Part shown: positions 1-45,615 of the stretch, in pieces
Numbering within the stretch: the first letter of the stretch is position 1
Layout of the letters: every line of letters starts with the position of its first letter
Virus record (IMG/VR): IMGVR_UViG_3300047157_000012
Span: 1 to 45,615 of that record
DNA: 45,615 nucleotides
Reading direction: 5' to 3' (one strand)
DNA from: a virus
Translations under genes and position numbers: made by a program
Notes under the pieces: generated by a model
The model's database searches: none
What the model was told of the DNA's origin: nothing
What the model saw: only the letters and a program-made list of their open reading frames with translations

Positions 1-216
1 TTTACTAGGGGTATGGTTTAATATTAAAGCATTTAGATAGGTGGTGTTTATACATAAATCTTTTAGTTGCAGACTGTTATAGTATAACATAACATATTTC
101 ATAATATATCTCATTTAAATAATTCTTAATTGTATAAATAATATAATAAAATCAATAGGTTAGCATAGAGATAAGCATAATAATTTACTTGATAAGAACG
201 TAAGGAGAACAAAAGA

Positions 217-277
217 GGGGGGACATGGGGCAGACGGGGGGTGTACGTACGTATATATACACAATGACAGCGGGGGG
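217..277 (+). other. Cluster of four G-runs (possible G-quadruplex)
   Basis: Four runs of 4-6 G lie at 217-222, 227-230, 236-241 and 272-277 in otherwise AT-rich DNA. The first three are separated by only 4 or 5 bases, the last by 30. The layout could form a G-quadruplex in the + strand. It could equally mark an origin or end region. No function is shown. Confidence 0.45.
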
Positions 278-612
278 TATTTTTAAAGCTGTTAACTACA
301 TTATGTAAATACGTTATATTATAACATTATCCTAAAACTAGAGGTATACCTTATCCTTTTTATCATTATATTGATATTGGTGATAATGATAGACCATTAT
401 ATTAAATATTATGTTAATACATTATACAACCCCATAGAGAGCCTTTAAGTACTCCCCGGGTATATCTTAACCTGACGACAGTATATAACCCCTCAGTAAG
501 GCTTATTAAGCTTCTCAGAGCCTAATAGTAGTTAGTCCGCCGCCGTTAAGAATTCTTTGAGTAACTTTAAGTATCCACGACAAGAAATATTTAAGCTGCT
601 ACAATTTGTCTA

Positions 613-640
613 TTGACTTAGTTTTATAATGTGATATAAT
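613..640 (+). promoter_or_regulatory. Sigma70-like promoter
   Basis: TTGACT at 613-618 and a perfect TATAAT at 635-640, separated by 16 bp. It lies about 230 bp upstream of the first + strand gene and directly before the palindromic AAGTATACTT repeats, which would then fall at the transcription start and could act as operators. The hexamers are seen directly; activity is inferred. Confidence 0.5.
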
Positions 641-732
641 ATACTTAAAGTATACTTTAGGTTACTTAAAGTAACTATAAGTATTATCATCTACTAATAA
701 TAATAATATAAGTAAATACTTAAAGTATACTT
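641..732. repeat. 17-bp direct repeat, each copy with a palindromic core
   Basis: ATACTTAAAGTATACTT occurs at 641-657 and again at 716-732. Each copy contains the perfect palindrome AAGTATACTT, and related ACTTAAAGTA pieces lie between them (about 663-673) and after them. The first copy starts right behind the promoter at 613-640. Paired palindromic sites next to a promoter suggest operator or origin-binding sites; this is inference. Confidence 0.6.
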
Positions 733-745
733 AAAGTACCCCTCT

Positions 746-791
746 TACTAGTAACGATAAGCAATACTTACTCTATACTAGTAACGATAAG
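746..791. repeat. 16-bp direct repeat
   Basis: TACTAGTAACGATAAG occurs at 746-761 and 776-791, exactly 30 bp apart, about three helical turns, just upstream of the promoter at 837-864. A shorter related piece, AACGATAAGG, recurs in the spacer before the scaffold gene near 13580. Spacing and position suggest regulator-binding sites. Two copies only, so not a CRISPR array. Confidence 0.6.
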
Positions 792-836
792 GATTCTTAG
801 TAGATGGAGATAATTCTGTCGTCCCAACTTTAGTTG

Positions 837-864
837 TTGACACGGGGTTTCTAAAAGGTATAAC
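837..864 (+). promoter_or_regulatory. Sigma70-like promoter of the lysis block
   Basis: A perfect TTGACA at 837-842 and TATAAC at 859-864 with a 16-bp spacer. The same layout, TGTTGACA then N16 then TATAACTA, recurs before the major capsid gene (14577-14604). The predicted start of transcription is about 871, on top of the ATG at 870, so the first gene would be nearly leaderless. Confidence 0.6.
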
Positions 865-869
865 TAGTC

Positions 870-1124
870 ATGTCCAAACCTAAAATGTATTCCAGTGAGA
901 GGGTACTTGAAGAGTTCTATAAGGCACTTGCTGATCAGAACGAAGGTAAACTCCGTAGGGTTCATATACCTAGATCAGACGTATTCTATATTAGAGAAGC
1001 ATACTATCAACATTCAGGTACTTGGGAAACCTTAGACAGAATAGAAAGATGTATGTACCTCGAAGGTAAGCTATTAGCTAGAGACGTACTAGATCCTAAG
1101 CGTAAGAGAGACTGGGAACAATGA
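870..1124 (+). CDS. Small phage protein of unknown function
   Basis: An 84-residue charged protein with no membrane segment. It contains a central RVHIPRSDVFYIREAYY stretch and a C-terminal RIERCMYLEGKLLARDV helix. Similar small proteins are common in marine phages but have no known role. No Shine-Dalgarno sequence precedes the ATG at 870 or the alternative in-frame ATG at 885, and the promoter -10 box ends at 864, so translation may be nearly leaderless. Its stop overlaps the next gene start by 4 bases (ATGA), so the two are translationally coupled. Real gene by position and codon use; function not recognised. Confidence 0.75.
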   Translation: MSKPKMYSSERVLEEFYKALADQNEGKLRRVHIPRSDVFYIREAYYQHSGTWETLDRIERCMYLEGKLLARDVLDPKRKRDWEQ

Positions 1125-1450
1125 CAAGTTTTGAAGAAGTAGATGTAGACAACAGTGGATCTATTGATAAGACTGAATGGGATGCATTAGCATTAGAAGA
1201 TCGACGTAGACGATTAGATGATGAAGATGCACAACGTGATGCTCAAAGAAGAATGGCATGGTTTTGTTTAGCAGGAATGCTAGCATATCCATTCCTTGTC
1301 CTATTGTGTTCTATGATAGGTGCAGACAAAGCAGCTGATATTATAGGATCTATGGCTTCTATTTATTTTCTATCAGTTGCTGGTATAGTTGGTGTATTCT
1401 TTGGAGTCACTAACATGAGCAAGAAAGAAGTGAAAGGTAATAACGGATGA
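1121..1450 (+). CDS. EF-hand membrane protein
   Basis: 109 residues. The N-terminus carries a canonical EF-hand calcium loop at residues 8-19 (DVDNSGSIDKTE), with acidic or hydroxyl ligands at positions 1, 3, 5, 7, 9 and Glu at 12. A charged, arginine-rich linker follows (28-44), then two hydrophobic segments at about 46-66 and 76-97 that should span the inner membrane. It starts in a 4-base overlap with the upstream gene and lies two genes before the holin, so a part in lysis or membrane regulation is plausible. Whether the loop binds calcium and which cell face it occupies are unknown. Similar EF-hand plus two-TM proteins occur in other marine phages, uncharacterised. Confidence 0.8.
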   Translation: MTSFEEVDVDNSGSIDKTEWDALALEDRRRRLDDEDAQRDAQRRMAWFCLAGMLAYPFLVLLCSMIGADKAADIIGSMASIYFLSVAGIVGVFFGVTNMSKKEVKGNNG

Positions 1451-1480
1451 TAAATATAACTATTACTAAGGAGAGTTTAA

Positions 1481-1765
1481 ATGGGTGCTGATCCTTTAAA
1501 ACTTGCTAACCCTACAAAAAAAACTCGTGCAATAGGGAAACTTTCAGCTAAAGCAAGAAAGCAAAAGAAAGATTTAGATAAAAAGAAAAAAGCTCTAGCA
1601 GAACTTAGAGAACACAAAAAACTTGGTTGGGATGGAAAAGGTTCTAAAAAACCTGACCTGCAACTAAGAGGAAATATAATGTTTCCTACAAAAGCTTCTA
1701 AGAAAAATTACCAACCTTGGAAGAGAAAACTAGATAGGTTAGAAAAGAAACTTAAAGGTTTATAA
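1481..1765 (+). CDS. Small basic coiled-coil protein
   Basis: 94 residues, very rich in Lys (KKTRAIGKL, RKQKKDLDKKKKALAELREHKK), with a helical, probably coiled-coil first half and a C-terminal KRKLDRLEKKLKGL helix. A clear AAGGAGAG ribosome binding site lies 6 bases before the ATG. It sits between the EF-hand membrane protein and the holin, and its stop shares one base with the holin start (TAATG). The charge suggests nucleic acid or membrane-surface binding, but no family is recognised. It foreshadows the run of basic proteins after the endolysin. Confidence 0.75.
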   Translation: MGADPLKLANPTKKTRAIGKLSAKARKQKKDLDKKKKALAELREHKKLGWDGKGSKKPDLQLRGNIMFPTKASKKNYQPWKRKLDRLEKKLKGL

Positions 1766-2121
1766 TGCTTGGATTAAACTTAATCGGTCAAGTAGCTAAT
1801 CTAGCTGGTACAATGATCGAAGGCAAGACAGCTGTGAAGAAGGCTGAAGCTGAAACAAAAATGAAGATAGCTACTGGAGAACTTGATTGGGATCTAGCAG
1901 CTATGAAGGCTACAGAGAACTCGTGGAAAGACGAATGGATTACTTTACTATTCTCAATACCATTGATCCTAGCCTTCTGTGGTGATTGGGGTAATCAAAT
2001 AGTACAAGCAGGATTTGCTGCTTTAGCTAATATGCCTGATTGGTATCAGTACTCACTAGGTGGAATCGTTAGTGCTAGTATTGGTATGCGTGGTGTAAGT
2101 AAATACTTCGGGAAGAAATAA
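1765..2121 (+). CDS. Holin, GTA-type three-TM family
   Basis: 118 residues. An amphipathic N-terminal part (1-50, with an alternating KKAEAETKMKIATGE helix) is followed by NSWKDEWITLLFSIPLILAF at 52-71 and a second hydrophobic stretch, YSLGGIVSASIGMRG, at 96-110. This arrangement, with the SWKDEW motif before the first main TM, matches the holin family known from gene transfer agents and marine phages. It would permeabilise the inner membrane for endolysin release. The endolysin follows with a one-base TAATG overlap, the usual holin-endolysin pair. Confidence 0.82.
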   Translation: MLGLNLIGQVANLAGTMIEGKTAVKKAEAETKMKIATGELDWDLAAMKATENSWKDEWITLLFSIPLILAFCGDWGNQIVQAGFAALANMPDWYQYSLGGIVSASIGMRGVSKYFGKK

Positions 2122-2630
2122 TGAAAAACAATTTTGATAAATGTTTAGAGATGTTATTACATCATGAAGGTGGATACGTTAATCATCCTAGTGACCCAGG
2201 TGGTATGACTAACCTCGGTGTTACTAAAAGAGTCTATGATGAATGGATCGGCAGGGAATCTACCGAACAGGAGATGAGAGATCTAACTCCAGAAGATGTC
2301 GGGCCAATATACAAAAAGAATTACTGGGACAGAGTTAAAGGTGATCATCTACCATCTGGTGTAGACTGGTGTGCATTTGACTGGGCTGTGAACTCAGGTT
2401 CTGGTCGTCCAGCTAAAGCTATCCAACGTGCAGTAGGAGCTACAGCTGATGGAGCAATCGGGCCACAGACACTAGGTCTTATCATGGAGAAAGACCCTAA
2501 GTTTATTGTGGACTACGTATATACTGTTCGTCAAGGCTTCTATGAAGGCTTAGATACCTTTAAGACATTTGGTCGTGGTTGGACTAGACGAAACAAAGAA
2601 ACACTAGAACAAGCATTGAGTATGATATAA
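2121..2630 (+). CDS. Endolysin, GH108 N-acetylmuramidase
   Basis: 169 residues, the usual size for the family. The N-terminus has HHEGGYVNHPSDPGGMTNLG with the expected catalytic Glu at 16, the hallmark of glycoside hydrolase family 108. The C-terminal part (about 95-165, including AVGATADGAIGPQTL) matches the peptidoglycan-binding domain usually fused to it. There is no signal peptide, so release depends on the holin encoded immediately upstream. It cleaves the glycan backbone of peptidoglycan at the end of infection. A second muramidase in this genome (32750-33526) lies among the virion genes and probably acts at entry. Confidence 0.93.
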   Translation: MKNNFDKCLEMLLHHEGGYVNHPSDPGGMTNLGVTKRVYDEWIGRESTEQEMRDLTPEDVGPIYKKNYWDRVKGDHLPSGVDWCAFDWAVNSGSGRPAKAIQRAVGATADGAIGPQTLGLIMEKDPKFIVDYVYTVRQGFYEGLDTFKTFGRGWTRRNKETLEQALSMI

Positions 2631-2905
2631 TGGTAGAGTATCGTGGTGAAAAGTTCTCAGGTTATAACAAACCTAAACGTACACCTAAACATCCTAAAAA
2701 GTCCCATGTAGTATTAGCTAAAGAAGGTAGTACTATTAAGATGATTAGGTTTGGAGAACAAGGTGCATCTACAGCAGGTAAACCTAAGTCTGGTGAATCT
2801 GATAGGATGAAGAAGAAAAGAAAATCATTTAAGTCTAGACACGCCAAGAATATTAAAAAGGGTAAGATGTCAGCAGCCTATTGGGCAGATAAGGTTAAAT
2901 GGTAA
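2630..2905 (+). CDS. Small basic conserved phage protein
   Basis: 91 residues, rich in Lys and Arg. It shows a conserved pattern found in many marine phages: a KPKRTPKHPKKSHVVLAKEG stretch, an IRFGEQG motif near residue 40, and an SRHAKNIKKGKMSAAYWADK tail. It overlaps the endolysin stop by one base (TAATG). No enzyme motif is visible. The charge suggests DNA or RNA binding or a place inside the capsid, but this is inference. First of five consecutive basic proteins. Confidence 0.78.
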   Translation: MVEYRGEKFSGYNKPKRTPKHPKKSHVVLAKEGSTIKMIRFGEQGASTAGKPKSGESDRMKKKRKSFKSRHAKNIKKGKMSAAYWADKVKW

Positions 2906-3096
2906 TGGCTAAACCTAAATCAAAATCTAGAGTAAACGAAGCAGGTAATTATACAAAACCTGCATTACGTAAGAGATTGTTTAGTAAAATTAAAGCAGGT
3001 ACTAAGGGTGGTAAAGCAGGTCAGTGGTCTGCACGTAAAGCACAGATGCTAGCCCTACAGTATAAAAAAGCTGGTGGAGGTTATAGGAAGACATGA
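2905..3096 (+). CDS. Small basic conserved phage protein
   Basis: 63 residues from the ATG at 2905, which shares one base with the preceding stop (TAATG), the arrangement used by neighbouring genes. An ATG at 2899 would add two residues. The sequence contains NEAGNYTKPALRKRLFSKIK and GGKAGQWSARKAQMLALQYK, a motif set seen in many marine phage genomes. Extremely basic, no hydrophobic segment. Role unknown; likely a nucleic acid-binding or minor virion protein. The next gene begins in a 4-base ATGA overlap. Confidence 0.78.
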   Translation: MAKPKSKSRVNEAGNYTKPALRKRLFSKIKAGTKGGKAGQWSARKAQMLALQYKKAGGGYRKT

Positions 3097-3518
3097 AAGC
3101 TTCTCAGAAGTCACTTAAGAAGTGGACTAAAGAAAAGTGGGGAACTAAAAGCGGTAAGCCTAGTGCTAAAACAGGAGAACGTTATCTCCCTAAAAAAGCA
3201 AGAGAAGCTTTAACCCCAGCAGAATATGCAGCTACTAGTGCAGCTAAACGTAAAGGCACAGCAGCAGGAAAACAATTTGTAAAACAACCAAAGAAAATTG
3301 CAGAAAAAACTAAGAAATTTAGAGCTTCGAAAGGCGGACTTACTATGAAAAAAGGTTATCACAAAATGCCTGATGGCACAATGATGAAGGATTCAGACAT
3401 GAAGAAAAAGTCTGGGTATATGCACGGTGGTATGGCTAAAAAGAAACCAACAGGATACAGTAAAGGTGGCTATGTAAACTGTGGCGCATCTATGAAACCA
3501 ACGCAAGGAAAAAAATAA
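3093..3518 (+). CDS. Lys/Gly-rich small protein with KGG motifs
   Basis: 141 residues, strongly basic. The N-terminal 60 residues (KKWTKEKWGTKSGKPSAKTG, then KAREALTPAEYAAT) are shared by many marine phage proteins. The C-terminal half is low-complexity, with MPDGTMMKDSDMKKKSG, MHGGMAKKKPTG and YSKGGY motifs. The YSKGG element recurs in the next protein (3518-3715), and a KKGG version ends the 11720-13558 protein. It overlaps both neighbours (ATGA before, TAATG after). Function unknown; a structural or DNA-condensing role is possible. Confidence 0.75.
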   Translation: MKASQKSLKKWTKEKWGTKSGKPSAKTGERYLPKKAREALTPAEYAATSAAKRKGTAAGKQFVKQPKKIAEKTKKFRASKGGLTMKKGYHKMPDGTMMKDSDMKKKSGYMHGGMAKKKPTGYSKGGYVNCGASMKPTQGKK

Positions 3519-3715
3519 TGGCTAAAGGTCAAGACGATATATCAAAGCTAATAAAGTTAATGTACCCAGAGATGAAAGCTACGGCTAAAGTAAAAAAAGA
3601 CATTGACACTTTAATAAAGAAAGAATTAGGTAAAACAAAACCTATAAATAAAAAAGGTTATAGTAAAGGCGGTATGCTTAAGAAAAAAGCTACAGTTAAA
3701 AAGAAAAGGAATTAA
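3518..3715 (+). CDS. Small basic protein with a C-terminal KGG tag
   Basis: 65 residues. The first half is a charged helix (DDISKLIKLMYPEMKATAKV) and the second half ends in GYSKGGMLKKKATVKKKRN. The C-terminal tail resembles the tail of the 11720-13558 protein (YYKKGGLVKKPKKK) and part of the preceding protein. It starts within the preceding stop (TAATG). No known domain. The shared tag may be a common targeting or binding signal, which is inference. Confidence 0.7.
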   Translation: MAKGQDDISKLIKLMYPEMKATAKVKKDIDTLIKKELGKTKPINKKGYSKGGMLKKKATVKKKRN

Positions 3716-3719
3716 ATAG

Positions 3720-4373
3720 ATGGCTAAGATGACTCTACGTGCTTGGATTAATGCACAACAAAAAGCCAAAGGTTTAAGTACTGCAGCTGCTAAAAAAGAT
3801 GCTGGTAAATATAAAAGTATTTCTGCAGCAAAAAAAGCTGGAAGTCTTTACTATACAGATAAAAATGGTAAGGTTATGATTGCAGCACTTGCATCAGACT
3901 TAAATAAAGCAGCTCCACCAGCTAAGAAAGTTTCAACTAAACCTAGATTACGTCCTTCAGGATTAGGTAAGAAGTCTAATGGTGAATCTAGGTACAAACC
4001 TGGTGCTATTAAAACTTCAGCTATAACTGGAGCAGGTAGAGGTGATGGTAAAGCAGAAGTTAAAAAACGTAAGGTAGACCCAGAGTCACCTAGCAATAAG
4101 TCTAAGGTTAAAAAGACATTAGCTGTCAATCCTAAAAATAAAGCTAATGCTAAGAAAAGAAGTGCTGCTAATAAAATGAAAAATAAAGCACAAGAAAATG
4201 CACTTAGTAGGTATACTTTTAAACAGTATGAAAACATGTCAGTAGCTCAACGTAGAAAGTTAGGTCTACCACCTAAGTTAAGCATTGTACAATATGCTAA
4301 GAAAGCATTGCAATCAGTATCAGATTTTAAAGGTACTAATAAAAGAAAGAAAAAAGGACCATCAGGTACTTAA
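3720..4373 (+). CDS. Lys-rich, histone-like low-complexity protein
   Basis: 217 residues. The N-terminus (TLRAWINAQQKAKGLSTAAA, then KKAGSLYYTDKNGKVMIA) looks folded. Residues about 65-175 are low-complexity Lys/Ala/Ser/Pro, recalling the tails of histone H1 or bacterial histone-like proteins. The end (SRYTFKQYENMSVAQRRKLG, then KRKKKGPSG) appears structured again. Four bases separate it from the previous stop; the next gene starts directly after its own stop. Likely a DNA-binding or virion-internal protein. Family not recognised. Confidence 0.75.
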   Translation: MAKMTLRAWINAQQKAKGLSTAAAKKDAGKYKSISAAKKAGSLYYTDKNGKVMIAALASDLNKAAPPAKKVSTKPRLRPSGLGKKSNGESRYKPGAIKTSAITGAGRGDGKAEVKKRKVDPESPSNKSKVKKTLAVNPKNKANAKKRSAANKMKNKAQENALSRYTFKQYENMSVAQRRKLGLPPKLSIVQYAKKALQSVSDFKGTNKRKKKGPSGT

Positions 4374-4736
4374 ATGGTTGAAATAGCCTATTCTACAGCT
4401 ACAGAAGCAGTAACGATAGCATCTACTACTACAGGTGCTAACGCTACTCTTGTGTATACTTGTCCACCATTTCATGATGCGACAGTGGACTTACTACACG
4501 TAGCTAATAACAATAACTCTTCTAAGAAAATTTACCTGCAGTTTTATCACCAAGATGATACTACTTATCATTACGTACTTAAGAACCATACTATAGCAGG
4601 TAACTCAGCAGAAAACATATTTGGTGCTGGGGTATTACATCTTCATGCAGGGGATAAGATTGTTGCATATGGTGAGACAACTAATACTATGGAAGTACTA
4701 ATATCTTGTAGAGAATTTTATAATCCGACACGTTAA
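4374..4736 (+). CDS. Putative virion decoration or head protein
   Basis: 120 residues, mostly predicted beta strand, not basic, unlike the five genes before it. It contains TTGANATLVYTCPPFHDATV, a YLQFYHQDDTTYHYVL stretch and LHLHAGDKIVAYGETTNTME. Proteins of this pattern occur in marine phages near structural genes and may be small beta-sandwich capsid decoration proteins. The start follows the preceding stop with no gap. Last gene of the first + strand block; a new promoter lies just downstream. Confidence 0.65.
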   Translation: MVEIAYSTATEAVTIASTTTGANATLVYTCPPFHDATVDLLHVANNNNSSKKIYLQFYHQDDTTYHYVLKNHTIAGNSAENIFGAGVLHLHAGDKIVAYGETTNTMEVLISCREFYNPTR

Positions 4737-4748
4737 AGCATAACGGGG

Positions 4749-4777
4749 TTGCATTATTATCTATAGTATGATATAAC
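4749..4777 (+). promoter_or_regulatory. Promoter of the DUF1127-terminase unit
   Basis: TTGCAT at 4749-4754 and TATAAC at 4772-4777, 17 bp apart. The -10 box has the same TATAAC form as the promoters at 837-864 and 14577-14604. Predicted transcription start is about 4784, which leaves a leader of about 60 bases that contains the hairpin at 4796-4835. Confidence 0.5.
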
Positions 4778-4795
4778 TGTTTGTGTAAAACTAGT

Positions 4796-4835
4796 CTTCA
4801 GTAAACTACAAATGTCTTGTAGTATCACACTGGAG
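4796..4835 (+). promoter_or_regulatory. Leader hairpin masking the DUF1127 ribosome binding site
   Basis: The outer stem pairs CTTCAGT (4796-4802) with ACTGGAG (4829-4835), seven pairs with one G-U. A 2x5 internal loop follows, then a perfect inner stem ACTACAA (4805-4811) with TTGTAGT (4817-4823) and a 5-base loop. The 3' strand of the outer stem contains the GGAG at 4832-4835 that serves the ATG at 4843, so the folded leader would hide the ribosome binding site. Temperature, a protein or a trans-acting RNA could open it. Confidence 0.5.
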
Positions 4836-4842
4836 AACTTAT

Positions 4843-5007
4843 ATGTTTAAAACATTTTCAATTTGGCTTAGAGCCTTACACGATTCAATACAAAAATCAC
4901 AACAGGCTAGAGCAGATTTGTGGTTACTTACACACTTAACTGATAGAGAATTAAAAGATATCGGTGTATCAAGATACGATATCAAACGGAGAATAAATGG
5001 CTCGTAA
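4843..5007 (+). CDS. DUF1127 (YjiS-like) small protein
   Basis: 54 residues. The C-terminal half, LLTHLTDRELKDIGVSRYDI, is the signature of DUF1127, small Arg-rich helical proteins abundant in alphaproteobacteria. Some cellular members bind RNA or influence stress and phosphate responses. A TGGAG ribosome binding site precedes the ATG by 7 bases and is buried in the hairpin at 4796-4835. The 3' end overlaps the terminase small subunit start by 11 bases in another frame, so the two are coupled. A host-type regulator as the first gene of a packaging operon is unusual; it was probably acquired from a host. Role in the phage unknown. Confidence 0.85.
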   Translation: MFKTFSIWLRALHDSIQKSQQARADLWLLTHLTDRELKDIGVSRYDIKRRINGS

Positions 5008-5362
5008 CCTTACAGAAAAACAAGAAATGTTTCTTGAAGCATTATTTGGGGATGCCAGAGGTAATACCATGCAAGCAATTAAACTTGCAGGGTATGCCGA
5101 AGGTACATCTTCAGCTAGTATAATGAAAACTCTAGAAGCAGAGATTGCAGAGAGGACTAAGAGTCTTATAGCTACTCGTGGTCCTCAAGCTGCATACTCT
5201 ATGCTAGACGTAATGGAAAACCCAACTGACTTGGGTAATAAAGAAAAAATGGCAGCTGCAAAAGATCTACTAGATCGAGCTGGCTTTGTAAAAACAGATA
5301 AGGTTGAGGTTAAAGCAGAGAGTCCTTTGTTTATATTACCTCCTAAATCAGATGAAGACTAA
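4997..5362 (+). CDS. terS: Terminase small subunit
   Basis: 121 residues. The N-terminal part (LTEKQEMFLEALFGDARGN, then AIKLAGYAEGTSSASIM) is the helix-turn-helix DNA-recognition region typical of phage small terminases. A helical oligomerisation part follows (MENPTDLGNKEKMAAAKDLL). It binds the packaging site and hands DNA to the large subunit, whose gene overlaps its end by 11 bases. The ATG sits inside the end of the DUF1127 gene; the CGGAGA motif 4 bases upstream can serve as its ribosome binding site. Confidence 0.85.
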   Translation: MARNLTEKQEMFLEALFGDARGNTMQAIKLAGYAEGTSSASIMKTLEAEIAERTKSLIATRGPQAAYSMLDVMENPTDLGNKEKMAAAKDLLDRAGFVKTDKVEVKAESPLFILPPKSDED

Positions 5363-5786
5363 TAAAACTTGGCAGTTACCTAAGCCAGAAAAAGCTGAAG
5401 GTGAGTTTGATTGGCTACCAGTAGTAAGAGTAGGTAGAGTTATACCATTTGGCTATAGACAAGACCCCAATGACTCTGATATACTACTACCAATCCCAGA
5501 AGAGTTAGAATTATTCGAACAAGCTAAGAAGTATCTTAAGCAATATAGCCTACGTGAAGTTTCTAATTGGCTAAGTGCTACTTCAGAACGTTATATCTCT
5601 CATGTGGGTCTTATGCAGAGGGTTAAACTTGAACAAAAACGTAAGAAAGAAGCTTCAATCCAACGCTTCTATGCAGAAAAGTACAAAAAAGCCGCAGAAA
5701 AAGCGGAAAAGCTCGAAAGACAACGTATCGGTGCAAGAGTCCCAAAAGGAACTAGCACCAGCGCAGGTGAAATCACCACCGATTGA
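5352..5786 (+). CDS. terL: Terminase large subunit, N-terminal fragment (recombinase-like domain)
   Basis: The ATG at 5352 lies within the end of terS. The visible 144 residues contain VIPFGYRQDPNDSDILLPIP, then a YSLREVSNWLSA helix-turn-helix-like part and YISHVGLMQRVKLEQKRKKE. This resembles the recombinase domain of serine recombinases and is known as an N-terminal extension of some marine phage TerL proteins. After about residue 130 the frame appears to slip: the continuation (VEKATRNIIFEPNEGPQTDF) is in the +1 frame. Removing one base from the CCCAAAA run at 5741-5747 would join them. It could instead be a separate small protein, but the coiled-coil linker runs into the other frame. Confidence 0.65.
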   Translation: MKTNKTWQLPKPEKAEGEFDWLPVVRVGRVIPFGYRQDPNDSDILLPIPEELELFEQAKKYLKQYSLREVSNWLSATSERYISHVGLMQRVKLEQKRKKEASIQRFYAEKYKKAAEKAEKLERQRIGARVPKGTSTSAGEITTD

Positions 5787-6108
5787 CGTAGAGAAAGCTA
5801 CAAGGAACATAATCTTTGAACCTAACGAAGGTCCACAGACAGATTTCCTAGCATCTACAGAACAAGAGGTACTTTATGGTGGTTCTGCTGGGGGTGGCAA
5901 GTCATATGCTATGATTGCTGACCCTGTACGCTTTCTAAACAACCCTCATGCAACTATGTTGCTAGTACGTAGAAGTACAGAGGAGTTAAGAGAGCTTATA
6001 TCTGTATCTAAACAACTATATCCCAAAGCAATACCTGGGATTAAGTTTATGGAAAGAGATAAGACTTGGATTGCACCATCAGGTGGACATTATGGATGTC
6101 ATATCTAG
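5731..6108 (+). CDS. terL: Terminase large subunit, ATPase fragment (Walker A)
   Basis: This is the second reading-frame piece of terL. FEPNEGPQTDFLASTEQEVL is followed by the Walker A motif YGGSAGGGKSYA and the LLVRRSTEELRELI stretch of the packaging ATPase. It ends at a stop (6106-6108) soon after WIAPSGG. The true continuation, TLWMSYLDRDDDV, lies in the -1 frame; adding one A after GGTGG near 6086 would restore SGGTLWMSYLDRDDDV. The GTG at 5731 is the nearest in-frame start if the piece is translated alone, but no ribosome binding site supports it. Confidence 0.7.
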   Translation: MQESQKELAPAQVKSPPIDVEKATRNIIFEPNEGPQTDFLASTEQEVLYGGSAGGGKSYAMIADPVRFLNNPHATMLLVRRSTEELRELISVSKQLYPKAIPGIKFMERDKTWIAPSGGHYGCHI

Positions 6109-6614
6109 ATAGAGATGATGATGTAATGAGATATCAAGGTCAAGCCTTTAATTGGATTGGTTTTGACGAGATGACACAGTGGCCTACACCTTATCCTTGG
6201 AACTATATGCGTTCAAGGCTACGTACAACTAAACAATCGGGTCTACCTCTCCATATGAGAGCAACATCCAACCCAGGTGGCCCAGGTCATCAATGGGTAA
6301 AGAAGACTTTCATCGACCCTGAAGTACCTAATAAGGCTTTCTGGGCTACAGATCCTGAAACAGGTGATGTTATTGAGTGGCCTAAAGGTCATAGCAAAGA
6401 AGGTGAACCATTATTCAAACGTAGGTTTATACCTGCTACTTTGTTTGATAATCCTTATTTAGCTGATGATGGTATGTACGAGGCAAACCTACTGTCGTTA
6501 CCTGAGCATCAGCGTAGGCAGTTACTTGAAGGTGATTGGGATATTAATGAAGGTGCAGCCTTCCCAGAGTTCAACAGACAGATACATGTAATTGAACCAT
6601 TTGATATTCCATAA
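6066..6614 (+). CDS. terL: Terminase large subunit, Walker B / linker fragment
   Basis: The third piece of terL, coding from about 6087. It contains YLDRDDDVMRYQGQAFNWIG, the Walker B FNWIGFDEMTQW with its catalytic acid pair, the coupling motif RATSNPGGPGHQW and the linker FDNPYLADDGMYEANLLSLP. It stops right after EPFDIP at 6614. The downstream NWPKFRACDYGYG is one frame ahead; deleting the T of CCATAAC near 6612 would give DIPNWPKFRACDYGYG. The very conserved TerL sequence on both sides of each break argues that this is one gene with single-base changes and not several genes. Confidence 0.7.
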   Translation: MDCTIRWTLWMSYLDRDDDVMRYQGQAFNWIGFDEMTQWPTPYPWNYMRSRLRTTKQSGLPLHMRATSNPGGPGHQWVKKTFIDPEVPNKAFWATDPETGDVIEWPKGHSKEGEPLFKRRFIPATLFDNPYLADDGMYEANLLSLPEHQRRQLLEGDWDINEGAAFPEFNRQIHVIEPFDIP

Positions 6615-7188
6615 CTGGCCTAAGTTTAGAGCATGTGACTATGGTTATGGTTCGTATACTGGAGTTGTTTGGATAGCAGTATCACCTGATGAACAACTGA
6701 TTGTTTATCGAGAAATGTATGTATCTAAAGTTATTGCTACTGATTTAGCAGATATGATATTAGATGTTGAACAGTTTGAAAAAATACGTTATGGTGTACT
6801 TGATAGTTCTTTGTGGCATAAACGTGGTGATACTGGACCATCTCTAGCAGAACAAATGATAATGCGTGGGTGTAGGTGGAGACCAGCAGATAGATCAAAA
6901 GGATCTCGTGTAGCAGGTAAGAACGAATTACACAGAAGACTACAAGTTGATGAGTTTACAGAAGAACCTAGACTAGTATTTTTTAACACTTGTTCTAATA
7001 CTATATCTCAATTACCTTCTATACCTTTAGATAAAAAGAATCCAGAAGATGTAGATACACATGCTGAAGATCACCTGTACGATGCATTAAGATACGGAAT
7101 AATGACAAGACCTAGAAGTAGTTTATTTGATTATGATCCTACATCTAACTCAGGTTTTCAAGCCAGCGACCCAACTTTCGGTTATTAA
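6592..7188 (+). CDS. terL: Terminase large subunit, nuclease domain fragment
   Basis: C-terminal piece of terL, coding from about 6610. It carries the RNase H-like nuclease domain: FRACDYGYGSYTGVVW with the first catalytic Asp, IRYGVLDSSLWHKRGDTG with the second acidic site, and DVDTHAEDHLYDALRYG with the C-terminal acids. The nuclease cuts concatemeric DNA during packaging. An in-frame TTG at 6592 could start it only without a visible ribosome binding site. Together the four pieces span 5352-7188, about 612 residues, a normal length for a TerL with the N-terminal extension. Confidence 0.72.
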   Translation: MNHLIFHNWPKFRACDYGYGSYTGVVWIAVSPDEQLIVYREMYVSKVIATDLADMILDVEQFEKIRYGVLDSSLWHKRGDTGPSLAEQMIMRGCRWRPADRSKGSRVAGKNELHRRLQVDEFTEEPRLVFFNTCSNTISQLPSIPLDKKNPEDVDTHAEDHLYDALRYGIMTRPRSSLFDYDPTSNSGFQASDPTFGY

Positions 7189-7197
7189 GGAAAAGCA

Positions 7198-9303
7198 ATG
7201 GAAGAAGATGAAATCTTTGAAAATGAAATGGCAATGGACTCAGTAGAGGCTAATGCTATAGAAGACATGGATGAAGATAATTATTCTGATCCACTTTCAG
7301 GAACTGTAGTTGGTTTAGTACAAGATCATTATACTAAAGCTTCCACTGCTCGTGAGAACGAAGAAAAACGTTGGGTACAAGCCTACCGTAACTATCGTGG
7401 TTTATATGGACCAGATGTCCAGTTTACTTCTACAGAAAAGTCTAGGGTGTTTGTTAAAGTTACTAAGACTAAAGTACTAGCTGCTTATGGTCAAATAGTA
7501 GATGTACTCTTTGGTAACAGTAAGTTCCCTATTACAGTTGACCCTACTACACTACCTGAAGGTGTAGCAGACTCAGTATTCTTTGAATCAAATGACGATA
7601 TGCGTAAAGCCAGAGAAGAGTTTGGCCCAGAAGAAATGCAGTTACGTCCAGGTGAAACTGTAATAGATTTGCAGGAACGTTTATCAGGTTCTAAAAGTAA
7701 GCTAGCACCTGTAATGGATCTACTTGAAGAAGGTAATGGTAGAACTGCTACTGAAATTACTATACACCCTGCTATGATCTCTGCAAAGAAAATGGAAAAG
7801 AAAATCCATGATCAATTAGAAGAGTCTAATGCAAACAAACAACTAAGAGTTGCTGCCTTTGAGTGTGCCTTATTTGGTACAGGAGTAATGAAAGGGCCCT
7901 TTGCTGTAGATAAAGAATATCCTAAATACGAAGAAGGTGAATATACACCTCTAATTAAAACAGTACCTCAAACCTCATCTGTATCTATATGGAACTTTTA
8001 TCCTGATCCAGATGCAGCTAACATGGATGAAGCAGAGTATATAATAGAACGTCATAAGATGTCACGTACTCAAATACGTGCGCTTAAACGTAGACCTTTC
8101 TTCCGTAAGAATGCTATAGATACAGCAGTAAACATGGGTGAGTCCTACACTAAAGAGTGGTGGGAACAAGCTATGGAAGATGACTCTAACGAAGCTAAAG
8201 CAGAACGTTATGAAGTTTTAGAGTTTTGGGGTAATGTAGATACAGAAGTTCTTGAAGGGCATGATGTAGATATCCCAGATGAGTTAAAAGATTTAGATCA
8301 AGTTTCAGTAAACATCTGGATTTGTAACGGTCAAGTACTACGTTTAGTAATGAATCCATTTACACCTACACTAATACCATATTATGCTGTACCTTATGAA
8401 GTAAGTCCGTATAGTTTATTTGGTATAGGTATTGCTGAAAACATGGATGATACTCAAACTCTTATGAATGGTTTTATGAGAATGGCTGTTGATAATGCGG
8501 CTTTATCTGGTAATATGATTATAGAGGTTGATGAAACTAACTTAACCCCAGGTCAAGATCTATCTGTGTATCCTGGAAAAGTCTTTAGACGACAGGGTGG
8601 AGCACCTGGACAGGCAATCTTTGGAACTAAGTTTCCAAATGTTTCTAATGAAAACATGCAGATGTTTGATAAAGCTCGTGTATTATCAGATGAATCAACA
8701 GGCTTTCCTTCTTTCGCACATGGTCAAACAGGTGTGTCAGGTGTAGGCCGTACAGCTTCTGGCATTTCAATGCTTATGTCTGCGGCTAACGGAAGTATCC
8801 GTAATGTAGTCAAGAATGTAGATGATTATTTACTTGGCCCTATGGCTAAAGCATTCTTTAACTTCAACATGCAGTTTGATTATGATGAAGAGATCAAGGG
8901 TGATCTTGATGTTAAGGCTCGTGGTACAGAAAGCTTAATGGCTAATGAAGTACGTAGCCAAAGATTAATGCAATTTTTACAGGTTGTGCAAAACCCAGTA
9001 CTAGCACCATTTGCTAAGATGGACTACATTATTCGTGAGATAGCTAAGTCTATGGAACTTGACCCTGATAAATTAGTTAATTCAATGTCAGATGCTACAA
9101 TACAAGCAGAGATGCTTAAGAAATGGCAGGAAGCTAATCCTCCTGAGCCTCAACCAGAAGCCCCAGGACAGCCTCAAGGTGGACCAGCTGGTGCACAGGC
9201 AGGAGATCCTACAGGAGCTGGTGGTGGTACTATAGGGACAGGCTCAGTGCCTACTCCAGGAGAACCTGGCTTCTCAGCTAATACTGGACAAGGTGCTGCA
9301 TGA
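7198..9303 (+). CDS. Portal protein
   Basis: 701 residues, in the range of podovirus portals. The N-terminus is acidic (1-35), followed by HYTKASTARENEEKRWVQAY and the TKTKVLAAYGQIVDVLFG helix. The middle has YPDPDAANMDEAEYIIERHK and PYEVSPYSLFGIGIAENMDD with TQTLMNGFMRMAVDNAA, typical of portals that form the dodecameric DNA entry ring. The last 60 residues are Pro/Gly/Gln-rich and disordered. AAGGA precedes the ATG by 8 bases. Placement directly after terL and before the scaffold and capsid genes fits. The stop overlaps the next start (ATGA). Confidence 0.85.
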   Translation: MEEDEIFENEMAMDSVEANAIEDMDEDNYSDPLSGTVVGLVQDHYTKASTARENEEKRWVQAYRNYRGLYGPDVQFTSTEKSRVFVKVTKTKVLAAYGQIVDVLFGNSKFPITVDPTTLPEGVADSVFFESNDDMRKAREEFGPEEMQLRPGETVIDLQERLSGSKSKLAPVMDLLEEGNGRTATEITIHPAMISAKKMEKKIHDQLEESNANKQLRVAAFECALFGTGVMKGPFAVDKEYPKYEEGEYTPLIKTVPQTSSVSIWNFYPDPDAANMDEAEYIIERHKMSRTQIRALKRRPFFRKNAIDTAVNMGESYTKEWWEQAMEDDSNEAKAERYEVLEFWGNVDTEVLEGHDVDIPDELKDLDQVSVNIWICNGQVLRLVMNPFTPTLIPYYAVPYEVSPYSLFGIGIAENMDDTQTLMNGFMRMAVDNAALSGNMIIEVDETNLTPGQDLSVYPGKVFRRQGGAPGQAIFGTKFPNVSNENMQMFDKARVLSDESTGFPSFAHGQTGVSGVGRTASGISMLMSAANGSIRNVVKNVDDYLLGPMAKAFFNFNMQFDYDEEIKGDLDVKARGTESLMANEVRSQRLMQFLQVVQNPVLAPFAKMDYIIREIAKSMELDPDKLVNSMSDATIQAEMLKKWQEANPPEPQPEAPGQPQGGPAGAQAGDPTGAGGGTIGTGSVPTPGEPGFSANTGQGAA

Positions 9304-9494
9304 ATAATTTAAAACCTTTTGTAAATGATAAGGTTCTATGGGATTCTTTTCTAGAAGAAATAGACAGAAGAATCTCAGAGGTTCATAGAGTAATGGAACA
9401 GTCTAGTAGAGCAGAAGAACTATTTAGATTACAAGGACAAGCATTTGCTTTACGTAAGATAAAACAACTAAGAGATCAGGTCAATGGGGGATAA
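9300..9494 (+). CDS. Small helical protein next to the portal
   Basis: 64 residues, fully helical and charged (FLEEIDRRISEVHRVMEQSS, then QGQAFALRKIKQLRDQ). It overlaps the portal stop by 4 bases and the next gene start by 11 bases. Small proteins of this pattern follow the portal gene in other marine phages. It may be a head-assembly or portal-bound factor. No domain recognised. Confidence 0.75.
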   Translation: MNNLKPFVNDKVLWDSFLEEIDRRISEVHRVMEQSSRAEELFRLQGQAFALRKIKQLRDQVNGG

Positions 9495-11727
9495 AGCATA
9501 TGGTTATTTCAAAGGTGGGGCAGCTAGTCTCAAAGATCAAACAGAAAGTGCTTTCGGTCTTGACGATAATAAAACAGAAGTTCAAGAAGAACTAGTAGCT
9601 CCAGTTACAATTAGTGATCTTGATAGTAGACCACTAAGTTTATTAGATGCAAGAGATGATGATAGATACTTAGGTGAGTTTGATGGTGGGCATATGTTCA
9701 TAGACAGACTCGGTAAAACCTACACTATATCTGGAGAAGCTAAACCTGAAGATAATAGAACAGGTGCTGAACGTTGGAAAGAAAACCTTAAGCCTGTAGT
9801 TAGTGCAGCTAAATTATGGTGGGAAGAAGGTGCTGATTTACCAAGTATACAACAAATTTATGGTGTAGGTAAAGCAGTTGCTGAAGGGGTCTACGATACA
9901 GTATCTAAAATATCAGGTGCTGCAACAGGTAAAGTATCTGGAGACGATATAACTTTAGCTGATACATTTGATGCTACTGCTGGTATGGGTGTAGGTTCAT
10001 CCTTAGTTAAAGTACCTGAAGGTTCACTAAGAATTTTTGGTGGACTTAATGCAAAAAATGCACCTGATGTAGATAGGATTACAAATTCTTTTAATTCTGA
10101 GTTTGAAGTTTTTAAGCAAAAAGTTTTATCTAATGAAGTTGATTTAGACTTTGATATGTTACAAAAGATTAAAAAGTTAGACCCTGAAAGCCCAGAAATA
10201 CCTGAAGTAGCTTTAAAGAGTCCAGAGTATTATTTTTATAATGATACAGCACAAATAGCTCAATCAAACGCAATATCTTTAATGATAGAGCACCCAAAGT
10301 ATTTTAAGAAAACTTTAAAATCTTTAGATAACAGTGGTGAATATTTTAGAGGTAGAGATGGAATGTTAAGGTTTGAAATAGATGATTCAAAACTTAATAT
10401 AAAAAATAGAAATATAACTGTTGTAGGTGAAGACCCTAGTTATGACGTAGAAGATTTTGTATCAGAAAAATTAAGATACTATAACCTTTCTCCAGAAGAA
10501 AAAATTAAATTTGAAAATGCTAACCCTGGATATAAAATTGAAAAAACTTGGACTAGTTTAGATGAAGTTATAGAACACCCAGTTTTATTTGAACAGTATC
10601 CGAACTTAAAAAATGTAGCTGTTATAACAGATAGGGAGTTTTTTAAAAATCCTAAGTATGAAGAAGTATTGGGTTACTTTGAACCAAACTATGGTTATAT
10701 TGCTATGAACCCTAACCTAAGTGATGATGTTTGGAAATCAACAATACTTCATGAAATGCAACATGTAATACAAAGAGCAGAAAACTTTGATTCTGGTACT
10801 TCTGATGAAACTGATGCTGTAAGCGTACTGGTTAAAATAGCTTCTGAATCTGATAAAGGTAAACAGGTTTGGAGAGACTACAGAAAAGCTGCAAAACAAT
10901 ATAAAAAAGATTTAGATAAATATAACGACCTACCTATCTTAAAACGCCTTGTAACTAAAAAACCTACAGAGCCTATAGAACCTAAAAAATATTTTGATCC
11001 TTTAGGGTTTAAACCTTTAGAAGAAAAAGAACATATTATTTATGAACTTAACTCAGGTGAAGTAGAAGCACGTAATGTTACAGATAGAATGAACTTAAGT
11101 GCTAAACAAAGAAAAATTTTACTTCCTGAAAAAACCCAAGACTCACAGTACGGGGATCAATGGACAAACTTAGAAGCAAAAAAAGAAATGAAGGATGAGT
11201 ACAATCCTTCTTATTCTAAATCATTTAACTCACCTAAGTTAGAAGACTTTGGATTTAAAACAGATAACCCTGGTGGTGATTGGTTAAAAAGTAAATTAAG
11301 ATTTGCCGAAAAATCAAAAGCAGATGCTGAACCAGATACATACAGAGCAAACTTAGGTAACTCAGATGGTGTAACTGGATATTTTCAAAGACCTCTTAAC
11401 ATTAACCCAAAAGTATTTAAAGATGTAAAAGGTGCAATGGGTGAAGAAAATTTTAGACCTGACCCAACAAAGTTAAAAAACCTTAAAAAGAATATTGCTG
11501 AAGAAGGCTATGATAAATTTAGAGGTACAATTTTAATACATGTCCGTGAAGATGGAGAGCCGTTTATAGTCGAAGGCAACCATAGAATAATAGAAGCTAT
11601 TGAAAGTGACAGACCTACTATACCTGTTGAAATTAAATATTTAAGAGGTGCAGAAAAAGTACAAGGAGATTTTTCTCCAGAAGAAATTATAAAGTATGCA
11701 GATAAAAAGGTAAACGATAATGAATAG
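9484..11727 (+). CDS. Large polyvalent protein: HExxH metallopeptidase-like plus ParB-like domains
   Basis: 747 residues. The N-terminus (FKGGAASL at about 9-16, acidic linker) resembles the start of marine phage head proteins. Around residues 355-535 there is a region like the large polyvalent protein domain LPD23: VLFEQYPNLKNVAVIT, the zincin motif HEMQH at 423-427 and YELNSGEVEARNVTDRM at 520-536, whose Glu could be a third metal ligand. Residues about 650-735 look like a ParB/sulfiredoxin-fold domain with FIVEGNHRIIEAI (GNHR at 698-701). The position beside the portal is where MuF-type, virion-delivered effectors are often found. Activity and delivery are inferred; it could also be a prohead protease-like or structural protein. 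Confidence 0.7.
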   Translation: MGDKAYGYFKGGAASLKDQTESAFGLDDNKTEVQEELVAPVTISDLDSRPLSLLDARDDDRYLGEFDGGHMFIDRLGKTYTISGEAKPEDNRTGAERWKENLKPVVSAAKLWWEEGADLPSIQQIYGVGKAVAEGVYDTVSKISGAATGKVSGDDITLADTFDATAGMGVGSSLVKVPEGSLRIFGGLNAKNAPDVDRITNSFNSEFEVFKQKVLSNEVDLDFDMLQKIKKLDPESPEIPEVALKSPEYYFYNDTAQIAQSNAISLMIEHPKYFKKTLKSLDNSGEYFRGRDGMLRFEIDDSKLNIKNRNITVVGEDPSYDVEDFVSEKLRYYNLSPEEKIKFENANPGYKIEKTWTSLDEVIEHPVLFEQYPNLKNVAVITDREFFKNPKYEEVLGYFEPNYGYIAMNPNLSDDVWKSTILHEMQHVIQRAENFDSGTSDETDAVSVLVKIASESDKGKQVWRDYRKAAKQYKKDLDKYNDLPILKRLVTKKPTEPIEPKKYFDPLGFKPLEEKEHIIYELNSGEVEARNVTDRMNLSAKQRKILLPEKTQDSQYGDQWTNLEAKKEMKDEYNPSYSKSFNSPKLEDFGFKTDNPGGDWLKSKLRFAEKSKADAEPDTYRANLGNSDGVTGYFQRPLNINPKVFKDVKGAMGEENFRPDPTKLKNLKKNIAEEGYDKFRGTILIHVREDGEPFIVEGNHRIIEAIESDRPTIPVEIKYLRGAEKVQGDFSPEEIIKYADKKVNDNE

Positions 11728-13558
11728 ACAAATGAGTATGTTTGAAGAAGGTGGTATTGCAGATGACGGAATGGATCGTGATCCTGTATCAGGTAATGAA
11801 ATACCTTCAGGCTCTCTTGCTAGTGAAGTCCGTGACGATATACCAGCTCAGTTATCTGAAGGTGAGTATGTAGTACCTGCTGATGTCGTAAGATACTTTG
11901 GTGTCCGTGTATTTGAAGAAATGCGTAATGAAGCTAAAATGGGCTTGCGAAGTATGGAACAAGATGGTAGAATAGGTGGTGAACCTGTTGAACCTAATAA
12001 AGGTATGACTGAAAACGATCTAGCTGGTCTCGAAGAAATGATGAGAACAGGTGTAGCTAATGGCGGTCTTATGGATAAGATGGTCTATACTGCTATGAAT
12101 GATCCTGTAGTAAATCAAAAATTAAATCAAGGTGGTATAACTGTAGGTTTTGCTGCTGGCGGTATGACCCAATCTCCTTATAATGATCCTACTCGTATAG
12201 ATCAAGTTATTGGTCAGTTCATGCAGATGACTAAAAATAATCCTGGAATTATGAATGAGTTAGCTAAACGTGGTATTACTATTAATCGTACCCCAGCTAC
12301 TAATCAACCTGCACAGATGCAAGCACAGAATGCTCCTGCTCAAACAACTAATCCAGTAACTAATCAACAACCTGTTAAAGCTTCTGAAGGTACTTATATA
12401 GATCCATTATCTATGAGTGGTCTAGGAACATTAGGACAACCTAGTGGAATAGCACCTTTAAATATGTCAGCTATGTCTAATGAAGGTAAAGAAAACTATG
12501 CAACAACCCCAACTACTTTATCAAGTATGTTTGGTATTCCAGGTGCTTCTTACTTTTATCAAGGCCCTGGAGTTCCCGATAGGCCAGCAGATGAGGTATC
12601 ACCTGTATGTGCGCCTGGGACATTTTTAGATCCAGATACCAACACATGTATACCAATACCAGCAAGTACAGAACCACAGCAAACAAATGAACCTGGTGAC
12701 AATAATAATCAAGATGGTATAGGTGGTACAGCCATAAGTGGTGGATATAAACCTGATGGTTGGAGAGTTGAGAATGCAGAACTTGATTGGTCTGATCCTA
12801 AAGCTGTTAAAAAACACTTTGAAACAATAGTAGAAGACCCTTTTAAAGATGCTCCATCTTGGTCAACAAAAGGAGTTGTAGGTGTAGCAACAACACTAGC
12901 TAAAAAATATGAAACTAGTGTAACTGTAAATGAGTTAAATGCTACTAATTTTATTTCCGAAATTATGGGAGATAAAGAAAGCCTAGATATGGGCATAACT
13001 TACAAAGATAACTATATAAAAACACTAACTGAAAATCAAATTAAACACTATACTAACCCTAAAAATCAAGACTACTTAGGTGCAAGCATAGCTTTAGTAA
13101 GTCTTAAAGAACAATTTGGTAATAGTTTTTTACCCTCACTTAGTAAGTTTGGTGCGCAAGGAACTGGTCCTAATGGTGTAATTACTAAAAGCGATATAAT
13201 GAAAGCTATAGAAAATGATCCATATGCACAAGAGCTATTAGCAAATGCTAGACCAAGCAAAAGGCCTAAACCTGAAGTTAAAGATGAAGATCCACCAGTA
13301 GTTAAATTACCAACAAAACTTCCTGATACACCACCACCAAGTGTCTCTTCTGGTGGAAGTAGTGGTGGAGGAAGTAGTAGTAGTTATTCTCCACCCATAG
13401 CTAACTACGATCACACAACCTACACTACCCCAAATAAACCTAACTATGGCCCACCAGGTACTTCAGCACCATCAAGACCTACTTTTAATAATAATGTTGA
13501 GTATGATGCAAGTTACTACAAAAAAGGTGGATTAGTAAAGAAACCAAAAAAGAAATAA
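11720..13558 (+). CDS. Putative virion structural protein with SEGEYVVPADVV motif and KGG tail
   Basis: 612 residues. The N-terminal 100 residues hold MFEEGGIADDGMDRDPVSG and QLSEGEYVVPADVVRYFGV, a motif set widespread in marine phage proteins of unknown role. Residues 165-330 are Asn/Gln/Thr/Pro-rich and low-complexity, with a CAPGTFLDPDTNTCIPIP segment that could form a disulfide. A folded helical part follows (340-500), then a Ser/Gly/Pro-rich stretch. The last residues, YYKKGGLVKKPKKK, match the KGG tag of the small basic proteins at 3093-3715. It overlaps the preceding gene by 8 bases. Probably a head-associated protein. Confidence 0.65.
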   Translation: MNRQMSMFEEGGIADDGMDRDPVSGNEIPSGSLASEVRDDIPAQLSEGEYVVPADVVRYFGVRVFEEMRNEAKMGLRSMEQDGRIGGEPVEPNKGMTENDLAGLEEMMRTGVANGGLMDKMVYTAMNDPVVNQKLNQGGITVGFAAGGMTQSPYNDPTRIDQVIGQFMQMTKNNPGIMNELAKRGITINRTPATNQPAQMQAQNAPAQTTNPVTNQQPVKASEGTYIDPLSMSGLGTLGQPSGIAPLNMSAMSNEGKENYATTPTTLSSMFGIPGASYFYQGPGVPDRPADEVSPVCAPGTFLDPDTNTCIPIPASTEPQQTNEPGDNNNQDGIGGTAISGGYKPDGWRVENAELDWSDPKAVKKHFETIVEDPFKDAPSWSTKGVVGVATTLAKKYETSVTVNELNATNFISEIMGDKESLDMGITYKDNYIKTLTENQIKHYTNPKNQDYLGASIALVSLKEQFGNSFLPSLSKFGAQGTGPNGVITKSDIMKAIENDPYAQELLANARPSKRPKPEVKDEDPPVVKLPTKLPDTPPPSVSSGGSSGGGSSSSYSPPIANYDHTTYTTPNKPNYGPPGTSAPSRPTFNNNVEYDASYYKKGGLVKKPKKK

Positions 13559-13625
13559 ATACCTATAAGGTATCCAAACAACGATAAGGCTACTCAGCAA
13601 TAATGCTGACCCCAACATAAGGATA
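13559..13625 (+). other. Spacer with two small hairpins before the scaffold gene
   Basis: ATACC-TATAA-GGTAT (13559-13573) and a better TCAGCA-ATAA-TGCTGA (13594-13609) form short stem-loops. Neither is followed by a T-run, so they are not good terminators. They may be RNA processing sites or tune expression between the head protein and the scaffold. AACGATAAGG near 13580 recalls the direct repeat at 746-791. Confidence 0.4.
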
Positions 13626-14573
13626 ATGGATATGCCAGAACTAAGTACAATGGAAACCCCGAAGACTGCAGGATTTGTAGATAGGGGTTACAATAATAAT
13701 AAAAAACGTGCAGCTATGGAAGCTGAAGAAAAAGAGATAGAACGTTTAGAAGCAGAGGCTCGTGGTGAAACTATTGAAGAAGAATCCGATGGCGAAGGAT
13801 CTGAGGCAACCGAAGTATCGGATGCAAGTAGTTCCAAACAAGAAGAAGCCAAAGAGGAAGCCGAAGCATCGGAGTCTGATGAGGGGTTAAGTCGAGAAGA
13901 AAAATCCTTCAAGAAAAGGTATGGTGATCTTCGTCGTCATATGTCTGAAAAAGAAAAAGACTGGCAAGAAAAGTTTGAAGACTTAGAAGCTCGTATGAAG
14001 GGTGAAAATATTATCCCACCTAAGTCTGATGAAGATATAGACGCATGGGCATCAGAACATCCTGATATTGCTGGAATAGTAGAGACTATAGCTGCTAAGA
14101 AAGCTCAACAATTATTTAGTAAAGCTGAAGCAAGACTACAACAGCTAGATCAAATGAATGATGAGACTATGCGTAAGTCAGCAGAGGCTACTATCTTAGA
14201 GTCTCATTCAGATTTTATTACAATACGTGAGTCAGATAGTTTTCATGACTGGGCAGAAGAACAACCTAAGTGGGTACAAGATGCTGTCTATGAGAATGCA
14301 GATGATCCACGTTCTGTAATTAGAGTTATCGACTTGTATAAGGTTGACAAAGGATTAACTAAAGAAGCTAAGAAAGCTGGTAAAAAAGCAGCAGCTTCTA
14401 TGGTTAGTAGAACTTCAAAGACTAAAGTAGACGCTGATGAGGCTGGTGGACAAATCCGTGAGTCTGATGTAGCAAGAATGTCTAGTAAAGAATTTGAAGA
14501 AAACCAAGACAATATTAACAAAGCAATGCGCAATGGTAAATTTGTCTACGATATTTCAGGAAATGCACGTTAA
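13626..14573 (+). CDS. Capsid scaffolding protein
   Basis: 315 residues, highly acidic and helical. The first 100 residues are dominated by Glu/Ser/Asp (AAMEAEEKEIERLEAEARGE). A coiled-coil middle (KEKDWQEKFEDLEARMKGE) and a basic Lys/Ala segment near 245-260 follow. This composition, together with the place directly before the major capsid gene, is typical of phage scaffolds that guide procapsid assembly and are then lost. Two starts are possible: ATG 13626, and ATG 13632 with better spacing to the AAGGA site. Sequence similarity is weak in this class, so the call rests on composition and order. Confidence 0.75.
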   Translation: MDMPELSTMETPKTAGFVDRGYNNNKKRAAMEAEEKEIERLEAEARGETIEEESDGEGSEATEVSDASSSKQEEAKEEAEASESDEGLSREEKSFKKRYGDLRRHMSEKEKDWQEKFEDLEARMKGENIIPPKSDEDIDAWASEHPDIAGIVETIAAKKAQQLFSKAEARLQQLDQMNDETMRKSAEATILESHSDFITIRESDSFHDWAEEQPKWVQDAVYENADDPRSVIRVIDLYKVDKGLTKEAKKAGKKAAASMVSRTSKTKVDADEAGGQIRESDVARMSSKEFEENQDNINKAMRNGKFVYDISGNAR

Positions 14574-14576
14574 GTG

Positions 14577-14604
14577 TTGACATTATGTTTATCTGAAGTA
14601 TAAC
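14577..14604 (+). promoter_or_regulatory. Promoter of the major capsid gene
   Basis: TTGACA at 14577-14582 and TATAAC at 14599-14604 with a 16-bp spacer. It starts 4 bases after the scaffold stop. The layout is identical to the promoter at 837-864, including TG before the -35 box and TA after the -10 box. It would give the capsid gene extra, separate transcription, as expected for the most abundant virion protein. Confidence 0.6.
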
Positions 14605-14855
14605 TATCGGCAGGAACAAGAGCCTCCCTTGTGGACTACCTCTCTTGCCTACAACCAATAAAACTTAAACTACAAATAAGAACTACCTGATTAAGTACAG
14701 GCCCGTTTAGATAATGGTTGGCCGACTGTTATTATAATGCACCCTAGAAAATCATCAGCCTCTTTGCTTTACGTTTAGTTTCTCTGAGTTGAGGTATGTA
14801 CCTTTAACTCGTACTTACCTCTTTATCATAAGCCAAACATTCAAGGAGAATTATA
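14605..14855 (+). other. Long untranslated leader of the major capsid gene
   Basis: About 250 bases without a supported reading frame between the promoter at 14577-14604 and the capsid ATG. It holds small inverted repeats near 14609-14649 (GGC with GCC and AAGAG with CTCTT) and ends in a strong CAAGGAGAA ribosome binding site 6 bases before the ATG. A TATAAT at 14733-14738 has no good -35 partner. Such a leader may stabilise the abundant capsid message. Confidence 0.5.
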
Positions 14856-15929
14856 ATGGCATTTGCATCCGCAAGCGGATATACAAACTTACCGAATGGT
14901 AACTTTAGTTCCGTAATTTATTCTAAAAAAGTACAACTTGCATTCCGCAAGTCCACAGTTTGTGGCGACATAACTAACTCTGATTATTTCGGTGAAATTG
15001 CATCGCAAGGTGACACTGTAAAAATTATCAAAGAACCTGAAGTAAGCGTATCAGCATACAAGCGTGGCACAACTATTGCTGCACAAGATTTAGCTGATGC
15101 TGATTTCTCACTTGTTGTAGATAAAGCAAACTACTTTGCATTTAAAATCGACGACATCGAAGAAGCACACTCTCATGTTAATTTCATGGACATGGCTACC
15201 AATCGTGCGGCTTTCCGCTTGGCTGATCAGCATGACCAAGAAGTATTGGGTTACTTAAGTGGTTATAAACAGTCTGCTCTACATGCTAATGCAGCTGCAG
15301 TCAACGATGCAGTAAATGGAACTAAAGCTAATACAGCTGCTGGTTCAGACGAATTACTTGCAGCTAACAAGCTGAAAAAAGGTGACTTCGGAAACATTAC
15401 TACAACTTCAGCAGGTGATCACTCGATCCCAGTTGCAGCACGTTTACCAGGAGCAACTGCTCTACCAACAGCATACGTATCACCAGCAATGTTGATTTCA
15501 CGTATGGGTCGTTTGTTAGATCAGAACCAAGTAGACACTGCAGGTAGATGGCTAGTACTTGATCCTATCATGATGGAAGTCCTTCGTGATGAAGATTCAC
15601 GTTTGTTTAACGCAGACTTCGGTGAGTCAGGTGGATTACGTAACGGTCTAGTCTTGAACAACTTCCACGGCTTCCGTGTATATACTTCAAGTAACTTACC
15701 TTCAGTAGGTACTGGTGCAGGAACTACAAACACAGCTAACCAAAATGCTAACTACGGTGTTATCGTAGCTGGTCATGATTCAGCTGTAGCAACTGCAGAG
15801 CAAATCAACAAAACAGAAACATACCGTGATCCAGATTCATTCGCTGATATCTGCCGTGGTATGCATCTTTACGGACGCAAGATCTTACGTCCAGAAGCGT
15901 TGGTCACAGCTAAATATAACTTAGCATAA
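14856..15929 (+). CDS. Major capsid protein (HK97-fold type)
   Basis: 357 residues. The protein has an N-terminal arm (FASASGYTNLPNGNFSSVIY), then STVCGDITNSDYFGEIASQG, GDTVKIIKEPEVSVSAY and the LADADFSLVVDKANYFAFKI, DDIEEAHSHVNFMD pattern seen in major capsid proteins of several marine phages. A C-terminal part with RDPDSFADICRGMHLYGRKI follows. It has its own promoter, a strong ribosome binding site and a terminator-like hairpin directly downstream, so it is likely made in great excess. It follows the scaffold gene. Confidence 0.85.
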   Translation: MAFASASGYTNLPNGNFSSVIYSKKVQLAFRKSTVCGDITNSDYFGEIASQGDTVKIIKEPEVSVSAYKRGTTIAAQDLADADFSLVVDKANYFAFKIDDIEEAHSHVNFMDMATNRAAFRLADQHDQEVLGYLSGYKQSALHANAAAVNDAVNGTKANTAAGSDELLAANKLKKGDFGNITTTSAGDHSIPVAARLPGATALPTAYVSPAMLISRMGRLLDQNQVDTAGRWLVLDPIMMEVLRDEDSRLFNADFGESGGLRNGLVLNNFHGFRVYTSSNLPSVGTGAGTTNTANQNANYGVIVAGHDSAVATAEQINKTETYRDPDSFADICRGMHLYGRKILRPEALVTAKYNLA

Positions 15930-15940
15930 TAAAATACTTT

Positions 15941-15975
15941 AAGGGGGCTGGCTTAGTGTTAGCCCCTTTATATAC
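15941..15975 (+). terminator. Rho-independent terminator after the capsid gene
   Basis: AAGGGG(G)CT at 15941-15949 pairs with AGCCCCTT at 15961-15968, with an 11-base loop and one bulged G, followed by a T-rich TTATATA. It starts 12 bases after the capsid stop. Because tail genes follow on the same strand, it probably acts as a partial terminator that lowers tail gene expression relative to capsid. Confidence 0.65.
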
Positions 15976-15999
15976 ATTTAAAATCTCGTAGGAAATGAC

Positions 16000-16686
16000 A
16001 TGGCGACTTATATAAACCTAGTGAATGAATTACTTCGTCGTCTTAACGAGGTTGAAATTGGTGAGGCAGATTTTGCTACAACTAAAAACGTACAATCACT
16101 GGCTAAAGATTCTATTAATTCTTCTATACGTGAAATACTACAAGAGGCTCAAGAGTGGCCCTTCACGTTAGTAACCTATGAACAAACACTATCAGTAGGT
16201 ACGAAGACTTACGATTTCCCTTCAGACTATTCAAAAGCTGATTGGGAATCTTTTTATTTAAAAAATACTAATACAACAGATCCAGGTGTTTTAAAACCAT
16301 TATCATATGAACAGTACTTGTCAACTCGTAGAGCTGATGATGATACTTCTGGTACAGATGGTTATACAAAACCTTTAAATGTTTATAAGACACAAGAAGA
16401 AAAGTTTGGTGTTACTCCAGTACCTGATGTAGCTTACGTTATTGAATATAAATACTGGAAGTTTCCAAACGATTTATCTTTAAGTACTGATGTGTGTATT
16501 ATACCTGATAGATTTAAACATGTTATTATTGATGGTGCTATGATGTACTTAATGCACTTTAGATCTAATGAACAATCAGCACAATTACACAAGGACAAGT
16601 TTAAAGTAGGTATTAAGTCTATGAGAAGACTTGTTGTAGATAGTAAAGACTCTCTTTTATCTACTGTATATACCAAAAGGTTCTAA
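16000..16686 (+). CDS. Tail tubular protein A-like adaptor
   Basis: 228 residues, close to the size of T7 gp11-like tail tube adaptors. INLVNELLRRLNEVEI at the start and DSINSSIREILQEAQEWPFT, then KTYDFPSDYSKADWESFYL, match the gatekeeper or adaptor proteins that bind below the portal in podoviruses. A TAGGAA ribosome binding site lies upstream of the ATG. It is followed by a nozzle-like gene, the usual T7-type order. No catalytic motif expected. Confidence 0.72.
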   Translation: MATYINLVNELLRRLNEVEIGEADFATTKNVQSLAKDSINSSIREILQEAQEWPFTLVTYEQTLSVGTKTYDFPSDYSKADWESFYLKNTNTTDPGVLKPLSYEQYLSTRRADDDTSGTDGYTKPLNVYKTQEEKFGVTPVPDVAYVIEYKYWKFPNDLSLSTDVCIIPDRFKHVIIDGAMMYLMHFRSNEQSAQLHKDKFKVGIKSMRRLVVDSKDSLLSTVYTKRF

Positions 16687-16711
16687 TGTAATAACTAAGA
16701 GTTTTGGCTAA

Positions 16712-18253
16712 ATGGCAGATAAATTAAGTACATACCTGTCAGTTTGTGCTGGAGGGTTAATCACTAACGTAGATCCCTTAACTCAAGCCTCTGGCTTATC
16801 TGGTAGTGCTATACGTATGATTAACTATGAACCTGCCCTATCGGGTGGGTATCGTCGTATCAGTGGTTACTCTAATGACTATGGTACTGTTCCCGGAACA
16901 GGCCCTGTATTAGGACTAACAGTAAACGGCAACTTACACGATGGTATATTTGCATGTAGAAAACCTACATCGGGTCATGATTACTTATATAGATGGCAAG
17001 ACTCTAGTGACTCTTGGGTAGCTATACCTGAAGCTGGTAATCCTAATATGACTAACGTATCTAGGATTAGATTTACTAGTTATAATTGGTCAGGCGAAGT
17101 AATACTTCTTACTGATGGGGTAAATCCAGCCGCAACTTATGACGGAACTAATTACGTACAGATAACTCACACTCAAGCACCTAATAATCCTAAGTATTCA
17201 GAAGAGTTTGCCTCTCATGCATTCTTATGTGGTGATTCATCTGAACCGTTTAACTTATTTTTTAGTGCACCTTTAAATGCTACAGATTTTAGTCCTGCTA
17301 ATGGTGCTGGTGTTATTAATGTAGGTTACACTATAACAGCAATTAAAAAGTTCCGTAATCAATTATATATTTTTGGTGCTAATAATATAAAAAGATTAAC
17401 AGGTAATAATGCGGCTAACTTTGTATTAGAAAATGTTACTTCAAATATGGGTTGCCTTGCTCCTGATTCTGTGGTAGAATTTGGTGGTGACTTACTTTTC
17501 TTAGGGCCTGATGGTATACGTCCTGTTTCTGGTACTGATAAAATTGGTGATGTTGAACTCGCTACAGTTTCTAAAGAAATACAGTCTATATTCGATAACT
17601 ATTATCTATCAGAACAAATAGAAGATGTAGCTATTGTAGTACTTAGGAAGAAGTCACAGTTTAGATTCTTCTTTAAAAACGATGCTTCTCTATCTTTAAT
17701 AGGTGGTATACGTAAGAGTCAGAATAAGCAGAGTATTTTTGAGTATAGTCAGCTTACTGGTATGGAAGCAAATTGTGTAGCTAGTGGATACATAGGACAA
17801 TTTGAACATGTAATACATGGAGATGGTTCTGGTAGAGTACATAGACAAGAAAAAGGTAATAGCTTTGGTGGTAACTCTATCTTTAGTTTATATCAAACAC
17901 CCTACTACTATATGGAAGACCCAGAAATACGTAAGGTAATACATAAAGTAAACACTTACTTAAAATCAGAGGGTGATACAGAAGTTTTTGTTGGTGTCTC
18001 TTATGACTACGATGACACAGGGACAAGCAACCCTACTAACTATGAGTTTACTACAGAGGGTGCAGCTTCAATTTATGGTACAGCTATATATGGAGCAGGT
18101 GGTATATATGATGGTAATCCCTCACCTAAAACACTTACAAATATATCTGGATCAGGTAACTCTGTTTCGATAAGTTACGTTACGAATAATACAAATGCAA
18201 GTCATACTATACAGGCAGTAGCCTTGACGTATGAGACAGCCGACAGGAGATAA
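16712..18253 (+). CDS. Tail tubular protein B / nozzle-like protein
   Basis: 513 residues. It begins with LSVCAGGLITNVDPLTQASG and INYEPALSGGYRRISGYSN, the characteristic opening of marine podovirus tail tube or nozzle proteins. Beta-rich repeats follow (FASHAFLCGDSSEPFNLFFS, YIFGANNIKRLTGNN, LLFLGPDGIRPVSG), consistent with a propeller-like fold. It is expected to form the lower tail tube and carry the fibre. The fibre gene starts 4 bases after its stop, if the TTG start there is used. Confidence 0.75.
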   Translation: MADKLSTYLSVCAGGLITNVDPLTQASGLSGSAIRMINYEPALSGGYRRISGYSNDYGTVPGTGPVLGLTVNGNLHDGIFACRKPTSGHDYLYRWQDSSDSWVAIPEAGNPNMTNVSRIRFTSYNWSGEVILLTDGVNPAATYDGTNYVQITHTQAPNNPKYSEEFASHAFLCGDSSEPFNLFFSAPLNATDFSPANGAGVINVGYTITAIKKFRNQLYIFGANNIKRLTGNNAANFVLENVTSNMGCLAPDSVVEFGGDLLFLGPDGIRPVSGTDKIGDVELATVSKEIQSIFDNYYLSEQIEDVAIVVLRKKSQFRFFFKNDASLSLIGGIRKSQNKQSIFEYSQLTGMEANCVASGYIGQFEHVIHGDGSGRVHRQEKGNSFGGNSIFSLYQTPYYYMEDPEIRKVIHKVNTYLKSEGDTEVFVGVSYDYDDTGTSNPTNYEFTTEGAASIYGTAIYGAGGIYDGNPSPKTLTNISGSGNSVSISYVTNNTNASHTIQAVALTYETADRR

Positions 18254-18257
18254 TACT

Positions 18258-21200
18258 TTGGCAGGTTACGTAAGACAGTCTTCAGCAGACATAATACCAA
18301 CAGCTACACTTCGTGCAGCACCTATTAACGCCGAGTACAACAAGCTCCGTGATGCATTTGCAGTGTCAAGTGGACACAAACACGATGGATCAATAGGAGA
18401 AGGTGGTTACATTCCTCTTATTGGTGATGTTGACGCACTAAACAAAGTTGTCATAAACACTGCTACTAATCAAGTAGGTGTCTTTGTAGAGGTATCTTCA
18501 GCCGCAGTAGAACAAATACGCTTCTCTGATGGGGCTATTATACCTGTAATAACTAATGATATAGACTTAGGTACATCTGGTTTAGAGTTTAAAGATTTAT
18601 ACTTAGATGGTACAGCACATATAGATACACTAGATGTAGATATTAATGGTGCAGTTGCAGGTACGTTTACTATAGGAAGTACATTAGGTGTTACTGGAAC
18701 AACTACCCTAAGCACAGCTAATATAACTACAGGTGTTATTACTTCTGTAGACATAAACTCTGGTGCTATAGATAACGTAACTATAGGTGGTACAACTGCT
18801 GGTGCTGGTTCATTTACTACACTAAGTGCTACAGGTACTTCTACTCTGGCTACTGTAGATATTAATGCAGGTGCTATTGATGGTACAACTATTGGTGCTT
18901 CATCAGCTTCACCTGCTACTGTAACAGACCTAACAGCTACAGGAACATCAACATTAACTACTGTAGACATTAATGCAGGTAACATAGACAATACAGTTAT
19001 AGGTGCATCAACAGCCGTTGCTGGTAGCTTTACTACAGTCTCTACATCTGGTCAGGCTACACTAGCTACTGTAGATATAAACGGTGGTAATATTGATGGT
19101 ACTATTATTGGTGCTTCTACTACAGCCGCAATAACAGGTACAACTATTACAGGCTCAAGTCTTGTAGGCCCACTTACAGGTAACGTAACAGGTAATATCA
19201 CAGGTAACGTTACTGGTAATCTTACAGGCAATGTAACAGGTAATGTAACTGCAGGGTCAGGTTTATCTACATTTAACAATGTAACTGTAAACGGTACACT
19301 AGATGTTACAGGTACAACTATTGCTAATGTTACTGATCCAACCAGTGCTCAAGATGCGGCTACAAAGAACTATGTAGATACTGCAGATGCACTAAAGCTT
19401 AACCTGTCTGGTGGAACTATGTCAGGTGCTATTGCTATGGGCGGTAGTAAAGTAACAGGTTTAGGTGCTCCAAGTGCTTCAACAGATGCCGCTACTAAGG
19501 GATATGTAGACACTGAGGTATCTGCTTTAGTTGACTCATCTCCTGATGCACTAAACACTCTTAACGAGTTAGCTGCGGCAATCAATGACGATGCAAACTT
19601 CTCAACTACTATTACTAATTCTATAGCTACTAAGTTACCCCTTGCAGGTGGAACACTAACTGGTGATATTGTAATGGGTACTAACGCTGTAACATCTACA
19701 GCTAACCCTGCAACAAATGATGAGCTATCTCGTAAAGGTTATGTAGATGCACAAGATGCTACTAAGTTAAACTTATCAGGTGGCACTATGTCTGGTGCTA
19801 TAGCTATGGGTACAAGTAAGATAACTGGACTAGGTGATCCTACTGCTAATCAAGATGGTGCTACTAAGAACTACGTTGACACAACTGCCTTACTAAAATC
19901 AGGTGGTACTATGGCATCTGCTATAGCTATGGGTGACAATAAGATTACTGGATTAGGTACACCTACTGCTAATGCTGATGCGGCTACAAAACTGTATGTT
20001 GATAGTATCGCAGGTTCTAATACTGCGGCGGCGGCAAGTGCTACTCAAGCGGCTACTTCAGCTACCAATGCGGCAACATCAGCTACAAACTCAGGTAACT
20101 CAGCAACAGCTGCGGCTACCAGTGCTACTAATGCCGCTAATTCTTATGATGACTTTGACGACAGATACTTAGGTGCTAAATCATCTGCTCCTTCAGTAGA
20201 CAATGACGGTGACGCTTTAATAGCAGGTGCATTGTACTTTAATACTACAAGTAACATTATGTTTGTTCGTAGTGGATCAGGTGGTTGGCAAGCGGCAGGT
20301 TCATCAGTTAATGGTACATCTGGTCGTAACACATATACTGCTACATCAGGACAGACTACGTTCTCTGCAACATACGATGTAGGCTACGTAGATGTCTTCC
20401 TTAATGGTGTAAAACTTTTAGTTGGTACAGACGTAACAGCTACAAGTGGTTCTACTGTAGTACTAAGTGTAGGTGCTACTGCAGGTGATATTATTGACAT
20501 CGTAGGTTATGGTACATTCCAACTTGCAGATCACTACAGTAAGACTGCGGCAGATGCTAGGTTCTTAGGTCTAGCTGGTGGCACTATGACAGGTGACATT
20601 GATGGTAACGGCAATAAAGTTTTATTCGGTAACGTATATTCTCAATTATCAGACCTACCAAGTGCATCAACTTATCACGGTATGTTTGCTCATGTTCATG
20701 CAACAGGTAAAGGTTACTTCGCACATGCAGGTAGCTGGATTCCATTAGCTAATGATACAGAAAAACTAAACTTATCTGGCGGTACTATGACAGGTAACTT
20801 AGACGTTGGTGGATCAGTTGAGTTTGATAGCTTATCTGGTACAGGCTCTGTGTCTATTACAAACATACTTGATGAAGATAACATGGCATCTAACAGTGCA
20901 ACAGCACTAGCCACACAACAGTCTATCAAAGCTTATACAGACACAGCTATTGCTAACCTTGTAGATAGCTCACCGGGTTCTCTTAATACACTTAATGAGT
21001 TAGCCGCAGCTTTAAACGATGATGCATCATTTAGTACTACTATAACAAACTCTATTGCTACTAAACTACCCCTAGCTGGTGGCACTATGACAGGTGACAT
21101 TAGCTTTGGTGACAACGATAAGGTTATATTAGGTGCTGGGTCTGATGCAAACATTAGGCATGATGGTGGAAATACAAAGTTTAGCCATACAGGGAGCGGA

Positions 21201-23129
21201 GGTTTATACTTAGGTGCAGACACCCTAGCACTGCAAAATGGGGCGCACAATGAGACTTATTTATCTGCTAGTGTTAATGGTGCTGTTTCTTTGCGTTATG
21301 ACAACGCAGAAAAATTAGCCACAACATCAACAGGCATAGACGTAACTGGCAAAGTGACATCCACAGGACTAATTGGGAATAATACAAACTTTGACATTGT
21401 TCAAAACACTAGCGATGGCTCAGACAACAAAAGAACGAGAATTGGTGGCGGTGGCGATGTCGTAAGTTCACGAGGCGCTATGATCGAGATGTCTGGTAAT
21501 GAGCATGGTAACGGAGGTATGCTTTTACTAAAATCTGGCCATGGTGGGGCATACAGTCAAATCAGGTCTTATACATCTGATACAGAACGTATGCGCATCG
21601 ACTCATCAGGTAACTTATTGGTGGGTACTACTACTGCAGGTGTTGCATCTTCTAGTAGTGTTCAGGGCGTTCAGATTGCTCCTACTACCTTATCCGTTGC
21701 AAGAAGCGGTGGGCAAGTTGCTTTTTTTAATAGACAAACAAACGATGGTGATATTGTAGACTTCCGCAAAAACGGCTCAACTGTAGGTAGTATTGGTACT
21801 GCTAACAGTGGTGACTTGTATATTGGCAACGATGATACAACATTATTATTTGCAGGTGGTTCTGATGCAATAATTCCTAGAGGTACAGCAGGTGCAACTA
21901 GAGATGGGGCTATTGATTTAGGCTTATCTTCTCACCGCTTCAAAGACCTTCACCTCTCAGGCTTGGCTTATACTAATAAAGTTGTAACACAAACAGTTTT
22001 TAGGGAAGGTGCAGACGGTTCTGGTCTGCATTTTACTACTAATGCTATTTACCCAACTGACCAAACTTCTGCTATTTCTAACGGAACAGAATCGTTAGGT
22101 GCGTCAGGCTATTGCTTCAAAGACCTCTACCTCTCAGGCTCTATAGTTAATCCATCTGGCAACCTAACACTAGATACTTCAGGAAACATGTTTCTTGATG
22201 CAAATGGTAGTTTAATAGTTTTTAGAGATGGTGGGCTTGAATATGGTAGAGTTGGAAATGACTCTAGCAATTTTGTAATCCATTCTTTAGTGAACGATAA
22301 AGACATACAACTTAAGGGACTTGATAACGGCACAGTAGTCACAGCCCTTACCCTTGATATGTCTAATGCAGGTCGTGCTTATTTCAATGCTGGTGCATCT
22401 TTTAATGGCGGAGTAAATTTAACAGATAACGATAGGTTAATTTGCGGAACACATGACGATTTACAGATTTGGCATGATGGTTCTAATAGTTATATTGAAG
22501 ATGCTGGCACTGGTAGCTTAAAAATACAAGCGTCAACTGAATTAAATTTACAACAGACAAATGGTGAATCTTATATTGATATGACTGCAAACGGTGCAGT
22601 AAAAATTTACTACGACAACTCCAAGAAATTTGAAACAACATCAGGTGGAATTTCAGTAACAGGCGATGCTTACGTTTCTAGTGGTAATATTGGGTATGAC
22701 AATGGTAATAGAGTTATGTTTAATAATAACTCACACATTGATTTTGAGATTAATGGTGGGACTGAAGTGCGAATTGAAAGCGATGGAGACTTGCACGTCG
22801 AAGGCAACGTCATTGCTTACTCTACAACAATCTCTGATGAGCGTCTAAAGAAAGACATCGTTAAGATAGACAATGCCTTAGATAAAGTATCACAGCTAAA
22901 TGGTTACACATTTGAATACCTAACTGATGGCAAAAAGTCTGCTGGCGTTATTGCTCAAGAAGTCGAGAAGGTAATGCCAAGTGCAATTACTGAAAGCACA
23001 TTACCCCTCAAAATGGGTGACGACGATAAGACTGAATACAAGACAGTACAATACGACCAACTTCACGGATTAATGATTGAAGCAATTAAAGAATTGAAAG
23101 CTGAAATCGAAGAACTAAAAGCGAGATAA
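18258..23129 (+). CDS. Very large tail fibre with S74 intramolecular chaperone
   Basis: 1623 residues from TTG 18258, chosen because AGGAG precedes it at a good distance, it avoids overlap with the nozzle gene, and it gives MAGYVRQSSADIIPTA, the usual start of podovirus fibre adaptors. ATG 18231 is the alternative. After the adaptor come many degenerate beta-helix repeats (TVDINAGNID, GNVTGN, GGTMSGAIAMG, DALNTLNELAAAINDDANF) and an Ala-rich coiled coil. The C-terminus is a peptidase S74 chaperone: SDERLKKDI with Ser 1526 and Lys 1531, then GYTFEYLTDGKKSAGVIAQE and a final coiled coil. S74 domains assist trimerisation and cleave themselves off. This protein should contact the host receptor. 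Confidence 0.88.
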   Translation: MAGYVRQSSADIIPTATLRAAPINAEYNKLRDAFAVSSGHKHDGSIGEGGYIPLIGDVDALNKVVINTATNQVGVFVEVSSAAVEQIRFSDGAIIPVITNDIDLGTSGLEFKDLYLDGTAHIDTLDVDINGAVAGTFTIGSTLGVTGTTTLSTANITTGVITSVDINSGAIDNVTIGGTTAGAGSFTTLSATGTSTLATVDINAGAIDGTTIGASSASPATVTDLTATGTSTLTTVDINAGNIDNTVIGASTAVAGSFTTVSTSGQATLATVDINGGNIDGTIIGASTTAAITGTTITGSSLVGPLTGNVTGNITGNVTGNLTGNVTGNVTAGSGLSTFNNVTVNGTLDVTGTTIANVTDPTSAQDAATKNYVDTADALKLNLSGGTMSGAIAMGGSKVTGLGAPSASTDAATKGYVDTEVSALVDSSPDALNTLNELAAAINDDANFSTTITNSIATKLPLAGGTLTGDIVMGTNAVTSTANPATNDELSRKGYVDAQDATKLNLSGGTMSGAIAMGTSKITGLGDPTANQDGATKNYVDTTALLKSGGTMASAIAMGDNKITGLGTPTANADAATKLYVDSIAGSNTAAAASATQAATSATNAATSATNSGNSATAAATSATNAANSYDDFDDRYLGAKSSAPSVDNDGDALIAGALYFNTTSNIMFVRSGSGGWQAAGSSVNGTSGRNTYTATSGQTTFSATYDVGYVDVFLNGVKLLVGTDVTATSGSTVVLSVGATAGDIIDIVGYGTFQLADHYSKTAADARFLGLAGGTMTGDIDGNGNKVLFGNVYSQLSDLPSASTYHGMFAHVHATGKGYFAHAGSWIPLANDTEKLNLSGGTMTGNLDVGGSVEFDSLSGTGSVSITNILDEDNMASNSATALATQQSIKAYTDTAIANLVDSSPGSLNTLNELAAALNDDASFSTTITNSIATKLPLAGGTMTGDISFGDNDKVILGAGSDANIRHDGGNTKFSHTGSGGLYLGADTLALQNGAHNETYLSASVNGAVSLRYDNAEKLATTSTGIDVTGKVTSTGLIGNNTNFDIVQNTSDGSDNKRTRIGGGGDVVSSRGAMIEMSGNEHGNGGMLLLKSGHGGAYSQIRSYTSDTERMRIDSSGNLLVGTTTAGVASSSSVQGVQIAPTTLSVARSGGQVAFFNRQTNDGDIVDFRKNGSTVGSIGTANSGDLYIGNDDTTLLFAGGSDAIIPRGTAGATRDGAIDLGLSSHRFKDLHLSGLAYTNKVVTQTVFREGADGSGLHFTTNAIYPTDQTSAISNGTESLGASGYCFKDLYLSGSIVNPSGNLTLDTSGNMFLDANGSLIVFRDGGLEYGRVGNDSSNFVIHSLVNDKDIQLKGLDNGTVVTALTLDMSNAGRAYFNAGASFNGGVNLTDNDRLICGTHDDLQIWHDGSNSYIEDAGTGSLKIQASTELNLQQTNGESYIDMTANGAVKIYYDNSKKFETTSGGISVTGDAYVSSGNIGYDNGNRVMFNNNSHIDFEINGGTEVRIESDGDLHVEGNVIAYSTTISDERLKKDIVKIDNALDKVSQLNGYTFEYLTDGKKSAGVIAQEVEKVMPSAITESTLPLKMGDDDKTEYKTVQYDQLHGLMIEAIKELKAEIEELKAR
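19179..19250 (+). repeat. Six 12-bp units inside the fibre gene (GN-V/I/L-T repeats)
   Basis: Six degenerate 12-base units coding for GNVT, GNIT, GNVT, GNLT, GNVT, GNVT. Third-position differences show that the amino acid pattern, not the DNA, is kept. This fits a triple-stranded beta-helix or spiral shaft of the fibre. Such repeats can expand or contract by slippage. Confidence 0.7.
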
Positions 23130-23132
23130 CAC

Positions 23133-24104
23133 ATGACGTTACCATCTAGCGGACAGATATCTTTAAATGACGTAAATGTAGAGCTTGGCCTAAGTGGTAC
23201 AGCACAAATCACCATGAATGACAGTGCTGTAAGAACTCTATTTGATGATGCTGATGGTCAAATTGCTATGTCTCAAGGTCATGGTAAGGCTAATGCACAG
23301 TATATTTCAGCATCTGGTGGTACAACATCTACTTCTGGTGGTTATAAATATCATGTCTTTACTTCGTCAGGTACATTTACTGTCAGCTCTATTGGAAATG
23401 CCGCAGGTTCAAACACCCTACAGTATCTTGTAGTAGCTGGTGGAGGGGGCGGTGGTACAGCTCACGGCGGTGGCGGTGGTGCTGGCGGTTACAGGACAGG
23501 TTCTGCTAACTCTTCTGCTCAAGGATATAGTATTACTATAGGTGCTGGCGGTAACGGCGGTGGTTATTTATCATCAGGTAGCAATGGTTCTAACAGTTCT
23601 GGCTTTGGTTTGACCTCAACTGGCGGCGGTGGCGGTGGTGGTGAAGGCTATAATGGTAACTCTGGGGGTTCTGGTGGTGGAGCATCAGGTGGGCCAGATA
23701 ATAAATCAGGTGGTTCAGGAACTTCAGGTCAAGGTAATAGTGGAGGTAATAGAACTAACAGCTATTATTCTGCTGGTGCTGGCGGTGGAGGCGCAAGTCA
23801 ATCTGGGACTAATCAAACAGGTTATGGTAGCTCTAATGGTACTGCTGGAGGTAATGGTTCTCAGTGGCTAAATGGAACTTACTACGCTGGTGGCGGAGGT
23901 GGTGGTGCTTGGGATTACTCAGGTGGTTCTGGTGGGTCTGGTGGCGGTGCAAATGGTGCTAGTGGAAGCCAACCCTATGCCCCTTCAGCTTCTGCTAACA
24001 CAGGCGGAGGTGGCGGTGGTGGCCGATCTCTTGGTTACGATGGCACTAGATATGGTGGCGGTGGCGGTTCTGGAATTGTTATTGTTCGATACGCTATCTC
24101 TTAA
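23133..24104 (+). CDS. Glycine-rich tail adhesin
   Basis: 323 residues. The first 55 residues (PSSGQISLNDVNVELGLSG, then FDDADGQIAMSQGHGKA) are a common phage tail protein opening. A short beta domain (YHVFTSSGTFTVSS, LQYLVVAGGGGGG) leads into about 190 residues of Gly/Ser/Asn-rich sequence with many runs of 4-6 Gly, and the end is SGIVIVRYAIS. Gly-rich domains of this type form polyglycine-II-like bundles at the tips of some phage fibres, where they bind receptors. It lies 3 bases after the large fibre gene and is probably a tip or receptor-binding protein. Confidence 0.75.
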   Translation: MTLPSSGQISLNDVNVELGLSGTAQITMNDSAVRTLFDDADGQIAMSQGHGKANAQYISASGGTTSTSGGYKYHVFTSSGTFTVSSIGNAAGSNTLQYLVVAGGGGGGTAHGGGGGAGGYRTGSANSSAQGYSITIGAGGNGGGYLSSGSNGSNSSGFGLTSTGGGGGGGEGYNGNSGGSGGGASGGPDNKSGGSGTSGQGNSGGNRTNSYYSAGAGGGGASQSGTNQTGYGSSNGTAGGNGSQWLNGTYYAGGGGGGAWDYSGGSGGSGGGANGASGSQPYAPSASANTGGGGGGGRSLGYDGTRYGGGGGSGIVIVRYAIS

Positions 24105-24117
24105 AGGTAAATAAAAT

Positions 24118-24426
24118 ATGGCACATTACGCAAAGATTATAGAAGGCACAGTTGTAGAGGTAATTGTTGCTGATGAAGATTATATTAGTGAGCTTGAAGG
24201 TACGTGGGTACAAACCTCATACAATAGCAACATAAGAAAAAATTATGCTAGTGTAGGTGGTACTTACGATAGCACTAGAGACGCTTTTATACACCCAAAA
24301 CCATACCCTTCATGGGTATTAAACGAAACTACTTGTCAATGGAATGCACCAGTAGAAATACCTGATATAGAAAACAAATATATTTGGAATGAAGATATTA
24401 CATCTTGGATGTTAGTAGAAGAATGA
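24118..24426 (+). CDS. Conserved tail-region protein of unknown function
   Basis: 102 residues. The protein has AKIIEGTVVEVIVADEDYIS, WVQTSYNSNIRKNYASVGGT and YPSWVLNETTCQWNAP, a pattern repeated in many marine cyanophage and podovirus tail regions. No enzyme motif or membrane segment is visible. Its place between two fibre genes suggests a small fibre-associated or fibre-assembly protein. Confidence 0.75.
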   Translation: MAHYAKIIEGTVVEVIVADEDYISELEGTWVQTSYNSNIRKNYASVGGTYDSTRDAFIHPKPYPSWVLNETTCQWNAPVEIPDIENKYIWNEDITSWMLVEE

Positions 24427-24445
24427 TTTACATAGGAGATCAAAC

Positions 24446-26551
24446 ATGAGTAAGGCAAGAGACTTAGCAGATAGTGCTCAAGAGATAAACATCTTAGATG
24501 GTAAGAGCTTCCTTGATGAGGATAATCTTGCTAGTGACTCTGCTACTGGTATTGCTAGTCAGCAGTCTATCAAAGCATATGTAGATGGTATCACTACAAC
24601 TAACATCACCTCTACAGGTTCATTGAATAGTGGTAGCATAACGTCAGGCTTTGGTAATATAGACAACGGCTCATCTACTATAACAACTACAGGTGCTATC
24701 TCAGGCGGTAGCTTTGTAATAGGTAGTGCTGATATTAATGAGAATGACTTAGAGAGCATTGATGGTATTACTGCAGGTACAGTATCAGCATCTAAAGCTG
24801 TCGTAGTCAATACAAACAAAGATATAACAGGCTTCCGTAACATAACAGCTACAGGTACTATCAGTGGTTCACTATCATCTACTACTACAGCAACAACACA
24901 AGCTGAGTCTGATGATAGTACTAAAATAGCTACAACAGCTTACGTTACAGATAAGATCACAACGCTTATTGGTGGCGCACCAAGCACACTCAATGACTTG
25001 AATGAGTTAGCTGCGGCTATCAACGATGACGCTAACTATAACTCTACACTCACAACAGCATTGGCTACTAAGTTACCTTTAGCTGGTGGTACAATGACAG
25101 GCAACTTGTCATTTGGTGACAACGACAAAGCCATATTCGGTACTGGGTCTGACCTACAAATTTACAGTGATGGTACACACGGAATTATTAAAGAAAGTGG
25201 TAGTGGTGACTTATTAATATATGGAAACAATCTTAGATTGGGTAATGCTGATGGGTCTGAGTTATATATTTTAGGTAATAACAATGCGGAGGTTCAACTT
25301 AGATATGACAATTCAACCAAACTAGCCACAACATCAACAGGCATATCAGTAACAGGCAACGTTGCAGTATCAGGTACAGTAGATGGTGTAGACATAGCAG
25401 CGTTTAAAACATCATTTGATAATCTAAGCACAGACATTGTGAGTGACACTACACCACAACTAGGTGGAGCTTTAGATGTCAATGGTCACTCAATTAGCTT
25501 TGGAGATAATGAGAAAGCTAGATTTGGTAATGCTGATGACCTACAGATTTATCACAATGGTTCACATACATTTGTTACTAATACTACTGGTAATATGTAT
25601 ATACAAGATGATAATTATGTTGAGATTGGTAGTTCATCAGGTGAAGTTTATATAGGTGCTAGTAAGGATGGTGCTGTAAATCTACGTTACGACAATTCAA
25701 AGAAAATTGAAACAACATCAAGCGGAGTTAACGTAACAGGCAATATAGCTGTATCAGGTACAGTAGATGGACGTGATGTAGCATCAGATGGTTCTAAGCT
25801 TGATGGCATAGCAACAAGTGCTAATAACTACACACACCCAACATTCAATGGCGATGATATTGATATTCTAATAAGCCCACTTTCTGGAGCTTCTGTAATA
25901 TCATCTTTAGACTTTAATGTTTCAACAGATACTAATGGTCACGTTATTGATGCAAACGGCACTGTAGCTACTCGTAACCTTACATTAGGAGACTTAGGTT
26001 ACACTGGTGCAACAAACGCTAATAACTACACACACCCAACAGGTAATGGTAACAATCACATCCCTAGTGGCGGTTCTGCAAACCAACTGCTTACATACGC
26101 ATCTGCTGGTACTGCTCAATGGACAGACCCTTCTAGCGGAGCAACACAAGTCACAGTAACTTCTAGTAATAACATGGCATACAATGACGACAAGGGTGCT
26201 GAAGAAAAATACAATGCTGGTCAGTACCTGTTAGAATATACTGCGACATCAGATTGTATTGTCTTTGCAGTAAGTGGCACACTAAATTATCGGTATTGGA
26301 CAGGCACTGGTGGTTACCATGGTTACTCGTGGAGAGCCTATGTTAATGGTGTTGTCATCACCAGCGCCAATTTGTTTTATGCTAATAATCCATCCTCTTC
26401 TACAGGCAGTATCACGAACTTTTTACCTAGTAGTGCTTATCTTTCAACAGGCCAGAAAATTATAGTTACGGCTGGGGAACATGAAACTCAAAACCAAGGC
26501 TATTTACAGTTTTATAATTCCTCCATGAACTTAGCCATAATTCCAATTTAA
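24446..26551 (+). CDS. Second tail fibre
   Basis: 701 residues with a TAGGAGA ribosome binding site. It starts SKARDLADSAQEINILDGKS and continues with shaft modules closely related to those in the large fibre: FLDEDNLASDSATGIASQQS, LNDLNELAAAINDDANYN, KLPLAGGTMTGNLSFGDNDK, GSDLQIYSDG. The last 140 residues form a different beta-sandwich-like head (from about GATQVTVTSSNNMAYNDD to the end) without an S74 chaperone. Likely a receptor-binding fibre that shares shaft modules with the first by duplication or recombination. Confidence 0.82.
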   Translation: MSKARDLADSAQEINILDGKSFLDEDNLASDSATGIASQQSIKAYVDGITTTNITSTGSLNSGSITSGFGNIDNGSSTITTTGAISGGSFVIGSADINENDLESIDGITAGTVSASKAVVVNTNKDITGFRNITATGTISGSLSSTTTATTQAESDDSTKIATTAYVTDKITTLIGGAPSTLNDLNELAAAINDDANYNSTLTTALATKLPLAGGTMTGNLSFGDNDKAIFGTGSDLQIYSDGTHGIIKESGSGDLLIYGNNLRLGNADGSELYILGNNNAEVQLRYDNSTKLATTSTGISVTGNVAVSGTVDGVDIAAFKTSFDNLSTDIVSDTTPQLGGALDVNGHSISFGDNEKARFGNADDLQIYHNGSHTFVTNTTGNMYIQDDNYVEIGSSSGEVYIGASKDGAVNLRYDNSKKIETTSSGVNVTGNIAVSGTVDGRDVASDGSKLDGIATSANNYTHPTFNGDDIDILISPLSGASVISSLDFNVSTDTNGHVIDANGTVATRNLTLGDLGYTGATNANNYTHPTGNGNNHIPSGGSANQLLTYASAGTAQWTDPSSGATQVTVTSSNNMAYNDDKGAEEKYNAGQYLLEYTATSDCIVFAVSGTLNYRYWTGTGGYHGYSWRAYVNGVVITSANLFYANNPSSSTGSITNFLPSSAYLSTGQKIIVTAGEHETQNQGYLQFYNSSMNLAIIPI

Positions 26552-26570
26552 TTTAATAAGGATATAAAAA

Positions 26571-26795
26571 ATGTCTAGTGAAGAACACTCAGTAGAGCAG
26601 ATGGAAAGCGCAGTTAGGCTAATAAGAGATCAGCTTTTAGAAACTGAAGTTGACCCTGTGCCTAGCAGATTTATTGAATGGGAAGCAAAATCTGATGAAC
26701 AGAAGACTGCATGGAAAAATTATCGCCAAGCTCTTTTGGACGTTACAAATCAAGATGGCTTCCCAGACAATGTAGTCTGGCCTACTAAACCATGA
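26571..26795 (+). CDS. Tail fibre assembly chaperone
   Basis: 74 residues. The C-terminal half, KNYRQALLDVTNQDGFPDNV with the final WPTKP, is the signature of the phage tail assembly chaperone family (WxxYRQALRDI...GFP..V.WP). These proteins usually follow fibre genes and help them fold. An AAGGATAT site lies before the ATG. The stop overlaps the next gene by 4 bases. Confidence 0.85.
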   Translation: MSSEEHSVEQMESAVRLIRDQLLETEVDPVPSRFIEWEAKSDEQKTAWKNYRQALLDVTNQDGFPDNVVWPTKP

Positions 26796-27058
26796 CTGAG
26801 AGTTGGCATCTTTCTAAGTCAGTACCAGTTACGTTAATCGTAGCTATCGTACTACAAACTATATCACTTGTATGGTATGTGTCTTCACTAGACTCATCCG
26901 TCAAAAATAATGCTCGTGATTTAGTTCGCCAAGAAACTCGTATTAATACACTAGAGAAAACAGTACAAATGCAAGCTGTCTCTCTAGGTCGTATTGACGA
27001 AAACATTAAAGCTATTCGTAACCTAGTAGAGAGAATGGCAGAACAAGATAATAAATGA
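26792..27058 (+). CDS. Membrane-anchored coiled-coil protein
   Basis: 88 residues: a single TM segment at about 11-32 (VPVTLIVAIVLQTISLVWYV) followed by a periplasmic or cytoplasmic coiled coil (ETRINTLEKTVQMQAVSLGR, NIKAIRNLVERMAEQ). The N-in, C-out layout resembles inner-membrane spanins, although no matching outer-membrane lipoprotein with a lipobox was found nearby. It overlaps both neighbours by 4 bases (ATGA), so it belongs to the exported-protein cassette. Role uncertain. Confidence 0.75.
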   Translation: MTESWHLSKSVPVTLIVAIVLQTISLVWYVSSLDSSVKNNARDLVRQETRINTLEKTVQMQAVSLGRIDENIKAIRNLVERMAEQDNK

Positions 27059-27612
27059 AACTCTTACTTATATTATTTACCCTACTAATTGGTACTGCTA
27101 CATATGCCAATGATGATGACACAATATATACTGATACAAACAGTACTATAACATCTAATGGGTCTATGGATACTACAATCAATAGCCCACCACCATCGGC
27201 TATATCTCCACAGATAAGTGCAAGTAACTCTGACTTATGTACTGTAGGTGTAGCAGGGGCGGTACAGACACAGATACTAGGTATCTCAGCAGGTCGTACA
27301 GTACGTGACATGAACTGTGAGAAGCTCAAGAATGCTAAGACTATGTATGACATGGGCATGAAGGTAGCCGCAGTATCAGTAATGTGTCAAGACGAAAGAG
27401 TGTTCGATGCTATGATGAATGCAGGTACACCATGCCCTAAAGATGGATTAGTTGGTGATCAAGCTAGACTAGCATGGGATATGGAAGCAGTTAAAGATGA
27501 GATCGAACGAGATCAAAACGATGTAATCAGAAAGATGTTTGATGAGAACAGTGAAACTAAGATTGGCTTGGGTGTTATCTTTAGTACTCTTGCCTTCTTA
27601 CTCCTACTCTGA
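27055..27612 (+). CDS. Exported protein with C-terminal membrane anchor
   Basis: 185 residues. A signal peptide is clear (residues 1-18, ending TATYA). The mature part has TDTNSTITSNGSMDTTINSP, PPPSAISPQISASNSDLCTV, GVAGAVQTQILGISAGRTVR and KVAAVSVMCQDERVFDAMMN with several Cys, and ends in a hydrophobic segment (IGLGVIFSTLAFLLLL, 170-185) that may act as a tail anchor. The pattern is shared with other marine phages, without known function. Its last 71 bases also encode the signal peptide of the next gene in another frame. Confidence 0.8.
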   Translation: MKLLLILFTLLIGTATYANDDDTIYTDTNSTITSNGSMDTTINSPPPSAISPQISASNSDLCTVGVAGAVQTQILGISAGRTVRDMNCEKLKNAKTMYDMGMKVAAVSVMCQDERVFDAMMNAGTPCPKDGLVGDQARLAWDMEAVKDEIERDQNDVIRKMFDENSETKIGLGVIFSTLAFLLLL

Positions 27613-28411
27613 ACCATATACGTATGGAGCTACAAGTAATGCGGCATCAGGTGCATTAGGTTGGTCTATGGACTCTATCTTACCTAGTATCGCTGGTGTA
27701 GATATAAATGGATTACTATATAGATACACTACAGTAAAAGACCCAGATGCAGACATGAAGGTACATGTAGGTAATCACAACGCAAGTGGAGATGGTTATA
27801 CATTTAGAGAGACTGATGACTGGTCTGGCGTACCCGGAAATACTATTGTTAAGTCTTTCCCTCTTTCAAATATACCAGCATCTAAATGGGGTACTGGGTT
27901 TGTTGAAGTTGAGGGTGAAGGAACTGTTAAAGATGCTGTTGTAATATACAACTACAGGTTAGACAAATGCTATGATCCACAGTCTGACCCATCTTGTGCA
28001 GGTTATGTAAAGCCTATGCCTGAGATACCAGAGGTTATAGTCTATGATGCACTAGAAGATGATGCAGTTGTAGATACACTAGAAGCTGAAGAGTTTCAGT
28101 ATGACGAAGATGGTAAACTTATACTAGATGAAGAAGAGGAAGAAGAAGAGACACGCATAGAGATGGGATTGACTGCCTCTGCTAATGCTCTTACACTATT
28201 CAAGGCACAGAATCAAAGCGATATAATATTAGCCTTAAACAAACAAACTAATATCAATATGTATTACAATGCAAAGATAAACGGCGGTACACTAAACGAT
28301 GCAGCTGGATTAAAAGATGGAACTATACCCGACAACAAGAAAGCTTTACGAAACAATTTAGCCCAACAAGTACTACATGAAAAAATGGTAGACATGCAGT
28401 ATAACAAATGA
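27542..28411 (+). CDS. Exported protein of unknown function
   Basis: 289 residues from the ATG at 27542. An in-frame TTG lies directly before it. A signal peptide spans about residues 1-23 (MRTVKLRLAWVLSLVLLPSY, cleavage near SYS-EP). The mature protein contains LGWSMDSILPSIAGVDINGL, VHVGNHNASGDGYTFRETDD, two Cys near DKCYDPQSDPSCAG and a strongly acidic run of Glu at about 200-206. The helical C-terminus ends QQVLHEKMVDMQYNK. The first 71 bases overlap the previous gene in a different frame. Not recognised as an enzyme; part of a set of co-transcribed exported proteins. Confidence 0.78.
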   Translation: MRTVKLRLAWVLSLVLLPSYSYSEPYTYGATSNAASGALGWSMDSILPSIAGVDINGLLYRYTTVKDPDADMKVHVGNHNASGDGYTFRETDDWSGVPGNTIVKSFPLSNIPASKWGTGFVEVEGEGTVKDAVVIYNYRLDKCYDPQSDPSCAGYVKPMPEIPEVIVYDALEDDAVVDTLEAEEFQYDEDGKLILDEEEEEEETRIEMGLTASANALTLFKAQNQSDIILALNKQTNINMYYNAKINGGTLNDAAGLKDGTIPDNKKALRNNLAQQVLHEKMVDMQYNK

Positions 28412-28419
28412 GGAATACA

Positions 28420-28908
28420 ATGAAATATTTAACAGCACTACTATCACTTTGTGCATTACCAGCATTTGCTACTGTAGATATTACAGGAAGCGTAGCCGCC
28501 AAGTGTGTTATTCAAGCAGATAAAGCTGGTGTATACGGCAACCCTATTGCCAGTAAGTTAAGCACAACACCTTCAGATGGTGGTGTACTACCTGTAATTA
28601 GGTTTGATGTATCTATTGCAGACTCATACACTGCAAACATAACTCACCCTACATCCTTTAGCTCTTCACCTAACCTTACAGATACACTTGCATGGACAGG
28701 AAGTACAAGTGTAACTAAAACTTCTGTGTCAGGAATGTCAGCTTATAATGATGCAAAAGTTGTAGTAGATAGTACCACTATCTTTAACCTAACTCTTGCA
28801 GGTTCAACATGGTTCTCTACTGCATCAAGTGCAATCTACGGTTCAGCTAAACCTTTGCCGGGAGGTACATACACTGCAGTTGTACAGGCTACCTGTATTG
28901 CTAAATAA
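28420..28908 (+). CDS. Exported pilin-like beta protein
   Basis: 162 residues from ATG 28420, which has a GAGG site 6 bases upstream. An ATG at 28408 would add four residues. Signal peptide MKYLTALLSLCALPAFA. The mature part starts TVDITGSVAAKCVIQADKAG and ends LPGGTYTAVVQATCIAK. The paired Cys near both ends and the beta-strand pattern resemble spore-coat-U/CsuA-type fimbrial subunits, but similarity is only by pattern. Possibly a secreted or virion-attached adhesin subunit. The next gene overlaps its end by 11 bases in another frame. Confidence 0.72.
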   Translation: MKYLTALLSLCALPAFATVDITGSVAAKCVIQADKAGVYGNPIASKLSTTPSDGGVLPVIRFDVSIADSYTANITHPTSFSSSPNLTDTLAWTGSTSVTKTSVSGMSAYNDAKVVVDSTTIFNLTLAGSTWFSTASSAIYGSAKPLPGGTYTAVVQATCIAK

Positions 28909-29284
28909 ACTAATCATAGCGTTTATGGGTTGGGCTACTGTTGTTTCTGCACATGAAATGACACCAGCCTACCCAATGTTAAAGCCTACGTATGTTGCAG
29001 GTGTAGTTAAAGCAGAGATGTCTTTGTTTAACTCACGAGAAGATGTAGAGTATTATCAGATAGATTTGTTTGATTTAAACTTTACAAACCTACCATTCTC
29101 ATCTAAGTATAGGATCATTAAAGTAGGTTATAAAGAACGTAAAGATTTTATTGTGTATATACGTGAGTTAGATTTAGATGAAGCTACATATATTTGTACT
29201 ACATCAAAGGTAAGAAAAAAGACAGACTCAAGAACTTTGGTTGTCTCTAGGATATGCTCACGTATTGATGGTGAGCCAGCATGA
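28898..29284 (+). CDS. Exported conserved protein, chaperone-like beta domain
   Basis: 128 residues from TTG 28898. This start gives a clean signal peptide (MLNKLIIAFMGWATVVSA, then HEMTP); no ATG does so well. The mature part, TPAYPMLKPTYVAGVVKAEM, LFNSREDVEYYQIDLFDLNF, DFIVYIRELDLDEATYICTT, is conserved in many marine phages. The beta-sandwich pattern recalls the N-terminal domain of periplasmic pilus chaperones, and the upstream neighbour is pilin-like, but this is a weak structural guess. It overlaps the next gene by 4 bases. Confidence 0.68.
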   Translation: MLNKLIIAFMGWATVVSAHEMTPAYPMLKPTYVAGVVKAEMSLFNSREDVEYYQIDLFDLNFTNLPFSSKYRIIKVGYKERKDFIVYIRELDLDEATYICTTSKVRKKTDSRTLVVSRICSRIDGEPA

Positions 29285-29697
29285 GATTAGCATTGGCATT
29301 ATGTGTCGTAGCTAGTTCAGCAGTAGCTGAGAGTAACAACCTAGCTCTAACACTACCTAACCCACCAATGAACTATCAGTCAGATAGATTTAGGGCAGGT
29401 AACCTAGACTGTAGTAATGCTGTAGGTGGTGGTGTAAACTTAGAGTTTGGTGTTACAGGTGTAGTCAACAATGTAGGTGGTACATTTAATCCATCAAGTT
29501 TTGGACACCAAAGTAAGGATGTAGGATTATATGCCCGTGTTGTTATACCTCTTGATAAACCTAAGTCTCGTATTAATTGTGACGACTTGTATCAGGTAGA
29601 GTTAGCTCAACGTAGACTAGAGATACAACAACTACGTAATGAGCTAGAAGCATTAAAGAACCTGCAACAGACAGGTGGTATGGACTTTGAGAACTAA
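29281..29697 (+). CDS. Exported protein with C-terminal coiled coil
   Basis: 138 residues. Signal peptide MRLALALCVVASSAVA. The mature part has LTLPNPPMNYQSDRFRAGNL, two Cys (CSNAVGGG and INCDDLYQ), a Gly/Val-rich beta stretch (LEFGVTGVVNNVGGTFN) and a C-terminal coiled coil (ELAQRRLEIQQLRNELEALK). It sits between the chaperone-like protein and a membrane coiled-coil protein, overlapping them by 4 and 1 bases. Its coiled coil could bind that of its downstream neighbour. Function unknown. Confidence 0.75.
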   Translation: MRLALALCVVASSAVAESNNLALTLPNPPMNYQSDRFRAGNLDCSNAVGGGVNLEFGVTGVVNNVGGTFNPSSFGHQSKDVGLYARVVIPLDKPKSRINCDDLYQVELAQRRLEIQQLRNELEALKNLQQTGGMDFEN

Positions 29698-30197
29698 TGG
29701 TAGATTTAACAAACGTTGAAAGCCTTGCTGACAAAGAAGTAAAAGCTGGTGGTGTAAAACTAACAGCAAGTTCAGTACTAGCTATAATAGCTTTCTTGTC
29801 TACAGTAGTTGGTGGTTTGTATGGTGGCTTTACTCTATACCAAAAGATAGAAGAAGTTGCAGGGTTAGACTTAGGTGCATATCAGCAACAGATGGATGTA
29901 ATGGATGCTAAGGTATCAGGTATATCTGAGAAGGTTGAAGAAAGTGTAGAGTACACTAGAGATATTAAGAATGGTCTGAAAGATGATCTGTTAAGAATAG
30001 AACAACAGACTGATAGAGTAGAAGACATGGTACGTGACAACGAAGACAAGGTACGTAAGATGATTGATGATGCTGAGGTACGATTCGAGAACCAAAGAGA
30101 ACGTGTAAGAGTATCACAGACATCTTCCATGAAAGAACTAGAAGATAGACTCAATGCTAAACTACAAAGAGCACTAGACAACCCTTTAGCCGACTGA
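29697..30197 (+). CDS. Inner-membrane coiled-coil protein
   Basis: 166 residues. A short N-terminal region precedes one TM segment at about 22-47 (LTASSVLAIIAFLSTVVGGL). Then comes a long coiled coil (about 60-160: MDAKVSGISEKVEESVEYTR, LLRIEQQTDRVEDMVRDNED). Topology would place the coiled coil in the periplasm. It starts in the preceding stop (TAATG) and ends the exported-protein cassette. It may be an anchor for the exported proteins or a spanin-like factor. No enzyme motif. Confidence 0.75.
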   Translation: MVDLTNVESLADKEVKAGGVKLTASSVLAIIAFLSTVVGGLYGGFTLYQKIEEVAGLDLGAYQQQMDVMDAKVSGISEKVEESVEYTRDIKNGLKDDLLRIEQQTDRVEDMVRDNEDKVRKMIDDAEVRFENQRERVRVSQTSSMKELEDRLNAKLQRALDNPLAD

Positions 30198-30203
30198 ATT
30201 AAC

Positions 30204-30231
30204 TTGACTTTTTAGTGTTTTTGAGTTAAAC
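30204..30231 (+). promoter_or_regulatory. Promoter of the acyltransferase-ejection protein unit
   Basis: TTGACT at 30204-30209 and TTAAAC at 30226-30231, 16 bp apart, followed by TAGT as in the promoter at 837-864 (AACTAGT in both). Predicted transcription start is about 30238, next to the ATG at 30239, so this transcript would also be nearly leaderless. The -10 box is weaker than in the other copies. Confidence 0.45.
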
Positions 30232-30238
30232 TAGTGTA

Positions 30239-30655
30239 ATGCAAATAGATAATAATAAAGCTCTAGCAGATGGTTTAGAATTATTTAGACAAAGTAAATG
30301 GCATAAGGTTTATAATGTAGAAGACATCTACAGATATCTAATAGCTCCTATTAAACATAACCGTATTCGTATATACTATCAAAACAACAAGCCTATAGGT
30401 TTAATAACATGGTGTTGGTTGGATAAAGAAGCAGGTAAAGATTTTCTTAATGACGAATATTATATTACAGAAGAAGATTACGTAGAAGATAGTAAACAAG
30501 AGCTTTGGGGTATAGAGTTTATAGCACCCTATGGTAATACAAGACAGATTATGTCTATGTTACGTAAAGAATATCACAACACCTATACAAGAAAAGAAAA
30601 GATAAACTGGCGTAGACTGCACGATTCAGCCACCAGACATACTAAGAAAGTTTAA
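30239..30655 (+). CDS. HlyC-like toxin-activating lysine acyltransferase homologue
   Basis: 138 residues; HlyC itself is about 170. Three blocks line up with the HlyC family. SKWHKVYNVEDIYRYLIAPI places His 22 where HlyC has its catalytic His 23. KPIGLITWCWLDKEAG matches the PVAYCSWANLS strand. ELWGIEFIAPYGN matches WFIDWIAPFG, with Glu 93 at the place of the catalytic Asp 92. Cellular members transfer a fatty acyl group from acyl carrier protein to lysines of RTX toxins. No RTX toxin is present here, so the substrate could be a virion or host protein. The Asp-to-Glu change may alter activity. It has its own promoter and precedes the ejection proteins. Confidence 0.75.
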   Translation: MQIDNNKALADGLELFRQSKWHKVYNVEDIYRYLIAPIKHNRIRIYYQNNKPIGLITWCWLDKEAGKDFLNDEYYITEEDYVEDSKQELWGIEFIAPYGNTRQIMSMLRKEYHNTYTRKEKINWRRLHDSATRHTKKV

Positions 30656-30658
30656 ATT

Positions 30659-32737
30659 ATGAGCAGACATCTTTACAATCCTTTTATGCCAAGTATTCAC
30701 TTCAGAGATCAAGCTGTCTTTGGTGGTGGAGGCAGTGATGGGGGTCAAGTTGCACCAGAATTACCTAAATTTACCTCATCTAAACCAGAACTAGAAGGTC
30801 AAGTTTATGAATCAGAAGCAGCAATGAAAGCTGCTGAAGCTGTGGTAGATAAAGATGCAGCTGCTATTGTGGAATATTCTAAAGCTATTAATGCTGCAGT
30901 GTCTAATGTTACTGGTGAAAACTTAGATACTATAGCTAAGACTGGATTACAAATACAAGCGGTAAATGCTGTACCAAAACCTGGTGTAACTTATGGTTCA
31001 GAAAAAATATCTGCAGCTTTAAATGCTAAATTAGCTATACTAAATAAAACCATGCAAGATGCCCAAAGTGGTGGTGTTGCTGATCTTGCCACTGGTGTAC
31101 GTGACTTAGCAGCACAAGCTGTAACTGACCCAGGTTCATTAGCTAAGTCACCCGATGTTGCTACTGTAGATACTAACCTTTCAGGTAGTACTATAGCTGA
31201 AGGTACAGGTTCACTTACCAGTCCAGGTGCAATGTATGTTCCAGATACTGTTGAAACTACTAATATAGCTGCAGGAGCTGACCCAGTTACTGCATCTACT
31301 ATGACTGCTACAACAGCTGCAGACGCAGTTAAAGCTACTACTGACGCTACTGAAGCAGCTAAAGGTACTGTATCTGCTGAAGGTGTAGTACAAGCTGCTA
31401 CGAAAGATCCTACAACCACTGACGTATCAACTATAACTGCGGCTCAAGGTACAGCTACAGTGATGGATAATCCAGTACAAAGAGAAATACAACAAGGTGA
31501 ATTAATATCAGGTGTAGCTGATGCAGCTAAAGCATCTGCATTTAGTGAACAGATACAAGCGGCTACTGCTACACCATCTACACAAGCTACTGTTAAAGGT
31601 CAGCTTGATAATCTTATGCAAGACTTTGAGGGTGGAGCTACACCTACATGGGCGGCTGGAGCAATGCGTAATGCTAATGCTCAGATGGCGGCTAGAGGTT
31701 TAGGTGCTTCATCAATGGCTGGTCAGGCTATTATACAAGCAGCAATGGAATCAGCATTACCTATAGCTATGCAGGATGCACAAACTGTTGCAGGTTTTGA
31801 AATGCAAAACTTGTCGAATAGACAACAACGTGCTATGCTTGCCGCACAACAACGTGCTACATTTATAGGACAAGAATTTGATCAAGCTTTCCAAGCTCGT
31901 GTTGCTAACTCAGCTAAGATATCTGATATAGCTAACATGAACTTTACAGCTGAACAATCTATTGCGCTTGAGAACTCACGTAATGCTAATACGATTAACC
32001 TTAGTAATTTAAATAATAATCAAGCTATGGTGATGGCTCAAGCAGCATCTGTTGCTAATTTAGAACAACAAAATTTATCTAATCAACAACAAGCTGCAGT
32101 ACAAAATGCAAAGGCCTTCTTAGATATGGATATGGCCAACTTAAACAATCAACAACAGACAGAAATGTTTAAGTCTCAACAAATAATACAGTCTTTGTTT
32201 ACTGATCAAGCCGCAGAAAATGCAGCTAAACAATTTAATGCTTCGTCTGAAACTCAAACTAAACAGTTTATGGCTAATCTCCAGTTACAAACTCAACAGT
32301 TTAATGCTACACAACTTAATACAACAGAACAGTTTAATGCTGGTAGCACCAATGCAGCTATGCAGTTTAATGCTCAAGTAGAAAATCAACGTCAACAATT
32401 TAATGCACAGAATGCATTAGTTATTGCCCAAGCAAATGCTCAGTGGAGACAGAACGTAGCTACATTTAATACACAGGCACAGAACCAAGCTAATATGCAA
32501 CAAGCTCAAGCAGCTAATGCATTTACTCAAGGTACTCTTGATCAGATATGGCAACGTGAACGTGACCTTATGGACTATGCATATAAAGGTTCTGAAGCTT
32601 CTAAGGATCGTGTATTAGATATTATATTAGCTGATAAGAAATATGAAGAATATGATAAGGCCAGAGAAGATGCTGAAAAAACAGATATGTGGTCAGTTCT
32701 AATTGGAGCTGCTGGTAGCTTCATGCAAAATACATAG
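30659..32737 (+). CDS. Virion-internal protein with hendecad coiled coil
   Basis: 692 residues, Ala/Gln/Asn/Thr-rich and almost wholly helical. Residues 325-360 include the WAAGAMRNANAQMAARGLGA segment that is common in marine phage internal proteins. From residue 525 to about 612 there are eight consecutive 11-residue repeats beginning QFNA or close variants, a hendecad pattern that favours right-handed coiled coils or membrane-associated helical bundles. No signal peptide. Position at the head of the ejection gene set suggests an internal virion protein released with the DNA, perhaps helping to form a channel. This function is inferred. Confidence 0.7.
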   Translation: MSRHLYNPFMPSIHFRDQAVFGGGGSDGGQVAPELPKFTSSKPELEGQVYESEAAMKAAEAVVDKDAAAIVEYSKAINAAVSNVTGENLDTIAKTGLQIQAVNAVPKPGVTYGSEKISAALNAKLAILNKTMQDAQSGGVADLATGVRDLAAQAVTDPGSLAKSPDVATVDTNLSGSTIAEGTGSLTSPGAMYVPDTVETTNIAAGADPVTASTMTATTAADAVKATTDATEAAKGTVSAEGVVQAATKDPTTTDVSTITAAQGTATVMDNPVQREIQQGELISGVADAAKASAFSEQIQAATATPSTQATVKGQLDNLMQDFEGGATPTWAAGAMRNANAQMAARGLGASSMAGQAIIQAAMESALPIAMQDAQTVAGFEMQNLSNRQQRAMLAAQQRATFIGQEFDQAFQARVANSAKISDIANMNFTAEQSIALENSRNANTINLSNLNNNQAMVMAQAASVANLEQQNLSNQQQAAVQNAKAFLDMDMANLNNQQQTEMFKSQQIIQSLFTDQAAENAAKQFNASSETQTKQFMANLQLQTQQFNATQLNTTEQFNAGSTNAAMQFNAQVENQRQQFNAQNALVIAQANAQWRQNVATFNTQAQNQANMQQAQAANAFTQGTLDQIWQRERDLMDYAYKGSEASKDRVLDIILADKKYEEYDKAREDAEKTDMWSVLIGAAGSFMQNT

Positions 32738-32749
32738 TGGGATATTAAT

Positions 32750-33526
32750 ATGAGTTTACAATACAATGGGTTGCTAACTACTGCAAGGGAAGAAGCTGAA
32801 ATGCGGTTTCAGCAGAAGGGTCTTTCAGGTAGAAAACGTTCTCGCTTTATTGATGAAGATGATGATGAAAAACTAGGAGGTATAGTACCTAAACGTAAGT
32901 CCCTTAAAAGTTCTTTTGATGATTTAGATGATGACTTTTTAACAGAAGCATTTAATACTATATTTAATAGGGGTAAAGAAATAAAAGAATCTATAGGTAC
33001 TAAAGTAGCTTCATTAGATATGCCATCAGGTGATGCTGATAGTAGTTATTTAATTACGGATGATATACCTGTAGGTGAAGCCTCTGGTATGATTGAGATT
33101 GATGATAGTACAGCTAAGTTTATAGCTGGCTTTGAGAATAAAATTAAAGATTCTTATACAGCATACAAAGATGGTAATGGATATTCTATTGGTTTTGGTA
33201 CACCTTCCACTAAAGGTCAAGTTATAAATAAAGAAACAGCATTAAGTGAACTTAACTCTTATACTAAAAAGTTTGAGAAGATAGTTAAAGATGCTAATAG
33301 TAAGCATGGCTATGGATGGAATGATAATCAAGTAAAAGCACTTACAAGTTTTGCATACAACAATGGCTCAGGTGGATTTAATAAGTTAATAGAGAATGGC
33401 ACACGAGGTAATGAAGAGATATCTATGATGATGCTTGAATATAATAAGGCAGATGGTAAAGTTAATGAAGGTCTTGTCAAAAGAAGACAAGCAGAACTTG
33501 ATCTGTTTACACAAACAAATTCATAA
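32750..33526 (+). CDS. Virion-associated lysozyme, GH24-like
   Basis: 258 residues. An acidic, probably disordered N-terminus (FIDEDDDEK, DDLDDDF) precedes a lysozyme domain at about 120-255. IAGFENKIKDSYTAYKDGNG then YSIGFGT gives the catalytic Glu 129 and Asp 141; the usual Thr before IG is Ser 146. QVKALTSFAYNNGSGGFNKL and LVKRRQAELDLF complete the GH24 pattern. Located among the internal virion proteins, it probably opens peptidoglycan during entry, in contrast to the GH108 endolysin at 2121-2630 used for exit. Confidence 0.85.
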   Translation: MSLQYNGLLTTAREEAEMRFQQKGLSGRKRSRFIDEDDDEKLGGIVPKRKSLKSSFDDLDDDFLTEAFNTIFNRGKEIKESIGTKVASLDMPSGDADSSYLITDDIPVGEASGMIEIDDSTAKFIAGFENKIKDSYTAYKDGNGYSIGFGTPSTKGQVINKETALSELNSYTKKFEKIVKDANSKHGYGWNDNQVKALTSFAYNNGSGGFNKLIENGTRGNEEISMMMLEYNKADGKVNEGLVKRRQAELDLFTQTNS

Positions 33527-33541
33527 AGGACTATAATAAAA

Positions 33542-34060
33542 ATGTTTAGTGCACCTATACCTGGTCAGTCTCTAACCTCAGAGCCAAAAAATTCTCCTTG
33601 GGAAAACCCACCTCAAATATCTTCGCCAGAAGATGCTCTTATGTGGCACATAGACAGGCTAACTAAAAAAGATAAAACAAAAGCAGCAGTTACTATGCTT
33701 CAGTTAGGTATAGATGTAGTTACATTAACTGAAGGCATACTACGGGCAGCTGTATCAGAAGGTAGACACACTATAGATGTTAGTCTTATTATAGCACCTA
33801 TAGTACATGAGTTTATAAAGAACATAGCTGAAGAAGCTGGTATTGATTATGAGGAAGGCATTGAAGAAGAAGAGATGTCACAAGAGGATATAGATTATGC
33901 TATAGAAAGCAGGAAAGCATCTAAAATACTTGAAGGTATGGAAGATACAGGTGAAGTTGATCTATCTACACTAGAAGAACCAACTGAAGAAACACCTGAG
34001 ATGCCTGAAGAAACAATAGAAGATAAACCAATGGGTCTTATGTCACGGAGGAATGTGTAA
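33542..34060 (+). CDS. Conserved virion-region protein
   Basis: 172 residues. The N-terminal MFSAPIPGQSLTSEPKNSPW, a helical middle with MLQLGIDVVTLTEGILRAAV, HTIDVSLIIAPIVHEFIKN, and a long acidic C-terminal tail (EEGIEEEEMSQEDID to the end) form a pattern shared with many marine phages. AAAGGA precedes the ATG. It overlaps the next gene start by one base (TAATG). No known activity; it is probably a minor virion protein or an assembly factor for the internal proteins. Confidence 0.72.
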   Translation: MFSAPIPGQSLTSEPKNSPWENPPQISSPEDALMWHIDRLTKKDKTKAAVTMLQLGIDVVTLTEGILRAAVSEGRHTIDVSLIIAPIVHEFIKNIAEEAGIDYEEGIEEEEMSQEDIDYAIESRKASKILEGMEDTGEVDLSTLEEPTEETPEMPEETIEDKPMGLMSRRNV

Positions 34061-35136
34061 TGGGTATGTGGGGTGGCATAAAGGCTGGTATGGATCAGTT
34101 ACGTCAAGATAAAAAGGATCAGAAAATAGCTGACCTTCAGACTAGAGCAGATAAACGTGCAGAAGAAAACTTTAAGTTAGATCAACTTAAGTTTAAAATA
34201 AATACACTTAAAGATTTAAATTTATATAGTCCTACAGGAAGTAAGTCAGATAAAACTAATAAAACAGTTAAGGATGTACTTAAATTAAAAAACAGATTAA
34301 GAGAAGGTTTTGATACTTACTCTGAAGAGGATCAAAAAAGAATTACAGATTATGAAAATCAAATTATTCAAGATCCTTTAGAAGCTTCTGCAGTTTTAAA
34401 AGCACTAACTAGTTTAGGTGAGAAGGGTAGAAAGTTTAGTCCCTTAGAACTAATAGACACTTTTGAAATTATTAATTTTGTTGAGGGTACTAATACAGAA
34501 AAAAGAGCAGAGCTTGCAGAGACTTTAAATGTAGATTTAAGTATGGATGAGTTTGTAAAACTGGCTGAACTTGCAGCTACTTATACACCTCCATCAGTGA
34601 CTGTTGATTACAGTAGAGCAGATGTAACACCAATGACTGTAGATCAGATGACAAAGCAAGCAGCTATGTTTGAAAGATGGTTGGGCAGGGAAGCTAATAG
34701 AGTTATTAATTCTAAAGATACATCACAAGAAATAAAGAAAGATATTGTTACACTGCAAGGTGAATTAAATTCTAGTAATGAAATTGTTCGTCAACGTGCA
34801 ATGGATGCAATGACTAGTATATTATTTCCTGATCTATCGGTCTTTGAGGTTGTTAAAAATGAACCTTGGGGAAATCGTATAGATGAAAATATATACATAC
34901 TCCCACCATATAATCCAGTAGTTAAAGATACAGGTACACCACCTGTAACAGCCGCAGCAATATCTTTTTTAAATAATAATCCTAACAATTTACCTATAGA
35001 AGAACTAAAAGCACAGTTTGAAAAGAAATATAAAGTTTCAGCAGAAGACTACATCACTAATAATACTACTGAGAAAAACACTCCCAGTGGATATAGTGAT
35101 ATGAATCAAGAAGATTTTTTAAACGAAAGTCGTTAG
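34060..35136 (+). CDS. Putative internal virion protein, helical
   Basis: 358 residues, mostly helical and charged. It starts MGMWGGIKAGMDQLRQDKKD with a coiled coil (KIADLQTRADKRAEENFKLD). The middle has SLGEKGRKFSPLELIDTFEI and VEGTNTEKRAELAETLNVD. The C-terminus is Asn/Thr/Ser-rich. The next gene begins one base after the stop. No family is recognised. The place between a virion-region protein and the very large internal protein supports a structural or ejection role. Confidence 0.7.
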   Translation: MGMWGGIKAGMDQLRQDKKDQKIADLQTRADKRAEENFKLDQLKFKINTLKDLNLYSPTGSKSDKTNKTVKDVLKLKNRLREGFDTYSEEDQKRITDYENQIIQDPLEASAVLKALTSLGEKGRKFSPLELIDTFEIINFVEGTNTEKRAELAETLNVDLSMDEFVKLAELAATYTPPSVTVDYSRADVTPMTVDQMTKQAAMFERWLGREANRVINSKDTSQEIKKDIVTLQGELNSSNEIVRQRAMDAMTSILFPDLSVFEVVKNEPWGNRIDENIYILPPYNPVVKDTGTPPVTAAAISFLNNNPNNLPIEELKAQFEKKYKVSAEDYITNNTTEKNTPSGYSDMNQEDFLNESR

Positions 35137-35137
35137 T

Positions 35138-38100
35138 ATGCAACCAGAAGTAAATGTAAATCCTTTTGATAATTTACCTGAAGAAAATCCTTTTGATAAT
35201 TTACCTGAAGAAAATCCTTTTGATAATTTACCTGAAGAAAATAATAGTCTAACTAACTACACTCAAGATGACTTAGTAAACAACGACGAGTTATTTAATC
35301 CCATAAGAGATTTTATAAGTCTACGTCACGGAACTCAGGCAGTTGAGGGTAAAGATCGTGAGACTATTGTAGATAGATTTATGAACAATAGACGTGGTGT
35401 TGCCAGTGGTAATAGTGTTTATGGTATAGGTGAGTTAGACTTTCTTCGTGAGATTCGTGGAGACGAAAACGCAAATGTTGTAACAGGTAAAGCTTATCAA
35501 ATATACGAAGATATGGCAAACGTGTTTAGCTCAGAGACAAGTGCATCTGAAAAGTTTGAAGGTATAAAAGATTACGCAAGAAGTATTATTGTTGATCCTT
35601 TAAACTTAGTAGGTTTTGGTACAGCTAAGTTTGTTGGGGGTGGTGCAATTAGAGTTGCATCTAACTTTGCAAAGAAAGAAGCACTAAAAGCTATGGCTAA
35701 AGAGAGTGCCAAGAAGAGTGCAACTAAAACAACAATAAGAAAAGCTGGTGAGAAGGCTATGAGTTCGGCTTTAATTACAGCTGGGTCAGAGTCTACAAGT
35801 AAAGCTGTAACAAAAGCAGCTACACTACAAGCACTAAATGGACAGGGATTAAAAAAACTAAAGACAACAGGTGCTTTACGTGAGCTAGGAGTACAAGCTG
35901 GATTTGATTCTATTGTTAGTGTTGGTATGGAGTATGGATATCAAAGTGGTCTAGTTCAAACTGGAGTACAAGAGGATGTAAACAGATGGTCTTTAGGTTT
36001 AGCTTTCGTGGGTGTCTCTGTTATGAGTGGACTACAAGCTGCAAGTATACTAAAAAGAAGTACTGATATAGAGCTACCTTCTATAGCTGTAAAAATACCT
36101 GAAGCAAAAGATGTAAATATATTAGGTAAGTTTTCTAAAAGTCTTAATGATTATGCAGGTAAAAAAGCACCTGTTAAAGGTTCTTGGGAACAGGCTGTAA
36201 AGAAGGGACGTAAACTAGAAGATATAGACTCAGAGTTTTTTGTTGATATGCTTTTAGGTATAGGTGATAATGAAGATGGTGTTACATATCTAAAAGGTTT
36301 AGCACAGATAGCTTATGAAGAAGGTCTTACATATACTAAACGTAGTAAAACTGATAAGTATTCTAATTGGGTTGTAGATTTAATTAAACAATCTGACCCT
36401 CAAGAAGTAAAATCTTTTGCTAAAGCCTGGGAAAAAGTTACAGGTGTTAAAATAAAAGATATAGATAGTATGGGTATTGAAGAGTTTGCAAACAAATTTG
36501 CAGATAAGATGAATGCTAGTGCTAGAGTTTTAAATGCTGCTTCACAAGGTGCTAAAAAGAATGGTATAAGTATTGACGATTACACTAATCAACAGTTTCT
36601 AAACGATGCTTTAGGTCTAGGTATGATGACTAGTTCAAAAGCTACTGATGATACTAATAAAATAGTTCAAAGTACTTTAAATTTACTACCAGAAAAAACC
36701 AGTGAAAGTCTTGTGTCTACACAGAACCGTGTTATACGTTTAATAGTTACTCACCCATCTACAAGTGCACTTAACCTTACAGGTTGGGGTATGCTTAGTG
36801 GTTTAGGTTCTGCTGTTGATGTATCTACCGCACTATTACAAGGTGGTGCAGCTGCATTTAAGAAGGCGGCAGGTCAACTTGACGAAGGTGTAGACCCTTG
36901 GCGTGTATCTAGAGAGATATTAAAAGCTAATGCTAACAGACTTAAGCTAACACTTAATCCAGATATGACTTATGATTCTTATAAGTCTCTTCTTGAACTA
37001 CGTGGAGATGACTTATCAAAGCTATCTAATATAATAGCAGGTGGTGTAGAGGATACTAGTAAGATACTAACTAACTCATCACTGTCGCCATCAGCACAGT
37101 TAATAGGTGCTAAGACAGATGATGTAATAGATTTTATGCAGTTATTATCTTTGACTAAAGGTGTTGATGGGTTTACCAAATCACAAGAGATGATATATCA
37201 GTTAGATAAAAACCTTAGAGTTGCTTTTGATAAATCTTTCAATGATTTTTATACCGACCCTGCGGCAGCTAAGTTAATTCGAACTAAAGAATATAGAGCA
37301 TTAGAGGCTAAAGCTTTAGAAACTACCTTAGAAAGAATATCTTCAAAGTCTTATAAGGGTAATGATAACTTGGGTAAGGTTGCAGGTTTCTTTGAGGATG
37401 TACGTAACGTACCTGGTCTGGGTTTACTTATGCCTTTTGGTAGATTTTTTAATGGTACTGTTGATACTGTAGTTCAAAATACACCTATATCTTTTGTAGC
37501 AAAGAGTCTTGCAGGTAAATATAAAGATAAATCTTTTGCAGAACTTACGTCAAGATCAATGTTAACTTTAGGTGCTGCATATGCACTAACACAAACTGAG
37601 TATGAGAATAGAAAAAAAGGTTTAGCTATTGACCAGATGATTAATCCTAATACTGGTGAAATACAAACTGTTCAGTATAGCTACCCTCTGTCTCACTTGA
37701 AGTACGGAGCTAGGGCTTGGTCTTATATATTAAATGGTGAAGAAATACCTGAAGAAGTAAAGCAAAAAATAGGTAAGGATATAGGTTTAAAATCTTTTAC
37801 TCGTAATTTTGAATCAACTTCTGACGACATAGTTAAAATATTTAATAGTGCTTTTGATCCTAGTGGTGATGAGTTTATGCGTAGCTTAACTAGAACTGGA
37901 GGTCTTATAGGATCTCAATTAATATCAGGTGCTACCCGTCCACTAGAACCTATTAACTTTGCAGTTGGTTTTGCTACTGGTTCTAATGGTGAATTAATAG
38001 ATCGTAAACAAGGTAACTCATTTATGAATAAATCTATGAGATACTTTAATGAGATATCAAATTTGCTTATAGGTACAGAAGATGTCCCACAGTCTATGCA

Positions 38101-38614
38101 AGCAGCAGGTGGACCAGTGTTCTTACAGGCAAGTAAGATACTAGGTAGTAGACCTGTACGTCTTTCATCTACTGAACGTGTTATGAATATTATGGGTAAA
38201 GAACCCTACAAATTAAATGCTGCATCTGCAATAACAAGAAAAGCACCTGAAGCTGCTAATAAATATAATACATATATGTTTTTAGCCATTGAAGAAGGTG
38301 CACAAGAACTATTAGACTTAGGTTTCTCTACTTGGAGTCCTAAGAAACAAGAGTTAAAATGGAAAGATTTAGTAAGACAAAAGAAACAAGTAGCTGAAAC
38401 AATGTTATACGTAGATAACTCTGATGCTAATGATACTGCTGGTATTATGTACGAGTTAGCTAATAAATATTCGTTTAAAAAGATTGACAAGGCATTAGAC
38501 AGCATGTCAGAAACAACAAAAGAGGAACTCAAATTTGAGGACCTCTCTGTTGAACAACTATATGCACTGAGGGATTGGTTATCTACTGCAGATACTAGAT
38601 CTTTATTAGATTAA
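35138..38614 (+). CDS. Large internal (ejection) virion protein
   Basis: 1158 residues, in the size range of T7 gp16-like ejection proteins. It opens with three exact NPFDNLPEE repeats (encoded by a 27-bp tandem repeat). A helical region follows with EGIKDYARSIIVDPLNLVGF and an Ala/Lys-rich stretch (LKAMAKESAKKSATKTTIRK). Later parts include VIRLIVTHPSTSALNLTGWG and GFFEDVRNVPGLGLLMPFGR, with amphipathic and hydrophobic helices that could insert in membranes. No transglycosylase motif was seen; the lysozyme is encoded separately at 32750. It ends at the convergent junction, overlapping the end of the - strand gene there. Confidence 0.75.
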   Translation: MQPEVNVNPFDNLPEENPFDNLPEENPFDNLPEENNSLTNYTQDDLVNNDELFNPIRDFISLRHGTQAVEGKDRETIVDRFMNNRRGVASGNSVYGIGELDFLREIRGDENANVVTGKAYQIYEDMANVFSSETSASEKFEGIKDYARSIIVDPLNLVGFGTAKFVGGGAIRVASNFAKKEALKAMAKESAKKSATKTTIRKAGEKAMSSALITAGSESTSKAVTKAATLQALNGQGLKKLKTTGALRELGVQAGFDSIVSVGMEYGYQSGLVQTGVQEDVNRWSLGLAFVGVSVMSGLQAASILKRSTDIELPSIAVKIPEAKDVNILGKFSKSLNDYAGKKAPVKGSWEQAVKKGRKLEDIDSEFFVDMLLGIGDNEDGVTYLKGLAQIAYEEGLTYTKRSKTDKYSNWVVDLIKQSDPQEVKSFAKAWEKVTGVKIKDIDSMGIEEFANKFADKMNASARVLNAASQGAKKNGISIDDYTNQQFLNDALGLGMMTSSKATDDTNKIVQSTLNLLPEKTSESLVSTQNRVIRLIVTHPSTSALNLTGWGMLSGLGSAVDVSTALLQGGAAAFKKAAGQLDEGVDPWRVSREILKANANRLKLTLNPDMTYDSYKSLLELRGDDLSKLSNIIAGGVEDTSKILTNSSLSPSAQLIGAKTDDVIDFMQLLSLTKGVDGFTKSQEMIYQLDKNLRVAFDKSFNDFYTDPAAAKLIRTKEYRALEAKALETTLERISSKSYKGNDNLGKVAGFFEDVRNVPGLGLLMPFGRFFNGTVDTVVQNTPISFVAKSLAGKYKDKSFAELTSRSMLTLGAAYALTQTEYENRKKGLAIDQMINPNTGEIQTVQYSYPLSHLKYGARAWSYILNGEEIPEEVKQKIGKDIGLKSFTRNFESTSDDIVKIFNSAFDPSGDEFMRSLTRTGGLIGSQLISGATRPLEPINFAVGFATGSNGELIDRKQGNSFMNKSMRYFNEISNLLIGTEDVPQSMQAAGGPVFLQASKILGSRPVRLSSTERVMNIMGKEPYKLNAASAITRKAPEAANKYNTYMFLAIEEGAQELLDLGFSTWSPKKQELKWKDLVRQKKQVAETMLYVDNSDANDTAGIMYELANKYSFKKIDKALDSMSETTKEELKFEDLSVEQLYALRDWLSTADTRSLLD
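35159..35239 (+). repeat. Perfect 27-bp tandem repeat, three copies
   Basis: Three identical consecutive 27-base units (35159-35185, 35186-35212, 35213-35239) encode NPFDNLPEE three times at the N-terminus of the large internal protein. Perfect identity at the DNA level points to recent expansion by slippage or recombination, and the number may vary between isolates. Each unit gives one acidic NPF-containing peptide. Confidence 0.9.
38521..38546. repeat. 26-bp imperfect palindrome near the convergent junction
   Basis: AGAGG (38521-38525) is complementary to CCTCT (38542-38546), and the core CTCAAATTTGAG (38528-38539) is a perfect palindrome; only two bases on each side do not match. It lies in the last part of the large internal protein gene. 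With no loop it is more likely a protein-binding or cruciform site than an RNA terminator. It could also be chance in coding sequence. Confidence 0.4.
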
Positions 38615-38841
38615 TCATCATCTTCTAGTATGTGATCAGCCCAACCATAAGCTTCACGTTTAACTTCCTCAGTACGACCAGCACCCCTACCACTTGCTAG
38701 TATACCCGACAAGGCTTGACCTGTCAGGTATAGGCGAGAGGTTAGGGGTTTTTCTTTTGGCCTATTCTTTTTAGTGTAGGCCTTGGCTTCCTCTTCTAGA
38801 GGTGGTAAATTATTCTGCTCTGCTTTAGTTGGTCTGCCCAT
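38611..38841 (-). CDS. Small conserved phage protein, unknown function
   Basis: 76 residues, polar: MGRPTKAEQNNLPPLEEEAK at the start, then RLYLTGQALSGILASGRGAG and a C-terminal REAYGWADHILEDDD. The GRPTKAE opening is common in small phage proteins. Its stop overlaps the stop of the large internal protein gene on the other strand. It is the last gene of the - strand set and contains the palindrome at 38701-38732. No domain recognised. Confidence 0.72.
   Translation of the reverse strand: MGRPTKAEQNNLPPLEEEAKAYTKKNRPKEKPLTSRLYLTGQALSGILASGRGAGRTEEVKREAYGWADHILEDDD
38683..38757 (+). terminator. Terminator-like structure downstream of the + strand late genes
   Basis: ACCCCTA (38683-38689) pairs with TAGGGGT (38743-38749), and a T-rich stretch (TTTTCTTTT) follows, as in rho-independent terminators. 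The long loop holds a second imperfect palindrome at 38701-38732 (TATACC with GGTATA, GACA with TGTC, three mismatches in 32 bases). It lies about 70 bases past the last + strand stop, inside the - strand gene, where late transcription should end. Confidence 0.4.
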
Positions 38842-38849
38842 GTATCACC

Positions 38850-39119
38850 CTATTTATATTTTTCTGCCAGTGCTTCATTCATTCTTTTAAGATACCATTC
38901 TGCTTTCTTCATGTCCTCTACACCATTACCTTTGTATCTATATCTATGTTGATACTTAATCATGTTGCCGTGACAGTAAGAAATAAACCCATCTAACCCA
39001 AGCACTTGTCGTATATAGTCAATACATTCTATACCATCTTGGTTATAGTGTGCAGGACGTTCTACTGGATCAAATGTCTCTTGATCTTTCATTATGTGAA
39101 ACTCCTTCCATTTAGCCAT
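38850..39119 (-). CDS. DUF3310 protein (T7 gp1.7-like nucleotide kinase domain)
   Basis: 89 residues. FDPVERPAHYNQDGIECIDY at 16-35, then YCHGNMIKYQHRYRYKGNGV and EDMKKAEWYLKRM at 69-81, are the DUF3310 signature. The family includes the C-terminal part of T7 gp1.7, a nucleotide kinase acting on dTMP and dGMP. The position in a nucleotide metabolism operon fits a role in dNTP balance. The start shares one base with the upstream stop (TAATG); an internal Met at residue 10 is also possible. Confidence 0.85.
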   Translation of the reverse strand: MAKWKEFHIMKDQETFDPVERPAHYNQDGIECIDYIRQVLGLDGFISYCHGNMIKYQHRYRYKGNGVEDMKKAEWYLKRMNEALAEKYK

Positions 39120-39565
39120 TATGTATTCACCAACTCTGCTGATGTATAAGGAATGTGAAAGAACAGTTCACCTTTTTGTATGTATCTACCCTTAGCTTCT
39201 GCTAAACTTTCTTGAGTTAGCAAGGTATCTTTGATACGCCATACTTGTTTCATATCCTCACGGAATACATAGAAATTTAATACCCCATTTGTACCATCAT
39301 ACTTATCCAGTAAACGTTGCTTACGTTCTGGTATACGGATCTCAGACCAATGTGTAGGCCAATCTTCTTTCCAAGCTACTTTGACTTCAGCCTCATTGAA
39401 ATATGTATATCCATCTTTCTGAGAGACGACATCTACAAAATAGTTTTCTTCGGTATTAACTATAGTATGTCCTTTTGATTCCAAAAGTTTAACCAATGTA
39501 TCTTTAGCTTTCTTATCGTAAGCTTGGTACAATGCTCTGCTAAAGTTTTTTCTTACTGGTTTCAT
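39119..39565 (-). CDS. Putative PD-(D/E)XK-type nuclease
   Basis: 148 residues. A helical N-terminus (FSRALYQAYDKKAKDTLVKL) is followed by YFVDVV with Asp 45 and NEAEVKVAW with Glu 60 and Lys 62, a D...ExK arrangement as in PD-(D/E)XK nucleases. SEIRIPERKQRLLDKYDG and LNFYVFREDMKQVWRI follow, consistent with the core alpha-beta fold. A good AAGGAA site precedes the ATG, which lies 26 bases inside the end of the glutaredoxin gene in another frame. Nuclease activity is inferred from motif spacing. Confidence 0.65.
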   Translation of the reverse strand: MKPVRKNFSRALYQAYDKKAKDTLVKLLESKGHTIVNTEENYFVDVVSQKDGYTYFNEAEVKVAWKEDWPTHWSEIRIPERKQRLLDKYDGTNGVLNFYVFREDMKQVWRIKDTLLTQESLAEAKGRYIQKGELFFHIPYTSAELVNT

Positions 39566-39788
39566 TTAGGTATTCCTTTAGTTCTGTGTAGCCCCCAAGG
39601 TGAGTGCCATCTGGTTTAAATATTTGTGGTACTGTAGTGTACCCTGATTTACGCATTAAAGTCAACAACCATTTACTACTTGCTGACTGCACATTATATG
39701 TTGTTACTTGACTTCCTGCAACACCTCTTAGTAATTGTAAAGAGGCATCACAGAAGTTACATTGGTTTCTAGTTATTACTATCCACAT
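39540..39788 (-). CDS. grx: Glutaredoxin
   Basis: 82 residues, the usual size. It carries the active-site motif CNFC near residue 9, the cis-proline segment YTTVPQIF and the GGYTEL motif that helps bind glutathione. It overlaps the nrdJ stop by one base and is therefore co-expressed with the reductase, which it most likely re-reduces after each turnover. Both active-site cysteines are present, so a dithiol mechanism is expected. Confidence 0.9.
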   Translation of the reverse strand: MWIVITRNQCNFCDASLQLLRGVAGSQVTTYNVQSASSKWLLTLMRKSGYTTVPQIFKPDGTHLGGYTELKEYLNETSKKKL

Positions 39789-41695
39789 TAAACTAAGTCA
39801 ACTATCTCACAGCTATCACCACTACATGCTAGTGTTTGACTACCTGCAGTATTATCTTCTTGTTCATACTCAGATAGTTTATCCCAATCAATACTATCAG
39901 GCATCTTGTCTAAAAGAATGTGATAGTCTGTAGCTAAACAATCTTGGTAAGGTGCTTGCTGATACGTGTGTTCATTGAATGGTAAGAATGATACACCTGA
40001 CATCTCATCGAAATGTTTATACACAAATGCACCTACCTCAAACCACTCGTTATTCTTTACGTTAATAGTAACAGATGGTTTATGTTCACACCATGATCGT
40101 TGATAGGCTAACCACATCTCTAGCTGTTCTATGGCAGACATATCAGCAGTAACTGTTGCACCCTCTGGAGCTTTCATAGGGAAGCTAAACACAGTAGTCT
40201 GGTCAGGCTTCATTACGTCTGGCTCATTAGGTATACCTTGATCCATCATGAACTGTGTCAACGGGTCTTTGTTGTCTCCACGTACAGTGCGAATATAATA
40301 GGCTGAGTGACGAGCGTGTATGCCACTGCTAGAGTCAACCAGTTGGCTGACAGTACCGCTTGGTTTAACACAGCTGATAGCAGTACTGACAGGGATATCA
40401 AGGCGTTCAGCCCACTTAGCATTAGTAGCAACGGCGATTTGTTTGAGGTGTTCAAGAGTTTTCTCCAGTCCTTTGTTAGCTTTTGTGGTTAAAGGGTTAT
40501 CCATGATACCTGTCATAGATACACCAAGTAATCTTTCTTCTTCAGTATTGTTCTGCCATGACTTACGTAAGTATGGGAACTTAGTGAATGATGATTGTAT
40601 TGTACCTAAGATAGTAGCTATACGTACCTTACGTTCTAAGTCTTCTGTATTATCAGTAGCTCTTACAACTACCTCTGTTAGATTACAGAATTGATTAGGC
40701 CGTAAAATTATTTCACTACATGGGTTAGTCCCGAACTCAAAGTTAGGGTCACGTCTTCCATTCTTAGCCGCTTGTTTCTTAGATGCTTGTCTGTTGAAGA
40801 TACCACGTTCACCTGAGCCTGACTCAACTAACGCCATCCACTCACGCATGAAAGATAAACTGTCAGGCTTCTCAGTATACGACACAGAGTTGTTAGCTAA
40901 GGCACGTTGTGGGTCATTGTCCCACCATGAGCCTGACTTAGCATGTCTCATACGATCATCTGATAGATTAGATAGAGAGATCATAGCTGATCTACGTACA
41001 CCACCTACTACAACTACTTCACCAATCTTACACATGATGTCGTGACATTCTAGTGATGATAGTTTACGTCCTTTAGCATCTTTAAATGTCTTGATAACAA
41101 AGTTGAATAGATCAATCAGAGGCATTGGGCCTGATGCTCTACCACCAAATGTCTTTAGCTTTGCACCTGCAGGTCGTACCTTAGACACATCCCATCTTGG
41201 TATCTCACCACTATAAAGCAATGCAATCATTTGACGTAGTGACTTAGCCCAACCTTCTTTACTATCTTTAACTACGATAGTGGTTTCACTTTCATACAAA
41301 AGCTCAGGTACTTCTGGTAGCTTAGTAACTGATTGACGTTCAACAGAGAAGCCAACACCAGTACCACACAGTAGAATAAACATAGCTTCATCAAATGCTT
41401 TGACATCATCTACAGCTAAGTATGAACAGTTATAACCTGCTGTATTGTCACGAGCTAAAGCTGGACCAGCAGTCATCAATGCTCTCATAGAAGGCATAAC
41501 TTCTAGTCCTAATATGGCCTGTTCAATCTCAGCTATCTGCTTAGGGTTATCACCTAATGCTGGACGTACTAGGTTCTTCATGTAGCGATCTACTGTTTCA
41601 CTCCATGTCTCCCTACGGCCTTCATCATCAAGCCAACGAGCATAACGTGACTTATGTATAAAGGATTGATAATCCGTTGGTAGTGTGTTGTTCAT
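39788..41695 (-). CDS. nrdJ: Ribonucleotide reductase class II, cobalamin-dependent
   Basis: 635 residues, in the range of short monomeric class II enzymes. Hallmarks include the substrate and allosteric region AGYNCSYLAVDDVKAFDEAM, LLCGTGVGFSVERQ, GEVVVVGGVRRSAMIS, the active-site loop FGTNPCSEIILRPNQFCNLT, the AISCVKPSGTVSQLVDSSSG loop and the C-terminal redox pair Cys 624 and Cys 629 (LACSGDSCE). It makes deoxyribonucleotides with adenosylcobalamin as radical source, without oxygen. GGAGATAATAG precedes the ATG. The phage depends on host B12. Glutaredoxin follows directly. Confidence 0.93.
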   Translation of the reverse strand: MNNTLPTDYQSFIHKSRYARWLDDEGRRETWSETVDRYMKNLVRPALGDNPKQIAEIEQAILGLEVMPSMRALMTAGPALARDNTAGYNCSYLAVDDVKAFDEAMFILLCGTGVGFSVERQSVTKLPEVPELLYESETTIVVKDSKEGWAKSLRQMIALLYSGEIPRWDVSKVRPAGAKLKTFGGRASGPMPLIDLFNFVIKTFKDAKGRKLSSLECHDIMCKIGEVVVVGGVRRSAMISLSNLSDDRMRHAKSGSWWDNDPQRALANNSVSYTEKPDSLSFMREWMALVESGSGERGIFNRQASKKQAAKNGRRDPNFEFGTNPCSEIILRPNQFCNLTEVVVRATDNTEDLERKVRIATILGTIQSSFTKFPYLRKSWQNNTEEERLLGVSMTGIMDNPLTTKANKGLEKTLEHLKQIAVATNAKWAERLDIPVSTAISCVKPSGTVSQLVDSSSGIHARHSAYYIRTVRGDNKDPLTQFMMDQGIPNEPDVMKPDQTTVFSFPMKAPEGATVTADMSAIEQLEMWLAYQRSWCEHKPSVTINVKNNEWFEVGAFVYKHFDEMSGVSFLPFNEHTYQQAPYQDCLATDYHILLDKMPDSIDWDKLSEYEQEDNTAGSQTLACSGDSCEIVDLV

Positions 41696-41731
41696 CTATT
41701 ATCTCCTGACCCTTGTATTTTGTTTCTGTTC

Positions 41732-42010
41732 TTACGACTGGATAAGCTTCTCGATATTTATGTCGGCAATCTCATCAAGGTTATAACCTATATCATTAGC
41801 AAGATTAGCTAAGTACCACAGTACATCACCTAATTCTTTAGCTACTTCATGCCTGTTAAAAGTACCATCACGTACTTGTTTCTTAACTTTCTCAGCTACC
41901 TCACCAGCTTCTCCACAAAGCCCCAACGTAGGGTATAGGACTTTGTGGGTTGCAGGGTAAATAGCAAAGCTTGCAGCTTTTATTTGGTATTCTCTAAAAC
42001 CAATAGCCAT
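41732..42010 (-). CDS. mazG: MazG-like nucleoside triphosphate pyrophosphohydrolase
   Basis: 92 residues. YPTLGLCGEAGEVAEKVKKQ holds Glu 34, Glu 37 and Glu 40, and VAKELGDVLWYLANLANDIG holds Glu 59 and Asp 62, the metal-binding pattern of MazG-type all-alpha NTP pyrophosphatases. Phage members are thought to hydrolyse dNTPs or to influence host ppGpp and nucleotide pools. AAAGGAA precedes the ATG. Located just upstream of nrdJ. Confidence 0.88.
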   Translation of the reverse strand: MAIGFREYQIKAASFAIYPATHKVLYPTLGLCGEAGEVAEKVKKQVRDGTFNRHEVAKELGDVLWYLANLANDIGYNLDEIADINIEKLIQS

Positions 42011-42035
42011 ATTCTTTCCTTTATTAAATTACTTT

Positions 42036-42245
42036 TTATTTTTTATCTTCGGCTTCATCTTTGATACCTAATGAATCTTTAAGTTCATTAGTCTTCATAT
42101 TTTGAATAGCCCTTACACATTGTCCCATGTGGTCAATAAGTGTAATAGAGTTTTGACCTAAGTTTAAGATAGACACAATCTCATTTTGTGCATCTGTAAA
42201 ATCTTTAGTATCAAATTCTTGTTCGTCAATAGTTATTTTAGTCAT
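42036..42245 (-). CDS. Small phage protein, unknown function
   Basis: 69 residues. TKITIDEQEFDTKDFTDAQN at the start is followed by a helical part (LIDHMGQCVRAIQNMKTNEL). Small proteins with this opening are common in marine and enteric phages, without known role. The start overlaps the end of the upstream 54-residue gene by 8 bases. No membrane segment, no catalytic motif. Confidence 0.68.
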   Translation of the reverse strand: MTKITIDEQEFDTKDFTDAQNEIVSILNLGQNSITLIDHMGQCVRAIQNMKTNELKDSLGIKDEAEDKK

Positions 42246-42402
42246 GCTGTTTTACCTCACAGTCAGTTACATTTATGTCATCTATATCATACAGATGATC
42301 TCGGATTACCTCACCTAGTACGGCAAGATTATACTTAGGGTCAACCTCTAAAAAGTTTGCAGTTGGGTCAACCTTAATTATTAGATTAATCTCATAGAGC
42401 AA
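42238..42402 (-). CDS. Small acidic protein with TTG start
   Basis: 54 residues, starting at TTG 42402. AGGAG lies 7 bases upstream, at ideal spacing, and no ATG is available. The translation (LLYEINLIIKVDPTANFLEV, then LGEVIRDHLYDIDDINVTDC) is acidic and looks like a small alpha-beta fold. It fills an otherwise empty 195-base gap and overlaps the next gene by 8 bases, as expected in this tightly packed operon. Not recognised. Confidence 0.65.
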   Translation of the reverse strand: MLYEINLIIKVDPTANFLEVDPKYNLAVLGEVIRDHLYDIDDINVTDCEVKQHD

Positions 42403-42440
42403 AGTGAAAGCTCCTAGTTATATTTAAGTTGATGAACAAG

Positions 42441-42677
42441 TCAAGAATCATTTGTGTATCCTGATATTATTAATGGTTCTATACTGTCATAGAAATAAGA
42501 TGACCATTCGTATGCGTCATTGAGTTCTTCAAAATAAAAATTACCATCAAACACATCACCATTCATTTCTGCCTTACATACTAATACGAAGTTAGCATCA
42601 TCAGGCCAATCATCACTATCAGGAGTATCATCTCTAGATGTTGGCCCAGATATTATACCCCAAATTTTAACACTCAT
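42441..42677 (-). CDS. Small phage protein, unknown function
   Basis: 78 residues from ATG 42677, chosen because it forms an ATGA overlap with the upstream nuclease stop; a longer in-frame start at 42734 would overlap by about 60 bases. The sequence SVKIWGIISGPTSRDDTPDS, LVCKAEMNGDVFDGNFYFEE, NDAYEWSSYFYDSIEPLIIS is acidic and beta-rich. No domain recognised. Confidence 0.68.
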   Translation of the reverse strand: MSVKIWGIISGPTSRDDTPDSDDWPDDANFVLVCKAEMNGDVFDGNFYFEELNDAYEWSSYFYDSIEPLIISGYTNDS

Positions 42678-43018
42678 TTTTTCCAGTTCCTTAATAGCTC
42701 CATGTAATGATCTATACTTATCATAACTATCCACGGTTGTCTATCGGATCTATAAAAAACTACAGGTTCACCTTTGGCATGATTACTTGCTTGATCTATG
42801 TAACCATACGCAGTCTTGAAGCCAGACTTACGCCTCTTAACTTCTATTGTAATAGGCATAGCTTTACGTGCGGCTGGTGACAACTGTATGTCCTCACCTG
42901 AGTCGCCCATAGTAGTTGACTTGATGTCATCAGGTTCAAACTCAGGGAATGTTTCAAGTAACTTATCCCTGACTTCTTGTTGACCTGTTCTACCTTTGGC
43001 TTTACCCGCCCTCGACAT
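42674..43018 (-). CDS. PD-(D/E)XK endonuclease
   Basis: 114 residues from ATG 43018. GKAKGRTGQQEVRDKLLETF at the start, then MGDSGEDIQLSPAARKAMPI and TIEVKRRKSG, give Asp 43 and the Glu 59-x-Lys 61 pair of PD-(D/E)XK nucleases. Similar small endonucleases occur beside replication genes in marine phages and may act as a junction resolvase or a host-DNA or recombination nuclease. Its start lies inside the restored end of the upstream exonuclease gene, which supports that restored frame. Confidence 0.75.
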   Translation of the reverse strand: MSRAGKAKGRTGQQEVRDKLLETFPEFEPDDIKSTTMGDSGEDIQLSPAARKAMPITIEVKRRKSGFKTAYGYIDQASNHAKGEPVVFYRSDRQPWIVMISIDHYMELLRNWKK

Positions 43019-43867
43019 CAAAGATCTCCTCTACATTAGGTTCTTTCTCAACATGTACTAAGTACTCAACACCATAAGAGTATTGGAACTTACGTGCATT
43101 AGGCCAACAAAGGTTCTTGAAGTCACAGTAAATGTACATGCCCTAGCTAACTTAGTATTAGGACTAGTTTTGCTGGCAGGTACTGGTGATATACGTTCAT
43201 CAGGTATTTTACCTGCAACCAATGATTTAGCATGTAGCATATCCTTCTTCTTAGTCTTCAGTTCTTTACTGAAGTCATACCTATCTAGACACATCTCACC
43301 TGTAACCTTATTGATTACAAGGAATGCACCTTCTTTTTTATTTGTTACAAGTGGATCTTCTTTACCTGCATAAACATAGGACGACAACTGAGACACATAT
43401 CCAAACGGATCTTCTTCTCTCAGCTTACCTTCTTTAAATTTCTTGAATGAGAAGGGGCTAGCTGTCTTAACATCTACAGTCATACCATCTATAACAGCAT
43501 CACGATGTCCCTTAATACCATGCACAGATAGTCTGTCTTGCATACCTACACAAGAATGACCAGAGGCTTTCACCATAGCTAGTATAAGCTCTTCTATCAT
43601 ATCACCATAGAAAAACATCAAGTACTTTTCAGCCTTAAGTTTGATACCTTCTTGTGCTTTGTTTACTTTGTACCACAACTTTCTGTCGCAGTCAGTACCA
43701 ACACCAGATAAGGATAAGTATCCTCTCGGTGCTTGTGGTTTACTAAATCTTGCAAGTGCTGTATCAGACACAGCTTTGCCCATCTCAGTACTAATGGCTT
43801 CATTCCAACCACCAACTCCTAAGAGTACATCTTCAAGATCTTTTATTAGTGTATCTATTGTTTTCAT
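43002..43867 (-). CDS. Cas4/RecB-like Fe-S exonuclease (one apparent frameshift)
   Basis: As read from the ATG at 43867, the frame ends at 43058 with an unlikely tail. In the -1 frame from about 43130 the sequence continues CDFKNLCWPNARKFQYSYG to a stop at 43002-43004. Adding one T to TTTAC restores ACTFYCDFKNLCWP and a 288-residue protein. Motifs are Cys 60 (TDCDRKLWYK), GHRDAVIDG with Asp 123 and VDVKTAS with Asp 132 and Lys 134, plus the C-x3-C-x5-C cluster after the shift. Together these give the four-Cys Fe-S site and catalytic core of Cas4/AddB-like nucleases. Probably a recombination or replication exonuclease. GAGGAG precedes the start. Confidence 0.75.
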
Positions 43868-43880
43868 ATTAACTCCTCAG

Positions 43881-43925
43881 TTAAAAAGTGGGGTAGGAAG
43901 AAAGGAAAGGAAACACCTACCCCAC
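43881..43925 (-). terminator. Strong hairpin terminator between the SSB and exonuclease genes
   Basis: On the - strand, GTGGGGTAGG (43925-43916) pairs perfectly with CCTACCCCAC (43897-43888) across an 18-base pyrimidine-rich loop, followed at once by TTTTT. This has the form of a rho-independent terminator. It lies between the SSB stop and the exonuclease start, so it would split the replication operon or attenuate the downstream metabolic genes. It could also be an RNase III-type processing site. Confidence 0.7.
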
Positions 43926-43934
43926 AAGTTGTGC

Positions 43935-44171
43935 TTAGAACAGTACCTCGTTCCCAGCCACAGGTTTAGAATCAGTTGAAGGTGGAGGAGAATCACCCTC
44001 GTCACGAACATATTCAACATGCTCTAAGACTTTAACCTTATCTAAACGTGTTCCAACTATACCTGACATCTTAGAGGTATCATACACTGATAGTAATACT
44101 TCTACAGTAGAACCATTACCTATAGTTCCATCTACATCATAGTCCCAAGGCTGTATCATCTGCCTTAACAA
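43935..44171 (-). CDS. ssb: Single-stranded DNA-binding protein, C-terminal fragment (gp2.5-like)
   Basis: This frame carries the C-terminal part of the SSB. From about 44155, PWDYDVDGTIGNGSTVEVLL, VYDTSKMSGIVGTRLDKVKV and LEHVEYVRDEG form the second half of the OB-fold, and the final acidic tail ends in VLF, as T7 gp2.5 ends in Phe for docking polymerase and helicase. It must be joined to the upstream piece by a one-base shift near 44153: deleting the G in ACAGCC gives KADDTPWDYDVDG. The ATG at 44171 has no ribosome binding site and is unlikely to be a real start. Confidence 0.68.
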   Translation of the reverse strand: MLRQMIQPWDYDVDGTIGNGSTVEVLLSVYDTSKMSGIVGTRLDKVKVLEHVEYVRDEGDSPPPSTDSKPVAGNEVLF

Positions 44172-44443
44172 CTACAGGTGCACCACTATCCCAATCACGT
44201 CCTGTATTAAACTTACGGACAAATCTAATTAGATGTCCTCTTCCTTGTGGATCAGGTTTACCCTTCTTAATAGAACGAGATGCTTTAAGTGCAGCCATAT
44301 TATCTTCATCTAAGATAACATCAATAGTACATGCACCATCGCACTCTCTATAAGCACCATCATATCCTAGCATATCTCTGTTAGCTAGCAAATACTTTTG
44401 CCCACTCACCTATACCTGTTAATTTTACTCTTCTTGTTGCCAT
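44137..44443 (-). CDS. ssb: Single-stranded DNA-binding protein, N-terminal part (gp2.5-like)
   Basis: The start with a ribosome binding site is ATG 44443 (GGAG at good spacing) and gives ATRRVKLTGIGEWAKVF. A stop follows at once, but the +1 frame continues ANRDMLGYDGAYRECDGACT, IDVILDEDNMAALKASRSIK and LIRFVRKFNTGRDWDSGAPV, the core of the OB-fold. Dropping one base near 44390 joins them. A second shift near 44153 leads to the C-terminal piece (43935-44171). The whole protein would be about 169 residues. It coats single strands during replication and lies directly after the polymerase gene. Confidence 0.68.
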
Positions 44444-44461
44444 AATTGGACTCCATTTCTG

Positions 44462-45615
44462 TTAATGTATTTCACTATACGTGTTACCGTACTGTACGTC
44501 AATACCAAGGTCAACATTTAATTTGAGTTCTTGGTTAACTTTTTCAATAGCCCAGTTAAGTGTTGCAGTATGATCACTCTCATCACCTACCTTAACTTGG
44601 TTAATTGACTCGTCGTGAAACTGCCCAAGTATATTGGGACGTTTCGTCATGTAGTATGCTACCCACTTGTCAAAGCAGTAAGCACCTGTTGATTGGTTAA
44701 GAGTAGAGAATACATCCTTCTCATACCTAAGACTGTGCCAGAACTTACTGACTGGGTTCTGTACCCACATCTCGTTGTTGATTGTACGAACTAGTTGAGA
44801 CTCAGAGAAAGCTTTTACTGACCAGTTACGATCCCAATATGCAGATAACAAAGCAGCTGCTTCATAGACTGGCATACCTGTGGTACGTGATAACTTAGGC
44901 GCACCAACACCATAGGTAGCAGAGTAGTTCACCACCTTGTAGTTCTTACGTAAGGACTTGAGTGAAGTCTTACCTGAGTTGTGATCATCTATCTGCTTTT
45001 GAGTTACAGCTCCAGCATGTTTAGCTAGGTCAAGGTGAGGATCAAAGCCTTCCTTGGACATCTCTTCAACATAATCTGGGTCGTAAGGTTTCATGTAATG
45101 ACGCTTAGTCGTATCCTCTAAGGATGTCATATCAGCACCACACAGTACATAACCATCATCAGCTATCAAGCAACCACGTATCTCCTTACCCCAAGGCTTA
45201 TCAACACCTGGTAGATTTACTAATGGCTTCCTATGCTTGAAGCGTAAAGTATTAGTAAGACCTGCAATACCTGCCTTAACATACCCATCACGTTCACACT
45301 CAACAAATGCTTGAAAAATAGACAGTCTGTGTTGAATAACAGTAAGACCATCAAGCACAGACACAGAGTTGTTAGTCTCTGCTAGTAACTTGACTGAGTC
45401 AGTAAGCTCACCATCCTTACGTACTTGAGGAATAGTTCTCTCACTACCATCATCTTCTTTGACATACTTATGAGTACAAGGATTCCAACCTAAAGAGTAC
45501 AACCAATCTTTAACTTGGTCGGACGAATTAGGATTAGGTTCTTCCCAACCTTTGACGATAGAGACAGGCTCATCGTGGTGGCTAGGTAGTCCATGCTCTG
45601 ACAGAAGATCGAACC
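44462..45615 (-). CDS. DNA polymerase family A, C-terminal part (runs off the window)
   Basis: The frame is open to the right edge, so only about 383 C-terminal residues are visible. An in-frame TTG at 45502 is not a likely start because similar coding sequence continues upstream (DEPVSIVKGWEEPNPNSSDQ). All three palm motifs are present: motif A CGADMTSLED (near 45133), motif B KSLRKNYKVVNYSATYGVGA, and motif C GQFHDESINQ with the metal-binding HD. This is a T7-like replicative polymerase. The exonuclease domain and any other N-terminal domain lie outside the window. The SSB gene follows 19 bases downstream. Confidence 0.92.
   Translation of the reverse strand, partial: FDLLSEHGLPSHHDEPVSIVKGWEEPNPNSSDQVKDWLYSLGWNPCTHKYVKEDDGSERTIPQVRKDGELTDSVKLLAETNNSVSVLDGLTVIQHRLSIFQAFVECERDGYVKAGIAGLTNTLRFKHRKPLVNLPGVDKPWGKEIRGCLIADDGYVLCGADMTSLEDTTKRHYMKPYDPDYVEEMSKEGFDPHLDLAKHAGAVTQKQIDDHNSGKTSLKSLRKNYKVVNYSATYGVGAPKLSRTTGMPVYEAAALLSAYWDRNWSVKAFSESQLVRTINNEMWVQNPVSKFWHSLRYEKDVFSTLNQSTGAYCFDKWVAYYMTKRPNILGQFHDESINQVKVGDESDHTATLNWAIEKVNQELKLNVDLGIDVQYGNTYSEIH

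Follow-up and report, generated by a model that had tools for sequence, protein, structure and literature searches.

What might a lytic phage do with a run of proteins that are predicted to leave the host cytoplasm? The question is raised by the 45,615-base IMG/VR record IMGVR_UViG_3300047157_000012, analysed here at its full length and referred to as the window. The portal and coat proteins encoded there resemble those of phages, and one structural gene has its match in phages of the HMO-2011 type (SAR116 and Roseobacter hosts); the window is a lytic marine phage of this type. A homologue of one of the proteins discussed below (P; 74% identity) lies on a contig within a Rhodobacteraceae genome bin, and the host of the window phage is therefore likely alphaproteobacterial. 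Like pelagiphages, phages of the HMO-2011 type are common in the sea, and for most late genes of both groups no function is known. Seven genes of the window, all in the same direction, occupy positions 26792-30197 (Table 1). The initial annotation, which had placed this cassette correctly, proposed that it encodes an envelope-modifying machine serving superinfection exclusion, lysis control or a surface fibre.

Table 1. Cassette genes of the window and further features discussed, with positions in the window or in the locus named.
Sequence	Feature	Positions	Strand	Description
Window	H	26792..27058	+	88 aa; N-terminal membrane helix and coiled coil
Window	A	27055..27612	+	Signal peptide, low-complexity stalk, domain with 4 invariant Cys, C-terminal hydrophobic anchor
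Window	B	27542..28411	+	Signal peptide, beta-rich N-terminal part, acidic stretch, C-terminal VDMQY; first 71 bases overlap the end of A in another frame
Window	P	28420..28908	+	Signal peptide, pilin-like beta sandwich (model), N-terminal strand outside the fold, 2 Cys
Window	C	28898..29284	+	Signal peptide, one Ig-like domain (model), mature start HEMTPAYP, 2 Cys, TTG start
Window	E	29281..29697	+	Signal peptide, proline-rich start, two amphipathic strands between 2 Cys, C-terminal coiled coil
Window	D	29697..30197	+	N-terminal membrane helix, ~120 aa coiled coil, C-terminal NPLAD; i-spanin-like topology (predicted)
Window	HlyC-like acyltransferase	30239-30655		Toxin-activating lysine acyltransferase, Pfam E 5.6e-21
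Window	Repetitive protein	30659-32737		Ejection gene according to the initial annotation
L154 (CRP-207)	Small lipoprotein	1731-1940		Unannotated, directly 5' of A
L154 (CRP-207)	gp73	3292-3873		GenBank "lysozyme"; membrane helix and coiled coil, NPL end
L154 (CRP-207)	EF-hand protein	3870-4226		Cluster 0
L155 (CRP-810)	Small lipoprotein	5558-5818		Unannotated, directly 5' of A
L155 (CRP-810)	gp51	7162-7584		GenBank "lysozyme"; membrane helix and coiled coil, NPL end
L145	EF-hand protein	10918-11238		Cluster 0, with membrane helix
L158	Vibrio phage small lipoprotein	4242-4445		CTxNxxIDTDYA...
L159	Vibrio phage small lipoprotein	4242-4427		
L167	Vibrio phage small lipoprotein	6071-6256		
L170	Vibrio phage small lipoprotein	6104-6307		
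L168	Vibrio phage small lipoprotein	4116-4295		

Sec signal peptides were identified by a rule of our own, distinct from SignalP, that requires a positive n-region, a hydrophobic h-region and an A-x-A-type cleavage site. The rule accepts five of the 48 called genes of the window, and these are A, B, P, C and E, the very genes that had been picked out by inspection; they are contiguous, and the probability that five randomly drawn genes form one run is 44/C(48,5) = 2.6e-5. The two flanking proteins, H and D, each combine a single membrane helix at the N-terminus with a coiled coil, as had been described. Loss of the signal peptides in homologues, which the initial annotation had held up as grounds for abandoning its proposal, was not what we found: among distinct homologues the rule accepts 63 of 77 for A, 86 of 86 for B, 83 of 84 for P, 76 of 76 for C and 74 of 76 for E. 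The mature proteins contain even numbers of conserved cysteines (four in A, two in each of B, P, C and E) with hardly any exceptions among distinct homologues. Such numbers fit the expectation for an oxidizing periplasm, and periplasmic disulphides may be inferred from them. The cassette genes are under purifying selection (median dN/dS 0.06-0.13). We regard it as practically certain that they form an exported, conserved cassette, export through Sec being predicted.

Searches of IMG/VR with P and E returned about 150 loci, which are mutually related and hence do not count as independent samples. Wherever a locus was long enough the order A-B-P-C-E-D was invariant, and the flanks were often unlike those of the window; the cassette is missing from most HMO-2011 relatives. 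A gene built like H (clusters 3 and 9, position U1) precedes A in most relatives, and H itself has weak PHROG matches to holins and Rz-like spanins. Gene spacing is near-constant in the relatives (H/A -4, A/B -71, B/P +7 or +8, P/C -11, C/E -4, E/D -1), such that the initial description of genes joined throughout by short overlaps is accurate for most junctions, the exceptions being the gap of 8 bases between B and P and the long A/B overlap. The latter measures 65-71 bases in 116 of 116 loci checked; in the window the codons of A's C-terminal anchor also encode, in a different frame, the signal peptide of B (27542-27612). This anchor is missing from most pelagiphage and CRP homologues of A, HTVC115P being one that has it. 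The start codon of C is TTG or GTG in all 147 loci and ATG in none, and the other cassette genes almost always start with ATG; in the window the next in-frame ATG of C would leave only ~10 residues ahead of the cleavage site. The non-ATG start of C, among neighbours that use ATG, is perhaps a means of setting a low chaperone level. Behind D most relatives have a protein with an EF-hand and a membrane helix (cluster 0; 79 genes, 75 of them directly downstream), which is also present in CRP-207 and was not seen directly after D in the window.

Sequence comparison gave no function for the exported proteins. For these five, no functionally characterized family was found in Pfam, PHROGs or PADLOC, and PDB profile searches returned no sequence match; explanations of the cassette by a sequence family were rejected on these grounds. 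PADLOC, which covers known anti-phage defence, had nothing to offer beyond matches of D to ZorA that are of the coiled-coil type and one marginal match of H. Structure models were more informative. P was modelled with AlphaFold2 using the window protein and 31 phage sequences, and the best of five models (pLDDT 86; range 86 to 56) leaves the residues before 29, behind the signal peptide, outside the fold. When this model was compared with the PDB by Foldseek, CfaB was the top match, and Caf1, the pilin domain of PapG, CS17, FimF and FimG were among the best 11; for P, comparison with a viral fold library was uninformative. The AlphaFold2 model of C (pLDDT 83.8) matched Ig folds in the PDB. Here, Caf1M, SfaE, FimC and FaeE made up about half of the best 20 matches; the top match was a potassium channel domain, and an MSP domain and many antibodies were also matched. 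TM-scores for both proteins were about 0.4-0.56, which places the likeness at the level of fold. At that level the initial designations are borne out, with P resembling pilins and C, within the Ig fold, resembling the chaperones of chaperone-usher systems. The reading gains weight from the fact that overlapping neighbour genes independently resemble both partners of one system. Judging from the models, P and C are likely to be a pilin/chaperone-like pair, and the structural reading as a whole is moderately supported.

Alternatively, P and C could be unrelated Ig-like secreted proteins without any partnership, for instance two subunits of a periplasmic inhibitor. Ig folds are common, the fold similarity is moderate and no sequence family match accompanies it. 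However, two independent models selected both halves of one known system for genes that are adjacent and overlapping, and homologues of P and C occur together in Vibrio phages (179 records each). We therefore consider it unlikely that the two are unconnected.

A chaperone-pilin pair need not imply a pilus of the conventional kind. The usher family (PF00577) was found in none of 14 records, with a positive E. coli control; the record of the window is possibly incomplete. The fold matches of C to chaperone-usher chaperones span a single domain, and C, at 128 aa including its signal peptide, has one Ig-like domain where a PapD-like chaperone has two. A conventional chaperone-usher operon was rejected for want of an usher in the 14 records, and a conventional chaperone-usher pilus is thus unlikely. 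E is the best sequence-conserved member of the cassette across phage families. Its strands and coiled coil listed in Table 1, recognized by inspection and from the hydrophobic moment, would be compatible with an oligomeric anchor in the outer membrane, although this is a guess.

The cassette appears to be a combination of two modules, A-B-D and P-C-E, each of which occurs without the other. In cultured pelagiphages and roseophages A is found without P, C and E, with B-like and D-like genes directly or nearly directly after it: HTVC033P gp46-44, HTVC202P gp24-26, HTVC023P gp45-48, Baldr, the myovirus Mosig gp202-200, HTVC115P gp54-49, CRP-207 gp75-73 and CRP-810 gp53-51. Across these phages the A family is clear by sequence, and the B-like genes are supported chiefly by position. 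For D, comparison with the CRP proteins gave support (83%, E 8.7e-6); comparison with the pelagiphage D-like proteins gave no sequence support, and what they have in common is topology and a C-terminal NPL. CRP-207 gp73 and CRP-810 gp51 are of this D-like build, and their lysozyme annotation is probably wrong. Conversely, P-C-E is found without A-B-D in the Vibrio phages Thalassa (gp150-152), pVp-1 (77-79), K468a (61-63), vB_VhaS-tm and 1.205.O, in the last of which C is present but unannotated. Profile comparison of the marine with the Vibrio families gave E 1.5e-9 for P and 8.8e-15 for the E protein, and for C a weak full-length alignment (12.9%, E 2.2e-3). In the Vibrio phages a small lipoprotein (CTxNxxIDTDYA...; Table 1) overlaps the end of E or replaces E, and its alternating hydrophobic start could serve P as a donor strand. 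Further homologues of E were found in three phages, namely a T4-like Vibrio/Shewanella phage, an Erwinia Henunavirus and one jumbo phage of Klebsiella, next to two small Cys-containing proteins with signal-like N-termini; for these neighbours, which take the positions of P and C, profile comparison did not establish homology to P. A bacterial origin was sought in 84,980 species genomes; apart from a chance match within a Lentisphaeria protein, the sole occurrence of P was on a contig in a Rhodobacteraceae bin. It is possible, though we put this forward tentatively, that lytic phages of unrelated kinds have in common an exported module of pilin, chaperone and anchor, with which they build donor-strand fibres, usher-free, on the infected cell's outer membrane; this would be a phage-encoded system for making filaments.

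The genomic neighbourhood suggests another role. Close to D, among the 87 loci with enough downstream sequence, lies a holin-like gene in 67 and an endolysin-like gene in 68 (Pfam GTA_holin_3TM, Glyco_hydro_19 and Glyco_hydro_108; of the two holin-like clusters, one is without a Pfam name), and their position right downstream of the cassette in most alphaproteobacterial-phage loci favours a role in lysis. In such a scheme D would act like an i-spanin, A, B and E would touch the wall and the outer membrane, and polymers of P would help to open the outer membrane, the whole replacing Rz/Rz1. The hydrophobic stretch of D at 24-46, followed by its coiled coil, agrees with the predicted topology of an inner-membrane i-spanin. 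There is, moreover, no credible lipobox gene, and hence no candidate for an outer-membrane o-spanin, in the window or near 111 cassette loci, and the Rz family was found in none of 14 records with a working E. coli control. Of 677 phages surveyed, 91 were without a recognizable spanin (PMC6139136). CRP phages also have, directly ahead of A, an unannotated small lipoprotein whose mature part resembles the Cys domain of A. Against these points, 48 of 99 loci with the same holin/GH108 families have no match to A, B, P, C, E or D, a count in which some loci are short and absence is not always proof; in these cassette-free loci no lipobox gene was found and most have no convincing exported gene. 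Lipobox ORFs were found in neither group of lysis loci, with no sign that the cassette displaces Rz/Rz1, and the cassette appears accessory to those lysis genes and dispensable to them. Furthermore, the E homologues of the T4-like, Henunavirus and Klebsiella jumbo phages lie in regions without recognizable lysis genes, and in HTVC202P and Baldr A-B-D is located ahead of the terminase. Lysis control thus retains the synteny with holin and endolysin, but related lysis modules do without the cassette, and we rate lysis machinery as an unlikely explanation, if the chief competitor of the one that we prefer.

A tail fibre gene and the gene for its assembly chaperone precede the cassette in the window, and in all four Vibrio phage contexts examined the gene ahead of P is tail-fibre-like (phrog_10818). 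Least probable, and improbable in its own right, is that P (with E) joins the virion, or forms a fibre that virions acquire at release, as an adhesion or host-range appendage: these tail-fibre neighbours and the pilin-like fold of P speak for it, but signal peptides direct proteins away from cytoplasmic virion assembly, and A-B-D occurs in phages of differing tail types, including the myovirus Mosig (a literature search for virion proteomics of a cassette homologue found none). On the other side of the cassette, the window encodes a HlyC-like acyltransferase beside the repetitive protein, and HTVC115P gp46 and gp47 form the same pair, homologous at E 4.6e-8 and 1.3e-27 in a two-sequence search. 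The acyltransferase possibly modifies the ejection protein.

The reading we prefer is that the cassette is an usher-less chaperone-pilin module, an accessory that acts on the envelope of the infected cell and most likely serves receptor masking or superinfection exclusion; we assign it a probability of roughly 0.42. According to this model, the five soluble parts would exit the cytoplasm by the predicted Sec route and then form disulphides between their conserved cysteines. P would be the pilin-like subunit and C a one-domain periplasmic chaperone that keeps P soluble, with E as their partner at the outer membrane, where it would anchor the assembly or nucleate it, and with A, B and D as periplasmic and inner-membrane parts tying the assembly to the rest of the envelope. 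The fold of P and its free N-terminal strand suggest that donor-strand complementation probably serves to polymerize or to cap it, with no usher involved. Assembly on the outer envelope would block the receptor or the surface, thereby excluding further phages and keeping progeny off debris. That the cassette is an envelope-directed accessory module is rather probable, and export and conservation agree with the envelope-modifying machine originally proposed. Masking or exclusion is our tentative first choice, somewhat short of an even chance, ahead of lysis and further ahead of a virion-linked fibre. It is ranked first because of the tail-fibre neighbourhood and because receptor masking is known for exported phage proteins whose genes adjoin receptor-binding genes, the well-studied example being T5 Llp, a superinfection exclusion protein encoded beside the receptor-binding gene of the phage (PMC9586334).

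In the literature searched, which covered few subscription journals, we found no description of a phage-encoded pilin/chaperone module. Should P and C prove to be a genuine pilin and its chaperone, pilin assembly with the aid of a chaperone would have moved into lytic phages and would run there without an usher, which bears on the need for an usher at all. Laboratory hosts support the growth of Vibrio phages that have the P-C-E core (Thalassa, pVp-1), which makes the function of these three small genes directly testable.

The cassette shares features with three known systems. D resembles one half of the Rz/Rz1 two-component spanins in its single N-terminal TM helix and long periplasmic coiled coil, and most relatives share the lysis-gene neighbourhood; unlike a spanin pair, the window has no o-spanin lipoprotein or Rz family match and encodes several additional exported proteins. 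The exclusion lipoproteins Llp of T5 and Cor of T1/phi80 are likewise small exported phage proteins encoded beside receptor-binding or tail-fibre genes (PMC9586334), whereas the cassette comprises several proteins, none of them in the window a small outer-membrane lipoprotein, and no sequence relation is known. In the chaperone-usher pili (CFA/I with CfaB, F1 with Caf1/Caf1M, type 1 with Fim), as in the cassette, genes for a pilin-like protein and an Ig-like chaperone stand side by side, both with signal peptides, and the N-terminal strand of P lies outside the fold in the model; the cassette differs in that it has no usher, a one-domain chaperone of ~110 residues and no Pfam match, and in being carried by lytic phages. 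Thus, as far as sequences and models can tell, the cassette would work in a manner like that of a chaperone and its pilin, yet we do not class it with the chaperone-usher systems, since neither an usher (in 14 records) nor a two-domain chaperone was found, nor do we class it with the spanins.

What the first reader, a model, noticed from the sequence alone, without database searches (positions are those of the whole stretch)
30239..30655. Phage-encoded HlyC-like lysine acyltransferase without an RTX toxin
The protein matches the toxin-activating lysine acyltransferase family in three blocks: His 22 at the catalytic His position, the PIGLITWCW strand, and LWGIEFIAPYG, where Glu 93 replaces the catalytic Asp. 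Known members acylate RTX toxins. None is encoded here, and the gene has its own promoter and leads the ejection protein genes. A phage that fatty-acylates its own internal or exported proteins, for example to help them enter membranes, would be new biology.
Basis: partly seen in the sequence, partly recalled or inferred. Interest (0 to 1): 0.78.

Follow-up and report, generated by a model that had tools for sequence, protein, structure and literature searches.

The report
Phage HlyC-like enzyme paired with ejection protein
This marine phage carries a relative of the bacterial enzymes that attach fatty acids to toxins, yet it has no toxin; the gene sits directly before the gene for a protein the phage probably injects with its DNA, and the start of that injected protein differs whenever the enzyme is absent, so the enzyme probably prepares it for its job.

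Summary
ORF 30239-30655 (138 aa) is a HlyC/TAAT-family (PF02794) protein: 75 bits against a cut-off of 25, and ApxC is the best solved-structure match (Foldseek E=1e-8, TM 0.75). His22 is invariant in all 56 clade-A relatives and position 93 is acidic in 88/88. The window has no RTX repeats.

Homologues are already annotated in cultured Pelagibacter and Roseobacter phages, so the gene is not new. Its partner relation may be. The gene has a conserved promoter and lies directly upstream of the probable ejection protein (30659). In 32/32 HlyC+ genomes that protein begins with a lysine-free tag, (Y)NP[FL]M...FGGG; among 73 HlyC-minus relatives only one has it, and its upstream region is off-contig. 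A DNA search for a tag variant across IMG/VR gave 21 hits; directly upstream lay a HlyC-type gene (4) or an unrelated family annotated as acyl/acetyltransferase (17). T7 gp13 (same position and size, function unknown) models as a GNAT fold.

Best reading: an acyltransferase-fold protein dedicated to the first ejection protein, probably acylating it. Catalysis and the acceptor are unproven; no HlyC-specific invariant lysine exists. A chaperone role is the main rival.

The parts
30204..30232 (+). Sigma-70-like promoter TTGACT-17-TAAACT; -10 ends 6 nt before the ATG, no Shine-Dalgarno, so a leaderless mRNA is likely
   Evidence: Conserved with the same spacing in 20/20 clade-A1 loci, including L016 and L028 whose upstream genes differ; generic scan alone not above chance
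30239..30655 (+). HlyC/TAAT-family (PF02794) acyltransferase-fold protein, 138 aa; His22 and Glu93 at the catalytic dyad positions
   Evidence: Pfam E=5.6e-21; ApxC fold match E=1e-8; H22 56/56 in clade A, acid 93 in 88/88
30659..32737 (+). Probable DNA ejection protein (692 aa), the likely partner or substrate; starts 3 bp after the HlyC stop codon
   Evidence: Homologous to HMO-2011-type phage proteins; C-terminal part matches CRP-235 gp25, which hits phrog_4287 'DNA ejection protein'; directly downstream of the HlyC gene in every clade-A1 locus
30659..30733 (+). N-terminal tag MSRHLYNPFMPSIHFRDQAVFGGGG, no lysine
   Evidence: NP[FL]M...FGGG tag in 32/32 HlyC+ genomes; among 73 HlyC-minus only L168, whose upstream region lies off the contig; variant of the tag also in 17 phages with a different slot enzyme
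32171..32173 (+). Codon of Lys505 of the ejection protein, the only lysine invariant in HlyC+ homologues; candidate acceptor, weak
   Evidence: 27/27 HlyC+, but also 63/72 HlyC-minus
32750..33526 (+). Lysozyme/endolysin-type protein of the ejection block
   Evidence: phrog_7 endolysin E=6e-26; a lysozyme gene also follows in the ejection block of CRP-235, CRP-738 and CRP-3
33542..38614 (+). Remaining ORFs of the probable ejection block (172, 358 and 1158 aa)
   Evidence: Position only; no confident Pfam or PHROG match where searched

Best explanation
The gene encodes a HlyC/TAAT-type member of the GNAT superfamily dedicated to the first ejection protein encoded next to it. It fills an 'enzyme slot' that other podoviruses fill with other small proteins (T7 gp13, the CRP-738 gp29 family, perhaps P22 gp14). 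Proposed working: late in infection it is made from its own promoter; it recognises the N-terminal tag of the new ejection protein; and, with its His22/Glu93 dyad, it moves a fatty acyl group from host acyl-ACP onto that protein. This would help the ejection protein enter the virion core and later insert into the envelope of the next host, as CdiC lipidation strengthens CdiA binding to the outer membrane. Shown here: family, fold, conserved dyad, purifying selection, promoter, adjacency, co-variation with the tag. Inferred: catalysis, acyl-ACP as donor, the acceptor residue, the time of action and the benefit. I put about 0.75 on the gene being the partner of the downstream ejection protein, and less on acylation itself.
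For: HlyC family and fold. His22 in 56/56 clade-A sequences, acid 93 in 88/88, dN/dS about 0.1. Directly upstream of an ejection-type protein in clades A1 and A2 and of the third lineage's ejection-like block, and directly upstream of the central tail protein in Pelagibacter siphophages. The ejection protein keeps its C-terminal part with or without the enzyme, but the N-terminal tag is present only with it (32/32 against 1/73, that one with its upstream region off-contig). All 21 IMG/VR hits to a tag variant have a HlyC-type (4) or CRP-738-gp29-type (17) gene directly upstream. T7 gene 13 has the same length (417 bp), its own promoter and the same place before gene 14; its model is a GNAT fold, and gp13 is needed to incorporate other proteins into the virion (PMC5592923). 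T7 gp14 is an insoluble outer-membrane pore (PMC8954989). CdiC is a TAAT that lipidates a non-RTX protein for outer-membrane binding (PMC8510554).
Against: The tag has no lysine, and no lysine in the ejection protein is both invariant in and specific to HlyC+ phages. Asp is replaced by Glu in the window. Clade B has lost the His. HMO-2011, CRP-2 and CRP-207 types do without the enzyme, as does siphophage HTVC202P, whose tail protein keeps a similar N-terminus. phiKMV and SP6 have no slot gene. In HTVC103P/104P the homologue lies in the early region. The GNAT nature of the CRP-738 gp29 family is weakly supported. One shared ancestry of the HlyC+ ejection genes is not rejected (AU p=0.28).
Confidence: 0.45

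Rival explanations
1. Chaperone or scaffold: an enzyme fold kept for binding. The protein holds the N-terminal tag of the ejection protein, keeps it soluble and loads it into the procapsid, without chemistry. Slot families are exchangeable because only tag binding matters.
For: T7 gp13 is annotated as a probable scaffold (Pfam name) and is needed to incorporate other proteins (PMC5592923). The tag lacks lysine. Clade B lost the His. Slot families share no detectable sequence similarity with each other.
Against: His22 and the acid are invariant in 56 clade-A sequences although their surroundings vary; a pure binder would not need the dyad.
Confidence: 0.28
2. The enzyme acylates something else: another virion protein (the later ejection proteins or a tail protein) or a host protein. 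Its place before the ejection gene reflects late-gene regulation.
For: Homologues sit in other contexts: tail module in siphophages, early region in HTVC103P/104P, after the ejection homologue and before a Lys-rich protein in HTVC115P.
Against: The strict co-variation of the downstream N-terminal tag with the enzyme is not expected. The exported cluster 27055-30197 is excluded as an obligate partner.
Confidence: 0.2
3. Passenger gene: a horizontally acquired host toxin-activation gene kept as neutral cargo or a lysogeny-type moron without a virion role.
For: Patchy presence among HMO-2011-type phages.
Against: Strong purifying selection, conserved promoter, conserved place over several diverged lineages, no toxin gene.
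Confidence: 0.04

Closest known systems
HlyC / ApxC toxin-activating acyltransferases (PF02794, TAAT)
   Same: Profile match, fold, catalytic His and acid positions, GNAT-type core
   Different: No RTX protoxin; Glu in place of Asp in the window; shorter (138 aa against the 183-residue ApxC chain); [N]W.R motif near the C-terminus; sits in a virion morphogenesis module
CdiC of class IV CDI systems (PMC8510554)
   Same: TAAT homologue encoded directly before the gene of its non-RTX substrate; proposed benefit is outer-membrane attachment
   Different: Bacterial; substrate Lys and 3-hydroxydecanoyl group supported by experiment; nothing of the kind shown for the phage
Bacteriophage T7 gp13 (PF11090, internal virion protein A / probable scaffold)
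   Same: Same length, own promoter, directly before the first ejection protein gene, GNAT fold by prediction
   Different: No sequence similarity (hhalign probability 0.6%); not matched by the HlyC profile
CRP-738 gp29 / CRP-3 gp28 slot family (phrog_7642; CRP-738 gp29 annotated 'putative acyltransferase')
   Same: Same slot, downstream protein starts with a variant of the same tag
   Different: No sequence similarity to HlyC; GNAT assignment weak
Annotated phage homologues: CRP-235 gp30, HTVC111P gp50, HTVC026P gp47, HTVC112P gp46, HTVC103P/104P/115P
   Same: All PF02794 by profile or annotation
   Different: CRP-235 keeps the His; the Pelagibacter phage proteins lack it

Membership tests
HlyC/TAAT (PF02794) | Profile score above the curated cut-off | tested here: met
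   75.2 bits, cut-off 25
HlyC/TAAT (PF02794) | ApxC-like fold | tested here: met
   4whn top hit, E=1e-8, TMq 0.75 on a pLDDT-85 model
HlyC/TAAT (PF02794) | Catalytic His | tested here: met
   H22 aligned with the ApxC His, 56/56 in clade A; lost in clade B
HlyC/TAAT (PF02794) | Catalytic Asp | tested here: inconclusive
   Glu in the window; D and E alternate within clades A1 and A2, always acidic (88/88); activity with Glu unknown
HlyC/TAAT (PF02794) | Encoded with an RTX protoxin (usual setting, not universal: CdiC acts on CdiA) | tested here: not met
   No RTX repeat in six frames. I treat this as the usual setting, not as a defining feature
HlyC/TAAT (PF02794) | Transfers acyl from acyl-ACP to an internal Lys | not testable with these tools
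   Needs biochemistry
T7 gp13 family (PF11090) | Profile match | tested here: not met
   No PF11090 hit at E<1; hhalign probability 0.6%
T7 gp13 family (PF11090) | Works-like features: directly before the first ejection gene, own promoter, GNAT-superfamily fold | tested here: met

The most novel reading that the evidence does not exclude
Short-tailed phages of several lineages carry an acyltransferase dedicated to their first ejection protein: HlyC-type here, GNAT-type in T7 (gp13) and others. It modifies the protein, fatty-acylating it in the HlyC case, before packaging. This would be a general protein-modification step in building the DNA ejection apparatus and would explain T7 gp13.
Probability: 0.25. 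Interest if true: 0.88.

Novelty: new variant of a known kind. Interest (0 to 1): 0.62.

Why it matters
T7 gp13 has been described as a protein of unknown function that is required to incorporate other essential proteins into the virion (PMC5592923). The data here suggest that it belongs to a functional class of GNAT-fold proteins tied to the first ejection protein, and that marine phages fill the same place with a lipidating-enzyme family. If acylation is real, phages would join CDI systems in using a toxin-activating enzyme to anchor a delivery protein in the target envelope. The claim can be tested by mass spectrometry of virions of phages already in culture (T7, CRP-235, CRP-738).

Tried and rejected
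Exported-protein cluster 27055-30197 as the substrate: rejected as obligate partner, absent in L016/L028. A Lys acceptor in the co-varying tag: none there. HlyC-specific invariant Lys elsewhere: K505 is 27/27 in HlyC+ but also 63/72 in HlyC-minus; K524 is 25/27 against 12/72, K643 22/27 against 7/72; no clean candidate, and relatedness was not removed. Sequence homology of the HlyC family with T7 gp13 or with the CRP-738 slot family: none by hhalign, nor between those two. A GNAT link of the CRP-738 family by profile against the PDB: none; weak hits only. P22 gp14 as GNAT: not confirmed; DUF2824 only. A universal slot: rejected, phiKMV and SP6 lack it. Tag co-variation in siphophages: not seen, HTVC202P lacks the enzyme but keeps a similar N-terminus. 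Independent gains of the HlyC-plus-tag cassette: four changes on the tree, but one clade is not rejected (AU p=0.28).

Full report
WHAT IS THERE. ORF 30239-30655 encodes a 138-aa protein. It scores 75.2 bits against PF02794 HlyC, cut-off 25. A single-sequence search of the PDB finds only ApxC with confidence (E=1.4e-4) and aligns His22 and Glu93 with the ApxC dyad; a family profile raises this to E=3.6e-13. The AlphaFold2 model (33 sequences, pLDDT 85, pTM 0.80) has ApxC as the best PDB match (E=1e-8, TMq 0.75), followed by the GNATL domain of CurA; in the viral library the best match is a phage protein named HlyC. So the family assignment is sound, well above chance.

THE PHAGE. The window is a virus record. 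Its ejection-type protein matches HMO-2011 and related roseophages, and CRP-235, a described HMO-2011-type phage (PMC9038755), carries the nearest annotated homologue at the corresponding place. Homologues are already labelled toxin-activating lysine-acyltransferase in CRP-235 and in Pelagibacter phages. My literature searches found no study of their role; the library holds open-licence papers only.

CATALYTIC RESIDUES. Over 88 phage sequences: clade A1 (window type, 23) and A2 (CRP-235 type, 33) keep His22 in 56/56; clade B (32, Pelagibacter siphophages and a third lineage) has Tyr, Asn or Phe. Position 93 is acidic in 88/88. Trp58, Trp124 and Arg126 are invariant. dN/dS against four relatives is 0.09-0.14. 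CdiC and ApxC keep some activity without the His (PMC8510554), so loss of the His does not by itself mean loss of catalysis.

NEIGHBOURS. In A1 the gene always precedes the homologue of 30659, 3 bp apart or overlapping it. In A2 it precedes the CRP-235 gp29 homologue, then lysozyme and the ejection protein gp25. In the third lineage (L040) it overlaps the start of a protein with a Lys-rich, hydrophobic N-terminus, before an ejection-like coil protein ('ejection-like' is my reading of the sequence). In siphophages it stands between the minor tail protein L-type gene and the central tail protein. Exceptions are HTVC103P/104P, early region, and HTVC115P, just after the ejection homologue. The exported-protein cluster upstream in the window is missing in L016 and L028, but enzyme, promoter and ejection gene stay together.

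CO-VARIATION. I fetched 80 relatives of the C-terminal part of the ejection protein. The HlyC gene is present in 11, always directly upstream. Together with the earlier loci (several of which are the same contigs), the N-terminal tag NP[FL]M...FGGG is in 32/32 HlyC+ entries (25 by the stricter FGG.G pattern, the other seven by eye with FGGG) and in 1/73 HlyC-minus ones, L168, which is cut at the contig start so that its upstream gene is unseen. Some other HlyC-minus loci are also cut near the start of the protein. On a tree of the C-terminal part the label needs four changes, but a single clade is not rejected (AU p=0.28); independence is therefore not shown.

THE SLOT. CRP-738 gp29 and CRP-3 gp28 sit where CRP-235 has its HlyC gene but share no detectable sequence similarity with it. 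Their downstream proteins start with R[HY]LNPRASG[LM]IVF[KG]GGG, close to the tag of HlyC+ loci L016-L018 and L028. A DNA search of all IMG/VR contigs for this variant gave 21 hits. All 21 are protein starts with, directly upstream, a HlyC-type gene (4) or a CRP-738-type gene (17). Several of the 21 are near-copies, and the pattern was made from tags already known to lie beside such genes, so this tests whether the tag occurs without the enzyme (it did not), not the number of independent events.

T7 AND P22. T7 gene 13 is 417 bp, has its own promoter and ends 4 bp before gene 14. Its model (pLDDT 93) matches GNAT acyltransferases among the listed hits. No sequence similarity to the HlyC family is detectable: same place and fold superfamily, not shown to be the same family. 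[quoted passage not shown] P22 gene 14 (DUF2824) is directly before ejection gene 7; its fold was not tested. From memory, P22 gp7 loses a short N-terminal leader; I did not verify that here.

MECHANISM. The best-supported part is that the HlyC protein is the dedicated partner of the downstream ejection protein (about 0.75). That it acylates it rests on the conserved dyad and on CdiC as precedent, and is weakened by the lack of a clear lysine acceptor. A chaperone role is the strongest rival.

VERDICT. Gene family known and already annotated in phages; the setting and the tag relation appear undescribed in what I could search. New variant of a known kind, interest 0.62.

Noticed in passing
window 27055-30197: Run of small ORFs, several with signal-peptide-like starts, no Pfam match and only unknown PHROGs; a removable cassette, absent in L016 and L028.
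   Followed up: partly
window 30227-30239: The -10 box lies 6 nt before the ATG with no Shine-Dalgarno; the spacing is conserved in clade A1, which suggests a leaderless mRNA.
   Followed up: partly
L027 1308-1724 (T7 gene 13): T7 gp13 (Pfam: probable scaffold) models with high confidence as a GNAT fold.
   Followed up: yes
L332 1950-2363 and L333 1938-2351: In Roseobacter siphophages CRP-831 and CRP-811 a DUF6950 protein with a GEHDC motif occupies the slot that HlyC fills in Pelagibacter siphophages.
   Followed up: partly
L024 7980-8429, L250 1480-1929: HTVC103P and HTVC104P carry the HlyC-like gene in the early region beside the ssDNA-binding protein and primase genes.
   Followed up: partly
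L143-L222: The ejection protein of HMO-2011-type phages has a conserved C-terminal part but widely exchanged N-terminal parts (lengths up to 1656 aa).
   Followed up: partly
window 18231-23129: 1632-aa tail-fibre-like protein with a C-terminal Peptidase_S74 chaperone domain.
   Followed up: no
L247 3887-4342 (P22 gene 14): DUF2824 protein of unknown function directly before ejection gene 7; sequence looks GNAT-like by eye, fold not tested.
   Followed up: partly
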